64,000 bases of DNA, taken from the NCBI GenBank assembly GCA_002863125.1, contig PKEB01000019.1, positions 62,001-126,000 of the forward strand, given 5' to 3'. The DNA is from Flavobacteriales bacterium. Lineage in GTDB: Bacteria; Bacteroidota; Bacteroidia; Flavobacteriales_D; Sanyastnellaceae. Shown one piece after another: positions 1 through 64,000 of this stretch (positions are counted from its first letter, which is position 1; every line of letters begins with the position of its first letter). Position numbers and translations under genes: made by a program. The notes below the pieces were generated by a model, which did not search any database, was not told where the DNA came from, and was given only the letters and a program-made list of their open reading frames with translations.

Positions 1-250
1 CCTCATTCACCTTTGTTTGACTCAAAAATGCAAAGAGCTTCCAAAGTTTAAGCGACCAAGTTGTTGACGAAAATCCAGAATAGATAACATTCTGAGCACG
101 ACCGCTTCTCCTGCCGCTTACAACTGTTACACTCATCCCCGCTAGCCTCAAATCCGCAATGGACTTGCGAATAAAGGTCTCGGATGGCGACGTAGTATCA
201 GAGCCAAGGAAATATAGAATGTGCATAATGTTCTTGCTTGTGGCGCTCAT
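1..250 (-). CDS. Glycosyltransferase family 4, N-terminal part (cut by window edge)
   Basis: An open minus-strand frame starts at an ATG at 250 and runs off the left edge, giving 83 residues. The N-terminus reads as a GT4/GT-B start: a short beta strand (IMHILYFLGS), then a SETFIRKSI stretch. SETFI is common near the N-terminus of exopolysaccharide glycosyltransferases that transfer a sugar from a nucleotide donor at the cytoplasmic face of the inner membrane. Next come LAGMSVTVVSGRR and a hydrophobic strand. It is divergent from the second glycosyltransferase starting at 347, so the roughly 95-base gap probably holds both promoters. Donor and acceptor cannot be told from this fragment. Confidence 0.7.
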   Translation of the reverse strand, partial: MSATSKNIMHILYFLGSDTTSPSETFIRKSIADLRLAGMSVTVVSGRRSGRAQNVIYSGFSSTTWSLKLWKLFAFLSQTKVNE

Positions 251-346
251 TAATCTGGTATTTTAAAATAAGGTGAAAACATCGTAGTGTGAAAACATTT
301 CTTGCCTTTTGAAACCAGTTTTCTAGCCGGCTCGTATTTTGTTGGT

Positions 347-1576
347 ATGCGTAAGCTATCCATCCTCATGTTGCTTGACGGCGACTTCCCCCCAGACATC
401 CGGGTACAAAAAGAAGCCGCTTCCCTTGTGGCGAGTGGTGTGAATGTTACGGTTTTTTCATCAAGGCGGCTGGACGCTTCCCCAGAGGAGGAGATCGATG
501 GGATAAGGGTTGTAAGAATGAATATTCCCTCTATTTCAGACCAGTTCAATAAAAAGGGCTGGCATGATGTCTTTGGGGCAGTAAACTTCTTTTACCGCGA
601 CATCTACAACGAAGTAATCAGGCTCGTGGATGGGAATTACGATGCTATCCATGTGCATGATCTTCCGCTCGCCCGAACAGGCATTGCGCTGGGAAAAAAA
701 TTAAACTGCCCGTGTGTTTTGGACCTTCACGAGAACTATGCCGATGGACTGGACGTGTGGTCAGGATGGCAAAAAAATGTCCTGAAAAAAATCAAGAATG
801 CATTGCTGTTCAACCCAGCACGTTGGTTGAGGTACGAGAAGAGGATGGTTCATCAGGTGGGTTTTGTCATCGCATCGGTACAGGAAATGCAAGATCGACT
901 TATCAAAGAGCACGATTTGAGCCCGGCGAAAACCTTATTGGTTTCAAATACAGAGTATCGAGCTTTTCACCACGATCAACCTACGGTAGATTTTATAACG
1001 GAAGCTGATGATAACTACAACATCACCTATGTAGGAGGAATAGGGCCTCACAGGGGGGTTGACACCGCCATTCATGCCATGGAAGAAGTTGTCAAACACA
1101 TCCCAGAAGCACGCTTAAACATCATAGGAAGTGGAAGCGCGGGAACGATGGCGCAGCTCAAGCGAATCGTTATTGACAAAGAACTGGGTGAGGCCGTTGT
1201 TTTTCACGGGAAAGTTCCATTCAAAAGCGTGTCTGCGTGTATGACCCAATCAGACATCAACATTATTCCCCACAATTCAAATCGTCAGACAAACGCCGCA
1301 ATTCCCCATAAATTATTTCAGTCCATGTTGAGCCAAAAGCCCACGCTCGTTAGCGACTGTTCCCCCTTAAAAAGAACCATCGAATCCTGTGGAGGGGGTT
1401 GGATTTTTGAGGCTGATAGCCCTCTTTCTTGCGCTCAAAAGATTATAGAAATTCACCAATCAGGCTCAGAAATGAACACACGTATTCGTCGCGCTTATGA
1501 GGCGGCATCTGGCCCTTTGAGCTGGGAATCAACTGCAGAATCATTGGTCGCCTTTTACCAAAATCTCGCTAAATGA
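347..1576 (+). CDS. Glycosyltransferase family 4 (GT-B fold)
   Basis: A 409-residue protein. The ATG at 347 is preferred over an upstream in-frame TTG at 302 because the conserved N-terminal strand begins there (MRKLSILMLLDGDFPPDIRV). The N-terminal half contains the DGDFPPDIRVQKEA and VHDLPLA segments expected for the acceptor domain. The C-terminal half contains a YVGGIGPHRGVDTAI strand-loop followed by LNIIGSGSAG, typical of the donor-nucleotide domain of GT4 enzymes, then an IPHKLFQSM region where many GT4 enzymes carry their E-x7-E motif. It is probably involved in capsule, O-antigen or exopolysaccharide assembly. The stop overlaps the start of the downstream epimerase gene by 4 bases (ATGA), which implies translational coupling. 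The sugar transferred is unknown. Confidence 0.85.
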   Translation: MRKLSILMLLDGDFPPDIRVQKEAASLVASGVNVTVFSSRRLDASPEEEIDGIRVVRMNIPSISDQFNKKGWHDVFGAVNFFYRDIYNEVIRLVDGNYDAIHVHDLPLARTGIALGKKLNCPCVLDLHENYADGLDVWSGWQKNVLKKIKNALLFNPARWLRYEKRMVHQVGFVIASVQEMQDRLIKEHDLSPAKTLLVSNTEYRAFHHDQPTVDFITEADDNYNITYVGGIGPHRGVDTAIHAMEEVVKHIPEARLNIIGSGSAGTMAQLKRIVIDKELGEAVVFHGKVPFKSVSACMTQSDINIIPHNSNRQTNAAIPHKLFQSMLSQKPTLVSDCSPLKRTIESCGGGWIFEADSPLSCAQKIIEIHQSGSEMNTRIRRAYEAASGPLSWESTAESLVAFYQNLAK

Positions 1577-2637
1577 AAATTCTCATTTCCGTTGGCACCC
1601 GGCCCAACTTCATCAAAATAACCCGCTTCAAGGACGTGGCCAAAACCCTCGGTTTAAACGTTGAAATTGTGCACACCGGTCAGCACTATGACCAAAATAT
1701 GGCCAATGTGTTCTTTGACCAGTTTGACCTTCGACCAGACCATGTGATTCAGCTTAAAGAACAAGGCCCTGCAGGTCAAATTGGAGAGATGGTTGTAGAG
1801 CTGTCAAAATTGGCTGCTTCATCAAAGCCTGATGTTCTTTTGTCTCCTGGCGATGTTAATTCTACATTGGCCGCGGGTATCGCAGCGAACAAACTGGGGA
1901 TTCCCCTCGCACATTTGGAGAGCGGCCTCCGATCAAACGATCGGACCATGCCAGAGGAAATCAATCGAATCCTAGTCGACGAAATTTCTGATTACCTCTT
2001 TGTAACTGAGCCAAGTGGTTTGCGCAACCTCGAGAACGCAGGGGTTCCTGCCAGCCGAATCCATTACGTCGGAAATACGATGATTGATGCCCTCGTAGCT
2101 TTCGAGAATCAGATTGCTGCTTCGACCATCCTCGAGCGCTATAAGATTCAACCCAAGGGATTCGTGCTCATGACGATGCACCGGCCTGCGACCGTTGATA
2201 ACGCTGAGGGGTTGCTGTTGATTGTTGATTTGATCCGCTCTGTAGCTCCGATGAAGGTGGTTTTTCCACTGCACCCGCGAACCTTAAGTAAGTTTGAGCA
2301 TTACAACCTAAAGCACTCTTTACTCGAGCTATCAAACGTGGTCCTCTCTGAACCAATGGGCTACTTTGATTTTCAGAAGCTGGTTGCAGAGTCTAAGTAC
2401 ATCTTAACTGATTCCGGAGGCATTCAAGAAGAATCAACCTTCAAACAGGTCCCTTGCATCACCATCCGGCCTAACACTGAGCGACCTATAACCTGCGATA
2501 TTGGAACGAATCAATTGGTTGGATCGAATTTGGATTTAATTCTTGAGGCCATAAAAACCATTGACATCACCCATTCTAAAATTCCGGACTTATGGGACGG
2601 GTTTGCCACGGAAAGGGTGCTGGACGCCTTCACATAA
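1573..2637 (+). CDS. wecB: UDP-N-acetylglucosamine 2-epimerase (non-hydrolysing)
   Basis: A 354-residue enzyme that interconverts UDP-GlcNAc and UDP-ManNAc in the cytoplasm, feeding ManNAc-containing surface glycans. Family signatures are visible in order: GTRPNFIKI at the N-terminus, HTGQHYD, HLESGLRSNDRTMPEE, HPRT, and the UDP-binding LTDSGGIQEE with RPNTERP near the C-terminus. Length fits the family (about 350-380). It is coupled to the preceding glycosyltransferase by an ATGA overlap, which supports a surface polysaccharide role. Its 3' end overlaps the convergent histidine kinase gene by 8 bases, so there is no room for a dedicated terminator between them. Confidence 0.93.
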   Translation: MKILISVGTRPNFIKITRFKDVAKTLGLNVEIVHTGQHYDQNMANVFFDQFDLRPDHVIQLKEQGPAGQIGEMVVELSKLAASSKPDVLLSPGDVNSTLAAGIAANKLGIPLAHLESGLRSNDRTMPEEINRILVDEISDYLFVTEPSGLRNLENAGVPASRIHYVGNTMIDALVAFENQIAASTILERYKIQPKGFVLMTMHRPATVDNAEGLLLIVDLIRSVAPMKVVFPLHPRTLSKFEHYNLKHSLLELSNVVLSEPMGYFDFQKLVAESKYILTDSGGIQEESTFKQVPCITIRPNTERPITCDIGTNQLVGSNLDLILEAIKTIDITHSKIPDLWDGFATERVLDAFT

Positions 2638-4102
2638 GTGACAGCATGAATGACGTGCCGGAGACGGAATCCCCCACCTCAATCCGGCCGCCGTGGTACT
2701 CCTCGATGATGCGTTTGCAGAGGGATAGGCCGAGGCCCCAACCGCGGGCTTTGGTGGTGTAGCCGGGTTGGAAGATTTCCTTGCGCTTGGATTTGGGGAT
2801 GCCGGGGCCGGTGTCGCTGACGGTGACCAGCACCCCGGATTCGGCTTGTAACACCGCCAAGGTGATGGTGCCCTCCCCGTCCATCGCGTCTACCGCGTTG
2901 CGAATGAGGTTTTCGAGCACCCAACTGAACAAGGGTGGGCTCAGAGCCGATTCAATCGAGGCGGCGGGCGCATCAAACACCATCTCGACGTTTTTGGAGA
3001 CCCGTGGCTGCATGTATTCTGCGGTGTCCCGCACCACTGCCACCACGTCGTGCTCCTTGAGGATGGGCTTGGAGCCGATTTTGCTAAAGCGGTCGACGAC
3101 CGTGTTGAGCCGCACGATGTCGCGGTTCATCTCGCCAAGGTAATCTGTGCGAACACCCTCCGCCTCGAGCAATCCAACCCACGCCATCAACGAGCTGAGC
3201 GGCGTGCCAAGTTGGTGGGCGGTTTCTTTGGCCATCCCCACCCACACTTGATCCTGCTCGGCGCGGCGGAAGCTGCTGAAGATCAGGTACGACACCAATG
3301 CAAAGACCGCGATCAAAACGAGCTGGACCAACGGGTAATAGCGGAGTTGCGTCAATACAATGGAGTCGGCGAAATAGATGTACTGGCGGCCTTCGCCCGG
3401 GAGGTCCACCGCAATCGGATCGTTGGCGGACGCCATATCGGCAAGCAACACTTCAAGGCGGGCGGGGTCGGCCACTGCTGCCGAGTCGACGCGCTGGAAA
3501 TGCACGACTGCGGTGCGGGTGCTGTCCGTCATCACGACAGGAACCGAGGCGCTGTTCAGGACGGTCTCGCTGATGAACGAGTCGATGAGGTCCTGCATCA
3601 CATCCTTGAGTTCGCTGAAGCGCAAGCTTTCACTCCAGTAAATGGTGTGGCCGACATCATTGAACACAATAGGCGCGTTGGCAGCCCGCATCGCGGACTT
3701 CAACGAATCCAGGTCGACGCCGCGATCCACGTTCACTCGGTACAGCAGCTCGTCGCTCTCGTCAAAAATCAGTACCGGAATGGTCTTGTTGGACCAGAGG
3801 TAGTCGGTGATGAACGTCAGGTCCATGCCGCGCGGCGGATTGTTAATGAGGCGGTAAGCATCGGCAAGGCGATCGGCCTTGTGCCGCTCCTCGGCCCCCA
3901 ATTCCTCAAACAACTGCTGCGTATAACCCACCAACGCCGCGCGCTGAACAATGGCCTCCGACCACAGCCTTACCTTCGTCTGCTCCTCCACACGAATGCG
4001 CTGGGCGATGTCATTGGAGTACCACAACGTCGCCACCACGATGACCGCAGCCGCGACGAGAAGCACCCGCTTCCAACGTTGTTTGTTGGAGTAGACGTTC
4101 AT
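2630..4102 (-). CDS. Membrane sensor histidine kinase
   Basis: A 490-residue kinase. An N-terminal transmembrane helix (about residues 10-30) is followed by a periplasmic sensor region (about 30-255) and a second helix (about 260-280). The dimerisation/phosphoacceptor segment contains AKETAHQLGTPLSSL, where the His is the likely phosphorylation site; the HQLGTP form is frequent in Bacteroidota kinases. The ATPase domain shows NLIRNAVDAMDG (N box), DTGPGIP (G1) and GWGLGLSLCKRI (G2). It is the last gene of a close minus-strand run; its start lies 3 bases after the PorP stop. No response regulator is adjacent. The context suggests it may sense an envelope or T9SS-related state, but this is inference. 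Confidence 0.9.
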   Translation of the reverse strand: MNVYSNKQRWKRVLLVAAAVIVVATLWYSNDIAQRIRVEEQTKVRLWSEAIVQRAALVGYTQQLFEELGAEERHKADRLADAYRLINNPPRGMDLTFITDYLWSNKTIPVLIFDESDELLYRVNVDRGVDLDSLKSAMRAANAPIVFNDVGHTIYWSESLRFSELKDVMQDLIDSFISETVLNSASVPVVMTDSTRTAVVHFQRVDSAAVADPARLEVLLADMASANDPIAVDLPGEGRQYIYFADSIVLTQLRYYPLVQLVLIAVFALVSYLIFSSFRRAEQDQVWVGMAKETAHQLGTPLSSLMAWVGLLEAEGVRTDYLGEMNRDIVRLNTVVDRFSKIGSKPILKEHDVVAVVRDTAEYMQPRVSKNVEMVFDAPAASIESALSPPLFSWVLENLIRNAVDAMDGEGTITLAVLQAESGVLVTVSDTGPGIPKSKRKEIFQPGYTTKARGWGLGLSLCKRIIEEYHGGRIEVGDSVSGTSFMLSLM

Positions 4103-4105
4103 GGA

Positions 4106-5044
4106 TCAGTTGTAGGCTGGACAAGGAATGGTGCGGCCGGACGGACGGCCTGAGCACGCGTTGATGCCGATGACAATTTCATGGGTATTGGCCCCTCCCG
4201 CGCCTGCTAATGGAGACACATTGAGTTCGTAGGCGTAACCGATGCTGAGGTAGTCCAGCACTTTGGCTCGGGCCGCAACAAGTAGCGCGCTTTGCGAGCG
4301 GTAGCCCAGTCCGACACCAACCACCTCGTCGTATTTGAACAAGCCCAGCACCTCCGCAGCAGGCGGAACACCAGAACCGAGGCGAGCCTGTGCAGAGGGT
4401 AAGAACGTCCACCGTCCGTCGAGCTCCACTTCCGAACCCGCAAGCAACACCAATTGCCGCCGCAGCTTGCCGAACTGGCTGATCTTTTCCATGGACGGTT
4501 GGGTCACGTTTTGGATGGTCAGGCCAGCGTACTTGTCGCGGTCGTAGTACCACAAACTTGCGTCAATGATGGGCACGATGAATTGCTGGTCGCCAAACAC
4601 CGCCGGGTCATTGGCCACTTGCAATTCTGGCATATCAAGTAAGCTGAACTCCAGGCGATGCTGGAAGAATCCGGCACTGATGCCCGCCGCTAGACGGGCG
4701 CCACTCGAAAGGCGCAAATTGTACGCGTATGCTGCGTTCACTGAGGTGTAGCCCCAGGCGCCCGCCTCATCGTCTTCCACCCGAATGCCGATGCCGTGGA
4801 ATGCGTCGTTCTGCCCTTCCATTTGGCCATGGAGGTTGACAAACGATGTTTGGGGAGCGCCATCGATACCGGACCATTGGTTGCGAAAGCCCATATGCAA
4901 ATCCATGCATCCCAAGACGCCAGCGGCCGCCGCATGGTCCTGGAAGGGGTTCATCATCGCCGTTGCCCGGACCGGCAATTGCTGGGCCTGGGCGATTGAA
5001 AACGCCGACGCCACAACCAGGAGGAGGAGGGTAACTTTTCTCAT
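4106..5044 (-). CDS. PorP/SprF-family type IX secretion outer-membrane protein
   Basis: A 312-residue protein with a clear signal peptide (residues 1-20, ending AQAQ). It has the family features of PorP/SprF: an early AMMNPFQDHAAAAG segment, HMGFRNQWSGIDGAPQTSF, then alternating beta strands ending in a C-terminal strand region, consistent with an outer-membrane barrel of about 300 residues. In known systems PorP/SprF-like proteins are encoded just after a large cargo with a type B C-terminal domain and help export or anchor it. That arrangement is seen here: the start codon overlaps the stop of the upstream type B cargo gene by 4 bases. The paired cargo is thus most likely the product of the gene at 5041-6048. 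Confidence 0.88.
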   Translation of the reverse strand: MRKVTLLLLVVASAFSIAQAQQLPVRATAMMNPFQDHAAAAGVLGCMDLHMGFRNQWSGIDGAPQTSFVNLHGQMEGQNDAFHGIGIRVEDDEAGAWGYTSVNAAYAYNLRLSSGARLAAGISAGFFQHRLEFSLLDMPELQVANDPAVFGDQQFIVPIIDASLWYYDRDKYAGLTIQNVTQPSMEKISQFGKLRRQLVLLAGSEVELDGRWTFLPSAQARLGSGVPPAAEVLGLFKYDEVVGVGLGYRSQSALLVAARAKVLDYLSIGYAYELNVSPLAGAGGANTHEIVIGINACSGRPSGRTIPCPAYN

Positions 5045-6048
5045 CGGATGATGCTGATAAAGCCGGTGACCGTCTCCATGCCCACAAGCTGCGGGTCGTT
5101 GAAGTCAATGGCGTAGTAATACGTTCCGACGGGCACGTCTTTGCCGCCGTTTTTGCCGTCCCAGGGTTGGGCGTACCCAACGCTGCGGAAGACCAATTGT
5201 CCCCACCGGTCGTAGATCCGAACGTCAGCTTGGTTGTATTGGGACAAACCATCGATGCTCCACTGATCGTTGATCAAATCACCGTTCGGAGTGAAGCTGG
5301 TGGGGATGCCCACTGGGTTGCCCACTGTGATGGTCACGGCGTCCGTGTACTGGCAACCGCCAAAGAAGCCCGACACCGAATACGTCGTGGTGACAGACGG
5401 CGAGGCGATGATTTCGGCGTCCACCGTTGAGGAAAGGCCGAGGTCAGGAAACCAGGTGTACCCAAGATCTTCGTCCCCACCGGTGACGGTGAGGGTGATG
5501 CTCTGGCCCGGTGCAATGTTGGTGGTGCAGCACGCATCGATGGACACCGCAGGGCCGGAGAGGAAGAGGGTCAAATTGCACGGTGTCAAGGAAGGGTCGT
5601 GCGCTGTACCCACCAGAATCAGGTAAGTAGTATTCGGTAAAAGCTCGTCGGTCACCACCGTGAAGGCGCCTCCCGTTTCGCCGCACGTGGCTACCACTTC
5701 ATAGGAGGCCACATCGCACAAGGCCTGGGGGTCCGGCTTCACCACCACCAATTCAATTACGTCCTCTACTCCGTCCGTCTGACAGGCCACGCCACCCACC
5801 TCAACCGTGGCGTTTCCGGTATTGACCACGTTGCCGTTGGTCATGAATTCCAACACCGAAACGTAGGGAGAGTTGACACAAGCCACATTGAGGGATTGAG
5901 CAAAACTGAGGGACAGCGGTTCCGGAATATCCCCGCAAATGGGAATCGGATTATCGCAACTTTGGGCGTGCGTCAGGCCGCAACTCATGGCGAGTGCCGC
6001 TCCGAGGAAGCCTTTCTTCACCGCGCTTATCATGTTTATCCAACGCAT
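5041..6048 (-). CDS. Secreted protein with type B T9SS (gliding-motility-associated) C-terminal domain
   Basis: A 335-residue protein. The ATG at 6048 is chosen over a TTG two codons upstream because it opens a normal signal peptide (MRWINMISAVKKG, hydrophobic core, THAQ). The middle part is beta-rich with paired cysteines and resembles Ig-like modules of adhesins. The C-terminal 90 residues carry the type B sorting domain: PTSFTPNGDLINDQWSI, RIYDRWGQLVF, PWDGKNGGKDVPVGTYYY and a closing GFISIIR. It is therefore a predicted T9SS cargo exported across the outer membrane. It lies 2 bases after the biotin-carrier gene and overlaps the PorP/SprF gene downstream. It is short for a type B cargo, and its ligand is unknown. 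Confidence 0.87.
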   Translation of the reverse strand: MRWINMISAVKKGFLGAALAMSCGLTHAQSCDNPIPICGDIPEPLSLSFAQSLNVACVNSPYVSVLEFMTNGNVVNTGNATVEVGGVACQTDGVEDVIELVVVKPDPQALCDVASYEVVATCGETGGAFTVVTDELLPNTTYLILVGTAHDPSLTPCNLTLFLSGPAVSIDACCTTNIAPGQSITLTVTGGDEDLGYTWFPDLGLSSTVDAEIIASPSVTTTYSVSGFFGGCQYTDAVTITVGNPVGIPTSFTPNGDLINDQWSIDGLSQYNQADVRIYDRWGQLVFRSVGYAQPWDGKNGGKDVPVGTYYYAIDFNDPQLVGMETVTGFISIIR

Positions 6049-6050
6049 GA

Positions 6051-6536
6051 TCAATTCGTTTCATATGTAACCAAGACCGCGCCCTTTTCGACGGCCTCTC
6101 CTACGGGCGCATCCACCCGTTCGATTTTGCCATCACGCGGCGCGCGGAGTACGTTTTCCATCTTCATCGCTTCGAGCACCAGCAGTGCATCGCCTGCGGC
6201 GACCTCATCGCCTGCGGCCACTTTGACCTCGAGCACTTTGCCCGGCATGGGCGCCTCCACAGCCGATTCCACCGCTTCTGCACCAGCGCTCATGCCCATC
6301 GATTCCAAGAGCATTTTCTGATCATCCAGCACCTGCAATTGGTGCTCCACCCCGTTCACACGAATCCGGACATGGCCATCGGCATCAGGCCCTTCCAGCG
6401 TTTCAATGCGCACATTTTTGGTTCCCATGCGCACATCGTAAACACCGGGACCGACGGGTTTCCAATCCCACGCTTCGCCCGCTTGAGGCGAAACGCGCTC
6501 CGCCCGTCCATCGGGCCAACGAACTTCCCATTCCAT
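6051..6536 (-). CDS. Biotin/lipoyl-attachment (biotin carboxyl carrier) protein
   Basis: A 161-residue acyl-CoA carboxylase carrier subunit. The C-terminal about 75 residues form a biotinyl domain with APMPGKVLEVKVAAGDEV and the biotinylation motif EAMKMEN, where the Lys between the two Met is the attachment site. The N-terminal half (GVYDVRMGTKNVRIETL, VNGVEHQLQV) resembles the extension of carrier subunits of propionyl-CoA or methylcrotonyl-CoA-type carboxylases. No carboxylase or carboxyltransferase subunit is adjacent, so the partner must be encoded elsewhere. It is the first gene of the four-gene minus-strand run and starts 39 bases from the divergent hemW gene. Its metabolic link to the T9SS genes behind it is unclear. 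Confidence 0.87.
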   Translation of the reverse strand: MEWEVRWPDGRAERVSPQAGEAWDWKPVGPGVYDVRMGTKNVRIETLEGPDADGHVRIRVNGVEHQLQVLDDQKMLLESMGMSAGAEAVESAVEAPMPGKVLEVKVAAGDEVAAGDALLVLEAMKMENVLRAPRDGKIERVDAPVGEAVEKGAVLVTYETN

Positions 6537-6575
6537 GAGAGCAAGTTAGGCGGAATTTGGAGCGAACTTGGGGGC

Positions 6576-7715
6576 ATGTTTGGGATTTACATTCACATTC
6601 CATTCTGCAGAACTGCGTGCCATTACTGCGACTTCCATTTCTCCACCAACACCCAAACGATGGAGGCGATGGAAGCGGCTGTGGTCAAGGAGCTGGAGCT
6701 ACGCATCGCCGCGGAAAAACCCGATCTCCGTCAGCTGCAAAGCATCTACTTTGGAGGGGGTACGCCGTCTTTGTTCACGTTGAGTGGGCTGCGCGCGCTG
6801 CTCGGTCGTTTATTGCCCCAAGCCCCGAATTGCCGGGAGGTCACCCTGGAGGCCAACCCGGAAGATGTGACCTCGGATCGGCTCAAAGCTTGGTTGGAAA
6901 TGGGCATCAACCGGTTGTCCATTGGATTGCAATCGTTTGACCAAAACAGGCTCGATTGGATGAACCGGCAGCATTCGGCAGAAGACGCGGCAGCGGCGGT
7001 TCACCTCGCGGCCGAGGCGGGGTTCACGCACATTTCCGCTGACCTCATCTACGGACTGCCCAATCGAACGCTGTCCTTCGAAGACGAGCTGAAGCAATTC
7101 GTCGCCTTGCCCGTGGACCACCTGTCCGCGTACATCCTCACGGTGGAAGACCGAACCGTTTTGGGGCGCCGGGTCGAGCAGGGGGCGCAAGCCGTTCCTG
7201 AAGACGATGCGGTGGAAGCCGAATACCGTCGGCTGTGTGAAGCCATGGCGGAAGCGGGGTTCGAGCATTACGAGGTGTCAAACTGGGCGAAGCCCGGGGG
7301 CCACGCCGTGCACAACCAACACTATTGGTCGGGGCTTCCTTACTGGGGCATTGGTCCCGGGGCGCACGGTTTCGATGGCGCGCGTCGGTATGCCAACGTG
7401 GCCAACAACCCAAAGTACATTCGAGCCTTGGCCGACGCTTCCAACGCGGCAGATGTGCCGAGCGTAGCGGAGGCGCTCACCCCCACCGACCGCTACAACG
7501 AGTCCTTAATGACCGGTTTGCGCACCGCACAAGGCATCGCGTTGACCGACCTCGAAAACCGGTTTGGCCTGCGGCCCGATGCAACGGAGCCAGAAGCCTG
7601 GCGGCGTTTCTTGAATCAAGGAATCCTGAAAGAAACCGGAAGTGGCGTCTACCGAATCGTCGAGCCGCATTGGGTGATGGCTGACGCCATTGCGGCCGAG
7701 CTTTTTGTGGCCTAA
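6576..7715 (+). CDS. hemW: HemW-like radical SAM protein (putative heme chaperone)
   Basis: A 379-residue protein. The ATG at 6576 places the conserved start GIYIHIPFC immediately at the N-terminus and gives the normal family length; an in-frame extension upstream lies over the divergent gene. The radical SAM cluster motif CRTACHYCDF (Cys 11, 15, 18) is followed by SIYFGGGTPSLF, EANPEDVT, INRLSIGLQSF, SADLIYGLP and HYEVSNWAKPG, all characteristic of the HemN/HemW family. HemW-type proteins bind heme and help insert it into respiratory enzymes rather than oxidising coproporphyrinogen. The 3' end overlaps the convergent DMT transporter gene by 4 bases. Confidence 0.92.
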   Translation: MFGIYIHIPFCRTACHYCDFHFSTNTQTMEAMEAAVVKELELRIAAEKPDLRQLQSIYFGGGTPSLFTLSGLRALLGRLLPQAPNCREVTLEANPEDVTSDRLKAWLEMGINRLSIGLQSFDQNRLDWMNRQHSAEDAAAAVHLAAEAGFTHISADLIYGLPNRTLSFEDELKQFVALPVDHLSAYILTVEDRTVLGRRVEQGAQAVPEDDAVEAEYRRLCEAMAEAGFEHYEVSNWAKPGGHAVHNQHYWSGLPYWGIGPGAHGFDGARRYANVANNPKYIRALADASNAADVPSVAEALTPTDRYNESLMTGLRTAQGIALTDLENRFGLRPDATEPEAWRRFLNQGILKETGSGVYRIVEPHWVMADAIAAELFVA

Positions 7716-8623
7716 ACCCCTTTCCTTCGGGCCCGGCGCTTGAACCAAGCGTCCACGAAAACCGCGCCAACGATGATGGATGCGCCGAGGTAAAGCCCGC
7801 CGTGCATCCGCTCTTCATCGCCAAAAATCAACGCCGCCAACACGATCGCATACACCGGTTCCAAGTTGATGGCCACCGCCGTCGTGAAGGGAGAGAGTTC
7901 CTTCATGACTTCGATGCTCATCAAGAAGGCAAAAGCCGTTGCAAGCGTGGCCAACAACCCCAACCACAGCCAATCTTCACGCGGCACAACCCAATGGGCG
8001 GCCTCCAAGCCCTTGCCTTGAAGCAGAAACAAAGCCGCCAGCACGACCGCTGCGCTGAGCAATTCCACTCGGGTCAAATTCGCTGAATCGTGGGAGCGCA
8101 CGAGGACCGAATTGAGCGTAGCAAACACCGCAGCCAATGCCGCGGACACCAACGCCAACCCGACGCCGAGGTAATACTGGCTCAAGTCGCTTACCGCACC
8201 GCCCGGTGCCGGGCCCCACAGCAAAACGAGCAAGCCGCCAATGATCACCACGCCCAACACCACCTCCCGTGGGTCCACCTTTCGCTTGTGTACGATCGGC
8301 TCCACCACGCTGACAAACACCGGCGTCGTAGCCAGCGTGGCCAGCGCCACCGAAACGTTGCTCACCTTGATGCTGGCAAAAAACGCAATCCAATGCGCCG
8401 CCGCAGTGCACCCCACCAAGGCTACCTTCCACAAACTCCGCACAGGAAATCGCTGAACACGGCCGCGCACCGCGAGCCACAACCAAACCAAACCACCCCC
8501 CAACAGCACCCGCCAGAACACCAACCGTTCCGCATCGAGCGAGATGAGTTTGCCCAAGATTCCCGTAAAACCGAAAATCAGGACAATGAAGTGCAGCATC
8601 CAGGTGCTTTGGCGGCGATTCAT
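7712..8623 (-). CDS. EamA/DMT-superfamily transporter
   Basis: A 303-residue integral membrane protein with about ten predicted transmembrane helices in two EamA halves (about residues 5-135 and 150-295). Typical features are FWRVLLGGGLVWLWL early, the short charged loop VHKRKVDPRE before helix 5, the second-half FLMSIEVMKELSPF, and a basic C-terminal tail (KRRARRKG). Family members export or import small metabolites such as amino acids or nucleosides; the substrate cannot be predicted. It stands alone between hemW and the secreted nuclease-like gene. Confidence 0.85.
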   Translation of the reverse strand: MNRRQSTWMLHFIVLIFGFTGILGKLISLDAERLVFWRVLLGGGLVWLWLAVRGRVQRFPVRSLWKVALVGCTAAAHWIAFFASIKVSNVSVALATLATTPVFVSVVEPIVHKRKVDPREVVLGVVIIGGLLVLLWGPAPGGAVSDLSQYYLGVGLALVSAALAAVFATLNSVLVRSHDSANLTRVELLSAAVVLAALFLLQGKGLEAAHWVVPREDWLWLGLLATLATAFAFLMSIEVMKELSPFTTAVAINLEPVYAIVLAALIFGDEERMHGGLYLGASIIVGAVFVDAWFKRRARRKGV

Positions 8624-8670
8624 GCCGGCAAATCTACCCGTAACTTGCTTGCACTCTAATTCGGCTCTGC

Positions 8671-10431
8671 ATGAAAAACTTCATCCTCACCCTTTCGGTA
8701 ATCGCAGCCCTTCCTGTTTGGGGACAAATCCAACTGGACAACCAGTTTGAAGATTGGAGCGCCATCCCGCACAGCACAAACACCGACGGCGGTCCGTTTG
8801 TAGCGGCTGCAGTGACCAGCAACGCGGACTGGCTTTACCTGCACATCGAGGTCGATCAAGAGGTTGCGCTGGATGAAAATGTCCTACCGAACGACTACAG
8901 AATCCTACTGGACCTGGACGATGACCCTTCTACCGGGGTGGATTATGCCAGCCAAGGACTCGGGGTGGATTTGCTCATCAACCTCGCGACCCGTCAAGCG
9001 ATCCGCTATACCAACGGCTCGGGCATTGAGTCGTTCAACGGAATTGGCATGCGGGCGGCGCCGACATACAGTGGAAATGAGTTTGAATTGGCCTTTGACC
9101 GGGAGTTAACACAGGTGGCAGGAGACGGGGTGCGCGTCAAGTGGTACGACAACGCTGATCAAGTTGGATTCCCTGAGGCAGGCCTTCAACACGCGCTGCT
9201 CGATCCGCCGGATTCCTTTGTTCCTGTGAGCATCGCCCGACCGCCTGGAACACTCAACCGGGTTGCCTTCTGGAACGTCAACAATCGGATGGATGAGCTT
9301 TTCGCCCAGCAGGCGATGAAGCGCATTTTGCAAGCCGTTGACCCGGACATACTCGCCCTGTCGGAAGTGTCCAATGTCAGCGCGGCCTACGTCACCGGAC
9401 TCCTGAATGATTGGCTTCCGCTCGAAGGCGATGCCACCTGGAACGTCGTCAAGGATGATTGGGATTTGATGGTAGCATCCAAGGGCGCCATTCTCTCTTC
9501 CTTCCCGTCGGTCATGCGCCAATTTCCTGCACTTGTTGAGGGCCACCCAGGGTGGGGAGTGCCGCTGCTCATCACGAGCAGCCACCTGAAATGCTGTGGG
9601 GGATCATCAAACGAGGCGCAACGCCAAGCCGAAGCGGACGAATACATGGCCTTCTTGCGGGATGCGATGAACGGCGAGGGGGATTTGGCCCTTGCGCCCA
9701 ACAGCCCCGTCGTCTATGGTGGCGACTTGAACATGGTGGGGCTCGACGACCCGATTTACACCTTGGTCAGTGGAGACATTAGTGACGAAACCACGTATGG
9801 GCCAGATTTCAATCCCGATTGGGATGGAACTGCGCTCACCGAGAAGCCTTTGCTGCAGACCGATCACGGGTTTGATTTTACGTGGATGAGCAGCAACATC
9901 AACTCCGAATGGATGCCCGGTAAGCTCGATTACCTCATCACATCCGACGCCTCCGTCGAATTGATGGCGGGATTTGTGGTGCGCACCGAGGAGATGAGTG
10001 AAGAGCGGCTCTCGGAGCTCGGTTTAGAAGTGGATGACGCGCTGGACGCTTCCGACCACTTTTTGGTGGTGGGCGACCTCGGTTTGGGAGATCTTCTGGG
10101 ATCAGCACCCGACACCGATGAAGATGGCGTCAACGACTACGAGGACAATTGTGCTAATGCCGAAAATCCAGGGCAAGCTGATTTCAATGGCGACGGGATT
10201 GGCGACGCGTGCAGCGATGCCGACGGCGACGGGTTGAGCGATGCGCTTGAAATCAATGTGTACGGCACCGACCCTTTGGACGCTGACAGCGATGGCGACG
10301 GCGTTAACGACGGCCTCGAATTGTGTGTGTGCAGCGCACTGGACCTCTGTCCGGGCGACCTCACCAACGATGCGGTGGTTTCGGTGGCCGACTTGTTGTT
10401 GCTGCTCGGTTTGTTTGGCGCAACCTGCTGA
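8671..10431 (+). CDS. Secreted endonuclease/exonuclease/phosphatase-family protein with calcium repeats and dockerin-like tail
   Basis: A 586-residue protein with a signal peptide (residues 1-19, ending VWGQ). Residues about 20-185 form a beta-rich domain reminiscent of carbohydrate-binding or DOMON-like modules (DWSAIPHSTNTDGG, LDLDDDPSTG). Residues about 190-475 resemble the EEP fold: RVAFWNVNN, DILALSEVSN, VVYGGDLNM, and a terminal ASDHFLVVGDL that supplies the usual catalytic Asp-His. A run of thrombospondin type 3-like Asp-rich repeats follows (DTDEDGVND, DADGDGLSD, DSDGDGVND). The last residues (CPGDLTNDAVVSVADLLLLL, then GLFGATC) look like a single dockerin/EF-hand unit. No T9SS sorting domain is seen. 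The gene ends directly against the convergent large cargo gene. Confidence 0.8.
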   Translation: MKNFILTLSVIAALPVWGQIQLDNQFEDWSAIPHSTNTDGGPFVAAAVTSNADWLYLHIEVDQEVALDENVLPNDYRILLDLDDDPSTGVDYASQGLGVDLLINLATRQAIRYTNGSGIESFNGIGMRAAPTYSGNEFELAFDRELTQVAGDGVRVKWYDNADQVGFPEAGLQHALLDPPDSFVPVSIARPPGTLNRVAFWNVNNRMDELFAQQAMKRILQAVDPDILALSEVSNVSAAYVTGLLNDWLPLEGDATWNVVKDDWDLMVASKGAILSSFPSVMRQFPALVEGHPGWGVPLLITSSHLKCCGGSSNEAQRQAEADEYMAFLRDAMNGEGDLALAPNSPVVYGGDLNMVGLDDPIYTLVSGDISDETTYGPDFNPDWDGTALTEKPLLQTDHGFDFTWMSSNINSEWMPGKLDYLITSDASVELMAGFVVRTEEMSEERLSELGLEVDDALDASDHFLVVGDLGLGDLLGSAPDTDEDGVNDYEDNCANAENPGQADFNGDGIGDACSDADGDGLSDALEINVYGTDPLDADSDGDGVNDGLELCVCSALDLCPGDLTNDAVVSVADLLLLLGLFGATC

Positions 10432-13400
10432 TCAGCGGGCGGCGCGGATGAGTTGAACCGCCTTGACGCCGTTGGGTGTGGTGATGCGCGCCACGTACAC
10501 CCCTGCTGGCCAACCGGAAACATCCAAGTTGAAGCGTGTTTGTTGAGGGGTGTGGGTCGAGAGCATGCGCCCGTCCAAGCCATACAGTTCAATCCGGTTG
10601 ATGGTGGTGTTGGACTCGAACATCACCGCGCCACTTGTTGGGTTGGGCCAAAGTTTGGCTTCAACATCGAGTTCGTCCACTGAGACCACAATGACGTCCA
10701 CCTCCACAACCGCCTGGTCCGCACAGTTGCCGTCCTGGCTGTATGCTGTGAGAATCACATCGTATACCCCTTCCTCGGTATACGTGTGCGTCGGGTTCTC
10801 CTCGTCGCTGGTTCCACCGTCACCAAACGTCCAGTAGTAACTGGAAGCGCCTGTGCTAAGGTTGTCGATTTCAAGATCTCCGTCCAGCAAATTCCAAGGG
10901 GATGTCACTGTAAAGCTCGCATCCACCGGCTCAGTGAGGTCCGACTGGTAACGCGGAGAAATGCGGTAGCCTTCAAAGTGTGGGGCATCAAAGTCCCGCT
11001 GGTCACCAATGCCCGTCACCCCGAACAACCCGATGGGCGGGTCCGTTAAAAACAGGTCCGTATTGGCGTCGATGCGCATGGTGTAAATGTCCCCGCCTGT
11101 CGTGATGTCCACTTCAAAGCTGGGCGCGCTGTTCGTCCATTGCGCGGGGTCCACCAACTCCACACACTTCAATCGGATCACGTGCGATTCCGTGTCTTCG
11201 TTGAGTTCTTGAACGAGTTCCGGCTGCTCCGTCAGGAAGCCTGAGCCTTCATAAATCACGGTGTCTGCAATGATCTGAGTCAATCCGGCGAATTGAGCGA
11301 TGGTCCCCCGGATGCGCAAGCTGTCACCGGGAACCACTTCTTCATAACCAAAATCAGAAAGCGGACTGAAGACATTGATGCCGTGCGTGGAATCAATCAA
11401 CGTGAACTGGAGCCCCGACGGGTAGTCATTCCAACCGTGCGCAATGCCGCGCAGCTCGCAGGACACGCCCAAACTGTCCGTTACACCGGAAACAAAATCG
11501 ACCGAACGGACCGTCGCAATGTCGTATACCGGGTAAGTCAAATCCGACGGTTGAATGTGGATGGTCACGGTGTCAATGAGCAACACCACGTCGCCTGAGG
11601 TGACCTCAATGGCTAATTCCACAAGCTCTTCGCCTTCGGGATCTTCATCGTTGATTGCTGCAAACACGAACGACTGGTCGTTCAAAAGCCCGATGGGAAA
11701 AGAGAATTCCGGCAGCGGGAACACGCCGGGAAAATCCTCCCCTGCGGTCGCTGTTCCACCCACAACGTCCACCACAACGGTCGCGTCCTGCAAGGGATAG
11801 GCCACCTGCATCACCACGTCTACGCCACCGCCCTCAAACACATACAAGTCGGTTGCAGCAAAACCCAGCTCCATATCCGGCGTGCCCGTGCAGGTCGCTG
11901 AATGGTAACCAATGAAGTCGAAGGTGTCTTGGGGGTAAACGTCCCACTGGTACTGTCCTACTTCCCAGTCGGTGCTGCCTTGGGAGACATTGGCTTTTCG
12001 CACCAAGGTGTATTCCGCCATTTCCCCAGCGCCCCCATCCACCGTGAAGGGCGAACCTGGATCCGGCCCAAACTCCCCCATCTGGTCGATGATGACCCCG
12101 TCGTGGTACAGCACGATGACGTCGTTTCCGTTGAACCATGTCACCTGGCTTTCGATGTCCGCCGCCTGATACAGTTCCGGCGCAGCCAGCGCATTCATGA
12201 TCACGAACACGTCATTCGGTTCGATCACCCCTTCCAGCAGCTGGGTATTGGTGGGCTCGGTCGCGCCGTTGTTCCACGTTTCCATGTGGTACCCTTCGAG
12301 GTTGATGGCAATCGGCGACGGATTGTACAGCTCGATGGCTTTGTTGTTGCTGTTGCCCTCGACGTATTCAGAAATGAAGATTTCCTCACAAAAGCTCGCG
12401 CTCTCGCAATCCAGAATTTCCACTTCCAAAAACGAGTTGCTCAAGCTGTCGCATTCGACACCAAGGATGCCATCCAGCGCGCCGCCTGCGTCAAGTGTGG
12501 ACGCCTCAAATCCACCGAGTCCGCTGCTCCCCCAGACTTGGTAAGTTCCTACGCCGAGCTGTGTAAAGTCGTACTGAGGGAATCCCACCGTGTCGAGGAT
12601 AACTTGCGCCTCATCGGTGATGACAAAAATGTACTCGGCGTCCACCGCCTCGGATGTGTACCCAAAGGTGACCGCTGCGTTTTCCATGCCCAAACACCCC
12701 AAGGCTGAAGGTGTGCCGGAAGCGTCTGTCACGTTCCCGCCGTCGCAGGCAGGAGGGTCACACGTCTCACCGATGATTTCGATGGAATTGAATGCAAACG
12801 CGTAGCACCCCTCCCCTTCAATGGCTTCTACGGGTTGTCCAGCCTCCAAGGTGGCGGGAACCAATGGCAGGTCATGCGAAATTCCATAGACCTCCAACAC
12901 GCCGTCTCCCATGCCAGCCACATTGACCGCGGGGCCATCGAACGCGGCGATGATCAATCCGGTTTCGGCATCGGCAACAACCGAAGTAAATGCCGCGTCC
13001 GGAACGTCGTTCGTGTGTGAAAGCTGAATCAGGACCAACTCACTGGCGTCTGTGCACACTTCACTGTTGGCGGAGTTTTGCAACGCAATTTGCCCTCCAT
13101 CACACACCAGCACATTGCTGTAACCCGGCGTGGGCGCCTGCAAAATGAAATCACCCGGGGTCTGCGGAGCGCCTCCGTCGGGGACGCGGGACAAGCTTTG
13201 GTAATCCGCCAAGCCTTCAGCGCTCTCGTTCAATTGAACCCCATTGGGCGTCAACACGTCAAGCAAACTGAGCATGGGCGGTTGGTTGTTTCCGTACACC
13301 ACCGCGTCAAGGAGGTCTTCATCCGTCACCGGTGTTCCATTTGGAAAATTCGCGGCATCCGCATCGTACAGGGCAATTCCCTCCTGGCCCACCTGGAGCC

Positions 13401-13734
13401 AATTCGTTGATTCAATCACCACGTCCGCTTCCGGAAAGCCCGGACCGCCAATCAACAGAAACCCATTGGCGTCGAGCGAGAGCCCGGTCAAATCCACCAC
13501 GAGGTTCGACTGCGCATTGGAACCGTTGTAGATCACCAGCGCATAACCCGAAAGGTCCTCGCCGGGCGCGCCATATAGCTCCACAAATTCCTCGGTATCC
13601 GTTCCCGGACCCGAGGGGTCAAACTCATTGATGACCACTTGTGCCCAGGCCGCAGTTGCAGCCATCAGGGTCAAGAAAAAGGCAAAAAAACCAGATCGAA
13701 TGACCGGTCCAAGGGAGGTGAAAATCGTGCGCAT
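10432..13734 (-). CDS. Large T9SS cargo with lamin-tail and PKD domains
   Basis: An 1100-residue protein. The ATG at 13734 is preferred over an upstream in-frame start because a signal peptide follows (MRTIFTSLGP, hydrophobic core, AWAQ). A lamin-tail domain starts at once (VVINEFDPSGPGTDTEEFVE), and a second occurs mid-protein (IFISEYVEGNSNNKAIELYN). A Calx-beta-like stretch (GGVDVVMQVA, GGTATAGEDF) and an OB-fold-like segment follow, then a PKD domain with YYWTFGDGGTS. The C-terminus is a type A T9SS sorting domain (LWPNPTSGAVMF, YGLDGRMLS, GWPAGVYVARI). Lamin-tail domains frequently accompany secreted nucleases, and the convergent neighbour is nuclease-like. No catalytic domain was recognised within this protein itself. 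Confidence 0.82.
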   Translation of the reverse strand: MRTIFTSLGPVIRSGFFAFFLTLMAATAAWAQVVINEFDPSGPGTDTEEFVELYGAPGEDLSGYALVIYNGSNAQSNLVVDLTGLSLDANGFLLIGGPGFPEADVVIESTNWLQVGQEGIALYDADAANFPNGTPVTDEDLLDAVVYGNNQPPMLSLLDVLTPNGVQLNESAEGLADYQSLSRVPDGGAPQTPGDFILQAPTPGYSNVLVCDGGQIALQNSANSEVCTDASELVLIQLSHTNDVPDAAFTSVVADAETGLIIAAFDGPAVNVAGMGDGVLEVYGISHDLPLVPATLEAGQPVEAIEGEGCYAFAFNSIEIIGETCDPPACDGGNVTDASGTPSALGCLGMENAAVTFGYTSEAVDAEYIFVITDEAQVILDTVGFPQYDFTQLGVGTYQVWGSSGLGGFEASTLDAGGALDGILGVECDSLSNSFLEVEILDCESASFCEEIFISEYVEGNSNNKAIELYNPSPIAINLEGYHMETWNNGATEPTNTQLLEGVIEPNDVFVIMNALAAPELYQAADIESQVTWFNGNDVIVLYHDGVIIDQMGEFGPDPGSPFTVDGGAGEMAEYTLVRKANVSQGSTDWEVGQYQWDVYPQDTFDFIGYHSATCTGTPDMELGFAATDLYVFEGGGVDVVMQVAYPLQDATVVVDVVGGTATAGEDFPGVFPLPEFSFPIGLLNDQSFVFAAINDEDPEGEELVELAIEVTSGDVVLLIDTVTIHIQPSDLTYPVYDIATVRSVDFVSGVTDSLGVSCELRGIAHGWNDYPSGLQFTLIDSTHGINVFSPLSDFGYEEVVPGDSLRIRGTIAQFAGLTQIIADTVIYEGSGFLTEQPELVQELNEDTESHVIRLKCVELVDPAQWTNSAPSFEVDITTGGDIYTMRIDANTDLFLTDPPIGLFGVTGIGDQRDFDAPHFEGYRISPRYQSDLTEPVDASFTVTSPWNLLDGDLEIDNLSTGASSYYWTFGDGGTSDEENPTHTYTEEGVYDVILTAYSQDGNCADQAVVEVDVIVVSVDELDVEAKLWPNPTSGAVMFESNTTINRIELYGLDGRMLSTHTPQQTRFNLDVSGWPAGVYVARITTPNGVKAVQLIRAAR

Positions 13735-13849
13735 GAGAATCGTTGCTACCCGTTGAGGGGAATCAAAAGTACACACATTCCCTTTGACGCCTCTTACGCG
13801 CATGCGAACACACGGTTAAACCCGCGCTGCATCGTAACTTCGCAAGGCT

Positions 13850-16800
13850 ATGGCCCAACGCGGAAGCCTCATCCAAAAGCTCGACGAATTCATCCGAGCA
13901 TATTACCTGAACCAATTGGTGAACGGCGCTTTGCGATCGTTGGCAGTGCTGGTGTGTGCGGGGATTGGGTTTGCTTTGGTGGAGTCGATCGGGCGCTTCG
14001 GCATTGCCGGGCGAACCGTGCTGTTCTGGACGTTGCTGGGCGGCAGTGCTGTTTTGCTATCGGTGTGGTTGGTGGTCCCTCTGCTCAAGTGGGCGCGCAT
14101 TGGAAAGGGGTTGTCGCACGAGGAAGCCAGCGCATTGATTGGGCAGCATTTCCCGGAAATCAGCGACCGCTTGTTGAACGTTCTTCAGCTCCAGCGGCAG
14201 TTAGGAGCAGGGTCGCGTCCCACAGATACTTCGTTGCTGGAAGCGTCCATTGAAGAGCGGACGTCTGCTTTGCAGCCTGTGGCGTTTAAACGCGCCATTG
14301 ATTGGGAGAAAAGCAAGGGGTTGTTGCGGTACGCCCTCCCCGTATTGGCCATCGCGTCAGGGTTGTGGGTTTGGAGCCCCGCCTTGGTCAAGGAGCCCGC
14401 GGGCCGAATCCTTGCGCACCGCCAAGATTTTGTCCCTCCTCCCCCTTTCTCATTCGTGGTTGAAGACGAGCTAAAGGTGCCCGCAATGCAGCCGTTCACG
14501 TTAACAGCTACAACTGTGGGCGACCTGGTTCCGGATGTGGTCATGGTGGAAGTGGGCGAAAGCCGGTACCGCATGGAGCGCGTTGGGCCCTCCTTCCAGC
14601 ACACGTTTCCGCTGGTGCGGGAGGACATTTCATTTCGCTTGACGGGTGGTGGTGTCGCTTCTTCAATGTACCGCTTGGTTGCTTTGCCCGTACCGACGTT
14701 AGTGGGATTGGAGGTCACAACCACCCCGCCGGCATACACCGGTTTGCCCAGCGAAACGCTGGTGGACATCGGCAACCTCCGTGTTCCGGAAGGCACAACC
14801 ATCGAATGGGCCGTCCGAAGCACCGACACCGACTCCCTGCGGATTGTGGCGCCTGGTCAACCTTCACCAGTGCTGCAGGGCGCTGCGGGGGTGTTCACGA
14901 GTACACTGCACGCCACAGCGAGTGGTCCGTATTGGCTCGTGCCAACCAACCAAGCCGTCGGCGCCTTGGATTCCCTGCGGTACTACCTTCAGGTGCTCGC
15001 CGACCAACCCCCGCGCATCAGCGCGTCAGAGCGAATCGATTCCACTGCTCAGTCCATCCGGTACTTCAACGGTGAGGTGTCGGACGACTATGGATTCAGC
15101 CGGCTCACGTTTGCTTACCAATGGTTGGAGATCGGTGAGCGTCCCGAGGAACTATTTGTCGCTGAAACCCCCGACCTCAACACCACCACCCGAATTCCAA
15201 TGGATGCGCCCAGTGGGCGGTCCGACAGGTTTTTCTTTGAGTGGTCCCTCGCGGAGCTGGGCATTGTACAGGGAGATGTGCTCGAATACTGGTTTGAGGT
15301 GTGGGACAACGACCGCATCCACGGACCTAAGATGGCGCGATCTACCCCACGCACCTTTGCCCCACCTTCGGAGTTGGACATCCGCGAAGAGCGCGACCAA
15401 ACCAACGCCGACATCGAAGAACAGATGCGGCAAGCGCGCGAAAGCGCCGCAGAACTGCGCGAGGAAATGGAGGAGCTCCGCCGGCAGCTGGCAGAAGACT
15501 CGGAGATCGATTGGAAGGACGAGCGGGCCATGGAGGAGCTAATGAAAAAACAGGAAGAGCTCCGCGAGAACCTCGAACAACTGCAGCAACAAAACAGCGA
15601 AAAAGACAAGCGCGCCAACGAGTTCAGTCCAGAAGAAGAGCGCATCCTTGAAAAGCAAGAACAACTCCAAGAGCTGATGGAGCAGGTCATGAGCGATGAG
15701 CTTAAGGAGATGTACGAAGAGATGCAGCGGCTCATGGATGAAATGGATCCAGAAGCCTTGGAGCAGATTCAGGAGCAGCTCGAAAACATGCAGGTCGACC
15801 AGGAGTCGTTGGAAAAGGAGTTGGACCGCGCGCTCGAGCAATTCAAACAGCTGGAATACGAGGTGAAAATGGAAGAAGCCATTGAAGACCTCAAGGAACT
15901 TGCTGAAAAACAGGAAGAACTCGCGGAAAAAACACGCAATGAGGAAAGTCCCAGCGACAGCCTCAAAGCGGAGCAAGACGCTTTGAACAAGGGGTTTGAA
16001 GAAATCCAAGAGCGCTTGGACCAGTTGGACAAAGACAACCAAGAACTCGAAAACCCGAACGCCACGATGGACCGCGCCGAAGAGAGCGAATCCATCGAAC
16101 AGAAAATGAACGAAAGCTCCGATCGTTTAGAGCAAGAAAAAAACAAAAAAGCCTCCCAGCAGCAGCAGCAAGCGGCGGATGAAATGCAGCAGATGGCGGA
16201 GCAGATGGAAAGCATGATGCAGCAACAAAGCGAGGAGTCCTTGGAGATCGACATGGACGCCTTGCGGGCATTGCTCGAAAACATCATCGACCTGTCGTTT
16301 GACGAGGAGGGGTTGATGGAGGCATTGCGAACCACGAGCGACAACGACCCAGCTTACGTGCTCCACGGACAAACCCAGCGCCGGCTCAAGGACGACGCGC
16401 GCATGGTAGAAGACTCTTTGTTTGAACTGAGCTTGCGCATCCCGCAGCTGGCCCCCGCAGTCAACCGAGAAATTGGCCTCATCAACCACCACATGGAACT
16501 CGCGTTGGGCGGCTTCGGGGACCGAGAAACCGACCAGATCACCAGCAACCAGCAATACGTCATGACCAGCTTCAACAACCTCGCCTTGATGTTGGACGAC
16601 GCGCTGCAGCAGATGCAACAGGACATGGCCCAAAAACAACCAGGGAACGGCAATTGCGAAAACCCGGGAGGCAATGGGCAACCGAAGCCATCTCCAAGTG
16701 CAGGAGACCTGAAAAAAATGCAGCAATCCCTCAGCGACCGGTTGCAAAAAATGAAAGAGCAAATGGGTGAAGGGGCCAATGCCGGCCGCGACGGTCGCCA

Positions 16801-17269
16801 GCAACGGCAGCTCAGCAAGGAGCTGGCACAGATGGCCGCACGGCAAGCGGCACTTCGCCAAATGGCTGAGAAGAAGGCGCAGGAACTCAACGCCGACGGC
16901 TCCGGCGACGGCACACAAATGAGCGACATCGCCAAAGAGATGGAGGAAATCGAGCGCGACCTGGTCAACAAAGACGTGACCCTCGAGACCCTCGAGCGCC
17001 AACAAGAACTGATGGTCCGTTTACTGGAAGCAGAAAAAGCGGAGATGACGCGGGGGGAAGACGACAAGCGCAAATCCACCACCGGCAACCAAAACCTCGC
17101 CATCACCCCTGCCCCACTCCTGGAATACCTCGACCAAAAAGCGCGTGAAGCTGAATGGTTACGAACAATTCCACTTGAATTGCAGGGGTATTACCGGGAC
17201 CGAGTCAACGATTATTTCAATAATTTGGACGACACAAAGCCCACCCTCGAGCTTCAACCCGAACGCTAG
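13850..17269 (+). CDS. DUF4175-family membrane protein with long coiled coil
   Basis: An 1139-residue protein typical of Bacteroidota. Two transmembrane helices lie near the N-terminus (about residues 27-85) and a third at about 155-175. A beta-rich extracytoplasmic region follows to about residue 500. Then comes a very long Glu/Gln-rich coiled coil (about 510-840) with a KKASQQQQQAADEMQQMAEQ stretch, a segment with LSLRIPQLAPAV, a second helical part, and a basic-acidic C-terminus. No enzymatic motif is seen. It leads an operon with an anti-sigma-type ATPase (5-base gap), ybeY and mnmG. This neighbourhood suggests a conserved housekeeping, possibly envelope-linked, role that is not established. 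Confidence 0.83.
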   Translation: MAQRGSLIQKLDEFIRAYYLNQLVNGALRSLAVLVCAGIGFALVESIGRFGIAGRTVLFWTLLGGSAVLLSVWLVVPLLKWARIGKGLSHEEASALIGQHFPEISDRLLNVLQLQRQLGAGSRPTDTSLLEASIEERTSALQPVAFKRAIDWEKSKGLLRYALPVLAIASGLWVWSPALVKEPAGRILAHRQDFVPPPPFSFVVEDELKVPAMQPFTLTATTVGDLVPDVVMVEVGESRYRMERVGPSFQHTFPLVREDISFRLTGGGVASSMYRLVALPVPTLVGLEVTTTPPAYTGLPSETLVDIGNLRVPEGTTIEWAVRSTDTDSLRIVAPGQPSPVLQGAAGVFTSTLHATASGPYWLVPTNQAVGALDSLRYYLQVLADQPPRISASERIDSTAQSIRYFNGEVSDDYGFSRLTFAYQWLEIGERPEELFVAETPDLNTTTRIPMDAPSGRSDRFFFEWSLAELGIVQGDVLEYWFEVWDNDRIHGPKMARSTPRTFAPPSELDIREERDQTNADIEEQMRQARESAAELREEMEELRRQLAEDSEIDWKDERAMEELMKKQEELRENLEQLQQQNSEKDKRANEFSPEEERILEKQEQLQELMEQVMSDELKEMYEEMQRLMDEMDPEALEQIQEQLENMQVDQESLEKELDRALEQFKQLEYEVKMEEAIEDLKELAEKQEELAEKTRNEESPSDSLKAEQDALNKGFEEIQERLDQLDKDNQELENPNATMDRAEESESIEQKMNESSDRLEQEKNKKASQQQQQAADEMQQMAEQMESMMQQQSEESLEIDMDALRALLENIIDLSFDEEGLMEALRTTSDNDPAYVLHGQTQRRLKDDARMVEDSLFELSLRIPQLAPAVNREIGLINHHMELALGGFGDRETDQITSNQQYVMTSFNNLALMLDDALQQMQQDMAQKQPGNGNCENPGGNGQPKPSPSAGDLKKMQQSLSDRLQKMKEQMGEGANAGRDGRQQRQLSKELAQMAARQAALRQMAEKKAQELNADGSGDGTQMSDIAKEMEEIERDLVNKDVTLETLERQQELMVRLLEAEKAEMTRGEDDKRKSTTGNQNLAITPAPLLEYLDQKAREAEWLRTIPLELQGYYRDRVNDYFNNLDDTKPTLELQPER

Positions 17270-17274
17270 GCATT

Positions 17275-17694
17275 ATGATTGAGACCATGCACAAATTGGA
17301 ATTTGCTTCCCAGCCGGAGAACATTGCGATCATTGAGCGTTTGATCGATGAAATTCGAGACAACAACGCGTTCGATGACGAGTGCTATGGCGACGTATTG
17401 ATCGCTATGACGGAGGCCGTCAACAACGCCATCGTCCACGGCAACAAATTGCAAGACGACAAAACCGTTGTCGTTGAATACGAATTGCAGGCGCGCAACC
17501 TCTACTTCAAAATCACCGACCAAGGCGCGGGCTTTGACTTCGAAAACGTTCCCGACCCCACCTCACCCGAGAACATCGAAAAGCCCAATGGGCGCGGTGT
17601 TTTCCTCATGCGCAGCCTCGCTGATGAGTGCTCGTTTGACGACGATGGTCGCATTGTCGAGCTGACCTTCAACGACGTATTCGCGGCGTCCTAA
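17275..17694 (+). CDS. HATPase_c_2 (RsbW/anti-sigma-type) ATP-binding protein
   Basis: A 139-residue single-domain protein of the GHKL ATPase superfamily. It contains the N box MTEAVNNAIVHGN, the G1 box ITDQGAGFDF and the G2-like PNGRGVFLMRSLADE, in the spacing of anti-sigma serine kinases such as RsbW and SpoIIAB. No sensor or dimerisation His segment is present, so it is not a two-component kinase. In other bacteria such proteins phosphorylate an STAS-domain antagonist and release a sigma factor; no STAS or sigma gene is adjacent here. It is the second gene of the DUF4175-ybeY-mnmG operon. The start at 17275 (ATG) is 5 bases after the preceding stop; a second in-frame ATG lies three codons later. 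Confidence 0.87.
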   Translation: MIETMHKLEFASQPENIAIIERLIDEIRDNNAFDDECYGDVLIAMTEAVNNAIVHGNKLQDDKTVVVEYELQARNLYFKITDQGAGFDFENVPDPTSPENIEKPNGRGVFLMRSLADECSFDDDGRIVELTFNDVFAAS

Positions 17695-17704
17695 CCCCCT
17701 ACCC

Positions 17705-18133
17705 TTGGCATTCCAATTTCACAATGCCGACCACGCTTTTCGGTGCCCCAACCGACGCAAAATCCGAGCGTGGATTCACGATTTTGCGGCTGCGCACGGC
17801 AAAACCATTGGTGAACTTGCTGTCGTGTTCTGCTCGGACGATTACCTGCTCGAGGTGAACAAAACCCACCTGCAGCACGATTACTACACCGACATCATCA
17901 CGTTTGACTACTGCGAGGCGGATGAAATCGCGGGAGATCTGATGCTTTCAGTCGACCGCATCAAAGCCAACGCACAAACCCACAATCAGTTGTTTTTCAA
18001 TGAGTTACTTCGTGTAATCATCCATGGACACCTGCACCTTGTCGGGTACAAGGACAAAACAAACGCCGAGCAAAAAACCATGCGCAACCAGGAAGATCAT
18101 TGGATTGCGCGCTACTACGAACGCTACACATGA
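17705..18133 (+). CDS. ybeY: YbeY-family endoribonuclease (rRNA maturation)
   Basis: A 142-residue metal-dependent RNase involved in 16S rRNA 3' processing and ribosome quality control. The core motif is ELLRVIIHGHLHLVGYKD. The first two histidines of the usual H-x3-H-x5-H zinc site are present, and the third position is Asp, as I recall for other Bacteroidota homologues. The upstream DIITFDY segment is also typical. The gene starts with TTG at 17705; no in-frame ATG precedes the conserved LAFQFHN start. The stop overlaps the mnmG start by 4 bases (ATGA), a linkage common in this phylum. Confidence 0.88.
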   Translation: MAFQFHNADHAFRCPNRRKIRAWIHDFAAAHGKTIGELAVVFCSDDYLLEVNKTHLQHDYYTDIITFDYCEADEIAGDLMLSVDRIKANAQTHNQLFFNELLRVIIHGHLHLVGYKDKTNAEQKTMRNQEDHWIARYYERYT

Positions 18134-20001
18134 TCCACGACACATACGACGTCATCGTAGTTGGGGCTGGGCACGCGGGCAATGAAGCTGCTGCTGCTGC
18201 CGCAAACCTTGGGGCCTCTACCCTGCTCATCACCATGAACATGGGGGTCATTGGTCAGATGTCCTGCAACCCCGCGATGGGTGGAATCGCCAAAGGCCAG
18301 ATCGTCCGAGAGATTGACGCGATGGGTGGATATTCCGGCATTGTCAGCGACCACAGCGCCATCCAGTTCCGCATGTTAAACCGGTCCAAAGGACCCGCTA
18401 TGTGGTCGCCACGCACCCAGAACGACCGCATGCGCTTCGCTGAAAAATGGCGATTGATGCTGGAGCAAACGGCGAAACTCGATTTTTGGCAGGACGCTGT
18501 GGTCGAATTGCTAATCGAAAACGGCACCTGTGTAGGAGTCAAAACCCAGTTGGGTGCCACCATTCGTTCCCGATCGGTCGTCGTAACCGCAGGCACATTT
18601 CTGAACGGCCTCATGCACGTCGGTGAGAAGCAATTTGGTGGTGGCCGTGCCGGTGAAAAAGCTGTACGCGGCATTACGGAACAATTGGTGGAGCACGGTT
18701 TCAGTGCGGACCGCATGAAAACAGGAACCCCTCCGCGCGTGGATGGTCGCAGCATTAACTACGGTGTGATGGAAGAGCAAAAGGGCGATGACAATCCACA
18801 GCGCTTCTCATACACCGACACACCTCTGCTCAAGTACCAACGCAGTTGCCACATCGCCTACACCAACACGGGTGTCCACGACCTGCTCCGCGAAGGCTTT
18901 GACCGGTCGCCCATGTTCAACGGACGCATCCAAGGCCTGGGGCCCCGGTACTGCCCGAGCATCGAAGACAAAATCGAACGGTTCAGCGACAAAGACGCGC
19001 ACCAGTTGTTTGTAGAGCCCGAAGGGTGGGACACCATTGAAGTCTATGTAAACGGTTTCAGCACAAGCCTGCCTGAGGACGTCCAAGTTCGTGCCTTGCG
19101 CGCCGTGCCTGGGTTTGAAAACGTGAAGTTCTTCCGGCCTGGTTATGCGGTTGAGTATGACTTCTTCCACCCAACTCAGCTCCGGCACAGCCTTGAAACA
19201 AAGGCCATCAACAACTTGTTTTTTGCTGGACAAATCAACGGCACCACCGGTTACGAAGAGGCTGCCGCCCAAGGCATCATGGCGGGAATCAACGCTGCGC
19301 GTTCCACGTGGAACAAAGAGCCTGTTGTGCTCAAGCGCAACCAAGCCTATATCGGAGTGTTGATTGACGACTTGGTCACGAAAGGGACCAAAGAGCCGTA
19401 CCGGATGTTCACGTCGCGCGCCGAATACCGCATTCTACTGCGCCAAGACAACGCGGATCAACGGCTCACCCCGTTATCTCACAGCATTGGCTTGGCAGAT
19501 GACAGCCGTTTGCACGACCTCGAAAGCAAGCGATCACGGGTACAAGCGATGCGAAAGGGCCTTGAAAAACTCAGTGTATCGCCGGAAGATGCTTCGGGTG
19601 TATTAGCGGCCAAAGCGTCGGCGCCACTCAAACAGAAGCAGAAAGCCATTTCGATTCTGACACGGCCGAACATTGGCATCAATGACATGATTGACCACAT
19701 GGAAGGGGTGGCCGCGTTGTCTAGTGCCAACGGGTTAACACCGTCCGATTTGGAAAGCATGGAGGTCGAGATCAAATACCAGGGCTACATCGAAAAGGAG
19801 CAGGCGGTCGCCGACAAGTTGCAGCGATTGGATTACGTCAGCATCCCTAAGGACTTCGATTACCACGCGTTGGAATCACTCAGCAGTGAAGCGCGAGAAA
19901 AGCTTTCCGCTGAACAACCCGACACCCTCGCCACCGCTTCGAGAATTTCTGGGGTCAGCGCTTCCGATCTGGCGGTTCTCCTCGTCCGGCTCGGTCGATA
20001 A
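18130..20001 (+). CDS. mnmG: tRNA uridine-5-carboxymethylaminomethyl modification enzyme MnmG (GidA)
   Basis: A 623-residue FAD enzyme that, with MnmE, installs the cmnm5 group on U34 of tRNAs. The ATG at 18130 overlaps the ybeY stop and gives the canonical start. Motifs include the FAD-binding VVGAGHAGNEAA, MSCNPAMGGIAKGQIVREID, GTFLNGLMHVG, RMKTGTPPR, FFAGQINGTTGYEEAAAQG and MFTSRAEYRI. Length matches the family (about 620-630). A palindrome close to the ParB site lies inside the coding region at 19300-19315, and a perfect parS lies 2 bases past the stop. This agrees with the gidA-near-origin arrangement known from many bacteria. Confidence 0.96.
   Translation: MIHDTYDVIVVGAGHAGNEAAAAAANLGASTLLITMNMGVIGQMSCNPAMGGIAKGQIVREIDAMGGYSGIVSDHSAIQFRMLNRSKGPAMWSPRTQNDRMRFAEKWRLMLEQTAKLDFWQDAVVELLIENGTCVGVKTQLGATIRSRSVVVTAGTFLNGLMHVGEKQFGGGRAGEKAVRGITEQLVEHGFSADRMKTGTPPRVDGRSINYGVMEEQKGDDNPQRFSYTDTPLLKYQRSCHIAYTNTGVHDLLREGFDRSPMFNGRIQGLGPRYCPSIEDKIERFSDKDAHQLFVEPEGWDTIEVYVNGFSTSLPEDVQVRALRAVPGFENVKFFRPGYAVEYDFFHPTQLRHSLETKAINNLFFAGQINGTTGYEEAAAQGIMAGINAARSTWNKEPVVLKRNQAYIGVLIDDLVTKGTKEPYRMFTSRAEYRILLRQDNADQRLTPLSHSIGLADDSRLHDLESKRSRVQAMRKGLEKLSVSPEDASGVLAAKASAPLKQKQKAISILTRPNIGINDMIDHMEGVAALSSANGLTPSDLESMEVEIKYQGYIEKEQAVADKLQRLDYVSIPKDFDYHALESLSSEAREKLSAEQPDTLATASRISGVSASDLAVLLVRLGR
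19300..19315. promoter_or_regulatory. parS-like palindrome inside mnmG
   Basis: The sequence CGTTCCACGTGGAACA matches the parS variant TGTTCCACGTGGAACA at 15 of 16 positions. It differs at three positions from the perfect parS copy 704 bases downstream. The inner 14 bases are fully palindromic. It falls in the codons for the ARSTWNK segment of MnmG, so part of the match could be coding constraint, but a perfect 14-base palindrome with the CACGTG core this close to a second site is unlikely by chance. ParB binding is inferred. Confidence 0.55.
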
Positions 20002-20003
20002 GA

Positions 20004-20019
20004 TGTTTCACGTGAAACA
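20004..20019. promoter_or_regulatory. parS: parS centromere site (ParB binding), perfect 16-mer
   Basis: The sequence TGTTTCACGTGAAACA is a perfect palindrome and identical to the widely conserved chromosomal parS consensus first defined in Bacillus subtilis. It lies 2 bases after the mnmG stop codon in a non-coding gap. ParB dimers load on such sites, which in most bacteria cluster around the replication origin, and ParA and SMC act on the complex to segregate sister origins. The parAB genes are not in this window. The identification rests on exact sequence identity and position. Confidence 0.88.
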
Positions 20020-20138
20020 CCTTCAATAAGGCTGTTTTCTCGCCTTTCTCGGCACAAACACCCCTTCGTGAAGCATACATCGAATTGTCTATGAAACTTG
20101 TTTTTTGCAAAATTTTGATTTTCAGTGTTTTAGCCCGC

Positions 20139-20170
20139 TTTGTTGGCCAAAACCCGCCAAACTACCTTTG
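20139..20170 (+). promoter_or_regulatory. Bacteroidota-type promoter for the aldehyde dehydrogenase gene
   Basis: A TTTG at 20139-20142 is followed after 20 bases by TACCTTTG at 20163-20170. This matches the Bacteroidota sigma consensus TTTG-N(18-20)-TAnnTTTG. The ATG of the downstream gene is at 20191, giving a short leader. Confidence 0.7.
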
Positions 20171-20190
20171 CGGCTGAATATTTCATCACC

Positions 20191-21723
20191 ATGGACATCC
20201 AAAACATCCTCCGCGAGCTCAACATTCAATCCACCAACCCCGGTGTTATGATCGGTACCGAAGCATTTGGCTCTGGGCCCGTCATTGAATCCATTTCACC
20301 TGTCGACGGCAAAGTCATTGCGTCGCTTACAAGTGCAACCGAGGAAGAATACGAGCGCGTCATTGCAGCGGCCCAAGCCGCCTTTGTGGAATGGAGAACT
20401 GTACCGGCTCCAAAGAGGGGAGAGGTAGTGCGTCAATTCGGAGACGCCCTTCGCGAGAAGAAGGATGCGTTGGGCGCCTTGGTGAGTTATGAGATGGGCA
20501 AGTCACTGCAAGAAGGTTTGGGTGAGGTTCAGGAGATGATCGATATCTGTGACTTTGCGGTCGGCCTGAGCCGTCAACTCTACGGAATGACCACACATTC
20601 CGAGCGGCCCGAGCACCGCATGTTTGAACAGTACCACCCGCTCGGAGTGGTTGGGATCATCTCTGCTTTCAACTTTCCTGTCGCGGTTTGGGCTTGGAAC
20701 ACGGCCCTTGCGTGGATCTGCGGTGACTCGTGTGTGTGGAAGCCTTCGGAAAAGAGCGCGCTCTGCTCCATTGCTTGCCAACACATTTGGAACGAGGTCG
20801 CTGAAGCCAACGGTGTTCCCGCGGCTTTGTCGTGTGTCGTGAACGGCTACGCCAACATCGGTGAGAAAATCAGCGCCGATGGCCGCATTCCGCTCGTTAG
20901 TGCGACCGGAAGCACGCGAATGGGCAAAGCCGTTGGTGCTACGGTCGGCGCTCGACTGGGCCGTGCTTTGCTCGAATTGGGTGGAAACAACGCCATCATC
21001 ATCACGCCGGACGCCGACCTCGACATGGTGGTGCCCGCAGCGGTGTTTGGTGCTGTCGGAACGTGTGGCCAGCGTTGCACCTCCACGCGCCGTTTGATCA
21101 TCCACCGGTCCATCTACGATCAGGTCAAAAACGTGTTAGCCAGTGCCTACCAGCAGTTGAGCATCGGCAACCCCCTCGACCAAAACAACCACGTCGGACC
21201 ACTGACCGACCAAGATGCCGTCCAAATGTACTTGGATGCGCTTCAGGCAGTCGAAGACCAAGGAGGAAAATTTGTTGTGAAAGGAGGGAAGCTCGAGGGT
21301 GCTGAATACGAAAGCGGTTGCTACGTCAGCCCATCCATCGCTGAGGCGTCCAACGACTTGGCGATTGTGCAACACGAAACCTTCGCGCCGCTGTTGTACA
21401 TCATGCCATACGACGACTTGGATGAGGCCATTGCCATGCAAAACAACGTCGCACAAGGGTTGTCATCAGCCATCATGACCAACAACGTCCGTGAAGCCGA
21501 AGCCTTCCTGTGTGCAAGCGGTTCCGATTGCGGCATTGCGAACGTCAACATTGGTACTTCCGGCGCAGAGATCGGCGGTGCCTTTGGCGGCGAGAAGGAA
21601 ACAGGCGGCGGCCGCGAGTCAGGCTCTGACGCGTGGAAAGCATACATGCGTCGACAAACCAATACCGTCAATTACGGCCGAACCTTGCCGTTGGCTCAAG
21701 GCATCAAATTCGACCTCGGTTGA
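20191..21723 (+). CDS. ALDH7-type (antiquitin-like) aldehyde dehydrogenase
   Basis: A 510-residue NAD-dependent aldehyde dehydrogenase. The ATG at 20191, just after the promoter, is preferred over an upstream in-frame start. It shows ISPVDGKVIAS, EMGKSLQEGLGEVQEMIDIC, ISAFNFPVAVWAWNTALA, the catalytic-Glu segment LLELGGNNAII, and the catalytic Cys (about residue 296) in GTCGQRCTSTRR. The C-terminal VNIGTSGAEIGGAFGGEKET and GRTLPLAQGIKFDL are hallmarks of the ALDH7 family. Members oxidise alpha-aminoadipic semialdehyde (piperideine-6-carboxylate) in lysine catabolism. No other lysine-degradation gene is adjacent, so the substrate assignment rests on family only. The stop overlaps the start of the downstream lipoprotein gene. 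Confidence 0.92.
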   Translation: MDIQNILRELNIQSTNPGVMIGTEAFGSGPVIESISPVDGKVIASLTSATEEEYERVIAAAQAAFVEWRTVPAPKRGEVVRQFGDALREKKDALGALVSYEMGKSLQEGLGEVQEMIDICDFAVGLSRQLYGMTTHSERPEHRMFEQYHPLGVVGIISAFNFPVAVWAWNTALAWICGDSCVWKPSEKSALCSIACQHIWNEVAEANGVPAALSCVVNGYANIGEKISADGRIPLVSATGSTRMGKAVGATVGARLGRALLELGGNNAIIITPDADLDMVVPAAVFGAVGTCGQRCTSTRRLIIHRSIYDQVKNVLASAYQQLSIGNPLDQNNHVGPLTDQDAVQMYLDALQAVEDQGGKFVVKGGKLEGAEYESGCYVSPSIAEASNDLAIVQHETFAPLLYIMPYDDLDEAIAMQNNVAQGLSSAIMTNNVREAEAFLCASGSDCGIANVNIGTSGAEIGGAFGGEKETGGGRESGSDAWKAYMRRQTNTVNYGRTLPLAQGIKFDLG

Positions 21724-22895
21724 TGCGCCGAACCTTACTGGTTCTTGCGGCTGCTTCGTTGGCAGCGTGTGGACCTCCCCCAACACAAACCCCGATATTT
21801 AACCGGATGGTCTTCGCGTTGAATGATTCGATTGAAGCTGGTTTTCCAGTTTCGATCAGCGACTCAATGTGGGTGATTGACAATGGGGGAGAGGCCATTC
21901 AACTCAACCGCATCAGCCACACCGCATTCCGAGTTCCTGTATTCAATGGTTCCCTCACCTTGAATACTGAAAACAAGGGACATTGGACCGATTCCCTGCG
22001 TCCAGCCGCAGAAAACGGCGCTTACCAAGTCCCGTTTGCCCTGAGAGCAGACGCTTCATCTACAGCCAGCCAACCCGTATCCGGTTGTTGGGATGTTTGG
22101 TTCGGCGAAGGCAGCGCTCAACAAGAGGGGGTGGCCAGTGCGCAGCTCGACTTGCGATCCTCGGATGACCGGACGGAAGGCACGATACGCACACCCACAG
22201 GTGATTACCGCTACCTGTCAGGCCAGTTTGATGGCAACGAGTTAAATCTTCAAACGTTTGACGGCGCCCACCTGTTTTACTTCAGCGCCACGCGTTTCGA
22301 TGATGCGTGGGGCAATGGTCATTTCTACAGCGGCAACCACTACCACACCCGGTGGTCAGCGGCCCCTGCTGAACCGTGGGATTCAAGTGTCGCGTTGGAC
22401 CAATTGAACCCTCCTGCGGACTCCTTGTTTGTTCGCCTCATCGATGAGGACGGTAATCCCTACGATCGCATGTTATTACCGAAAAAAGGTCGCGTGACCG
22501 TATTGGATGTCCTGGGCACGTGGTGTCCCAATTGCATGGACGAGGTACGGCTACTGTCGGCCCTTCCCATGGAACATACTGATCAACTTTCCGTGGCATT
22601 CGAGCGGCCGGATTCAGCCGCAGAAGCTTATGAACGGTTGAACCATTTTCGCACGGAAATGGGGGTGGTTTGGGATGTCGTGTTGGGCGGAAAAGCGAGC
22701 AAACAAGTGGCGGCCGATGCGTTCCCGTTTTTGGACCGCATCATCAGTTTTCCCACCACGCTGTTTATCCAGCACGACGGCACCGTTCACGTCCACTCAG
22801 GATTCAATGGTCCCGCGACCGGCGCAGCTTACGAAGAAGAGGTTGCCGCATTTAAGCGGTATGCTGCGCCCGTTATTTCGTTGGGAAGTCGTTGA
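21723..22895 (+). CDS. Thioredoxin-fold (TlpA-like) lipoprotein
   Basis: A 390-residue predicted lipoprotein. The start at 21723 overlaps the preceding stop (TGATG) and opens a lipoprotein signal with lipobox LAAC (Cys 16). Residues about 20-250 are beta-rich without a recognised family. The C-terminal part is thioredoxin-like: VTVLDVLGTWCPNCMDEV with a CPNC redox pair, then FPTTLFIQHDGTVHVHSGF containing the cis-Pro region. Related TlpA/ResA proteins reduce periplasmic disulfides, for example in cytochrome c maturation, and many Bacteroidota have extended lipoprotein forms with an N-terminal domain like this one. Its last 23 bases overlap, tail to tail, the end of the RpiB-peptidase fusion gene. 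Confidence 0.83.
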   Translation: MRRTLLVLAAASLAACGPPPTQTPIFNRMVFALNDSIEAGFPVSISDSMWVIDNGGEAIQLNRISHTAFRVPVFNGSLTLNTENKGHWTDSLRPAAENGAYQVPFALRADASSTASQPVSGCWDVWFGEGSAQQEGVASAQLDLRSSDDRTEGTIRTPTGDYRYLSGQFDGNELNLQTFDGAHLFYFSATRFDDAWGNGHFYSGNHYHTRWSAAPAEPWDSSVALDQLNPPADSLFVRLIDEDGNPYDRMLLPKKGRVTVLDVLGTWCPNCMDEVRLLSALPMEHTDQLSVAFERPDSAAEAYERLNHFRTEMGVVWDVVLGGKASKQVAADAFPFLDRIISFPTTLFIQHDGTVHVHSGFNGPATGAAYEEEVAAFKRYAAPVISLGSR

Positions 22896-24801
22896 CCCGG
22901 TCGACTTCGATGCGTTTTGTTTGGTTCGCTAACTGCCAAGCCGTGTAAAACACGAGCTGGCCAATTTCGGCCGTCTTGCCGTAATGGATTTTCTCCGGAT
23001 CATCTCCAGGGCGGTGGTAATCCTCATGGACGCCGCTGAAGTAGAAAATCACCGGGATGTTGTTCTTCGCAAAGTTGTAGTGATCGGAACGGTAGTAAAA
23101 CCGATTGGGATCATCTGGGGCATTGAAGGTGTAATCCAACGCTAGGTTGGTGTAGGTCGCGTTGGCGGTTTCGCTGATGTCGTGGAGCTCTGAGGAGAGT
23201 TTGTCTGAGCCAATGAGGTAGACGTAGCGGTCGTCGTCCGGGTGCGCTTCGTCTACACGTCCAATCATGTCAATGTTCAAGTTGGTGACGGTCTTTTCCA
23301 AAGGCCAAATGGGGTGATCAGCATACCATTCGCTGCCCAACAAACCTTTCTCTTCGCCCACAACGGTCATCAACAATACGCTGCGCTTGGGGCCTTTGCC
23401 TGCCTTTACCGCTTCTTGAAAAGCCTGTGCAAGTTCCAATACTGTGACGGTACCCGATCCGTCATCGTCTGCGCCATTGTGGATTTCGCCGTCGATGATT
23501 CCCACGTGGTCGTAATGGGCTGTGATTACAATCAATTCTTCACGCAACAGGGAATCCGAACCTGGGATGTAGCCGAGAACATTCTGACCAATGACCGCTT
23601 CTTCGGTGCGTTCCAACGAAAACGTCCACGATGCCTCGACCAAATCCACAGCGTCGGGTGCTTTCCCCTTAGCCAGTTTTTTGCTCCACTTCTTCCATGA
23701 TTTTACATCCGCGGCACTCCACCATCCGTCGGTAGCGGCTGCATTCACCATGAAAGTGGGTATGCGCGTTCCCTCACGCTCTTTTGGTTCTTCACGGTCC
23801 AAACGCAACGACTTGCGCATCAACCACGGCTTCATGCGGCTGCGCAGAGTGCTGATGTCTTCGCTAACCACGACGACGGCGGCAGCACCCCCGGCGTTTG
23901 CCATTTCACGTACTTCACTCAATCCATCGGTTCCAGCCACCACAACCGCTTTCCCGGCGACATCGGCGGAAGCAAGCGCCGATGCACTGCTCACCGCTAC
24001 CATGGATAAGTCCTCGAGTGCCGATACCTTCAGCCCAGGGTAGAAAAGAAAGTCATCCAGAAATACAAGTGACTTGCCATTGACAGCAGCCTGACCACCG
24101 GTGATCTGCGAACGGATCAACTTAACCGGTTGGTAATAGGTGGAGCCGTCATAAGGTTCGATGCCGAGGCTGTTGAAGTGGCTTGCGATGTAGGCGGCAG
24201 CTTTCTCTGCACCGCGTTCGCCTGTCTCACGGCCTTCAAACGCGTCGCTCGCCAACACCATCAAGTGATTTTCCAAATCATCAGCCTTTATCGTAGCCGC
24301 ATAAGGCTGTGGGTTCTCCAACTGCGCCAGCGCTTGAAGCGAAGGAACCAGCGACAACAAACAAAGGATCACAGCGCAGGCAATTTTATTGACTCGGCGC
24401 TCGTGCCTGCCGCCTTCAAATTCCTCTTCCATGTAGGCCTTCAAAATGTCCAGGCCCTCTGCTTCGGTGACAAACCGTGCGGGGATACACAAGACATTGG
24501 CATTGTTGTGTTGCTTCACCAGTTTGGCTACCTCGCTATTCCAAGCCAATCCAGCTCGAACCGACTGGTGCTTATTGGCTGTCATCGCAACGCCGTTGGC
24601 TGAACCACAGATCAAGATGCCGAAGTCGGCCAATGCGCTCGCAACATCCTCCGAAACGGCGTGTGCATGATCGGGGTAATCCACACTTTCCTCTGAATCA
24701 GTGCCGCGATTGATAACTTCGATGCCCTGGGATTCCAGGTACGTGGTTAGGACCTTTTTCAAGGCAGGTCCAGCATGATCACCTCCTATTGAAACGCGCA
24801 T
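22873..24801 (-). CDS. RpiB-M28 peptidase fusion: ribose-5-phosphate isomerase B joined in frame to a secreted M28 aminopeptidase
   Basis: A single 642-residue frame from ATG 24801. Residues 1-142 are a complete RpiB: GGDHAGPALK, SVDYPDHAHAVS, catalytic-Cys region GILICGSANGVAMTANK, and the terminal FEGGRHERRVNK. Without a stop the frame continues into a hydrophobic stretch (about 141-158) ending LQALAQ, which looks like a signal peptide with cleavage before Gln 160. The remainder is an M28 metallopeptidase with an inserted PA-type domain (about 250-400). Metal and catalytic motifs are ITAHYDHVGIIDG, NGADDDGSGT, VVGEEKGLLGSEWYADHP, NIDMIGR and a late SDHYNFAKNNIPVIFYFSG. Products might be one anchored protein, or two proteins if ATG 24432 or GTG 24372 is used internally. 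An alternative is loss of the stop/start between two genes. Confidence 0.85.
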   Translation of the reverse strand: MRVSIGGDHAGPALKKVLTTYLESQGIEVINRGTDSEESVDYPDHAHAVSEDVASALADFGILICGSANGVAMTANKHQSVRAGLAWNSEVAKLVKQHNNANVLCIPARFVTEAEGLDILKAYMEEEFEGGRHERRVNKIACAVILCLLSLVPSLQALAQLENPQPYAATIKADDLENHLMVLASDAFEGRETGERGAEKAAAYIASHFNSLGIEPYDGSTYYQPVKLIRSQITGGQAAVNGKSLVFLDDFLFYPGLKVSALEDLSMVAVSSASALASADVAGKAVVVAGTDGLSEVREMANAGGAAAVVVVSEDISTLRSRMKPWLMRKSLRLDREEPKEREGTRIPTFMVNAAATDGWWSAADVKSWKKWSKKLAKGKAPDAVDLVEASWTFSLERTEEAVIGQNVLGYIPGSDSLLREELIVITAHYDHVGIIDGEIHNGADDDGSGTVTVLELAQAFQEAVKAGKGPKRSVLLMTVVGEEKGLLGSEWYADHPIWPLEKTVTNLNIDMIGRVDEAHPDDDRYVYLIGSDKLSSELHDISETANATYTNLALDYTFNAPDDPNRFYYRSDHYNFAKNNIPVIFYFSGVHEDYHRPGDDPEKIHYGKTAEIGQLVFYTAWQLANQTKRIEVDRVNDFPTK

Positions 24802-25181
24802 TTTCTCGAATTTGAGCGGCAAGTTAATTCACAACTTCACGGTTGATAGTGCGTTTATCGTGTGAAGAACTCCACAACAACTTCACTTTCGATTTCGTGG
24901 TTTTCGACTAAGCCAGTGAACCCCTCACAATTCAAAATTTTCGACCTCGAATTTTCCCCTTCACTTTTCCGGATTCTTTTGAAGGTTATCTACGATTCAC
25001 GTTGGCATAAATTATCCGAACCGCGTGCTGTACACAGGGTGTTTAAAACCATCTTTAAGGTTTGAAAATCAATGGTTCATTTTGCACCACCCTGTTCAGA
25101 ACTGGAACGTTTGTCGTGAACAAGGTGGAAATCAATGCAAAATCTATGTGGCTTACCAACAGAATCAACATCCCTATTACG
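24802..25181. other. Non-coding gap of about 380 bases upstream of the MORN-repeat gene
   Basis: This A+T-rich stretch separates the divergent RpiB-peptidase fusion and MORN-repeat genes. It should contain both promoters. I found no tRNA, no clear hairpin terminator and no convincing TAnnTTTG element. Short open frames here lack ATG starts and family resemblance. Two weak TTATC-type words (near 24989 and 25012) are not convincing DnaA boxes. Confidence 0.4.
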
Positions 25182-26708
25182 ATGGATTTATTTTCTAAGA
25201 AAGAGAATATTTTATTGTTGTGTCTGTGGATGACAACTTGCTGCCTTTCGCAAGAATCTGTCGGTGAATGCAGCTGGACGGTGTATACCTTTCCGAATGG
25301 AAAAACAGCAAGCGAAGGATGTTTAATCAATGGTCAACCCGAAGGGATTTGGACGGCGTTCCATGAAAATGGCAACGTTAAGAGCAAGGGTAATCGCCGG
25401 GACTTTTTGCTCGATGGGACCTGGGATTTTTTTGATTCAACCGGGGTCAAGTTGCGATCGGTGGAATATGCAGCGGATTTGAAGTCGGGATGGGAACGCA
25501 GTTATTACCCCAACGGAGAAGTGAGGGTTGAGCAGCACTACGAAGCCAACCAACGTTCCGGTTGGACGTATGAATACGACCAGGAAGGCCAACGGCGGAA
25601 AGCGATCCCGTATCGCAGCAATTTGGAGGATGGGAAGGGCCGGGAATACGCGGCAGACGGACGCACGATCGCGCTGCTCGAATACGACAAAGGGTATTTG
25701 CGCACCATCGAAAAAGTCAACCGATACGACTCATTTGGGCAGAAGACTGGGGTCTGGATGGAGTGGACAGGCAATGGAATTTTGCAGGAACAAGGACCGT
25801 GGGAATCGGGCAAGCGGAACGGATTGTTTCGATTTTATGATCAATGGGGACAGCTCGAAGATGTGGTGAAGTATTTGGAAGGTGAATTGGTTTCGGATGC
25901 GGTGGAGACCCAAGAAATTGACATTCGAACGACCACCCATACCAACGGAACCATTGCGACGCGCTCGACCTACGAGAATGGAGTGCGAGTCGGAGTGTAC
26001 ACCGAGTACGACGAAGCTGGAAATATTACCGCTGGTGCCCTCTATGAACAGGGACTGAAGGTTGGCGAAGGGGTAACCAACGCCGAGGGCAAGCGCGTAG
26101 GGGAATGGAAGCAATTTTATCCGGATGGTACACTCAAATCCGAAGGGCTTTTTACTGAAGGCAAACGTGAGGGTCGTTGGAGGTTTTACGCGGAGACGGG
26201 TCAATTGATCCAAGAGGGTACATACCGAGACGGCGCCTTTCACGGAAACTGGCGTTGGTATTACATCGATGGCTCCCTGCACCGCGATGAATCGTACCGG
26301 AAAGGCAAGGCTGATGGTAATTTTTTGGAATTGGATCGTGCAGGCAAAACACTGGTGGATGGCCGGTATGATTACGGATTGAAACAAGGCCCTTGGATCA
26401 TGGATGTGAATGATCACAGGGAAGAAGGCCAATACGTTGATGGTGAACGGCACGGTACCTGGATCCATACCTTCCCGAATGGCACAGAGCAGTTCAAAGG
26501 CGAATTTGAAATGGGCCTGCCCATTGGCAAGCACGTCTACAAGGATTACAACGGCTCCACTGAACGGGTGGAACGCTACAACCTCGGACAGCGCGAAGGC
26601 AAATGGCTTTATTACGGACCCAATCAGATGCTTCAACAAACCTTGGAATACAAGCGCGGGGAGTTGGTAAGAATCGATGGCAAGCGAATCAAACCCGCTG
26701 AGGGTTAA
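25182..26708 (+). CDS. Secreted MORN/YwqK-type repeat protein
   Basis: A 508-residue protein. ATG 25182 is chosen because it opens a signal-like N-terminus (MDLFSKKENILLLCLWM, then CCLSQ); in-frame starts upstream add an unlikely N-terminal tail. The body is a near-continuous array of about eighteen repeats of 22-27 residues with the pattern G-x-W-x-x-(Y/F)-x-x-x-G-x-L-x-x-x-G, for example REGRWRFYAETGQLIQEGTY and HGNWRWYYIDGSLHRDESY. This is the YwqK/MORN_2 repeat, widespread in Bacteroidota exported proteins; its function is generally unknown. The YwqK name derives from a Bacillus antitoxin, but no toxin partner is seen here. The gene is 14 bases before a multi-PAS histidine kinase and probably co-transcribed with it. 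Confidence 0.82.
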   Translation: MDLFSKKENILLLCLWMTTCCLSQESVGECSWTVYTFPNGKTASEGCLINGQPEGIWTAFHENGNVKSKGNRRDFLLDGTWDFFDSTGVKLRSVEYAADLKSGWERSYYPNGEVRVEQHYEANQRSGWTYEYDQEGQRRKAIPYRSNLEDGKGREYAADGRTIALLEYDKGYLRTIEKVNRYDSFGQKTGVWMEWTGNGILQEQGPWESGKRNGLFRFYDQWGQLEDVVKYLEGELVSDAVETQEIDIRTTTHTNGTIATRSTYENGVRVGVYTEYDEAGNITAGALYEQGLKVGEGVTNAEGKRVGEWKQFYPDGTLKSEGLFTEGKREGRWRFYAETGQLIQEGTYRDGAFHGNWRWYYIDGSLHRDESYRKGKADGNFLELDRAGKTLVDGRYDYGLKQGPWIMDVNDHREEGQYVDGERHGTWIHTFPNGTEQFKGEFEMGLPIGKHVYKDYNGSTERVERYNLGQREGKWLYYGPNQMLQQTLEYKRGELVRIDGKRIKPAEG

Positions 26709-26722
26709 CTTAGAGGGATAGC

Positions 26723-29602
26723 ATGGAAACCCGGGAACAAATGGTGGTGTGGACGGATGTGTGGACAGATCCCACATTGGTCTTCAGTGAAGCAGGCGAG
26801 TTACTGCACACCAACGCTGCTGCGCTTCGGGTTTTTTCGGATTCAGAACGGGAAGAGGCTGTAGGCGTTTGGAACCACATTCAGGCACACCCCGAACACC
26901 ATCCATTCCCCTGGTCCAATGCGGCAGGATCAACTGCTTACACTGTTCACCCGGGGCAGGTTGACGGATGTTATTTCGCCGTGTTCAAAGATGCCCGTGA
27001 GCACGGTGAGTTGGTGGCAGCATTGAACCATAATAAATTGCTTTACAGCGGTTTAGCTAATGGTACAATCGAAGGTTTGGCTTTGGTAAACAAGGGTAAA
27101 GTCATCGATTCAAACCCGCAACTGTGGCGTGTAATTGGTATTTCCAATGCAGTTGAACTAGCAGAAATCGACCTTGAAAATCTGCTTGGGGTGCGCAATT
27201 GGAAGCGATTAGCGGTTCGCTTGGGTGAGGTGATTGAATTTGAATTTGTCAACCTGTTGGGTCAGCAGTTGGTGGTGGAAGGAAGGATGAGCCAAGTGGG
27301 ACAAGACAGCGAGAGTTTTGCGTTGGCGCTGTTGGATATCACTGAGAAACGGAAAATTTCACAAGACCTTCTCCAAACCAAGGAACGCTTCCGTTTGCTC
27401 GTGGAGACCAATCCCTTCGGGTTGTTTTTGGTGGTGCAAGGCAACATCCGTTATGCCAACCAAGCAGGTTTGGAAATCATCGCCATTCAAGATGAGGAGG
27501 AAGTGTACAACCAGCGGCTCACGAATTTTTTCGAAGACGGCGACCAAGTGCGGATTACGGAGGACATGGACCGCATCTTATCGGGTGAGAAGACGACTTA
27601 CCTGGAGGTATCCATTTTGCAGGCCAATGGCAAGGCGAGGGAAGTTGGTGTTCAGATGGTCTTGAGCTTCTTTGATAACCAACCAGCGGTGCAGGTAACA
27701 GTCAATGACTTGTCCACGCGCATGCAGTTGGTGCGGGAGCAGATGCGGCGATCCTCGGCAGAGGAGGCCAACACCTTACTCAAGGAGGAAATCAATCAAC
27801 ACCGCCAAACGCAGAAACAGTTGATGCTGGCTGAACGTTTCAACCGCTCCATCATCGAAAGCTCCATCGATATGATCATGGCGTTCGATGCGGAGGGGAA
27901 CATCATTCAGTTCAACCACGCAGCATCCGTGGAATTTGGAATGACAGCGGAGGATGCGATGCAACTGAAAGGGCACGACTTCCTCGAGGATCCGGCAGAT
28001 TTTGAAATCATCCTAAAGGATCTGCGCAAGCAGCGGTATTACGCCGGTGAAGTTGCGGGACGTAGGGCAAGCGAAGAGGTGTTCCAGATGCTGATTTCCA
28101 TTGCGGCCTTGCAAAATGAAGATGGAGAGGAAACAGGATTTGTATTGGTGGGCCGGGACATCACGGACATTCGTTTAGCGGAGCAAGAATTGCGCCGAAG
28201 CGAGGAGCGCTACCGGGATATCCTGGACAACGCGAGCGACCTGGTTTTCTTGGTGGATGAGGAAGGGCGAATCACTTACGCCAACCCGGCGTTTTTCTCC
28301 ACATTGGGGTACGACGCCAAATCACTCAAAGCGACTAAAATCCAAGAAATTGCCTCACCCCCAGAAGGCCAGAGCATCGAGGATTGGAAGCACTGGTTGG
28401 TGGGCGATCGCAACGAACTAACCTTCAAAGGCAGGGATGGCTCGGAGCTGAGAATGCTCGGTGGGGGTTCAGTTCAAACCAACCCCAAAGGACAGCTTAT
28501 CGGCCTGCGCTGCATCTACCTGAATGTTTCGGAGGTGCGGGCCTACCAGCGTTCCGCCCTCGTGCAGTCAGCTAAGCTGGAATCGATATTCAACTCGACC
28601 CGCTACCTGCTCATGTTCACCATTGATCAGAGATTCAATGTGACCTCGGTGAACCAAAACATCGTGGAGGTGCTCAACGAACAGTTTGGCTTTGAGACCA
28701 TCGTGGGAACACCCATCCTCGAATTATTAAATGAGGTGGTCTCTGAGGAGTTTTATAAAGGCCAGTTTCAGCTGTTTGTGCGCGCTGCGCAAGGGGTGCA
28801 ACAGCAGTTTGAGTTGCCGTTGGTCAATCAGCAAGGGGAGGTGGTTTGGTACCAACTGTTCGTCAATCCGGTACAGTACGATGAAGGCACCAAGGAACTC
28901 AGCTGCATCGCCTACGACATCACCGAGCGGAAAGAGATTGACAACCAAATCCGGGAAGCCCTCAAGGAGAAGGAAATCCTGCTTCAAGAGGTACACCACC
29001 GGGTCAAAAACAACTTGCAAGTCATCTCCAGCATGTTGAAACTGCAGCGACGATTTGTGGATGATGCCAAGATGTTGGAGGTGTTGGATGAGAGCCAGAA
29101 CCGCATCTCGACGATGAGTTTCATCCACGAGAGCCTCTATAAGAATTCGGATTTCAGTTCGATTAGTTTCTCGGATTACCTCGAGCGGCTGACGCAAAAC
29201 CTGATCCACAGCTACTCCCATGTGACGACGGGGGTGGAGCTGATGACAAAGCTCGATGACGTTCACATCAATCTGAAACAGGCCATCCCGTGCGGCTTGA
29301 TCGTGAACGAGCTGGTTTCGAACTGCTTGAAGTATGCGTTTAAGGGTATGTCATCTGGTAAAATCTACCTGCGCGTCCAACGTGCGGGGGCAAATCTCGA
29401 GATTCAAGTGGCCGATAATGGGGTAGGGCTTCCAGAGGATTTTGATTTTGAAACCAACGAGAGTTTGGGTGTTTACTTGGTTCAGGCGCTCACGGACCAA
29501 CTCGACGGAAGCCTTACTGTGGATAACAAACACAGCGATAATACGTTAGAATGGACAACCGGGGCCTCATTTTTGGTTAGTTTTACACCATTGACCGACT
29601 AA
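26723..29602 (+). CDS. Multi-PAS sensor histidine kinase (HisKA_2 type)
   Basis: A 959-residue kinase without obvious transmembrane helices, so probably cytoplasmic. Several PAS units are visible in order, with characteristic ends such as ALLDITEKRK (about 210), QVTVNDLST (about 330), VLVGRDITDIR (about 485), LIGLRCIYLNVSEVR (about 600) and SCIAYDITERKEID (about 740), suggesting five or six PAS domains. The phosphoacceptor lies in LLQEVHHRVKNNLQVISSML (His near 758), the HisKA_2 signature. The ATPase domain has GLIVNELVSNCLKYAF and VADNGVGLPEDF. The partner is almost certainly the LytTR response regulator that begins 12 bases downstream. Ligands of the PAS domains are unknown. Confidence 0.92.
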   Translation: METREQMVVWTDVWTDPTLVFSEAGELLHTNAAALRVFSDSEREEAVGVWNHIQAHPEHHPFPWSNAAGSTAYTVHPGQVDGCYFAVFKDAREHGELVAALNHNKLLYSGLANGTIEGLALVNKGKVIDSNPQLWRVIGISNAVELAEIDLENLLGVRNWKRLAVRLGEVIEFEFVNLLGQQLVVEGRMSQVGQDSESFALALLDITEKRKISQDLLQTKERFRLLVETNPFGLFLVVQGNIRYANQAGLEIIAIQDEEEVYNQRLTNFFEDGDQVRITEDMDRILSGEKTTYLEVSILQANGKAREVGVQMVLSFFDNQPAVQVTVNDLSTRMQLVREQMRRSSAEEANTLLKEEINQHRQTQKQLMLAERFNRSIIESSIDMIMAFDAEGNIIQFNHAASVEFGMTAEDAMQLKGHDFLEDPADFEIILKDLRKQRYYAGEVAGRRASEEVFQMLISIAALQNEDGEETGFVLVGRDITDIRLAEQELRRSEERYRDILDNASDLVFLVDEEGRITYANPAFFSTLGYDAKSLKATKIQEIASPPEGQSIEDWKHWLVGDRNELTFKGRDGSELRMLGGGSVQTNPKGQLIGLRCIYLNVSEVRAYQRSALVQSAKLESIFNSTRYLLMFTIDQRFNVTSVNQNIVEVLNEQFGFETIVGTPILELLNEVVSEEFYKGQFQLFVRAAQGVQQQFELPLVNQQGEVVWYQLFVNPVQYDEGTKELSCIAYDITERKEIDNQIREALKEKEILLQEVHHRVKNNLQVISSMLKLQRRFVDDAKMLEVLDESQNRISTMSFIHESLYKNSDFSSISFSDYLERLTQNLIHSYSHVTTGVELMTKLDDVHINLKQAIPCGLIVNELVSNCLKYAFKGMSSGKIYLRVQRAGANLEIQVADNGVGLPEDFDFETNESLGVYLVQALTDQLDGSLTVDNKHSDNTLEWTTGASFLVSFTPLTD

Positions 29603-29614
29603 GATTCACTTGAC

Positions 29615-30364
29615 ATGCCAATCAACATTCTCGTAACCGAAGACGAAAGCATCGTTCGCAAAGACATCGAACGCTGCCTCGGCAACCTGGGCTACAACGT
29701 TGTAGCTTCTGCTGACAATGGCGAAGACGCCATCAACATGGCCATGAAGCACAAGCCGGATTTGGCGTTGATGGACATCATGATCAAAGGCGACATGAAT
29801 GGCATCGCTGCAGCAGAAGAAATCAAGCGCAACATGGACATTCCGGTGGTTTTCTTGACGGCGTACGCCGATGAAAGCACGCTGAACGAAGCCAAAATGG
29901 CCGAGCCCCATGGTTACATCTTGAAGCCGTTCAAGGACGTGGACATCCAGACCGCCATCGAAATGGCGCTGCACAAGCACGGCAAGGAACAAGAGGTTCG
30001 CCAGGAAACGGAGTTTTTGAGAAGCTTGGCCGAACACAAGGAGGACACGAACATCATCTTCGTGAAGAACCGTAGCCGCCTCATCCGTGTCAAAAACGAC
30101 GACCTGTTGTTTGTTGAGGCCCTTAAAGATTATGTAGTGGTGCACACCACAACGGAGAGCTACACCATCCACTCCACCATGAAGGACGTGGAAGCGAAGT
30201 TGAGCGGCTCTGACTTCATGCGCGTACACCGAAGTTACATCGTCAACATCGAAGCGATCGAAAGCATCAAGTACTCGATGATCACGATTCGCGGCATGGA
30301 GAAGGAAATCCCTGTGGGCGGAAGCTACAAGGACGCGTTGGCACAGCGCATCAATTTACTTTAA
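29615..30364 (+). CDS. Response regulator with LytTR DNA-binding domain
   Basis: A 249-residue transcription factor. The receiver domain (1-120) has the acidic pair at residues 10-11, the phospho-acceptor Asp 54 in DLALMDIMIKG, the Thr/Ala switch region VVFLTAYADES and the Lys in YILKPFKD. A LytTR domain fills residues about 148-248, with NRSRLIRVKNDDLLFVEALK, FMRVHRSYIVN and a C-terminal VGGSYKDAL. It is the likely target of the multi-PAS kinase upstream (12-base gap) and closes the operon, with a strong terminator 24 bases after the stop. LytTR regulators bind direct repeats upstream of target genes; targets cannot be read from this window. Confidence 0.94.
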   Translation: MPINILVTEDESIVRKDIERCLGNLGYNVVASADNGEDAINMAMKHKPDLALMDIMIKGDMNGIAAAEEIKRNMDIPVVFLTAYADESTLNEAKMAEPHGYILKPFKDVDIQTAIEMALHKHGKEQEVRQETEFLRSLAEHKEDTNIIFVKNRSRLIRVKNDDLLFVEALKDYVVVHTTTESYTIHSTMKDVEAKLSGSDFMRVHRSYIVNIEAIESIKYSMITIRGMEKEIPVGGSYKDALAQRINLL

Positions 30365-30387
30365 CCGACTCAGAACAGATCAAAAGA

Positions 30388-30417
30388 AACAGCGCCCACT
30401 TCGAGGCGCTGTTTTTT
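30388..30417 (+). terminator. Rho-independent terminator after the LytTR regulator
   Basis: A 7-bp perfect stem CAGCGCC (30390-30396) pairs with GGCGCTG (30405-30411), with an 8-base loop, and is followed by a run of six T. It ends the MORN-kinase-regulator operon and isolates it from katG. Confidence 0.85.
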
Positions 30418-30536
30418 GTTTTGGATACTTGTTTTTCACGCAAACTAAGTGGTCGAAGCAGCTTGATTTTGTGCCTGAATTGAGCTCGGATTTGGGGAGA
30501 ATCCATTTATTTTTGATTATTCAGAAAGGAAACTAA

Positions 30537-32759
<2,223 letters not shown>

Positions 32760-32775
32760 TCCGGCGTGCCGATAC

Positions 32776-32805
32776 GAAAAAGGGGCTGTGAGGCCCCTTT
32801 TTTAT
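32776..32805 (+). terminator. Rho-independent terminator after katG
   Basis: The stem AAAGGGGC (32779-32786) pairs with GCCCCTTT (32793-32800), with a 6-base loop, continuing into a T run. It lies 17 bases after the katG stop. Confidence 0.87.
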
Positions 32806-32827
32806 TGGGAGGAACCGTGAACGAATC

Positions 32828-33163
32828 CATACAGATCCACCGACGGATGGAACACTGGACCACCACCAAGTTCACAAAATAGGCACTATGGCTTGGTCCC
32901 TGACGGGGGTGTTATTCACGCGCGACTCACTCCAAACCGAGCGCATTCAAGAGACCATGAACCGGTTGGTGGAGGAATACAATACCCCTGTGGAGGTGCT
33001 TCTATTGGCATGGTTGATGCGCCACCCGGTTGGAATTGTTCCGGTCGTGGGGACGACGCGTTGCGAGCGTTATGCTACGCTGGCGAAAGCCAAGGACCTT
33101 TCCCTTTCGGACGAGGATTGGTTTGCGTTGACAGAAGCCAGCTGGGGGCACAAAGTGCCGTGA
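32828..33163 (+). pseudogene. Remnant of an aldo/keto reductase gene (C-terminal third)
   Basis: The frame from 32828 reads TDGTLDHHQVHKIGTMAWSL, then VEVLLLAWLMRHPVGIVPVV, GTTRCERYATLAKAKDLSLS and ALTEASWGHKVP. This is the C-terminal third of an aldo/keto reductase of the YdhF type, where the intact family has DGTLDxCQxxxIxPMAWSPLGGG before the NADPH-binding segment. The N-terminal two thirds, with the catalytic Asp-Tyr-Lys-His, are missing: upstream is only the katG terminator. Residues are also changed in the normally conserved SPLGGG loop (here SLTGV). An ATG at 32888 could give a 91-residue product, but it would not be an enzyme. The gene is thus a decaying fragment ending next to the convergent cargo gene. 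Confidence 0.75.
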
Positions 33164-34450
33164 TCAATGGTGGGCGGTAACCGTGATTTTTTGCGCGCAA
33201 TTGCCCCAACGTAAAACATATATTCCCGGCGGACAGGAATGCAGGAGCAGGGGCTGTCCGGATTGAATCCACTCCTGTCGAACTAATCGCCCATGCATGT
33301 CATAAACCTGTAATTCGACCAAGGCGTCGTTCTCCCCTTTGAACACTAGGGGCTGTTCAGTGGTGAGGATGGAGGGATAGAAGAAGGCATTAGCCGCTTC
33401 TACTCCGTCGACGCGCGTGGGATTGCCATTGAAGACCACGTTGTCGTAGTAATAGGCTGTCGTTCCTGATAGGTACCCGGGGTTTCCAAAATCAAAGAAG
33501 ACGGAAAGAATGGTGTAATCCAAACTGTAGTTCAACGCAGGCGTTCCCGGCACTGGCTGGGACAGATCAAACGTCAGTGTTTCCCATTCGTATGCGGTTG
33601 TCGTGTTCACCTGGGTTTCTGCACTGTTTGCCATATTCAAGTATTCCTCCGCCTTCAAGCGAACAGCGATTCCTGCAGCAGGCGAATAAACATCCACACT
33701 GATGGTGGTATAACCGGGCTCAAAAGCTATGGGCTCAGCCAGCCCCAGCGGGGTGCTAACCGTTGTTCCCGAGTAGTCTAAAGCGAGCCAGTGCTTGGTC
33801 ACCTTGGTCACCTTGTTGGTTTCGTCAACTGGGTCGACGGCGGATTCCGAGAAATTACCCGCAAAAGAGGTGGTTTGGTAGTGTACGGCCCCATCTTCAT
33901 GGGTGATCGGCAGGCTGACCTGAAGGAGGTCGCCCGCACCATCGAACAGCTCTACATCATCGAAGTAGAAGGTGGACAAGCCGCTTCCATCGCCGTACAA
34001 TCCAAAGTCCAGCATGAAGGCGATTTGGTTGAAGGTGCCGCTGGGTACACCTGTAAAGTCCCACTCCAAGGTTTCCCAGTCGTTCGCCAACGTTGTTATA
34101 GCATCAAGCTCTGTAACGCCCAGCCCTTCCAGTTTGAGCTTGACAACCGTTCCCACCATGGGCGAGTGGATTTTTAATCGGAACGCTCCAATCACCGACA
34201 AATCTAGGTATTGAGGCAGTGTGACAATAGAACCAGCCCAAATTTCTCCGCCCGAGCTGCGTACCATTTTCGCCACATAATCCGAGGGGTTGTTGTCGTT
34301 GATGTTGGGGTTCTCCACCACGGTGGTCTCGGCCATCTCGAAATCGACAAATTCAGGAGTTGATTCAGGAGTCTCAAAATCAAAAGGCAGGTCGATTTGT
34401 CCAAAAGAAGTGGTGGACGCGAGCAGTAAGAAAATCCAAAAGTATCGCAT
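33164..34450 (-). CDS. Secreted beta-sandwich (carbohydrate-binding-like) T9SS cargo
   Basis: A 428-residue protein. The ATG at 34450 opens a signal peptide (MRYFWIFLLLASTTSFGQ); the open frame upstream of it is the tail of a broken YdeI-like gene. Two similar jelly-roll modules occupy about residues 20-200 and 200-360. Each ends in a Asp-containing strand (STFYFDDVELFDG; AYYYDNVVFNG) and contains a DWETLEWDF or EWETLTFDL strand, a pattern typical of carbohydrate-binding modules. A degenerate type A T9SS sorting domain follows (AFFYPSILTTEQPLVFK, LQVYDMHGRLVRQ, PPGIYVLRW). It lies downstream of and in the same orientation as a GH30 gene, which supports a role in glycan binding at the surface. 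Confidence 0.75.
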   Translation of the reverse strand: MRYFWIFLLLASTTSFGQIDLPFDFETPESTPEFVDFEMAETTVVENPNINDNNPSDYVAKMVRSSGGEIWAGSIVTLPQYLDLSVIGAFRLKIHSPMVGTVVKLKLEGLGVTELDAITTLANDWETLEWDFTGVPSGTFNQIAFMLDFGLYGDGSGLSTFYFDDVELFDGAGDLLQVSLPITHEDGAVHYQTTSFAGNFSESAVDPVDETNKVTKVTKHWLALDYSGTTVSTPLGLAEPIAFEPGYTTISVDVYSPAAGIAVRLKAEEYLNMANSAETQVNTTTAYEWETLTFDLSQPVPGTPALNYSLDYTILSVFFDFGNPGYLSGTTAYYYDNVVFNGNPTRVDGVEAANAFFYPSILTTEQPLVFKGENDALVELQVYDMHGRLVRQEWIQSGQPLLLHSCPPGIYVLRWGNCAQKITVTAHH

Positions 34451-34547
34451 GGTGAGAGGGGTTTGCGGCTCACCAGGCATTGCAGGTGGGTTGTCGACGC
34501 GTTGTGCACACAAGGTACAGCACACCAATCTACCGGCCTGTTTTTTG

Positions 34548-34725
34548 CTTCGTTTCATTTGATACCGATCGTTCAACTCCGCTCCGTTGAGGATGTCTTT
34601 TTTGATTTTTCGATGCGATTACAGCGGGTCTTGGCCTGCTTGGGCTGGGTGAAGTGCATCAAATAAGCCCAACGACATCCGGATGTAAGCCGCTCAAACA
34701 CTTCGGCTACTTCAGTTGGGCGTGC
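34548..34725 (-). pseudogene. Remnant of a YdeI/OmpD-associated family gene
   Basis: On the minus strand the gap between the GH30 and cargo genes encodes VAEVFERLTSGCRWAYLMHF, then TQPKQAKTRCNRIEKS. After a one-base frame change in an A-rich run (about 34598-34610) it continues KDILNGAELNDRYQM. This pattern (F-x-x-L-x-x-G-x-x-R/W-x-Y-x-x-H/Y-F, then KQ-x-x-TR-x-x-RIEK, then ILNG) is the C-terminus of YdeI/OmpD-associated proteins, linked to bacteriocin protection in the family description. The N-terminal part is absent and stops interrupt upstream, so the gene is dead. Confidence 0.65.
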
Positions 34726-34746
34726 GGTTGTGGTGCGTTGATTGGC

Positions 34747-36204
34747 TTAATAAACCAGCGTGTGCATGGCGTGCGCTTGAATGGACGTTCGAGCCTCCTG
34801 CCCGTCCACAATCAATGTGTAATCCAACGCTTCGTCGGTTCGGTTCATGACCACTGTAACTAAGCCCCCGTCGGGGTTTTGGAACGTTGTGCTTTCGATG
34901 GTACTGCGGCTAGCTGACGTGCTCACACGCAATGCGCCAGGCTCAATAAACCGGGAGAAATGCCCGATGTAGTAGTACGTCGGCGTGAAGATGAGCGAGT
35001 CGTTTTGGGTGTCGGCGTGAATGGGGGCAAAACAGAGGTTCTGTACGTGGTTGGGCCCGCCGGTTTCGTCGAGAAGGATGTTCCAGTCGGTCCACCCCAC
35101 GGTGCCGTTGTTGAAGTCATTTATCATGGAGTTGCCGTAGCGTTCTGCGTTTGACCAACGTTCGTAATGCGCCGCATCAAACCCCTCTTGGCACCCTTCC
35201 GTGAATAAGAGCTGCTTGTCGGGGTAGGCCTCTTTGATGAGTTTGAGGTTCTCGTACCTAGGGTTGCCCCCGGTCCAAGTTTCGTACCAGTGAAAGCCGG
35301 TGCCCCAGGCGTACTTCGCGGCGTCGGGATCGTCGAAAATGGTATTGGCGCGGTGGGTGATGAGGTCGCGGTTGTGGTCCCAAACGACAATCTTCTTGTC
35401 TCCATATCCTGCAGCCTCCATAGTGGGGCCGAGGTTGTTTTTCAAGAAATCGCGCTCCTGTTCAGCGGTGTAAATGCATGATTCCCACCGCTGCGTTGCC
35501 ATGGGTTCGTTCTGGATGGTCACCCCCCAGACGGGAAGCCCTTCCGCCTCGTAAGCTTTGATGAATTTGACGAAGTAATTGGCCCACGTTTGGTAGTATT
35601 CGGGCAACAATGATCCACCGCGCAGCATGTTCTTATTGGTTTTCATGAAGGCTGGCGGGCTCCAAGGGCTCGCGTAAAACACGAAATTGTCTCCAATCAT
35701 GGATGCCGCACGCTTGATCATCGGAATGCGCTTGGCCCGATCGGGTGCGATGTCGAACGTGGTCAGCGCCGAGTCTCCCTCTTCGATGTATGTGTGGCTT
35801 ACGAGTCCGAAGTCGCAGCTGTGGATGCTCGTCCGAACAATGTTGTAGTTGATGCCTCCTTCCCCGAAGTAAGCATTCATGAATTGGGATTGCACAGGCG
35901 CGCTCAATTTTGAAAAAACCTCGGCCGAAGCGTCAGTGATGGCACCACCAATTCCAAGAAACGATTGGAATTTTTTGGTGGGATTCACGAATATCGCGAT
36001 CTCGGTTTCAAGGGGTTGGACAGCTTTCGTGAACTGCAATTTTTCGATTTCTGTTAACCGCAATGAGGTGTTTGCTGCAGTGCATACCACACGGATTCCA
36101 CTGTTAGGGAGGTTAGTGGTTAAACCATCACCTTGTGAGGCCTCTGTTACTGGGCCGCAAGTGCCTAGTGAGAGCAAAAGAGAAAAAAGAGGTACTCTAA
36201 ACAT
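34747..36204 (-). CDS. Glycoside hydrolase family 30 (glucosylceramidase/beta-1,6-glucanase-like)
   Basis: A 485-residue secreted retaining glycosidase. ATG 36204 opens a lipoprotein-like signal (MFRVPLFSLLLSLGTCG; the lipobox is imperfect because Thr precedes Cys). The catalytic (beta/alpha)8 barrel shows FLGIGGAITDASAEVF, NIVRTSIHSCDFG, FYASPWSPPAFMKTN, the acid/base Glu in VTIQNEPMATQRWESC and the nucleophile Glu in LLFTEGCQEG. A C-terminal beta domain follows (LRVSTSASRS, VTVVMNRTDEALDY). Residues match the GH30_1 subfamily, which acts on beta-glucosyl lipids or beta-1,6-glucans. Next in the same direction is the jelly-roll T9SS cargo; the two may act on one glycan. Confidence 0.92.
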   Translation of the reverse strand: MFRVPLFSLLLSLGTCGPVTEASQGDGLTTNLPNSGIRVVCTAANTSLRLTEIEKLQFTKAVQPLETEIAIFVNPTKKFQSFLGIGGAITDASAEVFSKLSAPVQSQFMNAYFGEGGINYNIVRTSIHSCDFGLVSHTYIEEGDSALTTFDIAPDRAKRIPMIKRAASMIGDNFVFYASPWSPPAFMKTNKNMLRGGSLLPEYYQTWANYFVKFIKAYEAEGLPVWGVTIQNEPMATQRWESCIYTAEQERDFLKNNLGPTMEAAGYGDKKIVVWDHNRDLITHRANTIFDDPDAAKYAWGTGFHWYETWTGGNPRYENLKLIKEAYPDKQLLFTEGCQEGFDAAHYERWSNAERYGNSMINDFNNGTVGWTDWNILLDETGGPNHVQNLCFAPIHADTQNDSLIFTPTYYYIGHFSRFIEPGALRVSTSASRSTIESTTFQNPDGGLVTVVMNRTDEALDYTLIVDGQEARTSIQAHAMHTLVY

Positions 36205-36251
36205 TTGATTGTGTTGTTCTTGGAGGGCTTCGATGTGCAATAAATGATTTG

Positions 36252-39200
36252 CTATCTGAAAAGCGATACATGGCCTTGGTGCAATTGTGAGTCCTCACCA
36301 CTTTGAAATTTTAATTTAATTTGCCAGGTGTATAAGCCATCGGGAACGAAGTATTCCTCTGATCCTGCAATTGACTGCCCAATCCAACCTTCTTCAGGGT
36401 CGGTTGATTCCCAAACTATTTCTCCCCAACGATTGAAAATTTGGACGCTGTACTCAGAGATGGCGGCCTTTCCGGTTATGGATGGTTTCCACGAGTCATT
36501 GAATCCGTCATTGTCTGGCGTGAAAGAGTTAGGGACGTAAAAATTCAGGTCATCTTCCAATAATATATTGCGGTATGAGATATCCGTGCAGCCGTATTCA
36601 TTCAGGGCGCTGAGGCTTACATAGTATTCTCCCGGGGCATTAAACAAATAGGATGGGTTGGTTAATGAGCTCGCGCTACCGATCGAAAACTGCCAATTGT
36701 AGCCATCAGCACCAATTGAATTATTGAGGAACTGAACCTCAACTGGAAACCCAAAATCTTGGGAGATTAAATAGTTGAAATCAGAAGTTGGTGAAGGAAA
36801 AATAGAAACGTCGAAGCCCAGAACAGAAGAGCAGGACAAAGCATTTTCGACAGTTAAGGTGACAGTACTTGTAATTACGTTCTCGGAATTGTTTTGGAAC
36901 AAATGTTGAGTGTTCGCCGAATTAGAGCCATTTCCGTCTCCGAAATCCCATGAGAAGAAGTCTCCATTCGAGGTTGTATTCTCGATTGTTACCAGAAGCG
37001 GGGAACAGCCTGAAACCACGTCTGGAGAGATGTTAATGGACGGACTATCATAAACAGTGTGGGTGCTAGAGGTTTCCGAAACGCAATCGGTAAAGACCGT
37101 GGTGCCCGCCAGAGTCACCTCGTATTCACCACCGCTATCATAGATGTGAATGGGGTTAGTTGCGGTAGAGGTCAAACCATCACCAAAATCCCAGAAGACA
37201 GAACTTATGCCATCAGATAGATTTATGAATTGAACGGGTTCGCCAGGGCAAGAGAACGGGGGCTCCGAATCGAAGCTGAGTTCGGCAGTTTCAATTACGG
37301 AAATTTGAATAGAGGTGGTATCAAAGGCACATCCGTTGCCAACAAATTGTTGAACCGTGAAGGATCCGGGACTTTCGAAAGTGTGTAGCGGGCTTGCGTC
37401 AGCACTTAAAAAGCCATCTCCAAAATCATAGGACACAGCGGTTGTTCCTTCCGAGAAATCTGTGAACTGTACTTCGAGGGGAGCACATCCTTGAGCGACA
37501 TCGGCGCTGAAAAACGCAGTGACATTATTTGGTAGAACCGTTATTGTTTGATTCGAGGAATCTACCCCACAATCGTTCGTTGCTAATAGGGTTAAATTGT
37601 AATAGCTTATTAGGCTATCTGTAAAAAATGTGTGGGACCCAGGCTCTTCAGAAGCTGATGTAGTTCCATCACCAAAATCCCATTGCCAACCCTCAGCATT
37701 TCCAGTGGTTAAGTTATTGATTTCAACGACAAAGGGAGAGCAAAACTCATTTAGATTCGTCGCAAAATTAGCCACTGGAACTGGGAGGGCTGTTATCGTA
37801 TCTGTGGCCAAATCTGTTCCGCAGATGTTCGTGACCTCTAAGCTGATAGGGTAGATCACAATATCGTCACCCTGCAGGAAAGTAATGGTGTCAGGAGTTT
37901 GCAGTGTTGACGTGCCCACTCCAAAATCCCACAAGAAGCTCAAATAACTTCCAGAAGAAGTGTTTGCAAACCCGACTTGGACAGGCGCACAGCCATAAGA
38001 ATCACTAATTTCTATAGCTGCAATTGGAGGGTCTATAATCTCATGTTCGGCGTAAGCCGTATCCAAGCAACCGAATTCGCTAGTTGCAATGAGGGTTAAA
38101 TCATGGAACCCGACCTCTGGGTTGAAGTATATAGGAGTAATTTCATTTGATGTTTGTCCGGCTCCGAGTTGCCATGAAAAGGAGCTAGCGTTCAAAGAAT
38201 TATTGATAATGTCGATATAGTCGTTCGAACAACCAATTGGTGCGAGAGTGAATGCTGCTTGAGGAAGCTCGTTAACAATTTGAACAATTTGAGCCGTATC
38301 TGCGCAGCCTGTTGCCGGGCTTGTAAAGGTGTAAAAGACATCAAAAATTCCGGCGCCTATCGATGGGTCAAATTCCCCGGTCATAGGATCAATAATACCC
38401 TCTCCACCCCAAGTTCCACCAGCAGGAGTAGCGGCTAATTCAATAGTAGCGGCATCGTTTGGACAAACACCGGAAACGGGATTAGCTGAGATGGCTGGTA
38501 GCCCTATAACTTCTATCTGCAGATTGTCGGAAGAGTAACAGGTTCCGGCGCCGGCTTCGAGCGTAATTGTATGAATACCTTCGCCGCTTAAGTATGGATT
38601 AAAAAGGCTGAGCTCAGGCACACCTATTCCGGGGCCACTCCAAGTAATGTTTTCAACAGGATAGAACCCTGTTAATTCTAAGAGCCCGGCATTGAGGCAG
38701 ACCGTCTGATCGGACCCAGCATCAGCGAGCTCCAATTCGTCCACGACGATGAGAATAGAATCTTGGCTCGAGCAGCCAAAAGCACTGGTGAATTGATAAA
38801 CAACATCAAAACTTCCTAATTCAAAGGGTGTGAAGACCCCATCGGGCGTTACACCCACGCCACTCCAAAAACCATTTCCTTCAGTACCCGATAGCGGACT
38901 ATATCCATCCAACACCTCTTGTATCTCTTGATTGCAGAGATCGAGGTCCTCACCTGCGTTTACCAAAGGTAGGGGATGCACGGTCACAAACAAATTATCA
39001 CTGCCATTACAACCATTGAAATCAGTTACCGTAAGGACGGCTTCAAGGGATGATTCGGTAAATAGTGTATCCAAAAACACCCCGCCGTTTCCAAACAATT
39101 CGGACGGCGACCAATGAACGTCTACGTATGGGTCGGTACCGCCAATCACCTCTCCTGTGACAAAAGCCTCTTCTCCAAAACAAATTGAAATATCTTCTCC

Positions 39201-42200
39201 GGCACTGACAACAGGCACGCTGAACACTTCAATCAGTGCGGAGTCAGAGCTTGCGCATGAACCGCTTCCAAGAAAGTAAGTGACCTCATAAATACCCTCG
39301 TCCGTCGGAAAGAAAACACCTTCTTCGGTAATACCAATGCCGTCCCAAGATCCCCCCGGTGTTTCAGCTTGGACTTCAACAGGACTGCCATAACCGCAAA
39401 AAGATAAATCTGGACCTGCGTTTGCAGCAGTGAGTTCTACAACGTCAATTGTAACGCTATCTACACCCACACAAGAATTCAGGTCGGTAAAAGTATATAG
39501 CAGGCTGAAACTACCAATCTCAAAAGGCAGGAATCCCCCAGCGTCGGTTATGCCATCCCCTTCCCAAAAACCAACTCCGTTTGTTATTGGCGACGGAAAT
39601 AACGACTCTTCAATGGGCTGATTACAAAATGTTAGAGCATTACCAGCGTCTACCACAGGCAGCGGGTTCACAAATACTTCAAAATAATTTTCGCCAATGC
39701 AGCCATTTACATCCGCGACTTCTAATTGGTAAAAACTGGTGATATTCGGAAATGCCGTTGGAGTACTGAGGTTATTGTTATTTAGCGTTTCAGGAATTGG
39801 AGAACCTATGCCCAAGCAGAAGTCAATGGAGCTCGAAGCCCCATTTATGACTGTGAAGTCATCAAAAACTAATTCCCCGGTGTAGTTATTAGAGAGCGAG
39901 GCTGAAGAGCTGCCCCAACCATTTCCAGCGGAGTCGAACCCTTCGAAGGTGTAACATCCATCTACCAAACAAGCTTGGCTTTCCCCCACACCTCCTTGAT
40001 GAATTATCGTGCCGCCACTAGAAATTACCCATGAAATTTCGTTACTGTTCGATGAATTGGAGACACTTATATCAACCAAATGACAAGGGCTCCAATTATA
40101 TCCTAGATAGGGTTCGGAGCCGCCCGTGATGCCAATATCAATTATAACTGAATCACCGGCGCAGATTATTGGGATATCGGGCTGTGAAATTTCAGGCAAC
40201 TCCCAAACCTCTAGGCTAAACTGCTCTGTACTCGGGCAGCCAGCTGAGGTATAACCGGTCACAGTAAACACAGAGGACACAGAAGGCGATGCTATTGTAG
40301 AATTTGAATTGACGGAAGAGAGAAAAGGGCTTGAAAACCAATTGTATGAATTCGCCCCTGATACCGTTAAAGTGGTTTCCGCACCGTTACAAATTGCAGA
40401 ACCAGCGGATGATTCAATTGACAGGTTTGGGGGAGATTGGACTAGAATTGACTCTGAGTCGTACACGCTACCACAAATATTGGTGGCAGTTAGTTCGACA
40501 TTGAAATCACCTGCAGCGGCCCAAGTCGTATTGCCGGGGTTTTGCTCTGTTGAGTTTACACCTTCACTTCCTGAAATAACCCAGTCATAACTTGTTATAG
40601 GCGTATTACAAGATTCATAATTGGCACCAACATAGGCGTTTTCACCAGCGCAGATATCGGGGAGGCTGTTGATATTGATCTCTGGTAAATCATATGAATC
40701 GATGATATCTGAATGAGTAAAAGTGCCGCATGAGTTAGTCTGAATCAACTCTAATTCAAAGGTCCCTGCGTGGAGAACTTCTATTTCAGGGGTTTCAGAC
40801 CCAGTATTGGTCCCATTAATAAATTGAAAGTGTGTATCCCACCAATTCCAATTGGAGGGGCAATCAATATCTAAATATTGCATATTCCATGAGGTGGATA
40901 AGGCACATATTTCAGGGTTCACTGTAGTGTTGATTGCTGCAAAAGAGAAAGGAACGCAGCCATTCGATTCAGACGTGGCGCCCCAAATAAAATCCGGTGA
41001 AAGGGGCTCCTCAATGCATACTTCTTGCGTAAACACGTTTGGGTCATCCTGATTACAGAAGTTGTATGACGTCAAGGTTACCGTATAAGTTCCAGGTGCA
41101 TTGTATGTGTGAGACTGATTATCATTCGTAGCAGAGAACTGGGTAGCCCCGTCCCCAAAATCCCAAAAGAAGGAGTTTAGTTCAGCGCAATTATTTCCGT
41201 AACCAACGCTAGATGTATTAATGAAATTGACGGCGCTGTTAACGCATTGGGTTGGTTGTTGTGCATAGAAGGACGATGACGGGGGAATAAAAATTATGAT
41301 TGGATTTATTGTTGCCTGAGAAAACGAGCAAACGTTCTCGGCAGTTAAGGTCATTGTGTAAGGGTCATTCGGACACGATGTGGTTGCATATTCATGACAC
41401 ACCTCACTGGGTGGAGGGTGGCTGAACTCTTCATCGGGGGTATTGTCCCCAAAATCAACCGTATAAGTTGTTGACTCGTGATTTAATTCAGCGTTGTTTA
41501 TGTTGAAACAAAGCTCAATAGGAGCACATGCGGTTGTGTTTCCATTTGAGCTAGCCCCGACAGCGGGATTTGTAATATTTGCGACGACAATCACAGTGTC
41601 GTTGCTACAGCCGTTAAGGCCTTCAACGATATAAGTTAAGTCCCACATTCCAAGCCCTTCATAAGTATTCTCCGCATTGAGCGGCGTTGGAGGATTTGTT
41701 GATTCATACGGGTCACTCGAGTCACCCCAATCAATAAAATAATTTAGGTTATTTGACGGATTTGTTCCATCCAAAACACCGATCGAGAATGATTCATTCC
41801 CATCGCATTTTATAAAATTGTATGTTGGCTCAATCAAGTTTATTTCAGGGAACTGCTGAACCGTAATAGTTTCTTGGGAGGAGTTAGCACACCCATTTTG
41901 GTCAGTGACTGTTAAAACCACATCAAAATACTCCAACGAGTTGCCGAATGCTTCGTAGAAGTGTATTTGGTTGGCGCTGTTTGTTGCTGTTGTGCCGTCA
42001 CCAAAATCCCAAGCGAAGCTATTTTCCCCTCCAGCAAGATCAGCAGAGAATTCTATTGGTACTGAAGAACAAAGCCCATCGGGGGCAAATGTGAATCCAG
42101 CATCGGGTAAGTCATAGACGAATACGGTTACTTCGTCAGTATCGTAGCAGGTGCTATCACCCTCAATATAAATGGTATATGAAGTTGTTTCGATGGGGCT

Positions 42201-42419
42201 GACAAAAGGATTTTGAATTGTATCAAGATCGTTGTTCCAGCCCCAGGAAAAAGCTCCCTGATCAGGAGTGTTTATCAAGGCGGGACTTCCGCCGATTTGT
42301 GCGCTATCTCCTTCACAAATAAACAAATCTGGTCCAGCGTCAACAATGCACTGAGCGCTACTTGAATAAACACCAGTAGTGCAGAACAAGACTAATGCGA
42401 ATCGATATAAAACCCTCAT
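36252..42419 (-). CDS. Giant PKD-repeat surface protein with type B T9SS sorting domain
   Basis: A 2055-residue protein. ATG 42419 opens a signal peptide (MRVLYRFALVLFCTTG, then SSSAQC). The body is a chain of Ig-like and PKD modules. At least seven PKD units carry the W/Y-DFGDG motif (for example AWDFGDGTTATN, FWDFGDGATQFS, WQWDFGDGTTSAS). A central block of Ig-like repeats has the pattern VDAGxDLxxC...GSWDGIGI/GFWSGVGV with paired Cys. The C-terminal 95 residues form a type B domain (FYVPNSFTPDNDGFNDSWKP, IFNRWGEIVWES). Such proteins are adhesins or matrix components carried out by the T9SS. It follows the cupredoxin cargo gene by 37 bases and probably shares its transcript. Its DNA is visibly A+T-richer than the housekeeping genes in the window. 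Confidence 0.88.
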   Translation of the reverse strand: MRVLYRFALVLFCTTGVYSSSAQCIVDAGPDLFICEGDSAQIGGSPALINTPDQGAFSWGWNNDLDTIQNPFVSPIETTSYTIYIEGDSTCYDTDEVTVFVYDLPDAGFTFAPDGLCSSVPIEFSADLAGGENSFAWDFGDGTTATNSANQIHFYEAFGNSLEYFDVVLTVTDQNGCANSSQETITVQQFPEINLIEPTYNFIKCDGNESFSIGVLDGTNPSNNLNYFIDWGDSSDPYESTNPPTPLNAENTYEGLGMWDLTYIVEGLNGCSNDTVIVVANITNPAVGASSNGNTTACAPIELCFNINNAELNHESTTYTVDFGDNTPDEEFSHPPPSEVCHEYATTSCPNDPYTMTLTAENVCSFSQATINPIIIFIPPSSSFYAQQPTQCVNSAVNFINTSSVGYGNNCAELNSFFWDFGDGATQFSATNDNQSHTYNAPGTYTVTLTSYNFCNQDDPNVFTQEVCIEEPLSPDFIWGATSESNGCVPFSFAAINTTVNPEICALSTSWNMQYLDIDCPSNWNWWDTHFQFINGTNTGSETPEIEVLHAGTFELELIQTNSCGTFTHSDIIDSYDLPEININSLPDICAGENAYVGANYESCNTPITSYDWVISGSEGVNSTEQNPGNTTWAAAGDFNVELTATNICGSVYDSESILVQSPPNLSIESSAGSAICNGAETTLTVSGANSYNWFSSPFLSSVNSNSTIASPSVSSVFTVTGYTSAGCPSTEQFSLEVWELPEISQPDIPIICAGDSVIIDIGITGGSEPYLGYNWSPCHLVDISVSNSSNSNEISWVISSGGTIIHQGGVGESQACLVDGCYTFEGFDSAGNGWGSSSASLSNNYTGELVFDDFTVINGASSSIDFCLGIGSPIPETLNNNNLSTPTAFPNITSFYQLEVADVNGCIGENYFEVFVNPLPVVDAGNALTFCNQPIEESLFPSPITNGVGFWEGDGITDAGGFLPFEIGSFSLLYTFTDLNSCVGVDSVTIDVVELTAANAGPDLSFCGYGSPVEVQAETPGGSWDGIGITEEGVFFPTDEGIYEVTYFLGSGSCASSDSALIEVFSVPVVSAGEDISICFGEEAFVTGEVIGGTDPYVDVHWSPSELFGNGGVFLDTLFTESSLEAVLTVTDFNGCNGSDNLFVTVHPLPLVNAGEDLDLCNQEIQEVLDGYSPLSGTEGNGFWSGVGVTPDGVFTPFELGSFDVVYQFTSAFGCSSQDSILIVVDELELADAGSDQTVCLNAGLLELTGFYPVENITWSGPGIGVPELSLFNPYLSGEGIHTITLEAGAGTCYSSDNLQIEVIGLPAISANPVSGVCPNDAATIELAATPAGGTWGGEGIIDPMTGEFDPSIGAGIFDVFYTFTSPATGCADTAQIVQIVNELPQAAFTLAPIGCSNDYIDIINNSLNASSFSWQLGAGQTSNEITPIYFNPEVGFHDLTLIATSEFGCLDTAYAEHEIIDPPIAAIEISDSYGCAPVQVGFANTSSGSYLSFLWDFGVGTSTLQTPDTITFLQGDDIVIYPISLEVTNICGTDLATDTITALPVPVANFATNLNEFCSPFVVEINNLTTGNAEGWQWDFGDGTTSASEEPGSHTFFTDSLISYYNLTLLATNDCGVDSSNQTITVLPNNVTAFFSADVAQGCAPLEVQFTDFSEGTTAVSYDFGDGFLSADASPLHTFESPGSFTVQQFVGNGCAFDTTSIQISVIETAELSFDSEPPFSCPGEPVQFINLSDGISSVFWDFGDGLTSTATNPIHIYDSGGEYEVTLAGTTVFTDCVSETSSTHTVYDSPSINISPDVVSGCSPLLVTIENTTSNGDFFSWDFGDGNGSNSANTQHLFQNNSENVITSTVTLTVENALSCSSVLGFDVSIFPSPTSDFNYLISQDFGFPVEVQFLNNSIGADGYNWQFSIGSASSLTNPSYLFNAPGEYYVSLSALNEYGCTDISYRNILLEDDLNFYVPNSFTPDNDGFNDSWKPSITGKAAISEYSVQIFNRWGEIVWESTDPEEGWIGQSIAGSEEYFVPDGLYTWQIKLKFQSGEDSQLHQGHVSLFR

Positions 42420-42456
42420 CTTTTGTTGTTTATAAGCCCGAGTGCAAACCGACAGA

Positions 42457-43623
42457 TTAATGAAGTACAAGGGGCTGAACCTGGCTCGAGCCAATTTCAG
42501 ATTCTACAATAATGAAATAGACACCGGATGGCATGGAACAATGGAAGGCAAACTCTCTCTCAGTATTTCTCAACAAGCAATCTGATTCTTCGCCGAGGGC
42601 ATTGAATAATCTTACAGAGAAGGGGCGCTTAACGCCATCGACAGCAAAACTCGCCTTGCAAGGATTCGGGTAAACAACAGCTCCTAATTTCGAGCTGCCG
42701 TGACCAGGCTGAGGAATAGTATTCCAATAAACAGGGACATTCACGGAAACTACACAACCATTTGAATCAATTGCCTCAACTAAATAGTTGCCCTCCGACA
42801 GGAAATTTGGGTCAGCGACTTCGCCCGCCTCATCATACCATGTGATTTCAATATTACCGGTTCCACCGGAGGCGGTTGCGGAACCAACGCCTAATGATTC
42901 ATCGGAAGCCTCTGTGGATGTGGCGAATAGTTCAATTTCGTCAGGGATTTGAGGCATAGAAACCTCGAGGGTGTCAGAGCAGAGCCCCTCAGACATTTGA
43001 ACGATCACATGAAAGCTTCCAGGGCCGAGGAGAAACTCCCCGACTGAGTTGGAATACGCTACTGAATCAATACTAAATATTAAGCTTGAGGATGAGCTGG
43101 TTGTTATTTGCAAGACCCCTAATTCTCCAAAACAGAGAGCGGGAAAAACATCAAACCCTAATTCCCCCAAATAGCAGCAACTTTCATCATCAAATTCAGC
43201 GAGCTCATTATAATTATCGGCTTCGGGATCCATACATCCACCATCGCCAACAATAACACTTCCTACCATACCTGCTTGGGCATGACCAAAATTTGAGCAG
43301 TCATAATGATAGACACCGGGAATGTTGAATGAGTGATAGCCGATGCAAGCACCATCAGAATTACCTGCGACAGAGGGAAAAAAGAATTCTTCTGGGTTAT
43401 TAAAGGATTCTCCGGAAATAGAACTCGCCTCCCCGTTAACATTGTGTAGTCCTTGAAGATTTATCCAAGACAGGGTATCTCCGGTGTCAATAAAGACAGT
43501 GGAGGGCGAGTACTGAAACATTGTTGTTTCAATTGTGACACCACTGACGCCACAAGGATTTAGCCCCTGGGATATCATAAATAAAGCGCAGTGCAAAAGG
43601 GCGAAAACAAGAACTATACGCAT
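42457..43623 (-). CDS. Cupredoxin (plastocyanin-like) T9SS cargo
   Basis: A 388-residue secreted protein. After the signal peptide (MRIVLVFALLHCALFMISQG) a cupredoxin domain spans about residues 25-130. The copper ligands are visible as the His in LQGLHNVNG, and Cys-His-Met in YHYDCSNFGHAQAGMVGSV, the type I copper arrangement. A short Asp/Cys-rich linker (CMDPEADNYNELAEF) and two Ig-like domains follow. The C-terminus is a type A sorting domain (VVYPNPCKASFAV, VRLFNALGEES, PSGVYFIIV). It should be a surface-exposed copper protein, possibly an electron carrier or copper scavenger. It lies upstream of the giant PKD protein gene in the same orientation. Start at ATG 43623. Confidence 0.85.
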   Translation of the reverse strand: MRIVLVFALLHCALFMISQGLNPCGVSGVTIETTMFQYSPSTVFIDTGDTLSWINLQGLHNVNGEASSISGESFNNPEEFFFPSVAGNSDGACIGYHSFNIPGVYHYDCSNFGHAQAGMVGSVIVGDGGCMDPEADNYNELAEFDDESCCYLGELGFDVFPALCFGELGVLQITTSSSSSLIFSIDSVAYSNSVGEFLLGPGSFHVIVQMSEGLCSDTLEVSMPQIPDEIELFATSTEASDESLGVGSATASGGTGNIEITWYDEAGEVADPNFLSEGNYLVEAIDSNGCVVSVNVPVYWNTIPQPGHGSSKLGAVVYPNPCKASFAVDGVKRPFSVRLFNALGEESDCLLRNTEREFAFHCSMPSGVYFIIVESEIGSSQVQPLVLH

Positions 43624-43730
43624 CTTACATATTTGGTTACCAGCAAATTAACTAAAAAAAACATTGGAGCGACTTTAAGAAATAGGCAACAATAGCTTTT
43701 TCCTAGGACTTCCAAGTCATTTGCAAGACA

Positions 43731-43760
43731 GAAAAAAGCCTCGCTTTTGGCGAGGCTTTC
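43731..43760 (-). terminator. Rho-independent terminator after the small lipoprotein gene
   Basis: The stem AAAGCCTCG (43735-43743) pairs with CGAGGCTTT (43751-43759), with a 7-base loop. On the minus strand it is followed by a T run (complement of the A run at 43732-43737). It is about 30 bases past the stop of the gene at 43789-44322. Confidence 0.82.
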
Positions 43761-43788
43761 AGAGCAAAGTCCTTTTGGCTCGAGATTT

Positions 43789-44322
43789 TTATTGCTCACT
43801 GCGGGCGGCACGTTGTGCAATGCGGGCAGCGACGTCAGGGTTTTCAGCTAGAAGCGCACCAAACGTGGCTGTCCAGTCAGCATAATGAGCGAAGTTTCTA
43901 ATTTCACCTGAATCATTGAACTCCATAGTTCCATATGCCATTAATTTTTGGGTTGCATCGCCCATAGTCATATTCCACTGACCATAGTAGCGGACGCTAC
44001 CATCTAAAGACATAGTCAACGTGTCGATTCCAGGCAGATAGACTGCATTTACAAGTTCAGCATCCATGAGAGCTGTCATCATCTTCCATTGTTGCATGGA
44101 CTCGTCTTTCGTTCGGTCCTCTTCTTGAAATCCGGTTCCTACCTCGATAAAATCGTCGGCAAAAAGATCAGGGTTAATTGTTTTGCTCTGGAACCCATCG
44201 AACATTGCTTTCATGGAAGCGAGATTTGCATCATAATTTGGGTTTTGCTCTTCTGAGCCGGAATTGCATGCGAAAATGACGCAAAGCGAGAGAGCAGCGA
44301 AAAAGAAGGGATAGTTTTTCAT
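43789..44322 (-). CDS. Small lipoprotein with NTF2/SnoaL-like fold (tentative)
   Basis: A 177-residue protein. ATG 44322 opens a lipoprotein signal (MKNYPFFFAALSLCVIFAC, lipobox IFAC, Cys 19). The rest has an initial helix (DANLASMKAMFDGFQSKT), a DLFADDFIEVGTGFQ segment, several beta strands and a closing helix rich in Ala/Arg. The helix-strand order and the YGTMEFNDSGEIRNF strand resemble SnoaL/NTF2-like proteins often seen as small secreted Bacteroidota lipoproteins. The open frame continues upstream but crosses a tRNA-derived repeat and a terminator, so the 44322 start is far more likely. Function unknown. Confidence 0.65.
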   Translation of the reverse strand: MKNYPFFFAALSLCVIFACNSGSEEQNPNYDANLASMKAMFDGFQSKTINPDLFADDFIEVGTGFQEEDRTKDESMQQWKMMTALMDAELVNAVYLPGIDTLTMSLDGSVRYYGQWNMTMGDATQKLMAYGTMEFNDSGEIRNFAHYADWTATFGALLAENPDVAARIAQRAARSEQ

Positions 44323-44368
44323 CGAAATTAGAGGTTGTTGAGAGTGGAAAGCTAAGTCGTTTTTGCCC

Positions 44369-44401
44369 AAAAAAAAACAAGCCTCGAAGAATCGAGACTT
44401 G
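44369..44401 (-). terminator. Rho-independent terminator after the tRNA-Asn 3'-end copy
   Basis: On the minus strand a 10-bp stem with one mismatch (44378-44387 with 44392-44401) is followed by a T run of nine (complement of the A run at 44369-44377). It sits 9 bases beyond the tRNA-Asn 3'-end repeat at 44411. It is probably the original tRNA terminator, displaced by an insertion. Confidence 0.7.
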
Positions 44402-44410
44402 TCTTGTTTG

Positions 44411-44428
44411 GCTCCCCCACCTGGACTT
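44411..44428 (-). repeat. 18-bp copy of the tRNA-Asn 3' end (putative attachment site)
   Basis: The plus-strand sequence GCTCCCCCACCTGGACTT is identical to positions 48078-48095, the 3' end of the intact tRNA-Asn gene. The match covers the 3' acceptor strand and 3' T-stem and then stops: the following bases (ATCTCGAACC) are not a tRNA continuation. The spacing between copies is 3667 bases. Such partial tRNA duplications normally mark the distal attachment site of an element integrated at a tRNA 3' end. Confidence 0.7.
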
Positions 44429-44581
44429 ATCTCGAACCAAGCGCATGAGGGATTTGCGAAACTGTACGAATTACGTGGATTGCTTGGCATAAGTAGAGTT
44501 GATGGAGCTAATGTCTAACACCGATGCGACAAGGAGACTTATCCCAATCCGTCACTAAACCAGAACAAAAAAGAAGGAGTT

Positions 44582-44905
44582 ACGTCACACACAAAAGGAT
44601 CGCTGAACCACACCACGCGGGACACAAAGGAGTTCTTGAACGCAGGCGTCAAAAATGGGCACCCACGAATCGAGGCGGCGCTTTTGGATCTGTTCGAGAC
44701 TAACAAAGCTAGTTACCTGAATGCAATCACCAAGCTGCTACCATTTATTACGCCCAAAGCGAGTGAGATGCATTTGCTTACGCCCGATACGCTATCCAAA
44801 ATGCCATCTTGGTTTGATGACATACCAATAGAGTACGCAGCACCGAGAAAAAAACGAAGGCAAAAAACCCCAATTAAAGCTGTACATTGGTCGACGAACA
44901 TTTAA
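44582..44905 (+). CDS. Small phage-like protein, possibly with ACG start
   Basis: An open frame that extends upstream of a TTG at 44636 to a better N-terminus. The residues SHTKGSLNHTTRDTKEFLNA, then VKNGHPRIEAALLDLFETNK, resemble small helical proteins of phage packaging or tail regions (pattern KGxxNKTTxEIREx). A strong AAGAAGGAG ribosome-binding-like sequence at 44570-44578 lies 3 bases before an ACG codon at 44582, where an ATG would be expected; this is either a rare start or a mutated one. From ACG the product is 107 residues, ending KKRRQKTPIKAVHWSTNI. It lies 9 bases before the tail-fibre-like gene. The family is not certain. Confidence 0.5.
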   Translation, partial: TSHTKGSLNHTTRDTKEFLNAGVKNGHPRIEAALLDLFETNKASYLNAITKLLPFITPKASEMHLLTPDTLSKMPSWFDDIPIEYAAPRKKRRQKTPIKAVHWSTNI

Positions 44906-44914
44906 ACTAAAGCC

Positions 44915-47887
44915 ATGAAGACAAGAAAACTTATTGCGCTTTTCTGCGCGAGTTTTGTGCTAACCACGATTACCTCTGGACAGGACACACTGAAGTTTGA
45001 ACGGACAACAACCATCCAAACGCTGGAGAACGGGAACATAAACATTGCAACAAACCCGATCGTGCTTCAGCAGACGCTGGATAGTATTTATACGCTGCAC
45101 GCGAGGATGGCTGATAGCCTGCAATCCGGAACGGTTACAGGGACGTCCAAGTTTTTACGCTTACTCGAGACCTTGGAAACAGGCGGGGACGTGTTAGTTG
45201 GCGGCGATTTAGAAGTCATAGGTTCTGCTACGATTGGCGGAACCACTTTCGCTAACGGCGGCCTTGAGACAACAAACCTCGAAACCGACAACATAACCGT
45301 GTCTGAAAATGGAAGTTTTGGACAGGATGTGTCAGTAGGCGGCACGCTGACTGTTACCGGTGCGACGACGTTAAATTCGACCTTGAGCGCTCAAACTTCC
45401 ACGCTTTCCTCTGCGACGATTACTGGCGACGCTTCTATTGGAGGAAATACATCGATGACTGGTGCGCTTGACGTTGATGGCTCGTCGGAGTTAGACGGCT
45501 TAAATGTGGACGGCGCGACAACATTAGATGCATTTACAGCTGACGGAAATGCGGACATCAATGGCAACGCGGATGTGAGCGGCACCCTCAATGCAGGGGC
45601 GTCGACGCTTTCCTCTGCGACAGTCACGGGTAATACTACCGTCGGTGGAGACTTTACGGTTGATGGTTCAGCCTCTTTAAGTAGCTTGCAAATTAATGTT
45701 GCCTCCCCAACCGCATTACCTGCTGACGCTGACAATGCCACGGATCAAAAGAATTCCCACGCCTTCTCAGTTGATGGTGGTTACCAGGGCATTTATGTAA
45801 ATCTTAAAACAACAGACGATGACACTGAGGTCGATGACGACCAACACTTTCTCACTTTCGCAAAGGATAACGAAGCTATTCTAGGTACGATTGAAGGGAA
45901 TCAGAGTGTGTCATCTATTGCTGATTTACTTTCTAACATAGGCTCTGCGCTCGCTAGTTCTGACTCATCTGCATCTGGAGGAGGGGCATCGTGCTATTGG
46001 TCGTTTGACGCATGGGAACTGAATCCAAATTCACCTCATGCAATAAATGACGCACATCATAATAAATACCTACTCTTTTTTGTTGAAGGGGCGCCGTTGA
46101 ACGTATTCAGCACAAGCGCAGACATCACCTGGTTTGGCACTTATGGTTACGAGGGCGCTCCAATCAGCTCATCAGCAGTCAAAGACAATGGAGATTGTAA
46201 GACGGGTGGTGCGAATTGCTACCAAGCTGGATATTTTCAAGTTTATGATACGCTTCAAACACATCAGTTTATTACATCAACTACTAATGAATTTCCAGTC
46301 TTCTCCAATTACGATGTTAGCATACAGTATTTAGAACAATTCAAGTCGACCCGAAGTGCAAATTCGTGGGGGCATAGTGCAATGGAGTTCACTTGGTCGC
46401 TTTTTGGTGGAAACGGTTCAAAGCAATTTAAAACTACCGATGACCCTGCCCTAGGATACCACATGGCTTGGCATTTTGCGCACTGGGGAAATTGGGCAAC
46501 GGGCAATGACAATCGCAATCCTGATCCCCTGCCTAACTTCATTGGTTCAGATGAGTCAGTAACTACATCTAAGCATTATTATCTGTCTGGAACGAATTGC
46601 CCAGATCCCGAAGGACAGGAGGGTAATGAGGGCATAGATGGTGCAAACGCGACCCAGGAAGCGGAAGCACAGGCTGTAGCTGACAATGTTGATGCAAATG
46701 ATATAGGCATTGGAGCGGGTGATGTTATAGATGCAGTAGATGAACTGATCATGATTTTATCATGGTGCAAGTCCATTCAAGAATTGATCTTTGTTTTTTT
46801 TCCACCGGGAACGCCATTTGACTTCTGGGATATTTTCGATGCGATTTTTGGAGTGTTCACAGAGTCATGGGGGGTAGGCATGAACTACTGGGCAGCAAGC
46901 CAAGCCGTTGGGGTTGCTTTTGCCTCCGGTGGAGCAGATTATGCGGAATGGCTCGAGCGCGCATATCCAAATGAGGTGCTCTTGGTAGGAGATGTAGTCG
47001 GCGTGAAAGCAGGGAGAATCTCCAAGACTTTTATCAATGCTGATGAATTCATGGTTGTCTCAGGACAGCCAATCATTCTTGGAAATACACCTCCTGCTGG
47101 CCGTGAAAATTTTTACGAGAAGGTTGCTTTTCTGGGTCAGGTTCCAGTCAAAGTTATTGGTCCAGTCAAGGAAGGCGACTATATACTATTCAGTGGAGAA
47201 GCCGACGGTGTTGCGATAGCTAAAGACAAGTCAGAAATCCGTTTGGACGACTACAAACATATTATTGGTGTTGCATGGGAGGGGACTGAGTCAGTTGCTG
47301 GAGGTCTACCAACGTTTGTAAATGTTGCCATTGGGTTGAATCATAATGAATTAGCTGAGGAAGTGAAAAAGCTGAAAAACGCCCTCCTCGAGGTGCAGTC
47401 AGTTTTGGTTGAGGCTGGTTTTGAGTTGGACCTCGCTTTTGATTCTGAGGAATCTTCTACGGCTAACAATCAGAATCAACTTTCTGGAAAGCCAGGCCAA
47501 TCGCAATCAATTAATACCAACATGGCGCATTCAATGCTTGACGATTTGAATATTAATGAGGCGATGCTTCTGTCAGGACTTTCTGAAAATGAGGAAGCGT
47601 TTTTGCAAGGTATCATTAAAGACGGGCTATCCACAAACGTACAAGAGCGTCATCAATTCGCTCGAATTGCAGATAAAATTGTCAGGGAACGTTTTGGCAC
47701 TGGCTTCATTGATAATGAAGACTTTAGATTCATTCACACCATTATGACCGATCCGAATCGATCCAATGAGATTTCAAAAGAATTGGGTTCGATCACGGCT
47801 GCTATTGAAGCCCTCTTGATGGAAGTGAATCCAAATCCTATGGAATTTGGCAATGAGCCAAATAAAACATTGACGAGGAAGAAATAG
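44915..47887 (+). CDS. Large secreted tail-fibre-like protein with putative G2-type self-cleaving domain
   Basis: A 990-residue protein with a signal peptide (MKTRKLIALFCASFVLTTIT, then SGQ). Residues about 70-265 are short strand repeats of the form T-x-x-G-x-x-x-x-x-x-S/T-L, such as TLSSATITGDASIGG and TLSSATVTGNTTVGG, as in phage tail fibres built on triple beta-helices. A middle domain (about 265-640) contains Trp and paired Cys but is unrecognised. Around residue 672 GGADYAEWLERAYPNE, then GDVVGVKAGRISK and QPIILGN, resembles the peptidase G2 (tail-spike autocleavage) domain. The C-terminal about 180 residues are helical. The combination of a Sec signal and phage-fibre architecture is odd. 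It lies within the repeat-bounded segment and is followed by a strong terminator. Confidence 0.7.
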   Translation: MKTRKLIALFCASFVLTTITSGQDTLKFERTTTIQTLENGNINIATNPIVLQQTLDSIYTLHARMADSLQSGTVTGTSKFLRLLETLETGGDVLVGGDLEVIGSATIGGTTFANGGLETTNLETDNITVSENGSFGQDVSVGGTLTVTGATTLNSTLSAQTSTLSSATITGDASIGGNTSMTGALDVDGSSELDGLNVDGATTLDAFTADGNADINGNADVSGTLNAGASTLSSATVTGNTTVGGDFTVDGSASLSSLQINVASPTALPADADNATDQKNSHAFSVDGGYQGIYVNLKTTDDDTEVDDDQHFLTFAKDNEAILGTIEGNQSVSSIADLLSNIGSALASSDSSASGGGASCYWSFDAWELNPNSPHAINDAHHNKYLLFFVEGAPLNVFSTSADITWFGTYGYEGAPISSSAVKDNGDCKTGGANCYQAGYFQVYDTLQTHQFITSTTNEFPVFSNYDVSIQYLEQFKSTRSANSWGHSAMEFTWSLFGGNGSKQFKTTDDPALGYHMAWHFAHWGNWATGNDNRNPDPLPNFIGSDESVTTSKHYYLSGTNCPDPEGQEGNEGIDGANATQEAEAQAVADNVDANDIGIGAGDVIDAVDELIMILSWCKSIQELIFVFFPPGTPFDFWDIFDAIFGVFTESWGVGMNYWAASQAVGVAFASGGADYAEWLERAYPNEVLLVGDVVGVKAGRISKTFINADEFMVVSGQPIILGNTPPAGRENFYEKVAFLGQVPVKVIGPVKEGDYILFSGEADGVAIAKDKSEIRLDDYKHIIGVAWEGTESVAGGLPTFVNVAIGLNHNELAEEVKKLKNALLEVQSVLVEAGFELDLAFDSEESSTANNQNQLSGKPGQSQSINTNMAHSMLDDLNINEAMLLSGLSENEEAFLQGIIKDGLSTNVQERHQFARIADKIVRERFGTGFIDNEDFRFIHTIMTDPNRSNEISKELGSITAAIEALLMEVNPNPMEFGNEPNKTLTRKK

Positions 47888-47912
47888 GACTTTTGCTGGC
47901 ATATCAATTTTC

Positions 47913-47946
47913 CGGGAGATTGCAGTGATGCGGTCTCCCGTTTTTG
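47913..47946 (+). terminator. Rho-independent terminator after the tail-fibre-like gene
   Basis: The stem CGGGAGA (47913-47919) pairs with TCTCCCG (47934-47940), with a 14-base loop, followed by five T. It begins about 25 bases after the stop codon. Confidence 0.8.
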
Positions 47947-48037
47947 GTTTTATCCGCCCGGAAAAAAATATCTAACCGATGATTTGAACCTTGCGGTTGA
48001 GCCGATGCCCAACAGTATCAAACCTCTTGAAAAGGTA

Positions 48038-48066
48038 CAAAAAAACCGCGCAGTTACGCGCGGTTT
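48038..48066 (-). terminator. Rho-independent terminator of the tRNA-Asn transcript
   Basis: The stem AACCGCGC (48044-48051) pairs with GCGCGGTT (48058-48065), with a 6-base loop. On the minus strand it is followed by a T run. It lies 13 bases beyond the tRNA 3' end and differs in sequence from the terminator next to the repeat copy at 44369-44401. Confidence 0.82.
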
Positions 48067-48077
48067 TCGTTTTCCTT

Positions 48078-48095
48078 GCTCCCCCACCTGGACTT
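48078..48095 (-). repeat. 18-bp direct repeat within the 3' end of tRNA-Asn (putative attachment site)
   Basis: This is the intact-tRNA copy of the 18-base repeat described at 44411-44428. Together the two copies bracket the phage-like small gene and the tail-fibre-like gene. No integrase gene lies between them. Confidence 0.7.
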
Positions 48096-48152
48096 GAACC
48101 AGGGACCCTCTGATTAACAGTCAGATGCTCTAACCAACTGAGCTATGGAGGA
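48079..48152 (-). tRNA. tRNA-Asn (GTT)
   Basis: On the minus strand a 74-base cloverleaf begins TCCTCCATAGCTC. It has the acceptor stem TCCTCCA/TGGGGGA, a D arm AGCTC-AGTTGGTTAGA-GC, the anticodon arm TCTGA-CTGTTAA-TCAGA with anticodon GTT, a T arm with loop TTCAAGT, and discriminator G. CCA is not encoded. The 3' end is repeated 3.67 kb away, marking this gene as an integration site. Confidence 0.96.
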
Positions 48153-48283
48153 ATATTCGGACGGCAAAGATAATCCTTTCTTTTCGTTCGTGGACGAATT
48201 GCGAAGATTTTTTGCGTCTGCGGCCTATACGGCGGTACCTGTAAGAATGTTGCATCATCCCGGATGACTCGATGAAGAACCGG

Positions 48284-48291
48284 TACCTTTG
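48284..48291 (+). promoter_or_regulatory. Putative -7 promoter element of the PfkB kinase gene
   Basis: TACCTTTG matches TAnnTTTG and stands 18 bases before the ATG at 48310. It is part of the 12-mer TACCTTTGCGGC that also occurs at the promoter of the aldehyde dehydrogenase gene (20163-20174). A TTTG box at the proper distance was not found. Confidence 0.5.
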
Positions 48292-48309
48292 CGGCAGATT
48301 TCTAGAAAC

Positions 48310-49236
48310 ATGAGTTTAGTAACCGTTGGTACCGTGGCCTTTGATGCCATCCAAACCCCATTCGCTTCTTCTGGTAAAATCGTAGGTGGCGCCGCCTCTT
48401 ACATCGGCCTCAGCGCGAGTCAATTTGCGAAGGAGCAGCACATCATCTCGGTCATTGGGGACGACTTTCCCCAATCCTTCATCACTGAACTCGAGTCGCG
48501 CGGGGTCAACACAGAAGGCCTCGAATGCCGCAAAGGCGAAAAGAGCTTCTTCTGGGAAGGGAAGTACCACATGGACATGAATTCCCGGGACACCCTTACC
48601 ACCGACTTGAATGTGTTGGCGGATTTCAAGCCGGTCGTTCCAGAATCCGCAAAGCAGTCGGATTACGTCATGCTTGGCAACCTGGACCCCAATGTGCAGG
48701 CCAGCGTGTTGGATCAGATGGCTAAGCGCCCCAAGCTCGTCGTGTTGGACACTATGAATTTTTGGATGGACATCGCACTGGAGCCACTAAAAGCGGTATT
48801 GCAGCGCATCGATGTACTCACGATCAACGATGAAGAAGCGCGCCAGCTTTCAGGCGAATACTCCCTAGTGAAAGCCGCCCAAAAAATCCTCGCTATGGGC
48901 CCATCCACCCTGGTCATCAAAAAGGGCGAACACGGTGCACTGCTCTTCAATCAGGATGAGGTTTTCTTTGCTCCCGCGCTGCCGCTGGAGGAGGTGCTGG
49001 ATCCTACCGGTGCTGGCGACTCTTTTGCCGGAGGTTTCATTGGCTACTTGGCGCACACCGACGACACGTCGTTTGCGAACATGAAGCGTGCGGTGGTCTT
49101 GGGTTCAGCATTGGCGTCATTTACGTGCGAGCAATTCGGCACCGAGCGCCTACTGAGTTTGACCCAAGGGGAGCTGGACGAGCGCATTCAGCGGTTCGTC
49201 GACCTCGTCGATTTCGACATTGTATTGAAGGGCTAA
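48310..49236 (+). CDS. PfkB-family sugar/nucleoside kinase
   Basis: A 308-residue cytoplasmic kinase of the ribokinase/PfkB family. ATG 48310 follows the promoter element. Visible features are VTVGTVAFDAIQTPF, KIVGGAASYIGLSAS near the N-terminus (substrate lid region), TINDEEARQLSGEY, LVIKKGEHGALLF, and the ATP/anion-hole motif DPTGAGDSFAGGFIGYL with the catalytic Asp near 237. The sugar or nucleoside phosphorylated is not clear; the N-terminus is similar to adenosine-kinase-like members often annotated simply as PfkB. The gene ends 7 bases before the convergent M23 peptidase gene. Confidence 0.9.
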   Translation: MSLVTVGTVAFDAIQTPFASSGKIVGGAASYIGLSASQFAKEQHIISVIGDDFPQSFITELESRGVNTEGLECRKGEKSFFWEGKYHMDMNSRDTLTTDLNVLADFKPVVPESAKQSDYVMLGNLDPNVQASVLDQMAKRPKLVVLDTMNFWMDIALEPLKAVLQRIDVLTINDEEARQLSGEYSLVKAAQKILAMGPSTLVIKKGEHGALLFNQDEVFFAPALPLEEVLDPTGAGDSFAGGFIGYLAHTDDTSFANMKRAVVLGSALASFTCEQFGTERLLSLTQGELDERIQRFVDLVDFDIVLKG

Positions 49237-49243
49237 GCCTCGA

Positions 49244-50134
49244 TTATTCGGGCCGCTCAGGGGCGTATTCCGGGAGCCATTGCACCGGGTCGAGCGCTGT
49301 TCCATCCACCCACCATTCGAAGTGGGAATGTGGACCTGTAGAATGGGTTCCTGTTCCACCCAAAACCGCAATGGGGTCACCGGCTTGAACCCGGTCGCCC
49401 TCCTCGACGAGCAAGCTTTGGTTGTGCTTGTACACGGAAATGCGGTTGCCAGGGTGCTGAATGTTGACCACGTATCCGCCGTCTGAAGTGTATGAGGCGA
49501 GCATCACGGTACCATCGTCCACCGCGTGAATCACGGATCCAACTGGCGCAACAAAATCGACCCCGAAATGCCCGATGGCCGGGTCGAACTCCGAGGAGAT
49601 TTCACCTTGCAGTGGCGCGAATGGAATACTCTTTGAGGCCCACTCATTGGATTGCGCACGTTGCAAAGCAAACCGGTCTTCATCTTCAACGCGCTCGCGC
49701 AATGCCAAATCTTCTTCGGTCAACCCCCAATCGTTCAACCCCTCTTCTGTGTCGGCCATGGCTGCGCTGTCCAGCACCGCGGGCTCGACATCATCCACCA
49801 CCACCTGGCCCGTCAGCACTGTGCGCAGGTCGTTCATGTAGCGCTCTTGAACTGCCAATGCGTGGAGAGCACTGTCCGCGCGCAATTCCGCATCGATGGC
49901 ACGCATGCGGCTAGCCTCGCTGACGTAACCCGGCACGATGTATTCGCGCAGCGGCGTCCATGCGACGATGAGGTAAGTGAGCCCGGCAATGGTGACCAAC
50001 AGCGCTCCGGATGTAGCGGCCAATCCCCACCGGTTGACCGTCATCTGCCACCGTTCCTTGTAGGATTGTTCCTCGTGCAGGACCAAGCGGTAGCGCTTGA
50101 ACCAGCGTTCGCGAAAGTCGTTGAGTTGTGCCAT
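49244..50134 (-). CDS. M23-family metallopeptidase (peptidoglycan endopeptidase-like)
   Basis: A 296-residue protein. ATG 50134 (MAQLNDFRERWFKRYRLVLH) is chosen; a longer open frame upstream crosses into the start region of the divergent PorW/SprE gene. A cytoplasmic segment (about 30 residues) precedes one transmembrane helix (about 42-64), then a coiled region and a C-terminal LytM/M23 domain. Zinc ligands appear as HFGVDF and the HxH in TGPHSHFEWW. Typical members cut peptide cross-bridges in peptidoglycan during growth or division, or act as activators of amidases. The domain order (TM-coil-M23) is common in Bacteroidota. Confidence 0.9.
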   Translation of the reverse strand: MAQLNDFRERWFKRYRLVLHEEQSYKERWQMTVNRWGLAATSGALLVTIAGLTYLIVAWTPLREYIVPGYVSEASRMRAIDAELRADSALHALAVQERYMNDLRTVLTGQVVVDDVEPAVLDSAAMADTEEGLNDWGLTEEDLALRERVEDEDRFALQRAQSNEWASKSIPFAPLQGEISSEFDPAIGHFGVDFVAPVGSVIHAVDDGTVMLASYTSDGGYVVNIQHPGNRISVYKHNQSLLVEEGDRVQAGDPIAVLGGTGTHSTGPHSHFEWWVDGTALDPVQWLPEYAPERPE

Positions 50135-50227
50135 TGCTGGGAACAAATATCGCGGAATACACAAAAAGGCATCGTTTGGTCGCCGCGTTTGGAATAATTT
50201 AGCGGATTCTGCGTTGAGCACCTGTCC

Positions 50228-52912
50228 ATGGGACCAAATAAGATGAGCAAAAACGGGATGTTGGGATGGGGGATGGTTATCCTCCTCATGGTAACGGGAT
50301 GTTCTACAACACGGGACGGTTTCGCTTACCGGCTCTACCACAACACGAATGCCAAATACAACGGCTTCTTCTACGCGACCGAAGCAATGAAGGAAGCTGA
50401 GCAAGTGCTCTATGAAGGGTACGAGGAAAATTGGGATGAGATCCTCCCCATCTTCCGCCCGGTCGACGAGGCAACCGCTCAGCAAGTTTACCCGCTGATG
50501 GAGCGCGCCATCGAGAAGTGCACAAAGGTGGTCGACAAGCACACTATGTCGCCGTCTCGCCGACAGCAAAAAGACTTGAAGCGCCCGGAGTTGAATAAGT
50601 GGATTGACGACAACTACGATGTGATTGCCCGCGCGCATTTGATCAAAGGCGAAAAGGAGAAAGCCCTCGAGGTGTTCCAGTACCTCGTTCGGACGTTGGA
50701 TTACCCCGACGCGCAAGCGTGGTCAAATGCTTGGATGGCCCGCACGTACATGGCCTTTGACGACCGAGTACGGGCCAGCAACACCCTCATCAAAGCGGCG
50801 CAAACCAAGCGCGTGGACGACCCAGAGGTGATGGTGTATGTGCACGAGGTGTACGCGGCGTTTTACTTAATGTACGATGAGGTAGAGGCGGCCATCGAAC
50901 AACTGGAAGAGGCGTTTGACTATGTGGAGAAGCGAAAAGACCACGCGCGCTTACTCTTCATTTTGGCCCAGTGCTACGAGGCAGCCGGACAATCCGAAAA
51001 AGCCATCGAGCGTTACAACGAGGTCGTGGATTTGCGCACACCTTACGAGCTGGAGTTTTACGCTAAAATCAAGCAGGCCATGGCGTTCGATCGCCGTGAA
51101 ACCGATAGCCAACCCATTATTGAGTTGTTGGAGGAGATGCTTGACGACGATAAGAACGATATCTACAAGGATCAAATTTTCTACGCGTTGGCCACCTTAG
51201 CGCTGGAAGAACGTCGCCGGGAAGATGCGGTGGATTTGCTGAAGGAGTCCCTCTTGGTGAACGACGAGAACACCCGCCAACGCATGAAGAGCTACTTGAT
51301 GCTCGGCGACCTCTACATGGAGGACCTGGACTACACCAATGCTCAAGCGTACTACGATAGCGCGCGCACCTTCATGGAAGATGAAAACGAACGCTTCGAT
51401 GACGTGGACGCGATGGCAGACAACCTCACAGAGTTGGTCACCAACTTGAACACCATCACCGAGCAGGACAGCCTCTTGGAGATCTGTGACCTGCCTGAGA
51501 ATGAGCGCAACGACCGCATCGCGGAAATCATCGCTCAACTGGAAGCAGAAGAGGAAGCCCGCAAGCGAGCGGCAGAGGCAGCAGCAGAGGCAGAGCTGGC
51601 GTATGCAGGCGACCAAGGCGCAGGCATGTTCTGGCCGTACAATGCCCAACTCAAGGTCGCGGGACGCCGAAACTTCCGAGACTATTGGGGTGATCGGCCA
51701 CTGGAAGACAATTGGCGGCGCGCGATGAAGATGGACGTGGCCTTCTCGAATGAAGTGGGAGTCGGAGAAGACGAGGCGGGGGCCATTGAATTGGTAGAAG
51801 ACGGTTTGGTCCCAGGCGAGATTCCAAGCTTCGATGAGCTCCTGGCGGGGCTGCCGTGCGACAGCGCCGAGCGAGAAAACGCCGTGGCAATGATCGCAGA
51901 AGCGTATTACAACGCAGGGTTGGTGTACAAGGAAAAGCTTTCCGACCTAGAGAACGCCATCGATACATGGACGGAACTGACGGAGCGCATGGACGAAAGC
52001 GAATTCCATCCGACGACTTACTACCAACTGTACCGAACCTACCTGCAGCGCGAGGTGGAGGAGAACTACCAAAGTCCTTTCTGTGCCACGTGCAATTCGG
52101 AGTACTGGAGCGCCCAAGTGATGGAGCGTTATCCCGATTCGGAGTGGGCCATTTTGATTGAAAACCCCGACTTCGCGGACCAAGAAGAGGTACGCCGAGA
52201 GGAAGAGCGGTTGGCATACGAGGAGCTGCTGCAACGGTATTATTCAAAAGCGTATCAAGAGGTGTTGCTCGCAGCCGATGAAATCATCAATTACCACCCC
52301 ACGAACAACTACATCTGCAAGTACCGATTGCTGCGTGCGCAGAGCATCGGTGGACTCAGCGCACGGACCGGCGGGGATCGCCGGGCGTATTTTGAGTCGC
52401 TTCAGCTGATCATTCGAGACTGTCCGGACACGGAAGAGGCGGAATTTGCCCAAGCGTTGCTGACAGCGCTGAACGGCAGCGCTCGCGACGCTGAGCAAAC
52501 CGAAGAAACCGAAGAGGAAGAAGAAGAGGTGGTGGTATGGGAGCATAAACCTTACCTCACGCATTACTTCGGCATGTTGGTGCCAGTGGGCCGGGGCAAT
52601 GTCGAGGAACTGCGAGCAACCATTGCGGACTTCAACACCGAATTTTTCGCTTCCAATGAATTGCGCGTGACCGCAAACTTGATCAACCGAAACTTCCAGA
52701 TTGTCCTTGTCAAAGATTTCAAGCGGCAGGACTACAGCCTGGATTATTACGAGGTGTTCACCAACAACACCGGCGCGCTTGGGGCCATCAACACTTCCGG
52801 GTACGCTCTGTTTACCATTTCGACCGAGAACTACATCGAACTCTTCAAAAACAAGGAGACGGATAGCTACCAACGCTGGTTCGAAAAAGTGTACCTCGAA
52901 GGAGGTGAGTGA
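50228..52912 (+). CDS. T9SS periplasmic lipoprotein PorW/SprE
   Basis: An 894-residue lipoprotein of the type IX secretion and gliding machinery. ATG 50228 (or the in-frame ATG at 50243) opens a lipoprotein signal with lipobox VTGC (Cys 25). Directly after comes CSTTRDGFAYRLYHNTNAKYN, the conserved start of PorW/SprE proteins, and then many TPR-like helical pairs (for example KEKALEVFQYLVRTLDYP and ARLLFILAQCYEAAGQSEKA). An acidic stretch of Glu (near 760) precedes a C-terminal beta/alpha domain (YLTHYFGMLVP, FQIVLVKDFKRQDYSLDYY). In Flavobacterium SprE is required for T9SS-dependent secretion. The gene is divergent from the M23 peptidase. Confidence 0.9.
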   Translation: MGPNKMSKNGMLGWGMVILLMVTGCSTTRDGFAYRLYHNTNAKYNGFFYATEAMKEAEQVLYEGYEENWDEILPIFRPVDEATAQQVYPLMERAIEKCTKVVDKHTMSPSRRQQKDLKRPELNKWIDDNYDVIARAHLIKGEKEKALEVFQYLVRTLDYPDAQAWSNAWMARTYMAFDDRVRASNTLIKAAQTKRVDDPEVMVYVHEVYAAFYLMYDEVEAAIEQLEEAFDYVEKRKDHARLLFILAQCYEAAGQSEKAIERYNEVVDLRTPYELEFYAKIKQAMAFDRRETDSQPIIELLEEMLDDDKNDIYKDQIFYALATLALEERRREDAVDLLKESLLVNDENTRQRMKSYLMLGDLYMEDLDYTNAQAYYDSARTFMEDENERFDDVDAMADNLTELVTNLNTITEQDSLLEICDLPENERNDRIAEIIAQLEAEEEARKRAAEAAAEAELAYAGDQGAGMFWPYNAQLKVAGRRNFRDYWGDRPLEDNWRRAMKMDVAFSNEVGVGEDEAGAIELVEDGLVPGEIPSFDELLAGLPCDSAERENAVAMIAEAYYNAGLVYKEKLSDLENAIDTWTELTERMDESEFHPTTYYQLYRTYLQREVEENYQSPFCATCNSEYWSAQVMERYPDSEWAILIENPDFADQEEVRREEERLAYEELLQRYYSKAYQEVLLAADEIINYHPTNNYICKYRLLRAQSIGGLSARTGGDRRAYFESLQLIIRDCPDTEEAEFAQALLTALNGSARDAEQTEETEEEEEEVVVWEHKPYLTHYFGMLVPVGRGNVEELRATIADFNTEFFASNELRVTANLINRNFQIVLVKDFKRQDYSLDYYEVFTNNTGALGAINTSGYALFTISTENYIELFKNKETDSYQRWFEKVYLEGGE

Positions 52913-52951
52913 CCCTTAGTACGTTAGCGGGTTTCGAATTACCTTTACGCC

Positions 52952-53395
52952 ATGCTTGGAACCACCAAAAAGTCAATGAAACCAGAAACGTCATCGGATA
53001 ACGCGGTCAACCGAATCGCGAAAGGCACCACCTTCGAAGGGGTGCTCCGCAGTGAAAACAACGTCCGCATCGATGGAACGTTCGAAGGAGAACTTGTTAC
53101 AAAGGGCCGTTTGGTCATTGGAAACTCAGGTCGAATCAAAGGCTCTGTGTCATGCGCTCATTGCGAGACAGAGGGGGAAATGGAAGGAAACATCCTCGTC
53201 CAGGAACTCTTCGTTTTGAAAGCCTCATCGAAGGTTCACGGTGACATCCAATACGGACAGCTTTCGGTTGAAAATGGCGCGCAAGCCACCGGTAACCTGC
53301 ACTTGACTTCCAAAGTCAAGGACATCAAGGACGCTGGCCGCGATAAGCACCCCGTGGCTCAGAAGGCAAACGCCCAGCAGCCAGCCGCGGTATAA
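52952..53395 (+). CDS. Bactofilin (polymer-forming cytoskeletal protein)
   Basis: A 147-residue protein. The central bactofilin domain (about residues 20-120) is a right-handed beta-helix of short hydrophobic turns: IAKGTTFEGVLRSENNVRID, GTFEGELVTKGRLVIGNSG and IKGSVSCAHCETEGEMEGNI. Bactofilins polymerise into filaments without nucleotide and often position peptidoglycan hydrolases. An M23 peptidase gene lies nearby (49244-50134), a frequent partner of bactofilins, although not in the same transcript. The N- and C-terminal tails are charged and unstructured. The sequence TACCTTTA (52941-52948) just upstream resembles a -7 element. Confidence 0.92.
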   Translation: MLGTTKKSMKPETSSDNAVNRIAKGTTFEGVLRSENNVRIDGTFEGELVTKGRLVIGNSGRIKGSVSCAHCETEGEMEGNILVQELFVLKASSKVHGDIQYGQLSVENGAQATGNLHLTSKVKDIKDAGRDKHPVAQKANAQQPAAV

Positions 53396-53406
53396 CCCCG
53401 CAGCTT

Positions 53407-53625
53407 TTGACACCACAAACCCCCAAGCGGCCCTCAAAATCCGGCTCTTTCTTGCGGTTTTCCGGCATGGCATTCACCATGGCGGGATCCATTGGTGTGG
53501 CCGTTTGGTTGGGGCGCAAATGGGACCTCAACACCGGTCACGAGTTCCCCCTCGGAACCCTCCTTGGAGGCGTTTTTGGAACGGCCGCTGCCATTTGGAT
53601 GGTGATCAAAGAGCTGTCGAAATAA
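53407..53625 (+). CDS. AtpZ/AtpI-type small membrane protein
   Basis: A 72-residue protein starting at TTG 53407; no ATG precedes the conserved segment FLRFSGMAFTMAGSIGVAVW. Two transmembrane helices are predicted (about 20-36 and 46-66), with LGRKWDLNTG in the loop and a cytoplasmic KELSK end. Such proteins precede ATP synthase genes in Bacteroidota and are thought to assist c-ring assembly or Mg/Ca uptake. It stands 11 bases before the next small membrane protein and 480 bases before atpB. Confidence 0.8.
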   Translation: MTPQTPKRPSKSGSFLRFSGMAFTMAGSIGVAVWLGRKWDLNTGHEFPLGTLLGGVFGTAAAIWMVIKELSK

Positions 53626-53635
53626 CCGAATCCAC

Positions 53636-54010
53636 ATGCGCTTTTCGATGAAATTGACCGTGGCCAACGCCGTGTTGCTGGGAGCGGGGATGGTTATTCC
53701 CCCGTTTGCACCCTTTGCCTCGACGTGGGTGTGGTTGGCTGTTGTGTGTTGGTATTTTGGCTTGACGCTGCTGTTGAATCGTTGGATCCAATCAGCTATG
53801 CGCCGGTCTTCGATGCAGTTCATCACGGCTGTAAATGGTTCGACGGCGGTCAAGATGTTTTCGAGTCTCGCGCTCATCACAGCCTACCTCGTTTTGGTGG
53901 GTGGAATGTACCGGGTGCATTTCGTCTTGGGGTTGTTTGTGGTATTCGCTGTGAACTCGGTTTTGCTCGTTGTTGAATCGCAAAATCACGCACCTCGCGA
54001 CCCGAATTGA
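53636..54010 (+). CDS. Small membrane protein upstream of atpB (AtpI-like position)
   Basis: A 124-residue protein with four predicted transmembrane helices (about 5-25, 29-48, 73-92 and 97-115) and no soluble domain. It starts at ATG 53636 (a second ATG lies four codons later). Its place between atpZ and atpB corresponds to a poorly conserved ORF often found before ATP synthase genes, so an accessory assembly role is plausible but unproven. No family motif was recognised. Confidence 0.7.
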   Translation: MRFSMKLTVANAVLLGAGMVIPPFAPFASTWVWLAVVCWYFGLTLLLNRWIQSAMRRSSMQFITAVNGSTAVKMFSSLALITAYLVLVGGMYRVHFVLGLFVVFAVNSVLLVVESQNHAPRDPN

Positions 54011-54073
54011 AGATTTCCACTTCTGCAGGTAAAGAAATTAGCAAAACTTCAATGCTGCCTGTGTCCTGTGAGT

Positions 54074-54081
54074 TACTTTTG
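54074..54081 (+). promoter_or_regulatory. Putative -7 promoter element before atpB
   Basis: TACTTTTG matches TAnnTTTG and is 26 bases upstream of the atpB ATG at 54108. The -33 region (around 54050) has no clear TTTG. It suggests that the ATP synthase genes have their own promoter in addition to read-through from atpZ. Confidence 0.5.
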
Positions 54082-54107
54082 CGCCGAATTCAGCCCTACC
54101 GCCAAAA

Positions 54108-55367
54108 ATGAATCGTCTTTTTAGTTCATTCAAGGCCCTGCTTGCCGCCTTGCTCCTCCTAACTGGAACAGCGCTTTTGGCTCAAGACCACGGCCACGCT
54201 GATGAGCACGCTGCACATGCCGAGCACAATGCGCACGCTCACGGCGATGAACATGGCGATGCGGATGCCGACCACAGCCACGAGGGTGATCACAGCGAGG
54301 AAGCGCACGACCACGAATCACACGCGGGTCACGATCACGACGATCACGACGACCACGCCCACGATGAAGAGTTTGTAGCGGGCACGTTCATCATTCACCA
54401 CATTGCAGACGCTCATGATATCCACCTCTTCGGTGATGTCCATATTCCACTGCCGGTCATTCTTTACATCGAGGGCCAGGGAGTGAAGATCTTCGTGAGC
54501 AGCACATTCGAAGGATACGGTCACGGCAACAAGACATGTGAATTGGATGGCATCGCCTACACCATGCATGCTGAAGACGGCACGACTGCGGACGGCACTC
54601 CTGTCGTTTCGGGCCAAATCACGGCCGCTGCAGACGGTTCCGCCCTCACGGTTTACGATTTCTCCATCACCAAGTCGGTATTCGGGATGCTGCTCATCCT
54701 CGCGGCGATGGTGTGGATGTTCTTGAGCATCGCCGGTCACTACAAAAAGAACCCAGGTCAAGCGCCGAAGGGAATGGCCAACGCGCTCGAGCCGTTGATC
54801 ATTTTCGTTCGGGACGAGATTGCCAGGCCCTCAATTGGAGACAAGGCGGATAAGTTCATGCCGTTTTTGTTGACGGTCTTCTTCTTCATTTTCTTCTGCA
54901 ACCTCCTGGGATTGGTTCCTTTCTTGGGTGGGTTCAACATTACCGGCACGATCGGTGTAACAGTCGTCTTGGCGACGCTGGTCTTCTTCCTGACTAACCT
55001 GAACGGCAACAAGCATTACTGGGGCCACATCTTCTGGCCTCCCGGTGTACCGCTTCCCGTAAAATTCATTTTGGTGCCGATCGAGGTGTTCAGCATCATC
55101 ATGAAGCCTGCGGTATTGATGATTCGTTTGACCGCGAACATTAGCGCGGGACACATCATCATCCTCGCATTCACGAGCTTGATTTTCATTTTCGGTGACG
55201 GCGGTCAAGCCATCGGAGCCGGATCGGGCATGGGGATCTTCTCCACGGCCTTCATGATTTTCATGTACTTCTTGGAGTTGCTGGTGGCTTTCTTGCAAGC
55301 CTTTGTATTCACCTTGCTTGCCGCGATTTACTTCGGCGACGCCACCCACGACCCCGCACACCACTGA
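54108..55367 (+). CDS. atpB: ATP synthase F0 subunit a, with His-rich extension
   Basis: A 419-residue subunit a. A signal-peptide-like N-terminus (residues 1-25, ending LLAQ) is followed by a strikingly His/Asp/Glu-rich stretch (about 26-90, for example HDHESHAGHDHDDHDDHAHD). The mature membrane part starts with FIIHHIADAHDIHLFG and contains the helices of subunit a. The proton-channel Arg lies in VLMIRLTANISAGHIIILAF, and LLVAFLQAFVFTLLAAIYF forms the last helix. This protein makes the proton half-channels next to the c-ring. An N-terminal extension is common in Bacteroidota AtpB; the density of His here is unusual and may bind metal. It heads the atpBEFHAG block. Confidence 0.95.
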   Translation: MNRLFSSFKALLAALLLLTGTALLAQDHGHADEHAAHAEHNAHAHGDEHGDADADHSHEGDHSEEAHDHESHAGHDHDDHDDHAHDEEFVAGTFIIHHIADAHDIHLFGDVHIPLPVILYIEGQGVKIFVSSTFEGYGHGNKTCELDGIAYTMHAEDGTTADGTPVVSGQITAAADGSALTVYDFSITKSVFGMLLILAAMVWMFLSIAGHYKKNPGQAPKGMANALEPLIIFVRDEIARPSIGDKADKFMPFLLTVFFFIFFCNLLGLVPFLGGFNITGTIGVTVVLATLVFFLTNLNGNKHYWGHIFWPPGVPLPVKFILVPIEVFSIIMKPAVLMIRLTANISAGHIIILAFTSLIFIFGDGGQAIGAGSGMGIFSTAFMIFMYFLELLVAFLQAFVFTLLAAIYFGDATHDPAHH

Positions 55368-55399
55368 ATTAAAATCCATCCACAATAAAAACCAACATT

Positions 55400-55645
55400 A
55401 TGGAATTGTTGAGCATTCTTTTTGAAATCGGAGTAGGTCAAGGCCTTGCAGGTCTTGGCGCAGGTGCAGCAGCGATTGGCGCTGGTATCGGTGTAGGCCG
55501 CATTGGCGGATCTGCATTGGAAGCAATGGCACGTCAGCCAGAAGCAACCAGTGACTTGCGTTCTAACATGATCGTTGCCGCGGCACTTGTTGAGGGTGTT
55601 GCTCTTTTCGGCATCATCATCTGCTTGCTCGTAGCCCTCGGATAA
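55400..55645 (+). CDS. atpE: ATP synthase F0 subunit c
   Basis: An 81-residue two-helix hairpin that forms the rotating ring. Helix 1 carries the Gly-rich GLAGLGAGAAAIGAGIGVGR, and the polar loop has ARQPEA. The proton-binding Glu is in AAALVEGVALFGIII. The residues around this Glu (followed by Gly rather than Ser/Thr) suggest proton rather than sodium coupling, although this is indirect. It lies 32 bases after atpB and 6 bases before atpF. Confidence 0.96.
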   Translation: MELLSILFEIGVGQGLAGLGAGAAAIGAGIGVGRIGGSALEAMARQPEATSDLRSNMIVAAALVEGVALFGIIICLLVALG

Positions 55646-55651
55646 TAAACG

Positions 55652-56149
55652 ATGGGAGCGCTACTTACACCGGCCCTCGGGACCGTCGTTTGGGCATCCA
55701 TTGCATTCCTTGTGGTGCTTTTCGTACTCCGCCGTTTTGCGTGGGGTCCGATTCTGTCTGCGCTGAACGAGCGTGAAGAATCCATTGCGGGCGCCTTGAA
55801 CGAGGCGGAAAAGGTCCGCAAGGAAATGGAAGAACTGGCCGCGAGCAATGAAAACCAATTGAAGGAAGCCCGCGCGGAACGCGACCGCATGTTGCGCGAA
55901 GCCCGCGAGATGGCCGACCAGTTGGTAGCCGATGCCAAAAACACAGCGCGCGAAGCAGCCGACAAGGAAGTAGCTGCCGCCAAAGACGCCATCGCTATTG
56001 AGCGCAAAGCCGCGGTTGCGGAATTGAAGGCGGAGGTAGGCAACTTGTCCTTGGAAATTGCAGAGCGTTTGCTGCGAGAAAAGTTGGAGTCAAACGACGA
56101 GCAAAAAGCCCTCGTCAACCGACTCATTGATGAATCTCCATTGAATTAA
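55652..56149 (+). CDS. atpF: ATP synthase F0 subunit b
   Basis: A 165-residue peripheral-stalk subunit. One N-terminal transmembrane helix (about 8-27, TVVWASIAFLVVLFVLRRFA) with the typical WGPI end is followed by a long highly charged helical stalk (LNEREESIAGALNEAEKVRK) ending near the delta-binding region. Start ATG 55652, 6 bases after atpE; atpH starts 3 bases downstream. Confidence 0.95.
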   Translation: MGALLTPALGTVVWASIAFLVVLFVLRRFAWGPILSALNEREESIAGALNEAEKVRKEMEELAASNENQLKEARAERDRMLREAREMADQLVADAKNTAREAADKEVAAAKDAIAIERKAAVAELKAEVGNLSLEIAERLLREKLESNDEQKALVNRLIDESPLN

Positions 56150-56152
56150 TCC

Positions 56153-56710
56153 ATGGCCACACCACGCGCAGCCATACGATACGCCAAATCCCTCTTCAGC
56201 CTTGCGGATGAAAAAGGGGCGATTGACAACATGGAAAAGGACATTCGGTTGTTGAACGATGCCGTTCAAGAATCCGATGACCTGGAACTCCTGTTGAAGA
56301 GCCCCGTCATCAAGGCCGACGCCAAGGAAAGCATCCTGGTGAAAATCTTCGAGGGCAAGATCGAATCGCTCACGTTGGAGTTCATCAAGATTTTGGTCCG
56401 CAAGGGACGAGAGTCCATTTTGCCCGCCATTGTTGATGAGGCGCTGAACTTGGTTCGCCAGCAACGCAATGTGCGTGTGGCGGAAGTGAAGACAGCGATA
56501 CCTATGGACGACGAGCTGCGCAGCCGTGTGAGCGCAGCTTTGAAGAACCTTCACGACGGAGAGGTTGAATTAAAGGAAACCGTAGCGCCTGAGTTGCTCG
56601 GCGGTTTTCAATTGCTCATGGACAACCGCATGATTGATGCCAGCATCAAGCGCGAGTTGGGGCTCCTTCGCCGTCAAATCACAGATCACGATTACGAACC
56701 GGAATTTTAA
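56153..56710 (+). CDS. atpH: ATP synthase F1 subunit delta
   Basis: A 185-residue subunit linking the F1 head to the peripheral stalk. The N-terminal six-helix part includes RYAKSLFSLADEKGAIDNME, and the C-terminal part shows VKTAIPMDDELRSRVSAAL and the strand VAPELLGGFQLLMDNRMIDA that closes nearly all delta/OSCP proteins. Length is normal (175-185). It starts 3 bases after atpF and ends 33 bases before atpA. Confidence 0.95.
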   Translation: MATPRAAIRYAKSLFSLADEKGAIDNMEKDIRLLNDAVQESDDLELLLKSPVIKADAKESILVKIFEGKIESLTLEFIKILVRKGRESILPAIVDEALNLVRQQRNVRVAEVKTAIPMDDELRSRVSAALKNLHDGEVELKETVAPELLGGFQLLMDNRMIDASIKRELGLLRRQITDHDYEPEF

Positions 56711-56743
56711 TCCGGACACCAAAACCGAACACCAGCCGAAATC

Positions 56744-58321
56744 ATGGCAGAAATCAATCCAGCAGAAGTCTCTTCCATTTTACGTGAACAGCTCGCAGGC
56801 GTCAAGTCAGCCGCTGAACTGGAAGAAGTAGGAACAGTTCTTCAAGTCGGGGATGGCATTGCGCGCATCTACGGTTTGACCAATGTGGAATCCGGCGAAT
56901 TGATCGAATTCGAAAACGGTGCCCGCGGCATCGCGTTGAACCTCGAGGAGGACAACGTAGGTGCGGTATTGTTGGACCCTTCAGGTGACCTCAAGGAAGG
57001 CTCATCGGTTAAGCGTACAGGACGCATCGCTTCCGTTCGCGCCGGCGAGGGCATGTTGGGCCGCGTGGTCAACACCCTCGGTGAGCCCATCGACGGTAAG
57101 GGACCCATCCAAGGCGATTTGTACGAAATGCCGATGGAGCGTAAGGCGCCCGGTGTTATCTACCGCCAGCCAGTAAGCGAGCCATTGCAAACCGGCATCA
57201 AGGCGATCGACGCGATGATTCCAATTGGCCGTGGCCAGCGTGAGTTGATCATCGGTGACCGCCAGACCGGTAAGACCACTGTTGCGATTGATACAATCAT
57301 CAACCAGCGCGAGTTCTACGAGGCGGGCGAACCTGTCTTCTGCATCTACGTTGCTGTAGGCCAGAAAGGCTCGACGGTTGCTGGAATCGTGAAGACCTTG
57401 GAAGAAAACGGCGCCTTGCCCTACACGGTTGTGGTAGCGGCAACTGCATCAGACCCTGCACCGCTTCAGTTCTACGCACCGTTCACGGGTGCGGCGATTG
57501 GTGAATTCTTCCGCGACACAGGCCGCGCGGCATTGGTGGTATACGATGACTTGTCAAAACAAGCTGTTGCGTACCGTGAGGTATCCCTGTTGTTGCGTCG
57601 TCCTCCAGGACGTGAGGCCTACCCCGGTGACGTATTCTACTTGCACAGCCGCCTGTTGGAGCGTGCAGCGAAGGTCATTGGCGAACAGGAAATCGCCTCT
57701 CAGATGAACGATTTGCCCGCTTCCTTGAAGGACAAGGTGAAGGGCGGTGGATCATTGACGGCACTGCCGATCATTGAGACCCAAGCGGGTGACGTATCGG
57801 CGTACATCCCGACCAACGTAATCTCCATTACGGACGGCCAGATTTTCCTCGAGTCCAACCTCTTCTTGAGCGGCATCCGCCCAGCGATTAACGTGGGGAT
57901 CTCGGTAAGCCGTGTAGGGGGTAACGCCCAGATCAAGTCCATGAAGAAGGTATCGGGCACACTCAAGCTCGACCAGGCGCAGTACCGCGAGCTGGAGGCC
58001 TTCGCTAAGTTCGGTTCGGATTTGGACGAAGCGACCAAGGCGGTTTTGGACAAAGGTGAGCGCAACGTGGAAATCCTCAAGCAGGACTTGAACAGCCCGA
58101 TGCGTGTGGAGGACCAGATCGCCATCATTTACTGCGGTGTTGAAGGCCTCTTGAAGGATGTGCCCGTGAACCGAGTGAAGGACTTTGAGGTGGCTTACCT
58201 CGACTACCTCCGCTCAAAGCACGCGGACATGATGGAGGAGTTGAAGAACGGCAAGTACGGCGACGAGCAGAAGAGCGTCCTCGCTGCTGCTGCTAAAGAA
58301 ATGACGGCTCAATACGCATAA
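56744..58321 (+). CDS. atpA: ATP synthase F1 subunit alpha
   Basis: A 525-residue nucleotide-binding subunit of the F1 head. Motifs include the regulatory-site P-loop [14 protein letters not shown], the preceding [18 protein letters not shown], the Walker B-like [16 protein letters not shown], the visible arginine finger region [20 protein letters not shown], and the C-terminal helical bundle ([16 protein letters not shown]). The N-terminal segment is the delta-binding helix. It starts at ATG 56744 and ends 3 bases before atpG. Confidence 0.97.
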
Positions 58322-58324
58322 CCC

Positions 58325-59206
58325 ATGGCTGGCGGACTCAAGGAAGTACGGGAACGAATTACATCGGTTCAAAACACGATGCAGATCACTTCTGCCATGA
58401 AAATGGTGGCAGCGGCGAAATTGCGACGTGCTCAGGATGCAATCACCCGGATGCGTCCGTACGCTGAAAAGCTCCAAGCGGTGCTCTCCAACGTGAGTGC
58501 TTCTTTGGACAGTGGAGAAGGAGTCTACTCAGAAAAGCGCGATGTGAAGCGCGTGTTGCTCGTAGCCATCACCTCGAACCGCGGTTTGTGCGGAGGCTTC
58601 AACAACAACATTATCAAGCAGGTGAACAACGCCATCAAGCAAGGTGGTGCGGAATACCATGTGCTCCCATTGGGCAAGAAGGCCAACGACGCCTTCAAGA
58701 AGGATGCATCCTTGGCACCGCAAGGCTTCGGTGAAGACACGTGGAAGATTTTTGACGATCTGAACTTCGACGCAGCCCAAGAAGTAGCAGAAGCCATCAT
58801 GGAGCAATTCCGTGCAGGCACCTACGATGCGGTCAAAATCGTCTACAACAAGTTCGTGAACGCAGCCGTCCAGGAGCCGACCATGGAAGACTACCTTCCG
58901 TTGGAACCGTTTGAGACAGGTGAAGAGGGACCGAGTGGTGTCGACATCGAATACATTTTTGAGCCGAATCAAGCTGAAATTGTCGAGCGCATCATCCCGA
59001 ACTCATTGAAAGTTCAGTTGTACAAGGGACTGCTCGACAGCCACGCGGCGGAACACGGTGCCCGAATGACCGCGATGCACCAAGCGACCGAGAACGGCGG
59101 CGAGCTGTTGCGGGAGTTGCGCATCTCGTACAACAAAGCGCGTCAAGCGGCCATTACGACGGAGATCCTCGAGATCGTCGCAGGTTCAGAAGCGCTCGAC
59201 GCATAA
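58325..59206 (+). CDS. atpG: ATP synthase F1 subunit gamma
   Basis: A 293-residue rotating central shaft. The N-terminal helix begins MAGGLKEVRERITSVQNTMQ, followed by TSAMKMVAAAKLRRAQD; the middle Rossmann-like part shows ITSNRGLCGGFNNNI, and the C-terminal helix ends RISYNKARQAAITTEILEIV. These are the most conserved gamma signatures. It ends the atpBEFHAG series; atpD (beta) and atpC (epsilon) are absent here, as is normal in Bacteroidota, where they lie in a separate pair. Confidence 0.97.
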   Translation: MAGGLKEVRERITSVQNTMQITSAMKMVAAAKLRRAQDAITRMRPYAEKLQAVLSNVSASLDSGEGVYSEKRDVKRVLLVAITSNRGLCGGFNNNIIKQVNNAIKQGGAEYHVLPLGKKANDAFKKDASLAPQGFGEDTWKIFDDLNFDAAQEVAEAIMEQFRAGTYDAVKIVYNKFVNAAVQEPTMEDYLPLEPFETGEEGPSGVDIEYIFEPNQAEIVERIIPNSLKVQLYKGLLDSHAAEHGARMTAMHQATENGGELLRELRISYNKARQAAITTEILEIVAGSEALDA

Positions 59207-59258
59207 AAACCAGCTGGCACAGTCCTTGTGTTTGCTCGACCCGTATTAGCTTCGGGGA

Positions 59259-60689
59259 ATGGGCTTTCAGACACGAATACTGCTTTCTATGTTGCTAGTC
59301 ATCGTGCTGGCATTGGCCGGAACGATGTACGTGGCGTGGGACTTCGCGGGCGATCAGGAAGAGGCGTACAATGCCCGGCGCCTCGTCCGCAAAGAGGCTT
59401 CAGTGGAGCGAAGCCTGAACTATACCCTCGACCGTTTGTCAGATTCTCTCGGAACGGAAGACATTCCCAACGCCTTCACGGATCGCATTTGTGAGTTGGC
59501 AGACATCCACGGCATGGATATAGCGCTGTACCGTCCAAATGGTCAACTATTGACGCAATCCACGTTGACGGATGATACAGGGGCCAAGATACAGTTGCCA
59601 GTGGATGTCCTTGCGGCGCTGGACGCGTCAGACGAGCGCCTCCAAGGGGAATCGGACAGCGATGTGGTGAATGTGTACTGGAACGTTCGGGACCGGAACG
59701 AAGTTGCGCTTGGAATCGTGGGTGTCCGGTATGAAAAACGGGCGCTTGAGGCAGGGGATTTCAAGGCATTCTGGTCGCAGTTGGCGCCCCTGTACATCGT
59801 TCTGTTTTTGGGCGGAGCCATATTGGCGGCAATCCTTTCCAACGGACTGGTGAGGAACCTGAGGTTGATCCGCGACCGCATGCGCGAGCTTGAGCCAGGT
59901 GTGGAGCAGAACCCGATTCAGTACGACCGGGCCGACGCAATTGGCGAGTTGGTGGATGAATACAACGCCCTACTCGAGCAGTTGCATGCGGCCATTCAAG
60001 AATTGGCCAAGCAGGAGCGCGAGGGTGCCTGGCGCATAATGGCCATGCAGGTGGCCCATGAAATCAAGAATCCGCTCACGCCCATCAAGCTTGGCGCCCA
60101 GCAGTTGGAACGTGCGTGGCTGGATCAGAAAGAAGATTTCGATGAGCGATTGCGGCGTTACACGCGCGTTGTGGTGGAGCAAATTGACATCCTCGCGGAG
60201 ATTTCGCTCGACTTTTCCATGCTCGCAGCGGTTGGATTGGAAACCCTCGAGGAGGTGAACTGGGCACAAGCAACAAAAGAGGTTGTGGCACTGTATGAAC
60301 AGTCAACCCCCCAAATTGAATGGTGCAGTTCCATTCCGGATGTGCCTGTGGTGATCGATGGGTCGAAGGCGCACCTAACGCGTGCCATGAATAATTTGAT
60401 TACTAATGCGATTGACGCAGTGGCCAATGAACGCCATCCATCGATTGCGATAGGATTGGAGGTGGGCCCAGAGGGGAAGGCGCTCCTGACCGTGGAGGAC
60501 AACGGAATAGGCATTCCGGCAGACAAACAGAAAGAGATCTTTCAGCCGCACTTTACATCGAAAGAAAAGGGCACAGGGCTGGGCTTATTCATTACCGACT
60601 CCATTGTCCGCCAATTGAACGGACGAATAATGCTGCGCTCGTTCCCGGGTCAAGGGTCGGTCTTTTGTTTGGAGTTTTTCGTGAAATAA
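59259..60689 (+). CDS. Membrane sensor histidine kinase (NtrY-like organisation)
   Basis: A 476-residue kinase. A first transmembrane helix (about 7-27, LLSMLLVIVLALAGTMYVAW), a periplasmic region to about 175, and a second helix (about 178-198) are followed by a HAMP linker (LIRDRMRELEPG) and a HisKA domain with MAMQVAHEIKNPLTPIKLGA, the His being the phosphoacceptor. The ATPase domain has the N box NNLITNAIDAV, DNGIGIP and KGTGLGLFI. The layout (TM-periplasmic-TM-HAMP-HisKA) resembles NtrY/WalK-type kinases. It follows atpG by 52 bases but appears unrelated to it; no regulator gene is adjacent. A terminator follows immediately. Confidence 0.92.
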   Translation: MGFQTRILLSMLLVIVLALAGTMYVAWDFAGDQEEAYNARRLVRKEASVERSLNYTLDRLSDSLGTEDIPNAFTDRICELADIHGMDIALYRPNGQLLTQSTLTDDTGAKIQLPVDVLAALDASDERLQGESDSDVVNVYWNVRDRNEVALGIVGVRYEKRALEAGDFKAFWSQLAPLYIVLFLGGAILAAILSNGLVRNLRLIRDRMRELEPGVEQNPIQYDRADAIGELVDEYNALLEQLHAAIQELAKQEREGAWRIMAMQVAHEIKNPLTPIKLGAQQLERAWLDQKEDFDERLRRYTRVVVEQIDILAEISLDFSMLAAVGLETLEEVNWAQATKEVVALYEQSTPQIEWCSSIPDVPVVIDGSKAHLTRAMNNLITNAIDAVANERHPSIAIGLEVGPEGKALLTVEDNGIGIPADKQKEIFQPHFTSKEKGTGLGLFITDSIVRQLNGRIMLRSFPGQGSVFCLEFFVK

Positions 60690-60716
60690 AAAAGGGCCCC
60701 ACGCTGAGGCCCTTTT
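60688..60716. terminator. Bidirectional terminator between convergent genes
   Basis: The stem AAAGGGCC (60691-60698) pairs with GGCCCTTT (60708-60715), with an A run before and a T run after. It can serve both the kinase on the plus strand and the small outer-membrane protein on the minus strand (60735-61190). Confidence 0.82.
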
Positions 60717-60734
60717 CGAATTCACATTTGGTTT

Positions 60735-61190
60735 TTAGAATCTTGCTCCGAATCCAATAGTTAAACCAAGATTGTCGCTCGCGTCTTCAGGCACGCCGAA
60801 ACGATATTCAATTCCCGGGGCAACAAAAAGTGGCCCCATAAATGGAATAATCTTCGCTCCGCCGATTCCGAGATCAAAGTCACCAGCTATATCATAGGCT
60901 CTAGCACCTACGTAGTAGTCATCGATGAAGTAAGCTACTCCCAAATTCATTTGGAGGTCATCTGTTGGCCCGCCTAAGGCTAATTGGACGCCTATGTTGT
61001 CTACAGGGCAATAGCTGACAGTAGGCAAAATCAATCCTACGCCATTGTCAGAAAAAATGTTGAGCAACTGCGTTGCATCTCCTGAGCCCAGAAAGAAAGT
61101 ACCTTCAGCTCCCATTGACGAACCGTCGTCCTGAGCGCTGAGTGTTAAGGTGCACAACGCAAATGCACACAGAGTAAGTAAATTTTTCAT
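60735..61190 (-). CDS. Small predicted outer-membrane beta-barrel protein
   Basis: A 151-residue protein with a signal peptide (MKNLLTLCAFALCTLTLSAQ). The mature part alternates polar and hydrophobic residues in strands (LQMNLGVAYFIDDYYVGARA, PFMGPLFVAPGIEYRF) and ends in an aromatic (GLTIGFGARF), as is typical for outer-membrane barrels of the OmpX/OmpA-like size. ATG 61190 is chosen over an in-frame upstream start that has no signal peptide. No closer family can be named. Confidence 0.7.
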   Translation of the reverse strand: MKNLLTLCAFALCTLTLSAQDDGSSMGAEGTFFLGSGDATQLLNIFSDNGVGLILPTVSYCPVDNIGVQLALGGPTDDLQMNLGVAYFIDDYYVGARAYDIAGDFDLGIGGAKIIPFMGPLFVAPGIEYRFGVPEDASDNLGLTIGFGARF

Positions 61191-61297
61191 AAAGAAAATT
61201 TTTGGTGATGATGCAAGTTGTGACTTTTCGACGTGTACACGATACACACTTTGTGGAGTTTTCAAAAGCGCATTGTTAGCGCTCTAGAGATGAATTA

Positions 61298-61408
61298 ATG
61301 AATTTGGCGGCCGAATTGACCGGATTCTACGACGTGTTTGGGCGCCCCCATTACACAAGTGAATTCGAGGGCACTGCCAACAGGGAAACAATGATAAGTT
61401 CAGGTTAA
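61298..61408 (+). CDS. Possible 36-residue small ORF in a non-coding gap
   Basis: ATG 61298 to TAA 61408 encodes 36 residues (MNLAAELTGFYDVFGRPHYT, then SEFEGTANRETMISSG). It sits alone in a gap of about 300 bases between a small outer-membrane protein gene and a cyclase gene, and is followed at 61455-61483 by a hairpin with a strong T run on this strand. No homologue is recognised and the composition is ordinary, so this may be chance; it could equally be an sRNA transcript. Otherwise the gap 61191-61489 shows nothing. Confidence 0.15.
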   Translation: MNLAAELTGFYDVFGRPHYTSEFEGTANRETMISSG

Positions 61409-61454
61409 GAAATTATAAACCACCGGGTCTTTTCACTTCCTTCGATGACCCAAG

Positions 61455-61483
61455 AAAGCCCCGCAACCGTGGGGCTTTTTTTG
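61455..61483. terminator. Hairpin terminator at the cyclase gene 3' end
   Basis: The stem AAGCCCC (61456-61462) pairs with GGGGCTT (61471-61477), with an 8-base loop. On the plus strand it continues into seven T. On the minus strand it follows the cyclase stop (61490) within 10 bases and ends in TTTCTT, so it probably terminates the cyclase transcript and may also serve an unseen plus-strand transcript. Confidence 0.75.
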
Positions 61484-61489
61484 CTTGCT

Positions 61490-62251
61490 TCAAATTTGGT
61501 TGCAGGGAATCACTATGGGCCGGCTCGGCGTCGCGTCCATATCAAACGCGGCAGTTTGCAGGTTGAGCAGGTGACGGCCATCCTGAAGCGATTCCGGGAC
61601 GAAAATGAGCTCCGTAATTGTCGATTGGTGCCGGGGGCTGTCTGGATAAACCCAAAAGGCGTGATGGGCCGCCAGCGCGCCACCATCGACTTCCCGATCA
61701 ACAGAAGGCAAGTCGACCATCAGATGGTCGACGTCGCGTTCGACAAGCCAGGTCATTGCCTCTGCATCGAAGTAGGGCGGATTCGTGTTGGACCAGTTGC
61801 GCCCAACCTTGGATTTGTCGTTGGGCAGCGTGCGAACGATGATTGCGGGGGGAAGGTTGGATTGCACGTTCCAATGCTGGGAAATGGACAGCGCCAATTC
61901 CCGTTCGGTGATGATCTGATCTCCGTCGTGCGCCTCAGGGAAAACACTGACTACGAGGCACGGGATAAGGACTGGGAAGGTCAATTCGTTGATGGAATGC
62001 GCCTCGGGCGAAATGTGCCCCAAGCATTCCGTGTGCGTTCCGTTGCCGTGCGGATTGAATTGCACGTCGCGGAAATTCACCGCACCGCCCTCAGCGACAG
62101 AGCCCAAGAATCCGTTGGCCCGCACCACCTGAAGCTTCATGAAATCGACGTACCACGCACGCGAACCGTGCCCGTCGCCCATCGTGATGCTCAGGTCCTC
62201 ATTGGCAGCGCCGCTGGCTTTGAAAGCCACTCCTTGAAATTCCAATTCCAT
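61490..62251 (-). CDS. Cyclase-family (kynurenine formamidase-like) hydrolase
   Basis: A 253-residue metal-dependent hydrolase. ATG 62251 (MELEFQGVAFK) is chosen; an in-frame ATG five codons earlier is possible. The metal motif appears as NPHGNGTHTECLGHI, the HxxxTHxD/E...H pattern of the cyclase family in which the usual Asp is Glu here. Further signatures are LPPAIIVRTLPN, FDAEAMTWLVERDVDHLMVD, and VDGGALAAHHAFW. Members hydrolyse amides or lactone-like rings, including N-formylkynurenine; the Glu change leaves the substrate open. It is flanked by terminators on both sides and appears monocistronic. Confidence 0.85.
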   Translation of the reverse strand: MELEFQGVAFKASGAANEDLSITMGDGHGSRAWYVDFMKLQVVRANGFLGSVAEGGAVNFRDVQFNPHGNGTHTECLGHISPEAHSINELTFPVLIPCLVVSVFPEAHDGDQIITERELALSISQHWNVQSNLPPAIIVRTLPNDKSKVGRNWSNTNPPYFDAEAMTWLVERDVDHLMVDLPSVDREVDGGALAAHHAFWVYPDSPRHQSTITELIFVPESLQDGRHLLNLQTAAFDMDATPSRPIVIPCNQI

Positions 62252-62285
62252 GGAAACAAGGTACAACGGCCGGAATCATCCGGAC

Positions 62286-62318
62286 AAAAAAAAGGCGGCA
62301 CCAATGGCGCCGCCCTTT
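62286..62318 (-). terminator. Rho-independent terminator after the outer-membrane protein gene
   Basis: On the minus strand the stem GGCGGCGCC (62314-62306) pairs with GGTGCCGCC (62302-62294), including one G-T pair and a 3-base loop, followed by eight T. It ends the transcript of the gene at 62340-63197. Confidence 0.85.
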
Positions 62319-62339
62319 TCAAATGCTGTTGGCTATAGA

Positions 62340-63197
62340 TCAGTCAAACAAGAAACCTACACGCAATGCACCTTGGAAAACGTTTCCAATGGTGGTGTTG
62401 CTGATGTGGTTAGGCCATGGATAGTAGATGTCATCAGAGCCGGCACCGTCAGGCCAGTACTCGTTGTAAATCAAACCATCCAATGCGCTGAAAGGCAATT
62501 GGCCAACGAATTCACCTGCAACTTCAGCACCCGCAGCTTCTGTTGAGAAGGCGTTGTTGAAGTACATGTTGAATGCCGTCAAGTTGTCTGTAGTGATGCT
62601 GTGGTTGCCAAAGGTGGTGCGGCCGAAACCGATTCCTGCCTCAAAACCGAGGTAAATGGCATCCGAGAAGTAGTAGTCAGCACCGAACAAGATGTTGAAC
62701 CCTAAACGGGTAAAACCTTGCTCGTTGCCCAAGTTCCATACGATGTATTGGTCAGGCTGACCGGCATCGTTGATGTCTTGAGGCCCCCAGAACTCCTGCG
62801 TATCCGCGCGGTTGCCAATGGTGATAGGCAATTCGAACGCGATGTAGGGAGAGAGGTTGTCCATTCCGTCGAAGTGCATTTCGTAACCGGGAGCGATTCC
62901 GTAGGTTGAGCTCTTCGTGTTGATGTTCAACTGTGGGCTGACCGGATCAGCTTCGTTGATTTCACCGTCTTGGTACCAAGCGTGCAGGTCGTTGGAATTG
63001 GATACGGTGAGGGACAAACGGAAGGCACGGTTGTCTTCCAAGAAGTTACGGTACTTAAGCGTTGAACCGTCGATGGGGCTACCTCCGAATGGAGTGAATG
63101 CCACCTCGATGTTGTGCTCATCACCCATTTGCTTTTGGGCCTGAACGCCCATCGTGACCAGCGCTGAGAGCGCTAGGGTAAACATGAGTTTCTTCAT
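62340..63197 (-). CDS. Predicted outer-membrane beta-barrel protein
   Basis: A 285-residue protein with a signal peptide (MKKLMFTLALSALVTMGVQA then Q). ATG 63197 is preferred over an upstream in-frame start that lacks a signal. The mature part has long amphipathic strands (NIEVAFTPFGGSPIDGSTLK, RAFRLSLTVSNSNDLHAWYQ, YYFSDAIYLGFEAGIGFGRT) and ends in GALRVGFLFD, a typical aromatic C-terminal strand. No specific family can be given. It is transcribed toward the cyclase gene but is separated from it by its own terminator, and it is divergent from the PLP-dependent decarboxylase gene at 63257. Confidence 0.75.
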   Translation of the reverse strand: MKKLMFTLALSALVTMGVQAQKQMGDEHNIEVAFTPFGGSPIDGSTLKYRNFLEDNRAFRLSLTVSNSNDLHAWYQDGEINEADPVSPQLNINTKSSTYGIAPGYEMHFDGMDNLSPYIAFELPITIGNRADTQEFWGPQDINDAGQPDQYIVWNLGNEQGFTRLGFNILFGADYYFSDAIYLGFEAGIGFGRTTFGNHSITTDNLTAFNMYFNNAFSTEAAGAEVAGEFVGQLPFSALDGLIYNEYWPDGAGSDDIYYPWPNHISNTTIGNVFQGALRVGFLFD

Positions 63198-63256
63198 GGT
63201 GTTGTGTTGTGTTTCAGGAAATTTCCGAACGCAAGAAAAGCAAAAAACGTTCAAGT

Positions 63257-64000
63257 ATGCACCAATCGCCCGAACTTTCGCACATGAAAGCCTGTTCAAA
63301 ACCGAACGTTCCGCACCATTGGGCGAACTTTTACACGGTTGATGCCTTCCGAACAAGCGGGGGTGAAATGGTCGAACAGCTGGCGAATTACTTGGCCGAA
63401 TCGCAGGACAAACGCCATGATCAAGTGTTGCCTTTCACCCCGCCAAACACGCGTCTAACACACTGGAAATCAAGGCTTAAAAATAAATCCGATGTAGAAT
63501 CGGGCCGGCTTTGGAAGGAGAGTTTGCTCGAGGAGGCGCTGGCTCAATCCAATCGGCTGCACGATCCACGCTATGCAGGCCATCAGGTAGCGGTTCCGCT
63601 TCCGCAATTGGCGTGGTTACAGGCTGCAACGGCATTGCTCAATAACGGCATGGCCATTGATGAAATGGGACCGGCAAGCAGCCCGATGGAAGAGGCGGTG
63701 ATGCAGGAGCTTGCCCGATTCATGGGCTTGGGGAGCGCTTCCAGCGGCATTTTGTGCCACGGCGGCACGCTGGCCAACTTGACCGCCTTGCTCGCCGCTC
63801 GCCAACGCAAAGCTTCGGGCAATGCGTGGAAGAATGGATCCGCGCGACCGTGCGCGGTCTTGGTCAGCGAGCAAGCGCACTACTGCGTGGACCGGGCGGT
63901 TCGTGTCATGGGTTGGGGCGCGGCGGGTACCGTGAAGGTTCGGACCTTAGGCAACCATCAAATCGACCCAGAAGCGGTGCAGGAAGCGCACGCAGAAGCA
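63257..64000 (+). CDS. PLP-dependent (group II) decarboxylase, N-terminal part (cut by window edge)
   Basis: An open frame of 248 codons from ATG 63257 that runs off the right edge. The sequence reads HDPRYAGHQVAVPLP, then NNGMAIDEMGPASSPMEEAV, SSGILCHGGTLANLTALLAA and VLVSEQAHYCVDRAVRVMGW. These are the N-terminal and cofactor-binding segments of group II decarboxylases (glutamate/aromatic amino acid/diaminobutyrate decarboxylase type). The PLP-binding Lys would lie beyond the edge. A second in-frame ATG at 63284 is a possible start. The substrate is not predictable from this part. It is divergent from the outer-membrane protein gene. Confidence 0.85.
   Translation, partial: MHQSPELSHMKACSKPNVPHHWANFYTVDAFRTSGGEMVEQLANYLAESQDKRHDQVLPFTPPNTRLTHWKSRLKNKSDVESGRLWKESLLEEALAQSNRLHDPRYAGHQVAVPLPQLAWLQAATALLNNGMAIDEMGPASSPMEEAVMQELARFMGLGSASSGILCHGGTLANLTALLAARQRKASGNAWKNGSARPCAVLVSEQAHYCVDRAVRVMGWGAAGTVKVRTLGNHQIDPEAVQEAHAEA

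Follow-up and report, generated by a model that had tools for sequence, protein, structure and literature searches.

The closest known kinds of element to the one described here are cis-mobilizable elements (CIMEs) and the pseudo-SCC elements of staphylococci. CIMEs have lost the integration gene but retain the two attachment ends at the 3' end of a tRNA (PMC5704250), and, by analogy with them, a related incoming element could move a cassette of this type. Pseudo-SCC elements are recombinase-less and occupy the site of serine-recombinase elements at orfX (PMC6243372). Some likeness is also found to the cassettes of integrons and CALIN arrays, which are small, hold one gene and an attachment site, and rely on an integrase encoded elsewhere (PMC11389934). 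Archaeal suicidal integrases offer a further parallel, in that their attachment site lies within the recombinase gene and the gene is altered on integration (PMC8371274), as would be the case here. Recombinases with an attachment site inside their own gene have been described as exclusively archaeal and of the tyrosine type (PMC8371274). No description of serine recombinases with this arrangement was found in the literature searched, and searches combining serine integrase or recombinase, tRNA and Bacteroidetes or Flavobacteriales returned no match.

The locus analyzed here lies in a 64,000 nt stretch of a marine flavobacterial genome (the window; contig PKEB01000019.1, positions 62,001 to 126,000). 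The window's own genome is designated G000, and other G numbers denote related genomes, which are draft assemblies and mostly MAGs. A 3.67 kb insert adjoins a tRNA-Asn gene and, as in CIMEs, is without integration genes and keeps both attachment ends. We consider it probable that this insert is an integrase-less derivative of a large-serine-recombinase element that targets the 3' end of tRNA-Asn.

The tRNA-Asn integration site

The integration target is an intact tRNA-Asn (GTT) gene on the minus strand (48078-48152; ARAGORN, Rfam RF00005), and the tRNA alone passed the threshold in the Rfam search. Its 3' end (48078-48095, minus strand) recurs in an exact 18 bp copy at 44411-44428 (minus strand), in agreement with the first-pass annotation. 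When up to three mismatches were allowed, GCTCCCCCACCTGGACTT was found only at these two positions, where it is exact, while shuffled sequence gave a mean of 0.06 matches and two matches in none of 100 shuffles. The direct repeat flanks the insert, and the tRNA-Asn gene has been rebuilt intact; its present 3' end is supplied by the cassette, and the displaced copy at 44411-44428 is the old 3' end and marks the far end of the insert. That integration took place at the 3' end of tRNA-Asn, as the first-pass annotation proposed, is shown by an empty site in a related genome, G013, where there is a single repeat copy and the sequences matching 43773-44428 (95.6% identity) and 48078-49258 (89.2%) abut with an overlap of exactly 18 bp. 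An alternative without any insertion, in which the copy at 44411 would be what is left of a decayed tandem tRNA-Asn gene, would accord with the presence of only the 3' part of a tRNA. It is contradicted by the empty site and also by the adjoining DNA, which is not tRNA sequence but an element end common to eight genomes, and its probability is negligible.

Each 18 bp copy is followed on the minus strand by a hairpin and T-run terminator (44405-44374 and 48060-48047), and the two are unlike in sequence, as had been noted earlier. The terminator that follows the displaced copy on its host side (44374-44405) is probably the old tRNA-Asn terminator, as judged by type comparison, and the same type is found 3' of tRNA-Asn in G013, G018, G005 and G010. 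The other (48047-48060) was brought by the cassette and now serves tRNA-Asn. In 14 of 20 genomes the contig breaks at most 900 bp from pfkB on the tRNA side (one break is inside pfkB), and none of the 20 has a break within 1.5 kb on the other side of that gene.

Cargo and recombinase remnants

Between the repeats are one ORF of 990 aa (44915-47887, plus strand) and one small ORF. The large ORF specifies a secreted fibre-like protein with a Sec-type leader, N-terminal repeats and a C-terminal Peptidase_G2-like domain, as indicated by the sequence and profile matches, and its gene is followed by a terminator (47913-47940, plus strand) that is common to the G018 cassette. The possibility of self-cleavage raised in the first-pass annotation gains support at the sequence level, since 11 of 14 homologues match Peptidase_G2 (PF11962) at E values up to 1 (best 5.9e-7). 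By itself, the window domain gives a weak match that is below the cut-off (E 0.009), and we regard it as diverged, Peptidase_G2-like and probably self-cutting. The predicted motif, D675-Y-A-E678 (46937-46948, plus strand), with the cut before Asp675, was placed using the homologues, a PDB profile alignment and its position; D11, A13 and E14 (D-x-A-E at the cut position) are invariant across the 14 homologues. These residues presumably act in cleavage, as in phi29 gp12. Predictions for the protein are export, trimer formation and self-cleavage between Ala674 and Asp675, with release of its chaperone-like C-terminal domain. Its likeness to the phi29-type appendage domain (PF11962; PDB 3gqh) lies in sequence and in the invariant D-x-A-E at the cut position, but the phi29-type domain belongs to a virion protein whereas the window protein is a secreted bacterial one with predicted cleavage.

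The small gene (44582-44905, plus strand) is a decayed mobile-element gene that carries ACG at 44582, where its homologues begin with ATG, and is open from a TTG at 44636. PHROGs, Pfam and NCBIfam returned no significant family for it, and the label 'phage-like' that it had been given is unsupported because there was no PHROGs match. Its relatives in G021 (C96) and G005 (C30) adjoin an excisionase-like gene and a tyrosine recombinase. This arrangement would link the cassette to the small tyrosine-recombinase elements of the genus, and to movement by a tyrosine recombinase, as is usual at tRNA 3' ends and as the first-pass annotation had supposed in suggesting a tyrosine recombinase with matching att sites. 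We consider that origin improbable: the recombinase found at tRNA-Asn in G005 is of the serine type, as are the remnants in G000, G018 and G072, and the ancestral recombinase is of the serine type. The two tyrosine recombinases of G000 look, by sequence and context, like a XerC/XerD pair, and there is no mobile tyrosine integrase in that genome.

In G005 an intact 508 aa serine recombinase gene occupies the same place as the window remnant, and its stop codon lies inside tRNA-Asn. The protein carries the three domains of a large serine recombinase, PF00239 (Resolvase, E 7e-31), PF07508 (Recombinase) and PF13408 (zinc-ribbon), and it also matches the CcrB, CcrC and CcrA models, with scores well short of their cut-offs. 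No recombinase ORF and no conjugation gene were seen between the 18 bp copies, and the earlier statement that there is no integrase stands to that extent, but the right end retains the decayed 3' end of a large serine recombinase gene (about 47960-48043, plus strand; ~28 codons), identified by alignment with G005 and G018. A recombinase C-terminal profile built without G005 and G072 detects the right-end remnants of G000 (E 0.0014) and G018 (E 7e-5) in the expected frame only, and a remnant at tRNA-Asn in G072, which belongs to another genus (E 2e-8). Codon-position counts revealed no coding constraint in the G000 remnant, as expected of a decayed gene. At the left end (44429-44518, plus strand), cross-genome comparison points to an in-frame sequence that would encode the C-terminal tail of the recombinase, GLISNQAHEGFAKLYELRGLLGISRVDGANV*, in the circular form, and its first ~75 bp are conserved in other genomes. 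Recombinase traces are kept at one end and probably at both. With a remnant on the right and an in-frame tail on the left, the cassette resembles a recombinase element stripped of most of its recombinase gene but not of its ends.

The proposed mechanism runs as follows. In G005 the recombinase gene runs into tRNA-Asn, so that its last codons are tRNA sequence, and in the circular form it would continue into the sequence now at the left end of the cassette. The order at the circle junction would be the left-end sequence (...GGTTCGAGATAAGTCC), the tRNA 3' end and the cassette's own terminator. The attP site, which would lie within the 3' end of the recombinase gene, would recombine with the 3' end of the tRNA, and this exchange would rebuild the tRNA and supply a new terminator. 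In the window cassette, most of the recombinase gene has been lost and both ends are kept.

Sister cassettes and possible movement in trans

The left-end junction is present in seven of 22 congeneric genomes, once in each (a reversed control gave zero), and in one further MAG, making eight genomes in all. Several types of cargo occur interchangeably in the cassettes (fibre, FG-GAP and DUF285), that of the window being a fibre. A complete integrase-less cassette of 2.2 kb, with different cargo, lies on a single contig of G011 at a second locus, where, as in G007, the same junction adjoins a TrhO-like gene. G016 carries another integrase-less cassette with other cargo, across two contigs with an exact 139 bp overlap. 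Since the stripped cassettes of sister species carry other surface-type proteins, the tRNA-Asn site appears to be a place of exchange for such proteins.

The insert had been described as either a non-autonomous cassette or the remnant of a larger element; this pair of alternatives is borne out, and both readings stand. Movement of the window and sister cassettes in trans, by a related recombinase of co-resident or incoming elements, is in our view the likeliest, with about an even chance of being correct, and homologous exchange or decay is its main rival. If the cassettes do move in trans, tRNA-Asn would be an exchange slot for secreted surface-type proteins. The proposed model is supported by the N-terminal fibre DNA, which is 94.5–96.9% identical between G000 and G018, compared with 72% for pfkB. 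The rival supposes a single ancestral integration that decayed in place, with the cargoes then varied as strains recombined homologously at conserved flanks, at the terminator repeats and at repeats within genes. In G000 both the small gene and what is left of the recombinase are decayed, as would be equally expected of a dead remnant; pfkB, the tRNA and the repeated terminators could serve as homologous tracts for exchange; and the fibres of G000 and G018 are mosaic, with near-identical N-terminal repeats and a C-terminal part at 33%. An immobile remnant does not readily account for the same junction beside the TrhO-like gene in G011 and G007, nor for three unlike cargoes with the same ends, including the compact G011 and G016 cassettes with both ends present. 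We give it a substantial but lesser chance.

Candidate movers were sought in G000, where no serine recombinase was found, which rejects a host enzyme of that type, and the XerC/XerD-like pair likewise offers no candidate. An intact serine recombinase at tRNA-Asn was found in only one of 22 genomes, G005, where the element ends sit on different contigs, and the genus yielded no autonomous element spanning both ends on one contig. No excised circle or viral form was seen, and viral contigs gave no match. For the larger recombinase elements of other genera, a first search detected no far-end direct repeats, and a wider DNA search gave one convincing repeat, of 18 bp, located 30.5 kb away from a tRNA-Met in G140.

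More tentatively, and with some doubt, marine Flavobacteriales may have a system resembling a one-slot integron, in which small cassettes, each carrying a single gene for a secreted surface protein, exchange at tRNA-Asn and one secondary locus, with a serine recombinase acting in trans to move them. In such a system the attachment site would be the end of the recombinase's own gene, and each cassette would bring a new tRNA terminator.

Comparison with known systems

The cassettes make up a concrete family whose ends, empty site, interchangeable cargo and candidate helper recombinase open a way to test whether cassettes without an integrase move in trans. They could help explain the variation of secreted and surface proteins in abundant marine Bacteroidota, such proteins being likely contact points with phages and particles. 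The finding further draws attention to bacterial serine recombinases whose genes overlap, at the 3' end, the tRNA or tmRNA that they target.

The window cassette differs from CIMEs in its serine-recombinase ancestry, in the small size of the cassettes (2–4 kb), in carrying essentially one secreted protein, and in having no conjugation gene seen in the insert. In contrast to pseudo-SCC elements, which lie at staphylococcal orfX/rlmH, its site is a tRNA-Asn gene in a Flavobacteriales genome, its cargo is a single gene, and recombinase remnants form a cassette end. Unlike integron cassettes and CALIN arrays, it has a tRNA target and no integron integrase; its ends are formed by the 3' end of the tRNA and the end of a recombinase gene, and it brings with it a tRNA 3' end and a terminator. 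Archaeal suicidal integrases have their gene destroyed on integration, whereas the G005 ORF at tRNA-Asn is open over 508 aa; here the recombinase is a bacterial serine enzyme, of which the C-terminal tail alone would be swapped and the catalytic part left intact.

The tRNA-Asn repeat and the empty site

The intact tRNA-Asn gene is located at 48078-48152 (minus strand), and the first-pass annotation's report that its 18-bp 3' end recurs exactly at 44411-44428, with each copy followed on the minus strand by its own terminator, was borne out. No further match to the repeat (up to 3 mismatches) was found in the whole 64 kb of the window (G000:C3:62001-126000), where shuffled sequences average 0.06. 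The same annotation read the repeats as the footprint of integration, which calls for an empty site in a related genome, and one was found in the congener G013, where tRNA-Asn is followed immediately by the NTF2-like gene that in the host genome sits at the edge of the insert. When the window was compared with this locus by BLASTN, two blocks resulted, 43773-44428 (95.6% identity) and 48078-49258 (89.2%), that meet with an overlap of exactly 18 bp, which puts the insert at 3,667 bp, counting one repeat copy.

The neighboring pfkB gene is present in 20 of 22 congeneric genomes and is adjoined by tRNA-Asn in every genome whose contig extends far enough, while the DNA downstream of the tRNA, a hot spot, differs almost genome by genome. 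It specifies a related fibre in G018, a serine recombinase together with a secreted Fib_succ_major-domain protein in G005, a DUF285-repeat protein in G012, an FG-GAP repeat protein in G016 (and apparently also in G017, from the last codons, by inspection), and other genes in G014 and G015. Judging by locus lengths, a contig end occurs less than 900 bp from pfkB on the tRNA side in 14/20 genomes (one inside pfkB), and within 1.5 kb on the other side in 0/20; breaks of this kind are what strain variation or local repeats would produce. The window stretch 30364-44411, from a LytTR-type response regulator gene (29615-30364) to the insert, also varies among relatives (compare locus L086 of G015).

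Serine recombinase traces at one cassette end and probably at both

The large serine recombinase of G005 (508 aa) is oriented towards tRNA-Asn and ends, ..APPPGLEPGTL*, inside it. Among relatives in other genera and several families, the recombinase stop codon lies within an opposite-strand tRNA or tmRNA gene at 20 of 30 loci (L101-L130), the overlapped targets being tRNA Asn, Phe, Lys, Arg, Met, Leu, His and Pro, and tmRNA. Where the genes overlap in this way, the integrated recombinase takes its final residues from the sequence of its target tRNA. At one such locus, in G140, the recombinase end overlaps tRNA-Met and an 18-bp copy of that end is found 30.5 kb away.

The insert had been described as lacking an integrase. 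This holds in that the insert has no recombinase ORF, but its right end (47960-48043) matches the end of a recombinase gene: in the G000 (host) and G018 cassettes, the ~80 bp that lead up to the terminator can be aligned with the G005 gene at its 3' end. A profile built from recombinases at other loci, with G005 and G072 left out, matched the G005 copy (E 3.5e-26), a remnant at tRNA-Asn in G072 (2e-8), and the right ends of the G018 (7e-5) and G000 (0.0014) cassettes. The strand was the expected one every time, and nothing at or below E 0.1 was seen in the remaining frames. The G072 remnant, a recombinase C-terminus near a contig end in another genus (G072:C38, L140:8888-9086), is likely the scar of a past integration, and is adjoined by a regulator similar to the LytTR-type one of the window.

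At the left end (44429-44518), conservation extends ~75 bp past the displaced repeat in G000, G016, G005, G001, G009, G011 and MAG UBA1993, and the congeners sharing this junction are MAGs named Flavobacteriales bacterium. Translated in the recombinase frame, this stretch reads GLISNQVYEGFAKLYELRAFMEYDGN and similar, with an amino-acid identity of 0.75 against 0.61-0.63 in the other two frames, a value matched by 0/1000 column shuffles; as these sequences share ancestry and their changes fall in clusters, this is modest evidence that the left end is a recombinase coding tail. On the simplest reading, attP would lie within the recombinase gene 3' end and the last codons would be exchanged on integration, which we infer, since no contiguous autonomous or circular copy of the element was found in the genus.

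The junction GGTTCGAGATAAGTCC (≤1 mismatch) occurs once per genome in 7/22 genomes (reversed control, 0), and a pattern search across 84,980 species retrieved seven stretches, all from Flavobacteriales MAGs, and none in viral contigs. In G011, a ~2.2 kb cassette on a single contig (G011:C202, L170:4156-6372) carries a DUF285-type repeat protein and is flanked by TrhO and DoxX-like genes (all named by inspection). Next to TrhO, G014 and G018 lack an insert, and the gene that follows resembles DoxX (by inspection). The GGTTCGAGATAAGTCC junction also adjoins TrhO in G007 (L171, G007:C161), and in G009 (L183, G009:C178) a tRNA-like end lacking the junction's ATA lies beside it. In these three genomes, the side of the TrhO-like gene is a second insertion locus for such cassettes, at which a tRNA 3' end copy sits. 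At tRNA-Asn, the G016 cassette is 2.26 kb and encodes a 538-aa FG-GAP protein, if two contigs with an exact 139-bp common end are joined. Across G000, G011 and G016, proteins of at least three kinds are therefore found between the same ends, and the cassettes occupy two loci.

The fibre and the small gene

The 990-aa fibre (44915-47887, plus strand) begins MKTRKLIALFCASFVLTTITSGQ, which by inspection is a Sec-type leader. The repeats in its N-terminal part resemble those of phage proteins, including one tail fibre, and at a weak level bactofilin. The family of its C-terminal domain has members in many relatives; Pfam Peptidase_G2 matches 11 of 14 members at E up to 1 (best, 5.9e-7; window domain alone, 0.009, short of the cut-off), and a D-x-A-E motif is invariant in all 14. 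In a PDB profile search, the Dpo31 chaperone domain and a phage pre-neck appendage protein scored weakly (E 0.0008-0.02), and chain 3gqh begins at the Asp aligned with fibre Asp675. The fibre is predicted to be a trimer and to be cut between Ala674 and Asp675. A second gene with the same Peptidase_G2-like domain and similar repeats is found at a contig end of the host genome (G000:C3:163929-165581, L079).

The small gene 5' of the fibre (44582-44905, plus strand) is akin to genes which, in the small tyrosine-recombinase elements known from the genus, adjoin an excisionase-like gene. Judged from its sequence, it is probably dead in both G000 and G016, because it has an ACG start codon in the former and an in-frame stop in the latter. 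Loci in G021 (C96, L138) and G005 (C30, L139) are small elements that combine large secreted proteins with a tyrosine recombinase, an excisionase-like gene and a member of the small gene family. On the 5,515-bp contig of L139, a recombinase overruns both contig ends and lacks its middle part, the pattern that a circle or tandem with a short gap gives.

Possible movement of the cassette and comparison with known elements

No serine recombinase was found in the host genome (2.27 Mb assembly, 98.7% complete). The first-pass annotation had suggested looking for a tyrosine recombinase elsewhere in the genome, but the two found resemble XerC and XerD, and so the cassette is immobile by itself here, barring an enzyme in an assembly gap. 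The fibre N-terminal DNA of G000 and that of G018 share 94.5-96.9% identity, against 72% for pfkB and 33% (protein) for the fibre C-terminal part, a contrast that suggests that the N-terminal module, at least, was exchanged recently. Exchange of cassettes through homologous recombination is a serious possibility, if somewhat short of an even chance, and would agree with the mosaic fibre and the decayed remnants of the recombinase and small gene; the presence of cassettes at two loci favors instead site-specific movement in trans, to which we give roughly even odds.

In its way of working the cassette resembles CIMEs, which have lost integration and transfer genes and kept attL and attR (PMC5704250), pseudo-SCC elements, sited at orfX without ccr (PMC6243372), and CALIN arrays, which rely on an integrase located elsewhere (PMC11389934). 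The cassette shows the CIME features that were tested, but is kept apart from that class, which would call for descent from a conjugative element. Compared with archaeal suicidal integrases, the bacterial serine recombinases described here overlap their target while the catalytic part stays, and they would thus be a milder case.
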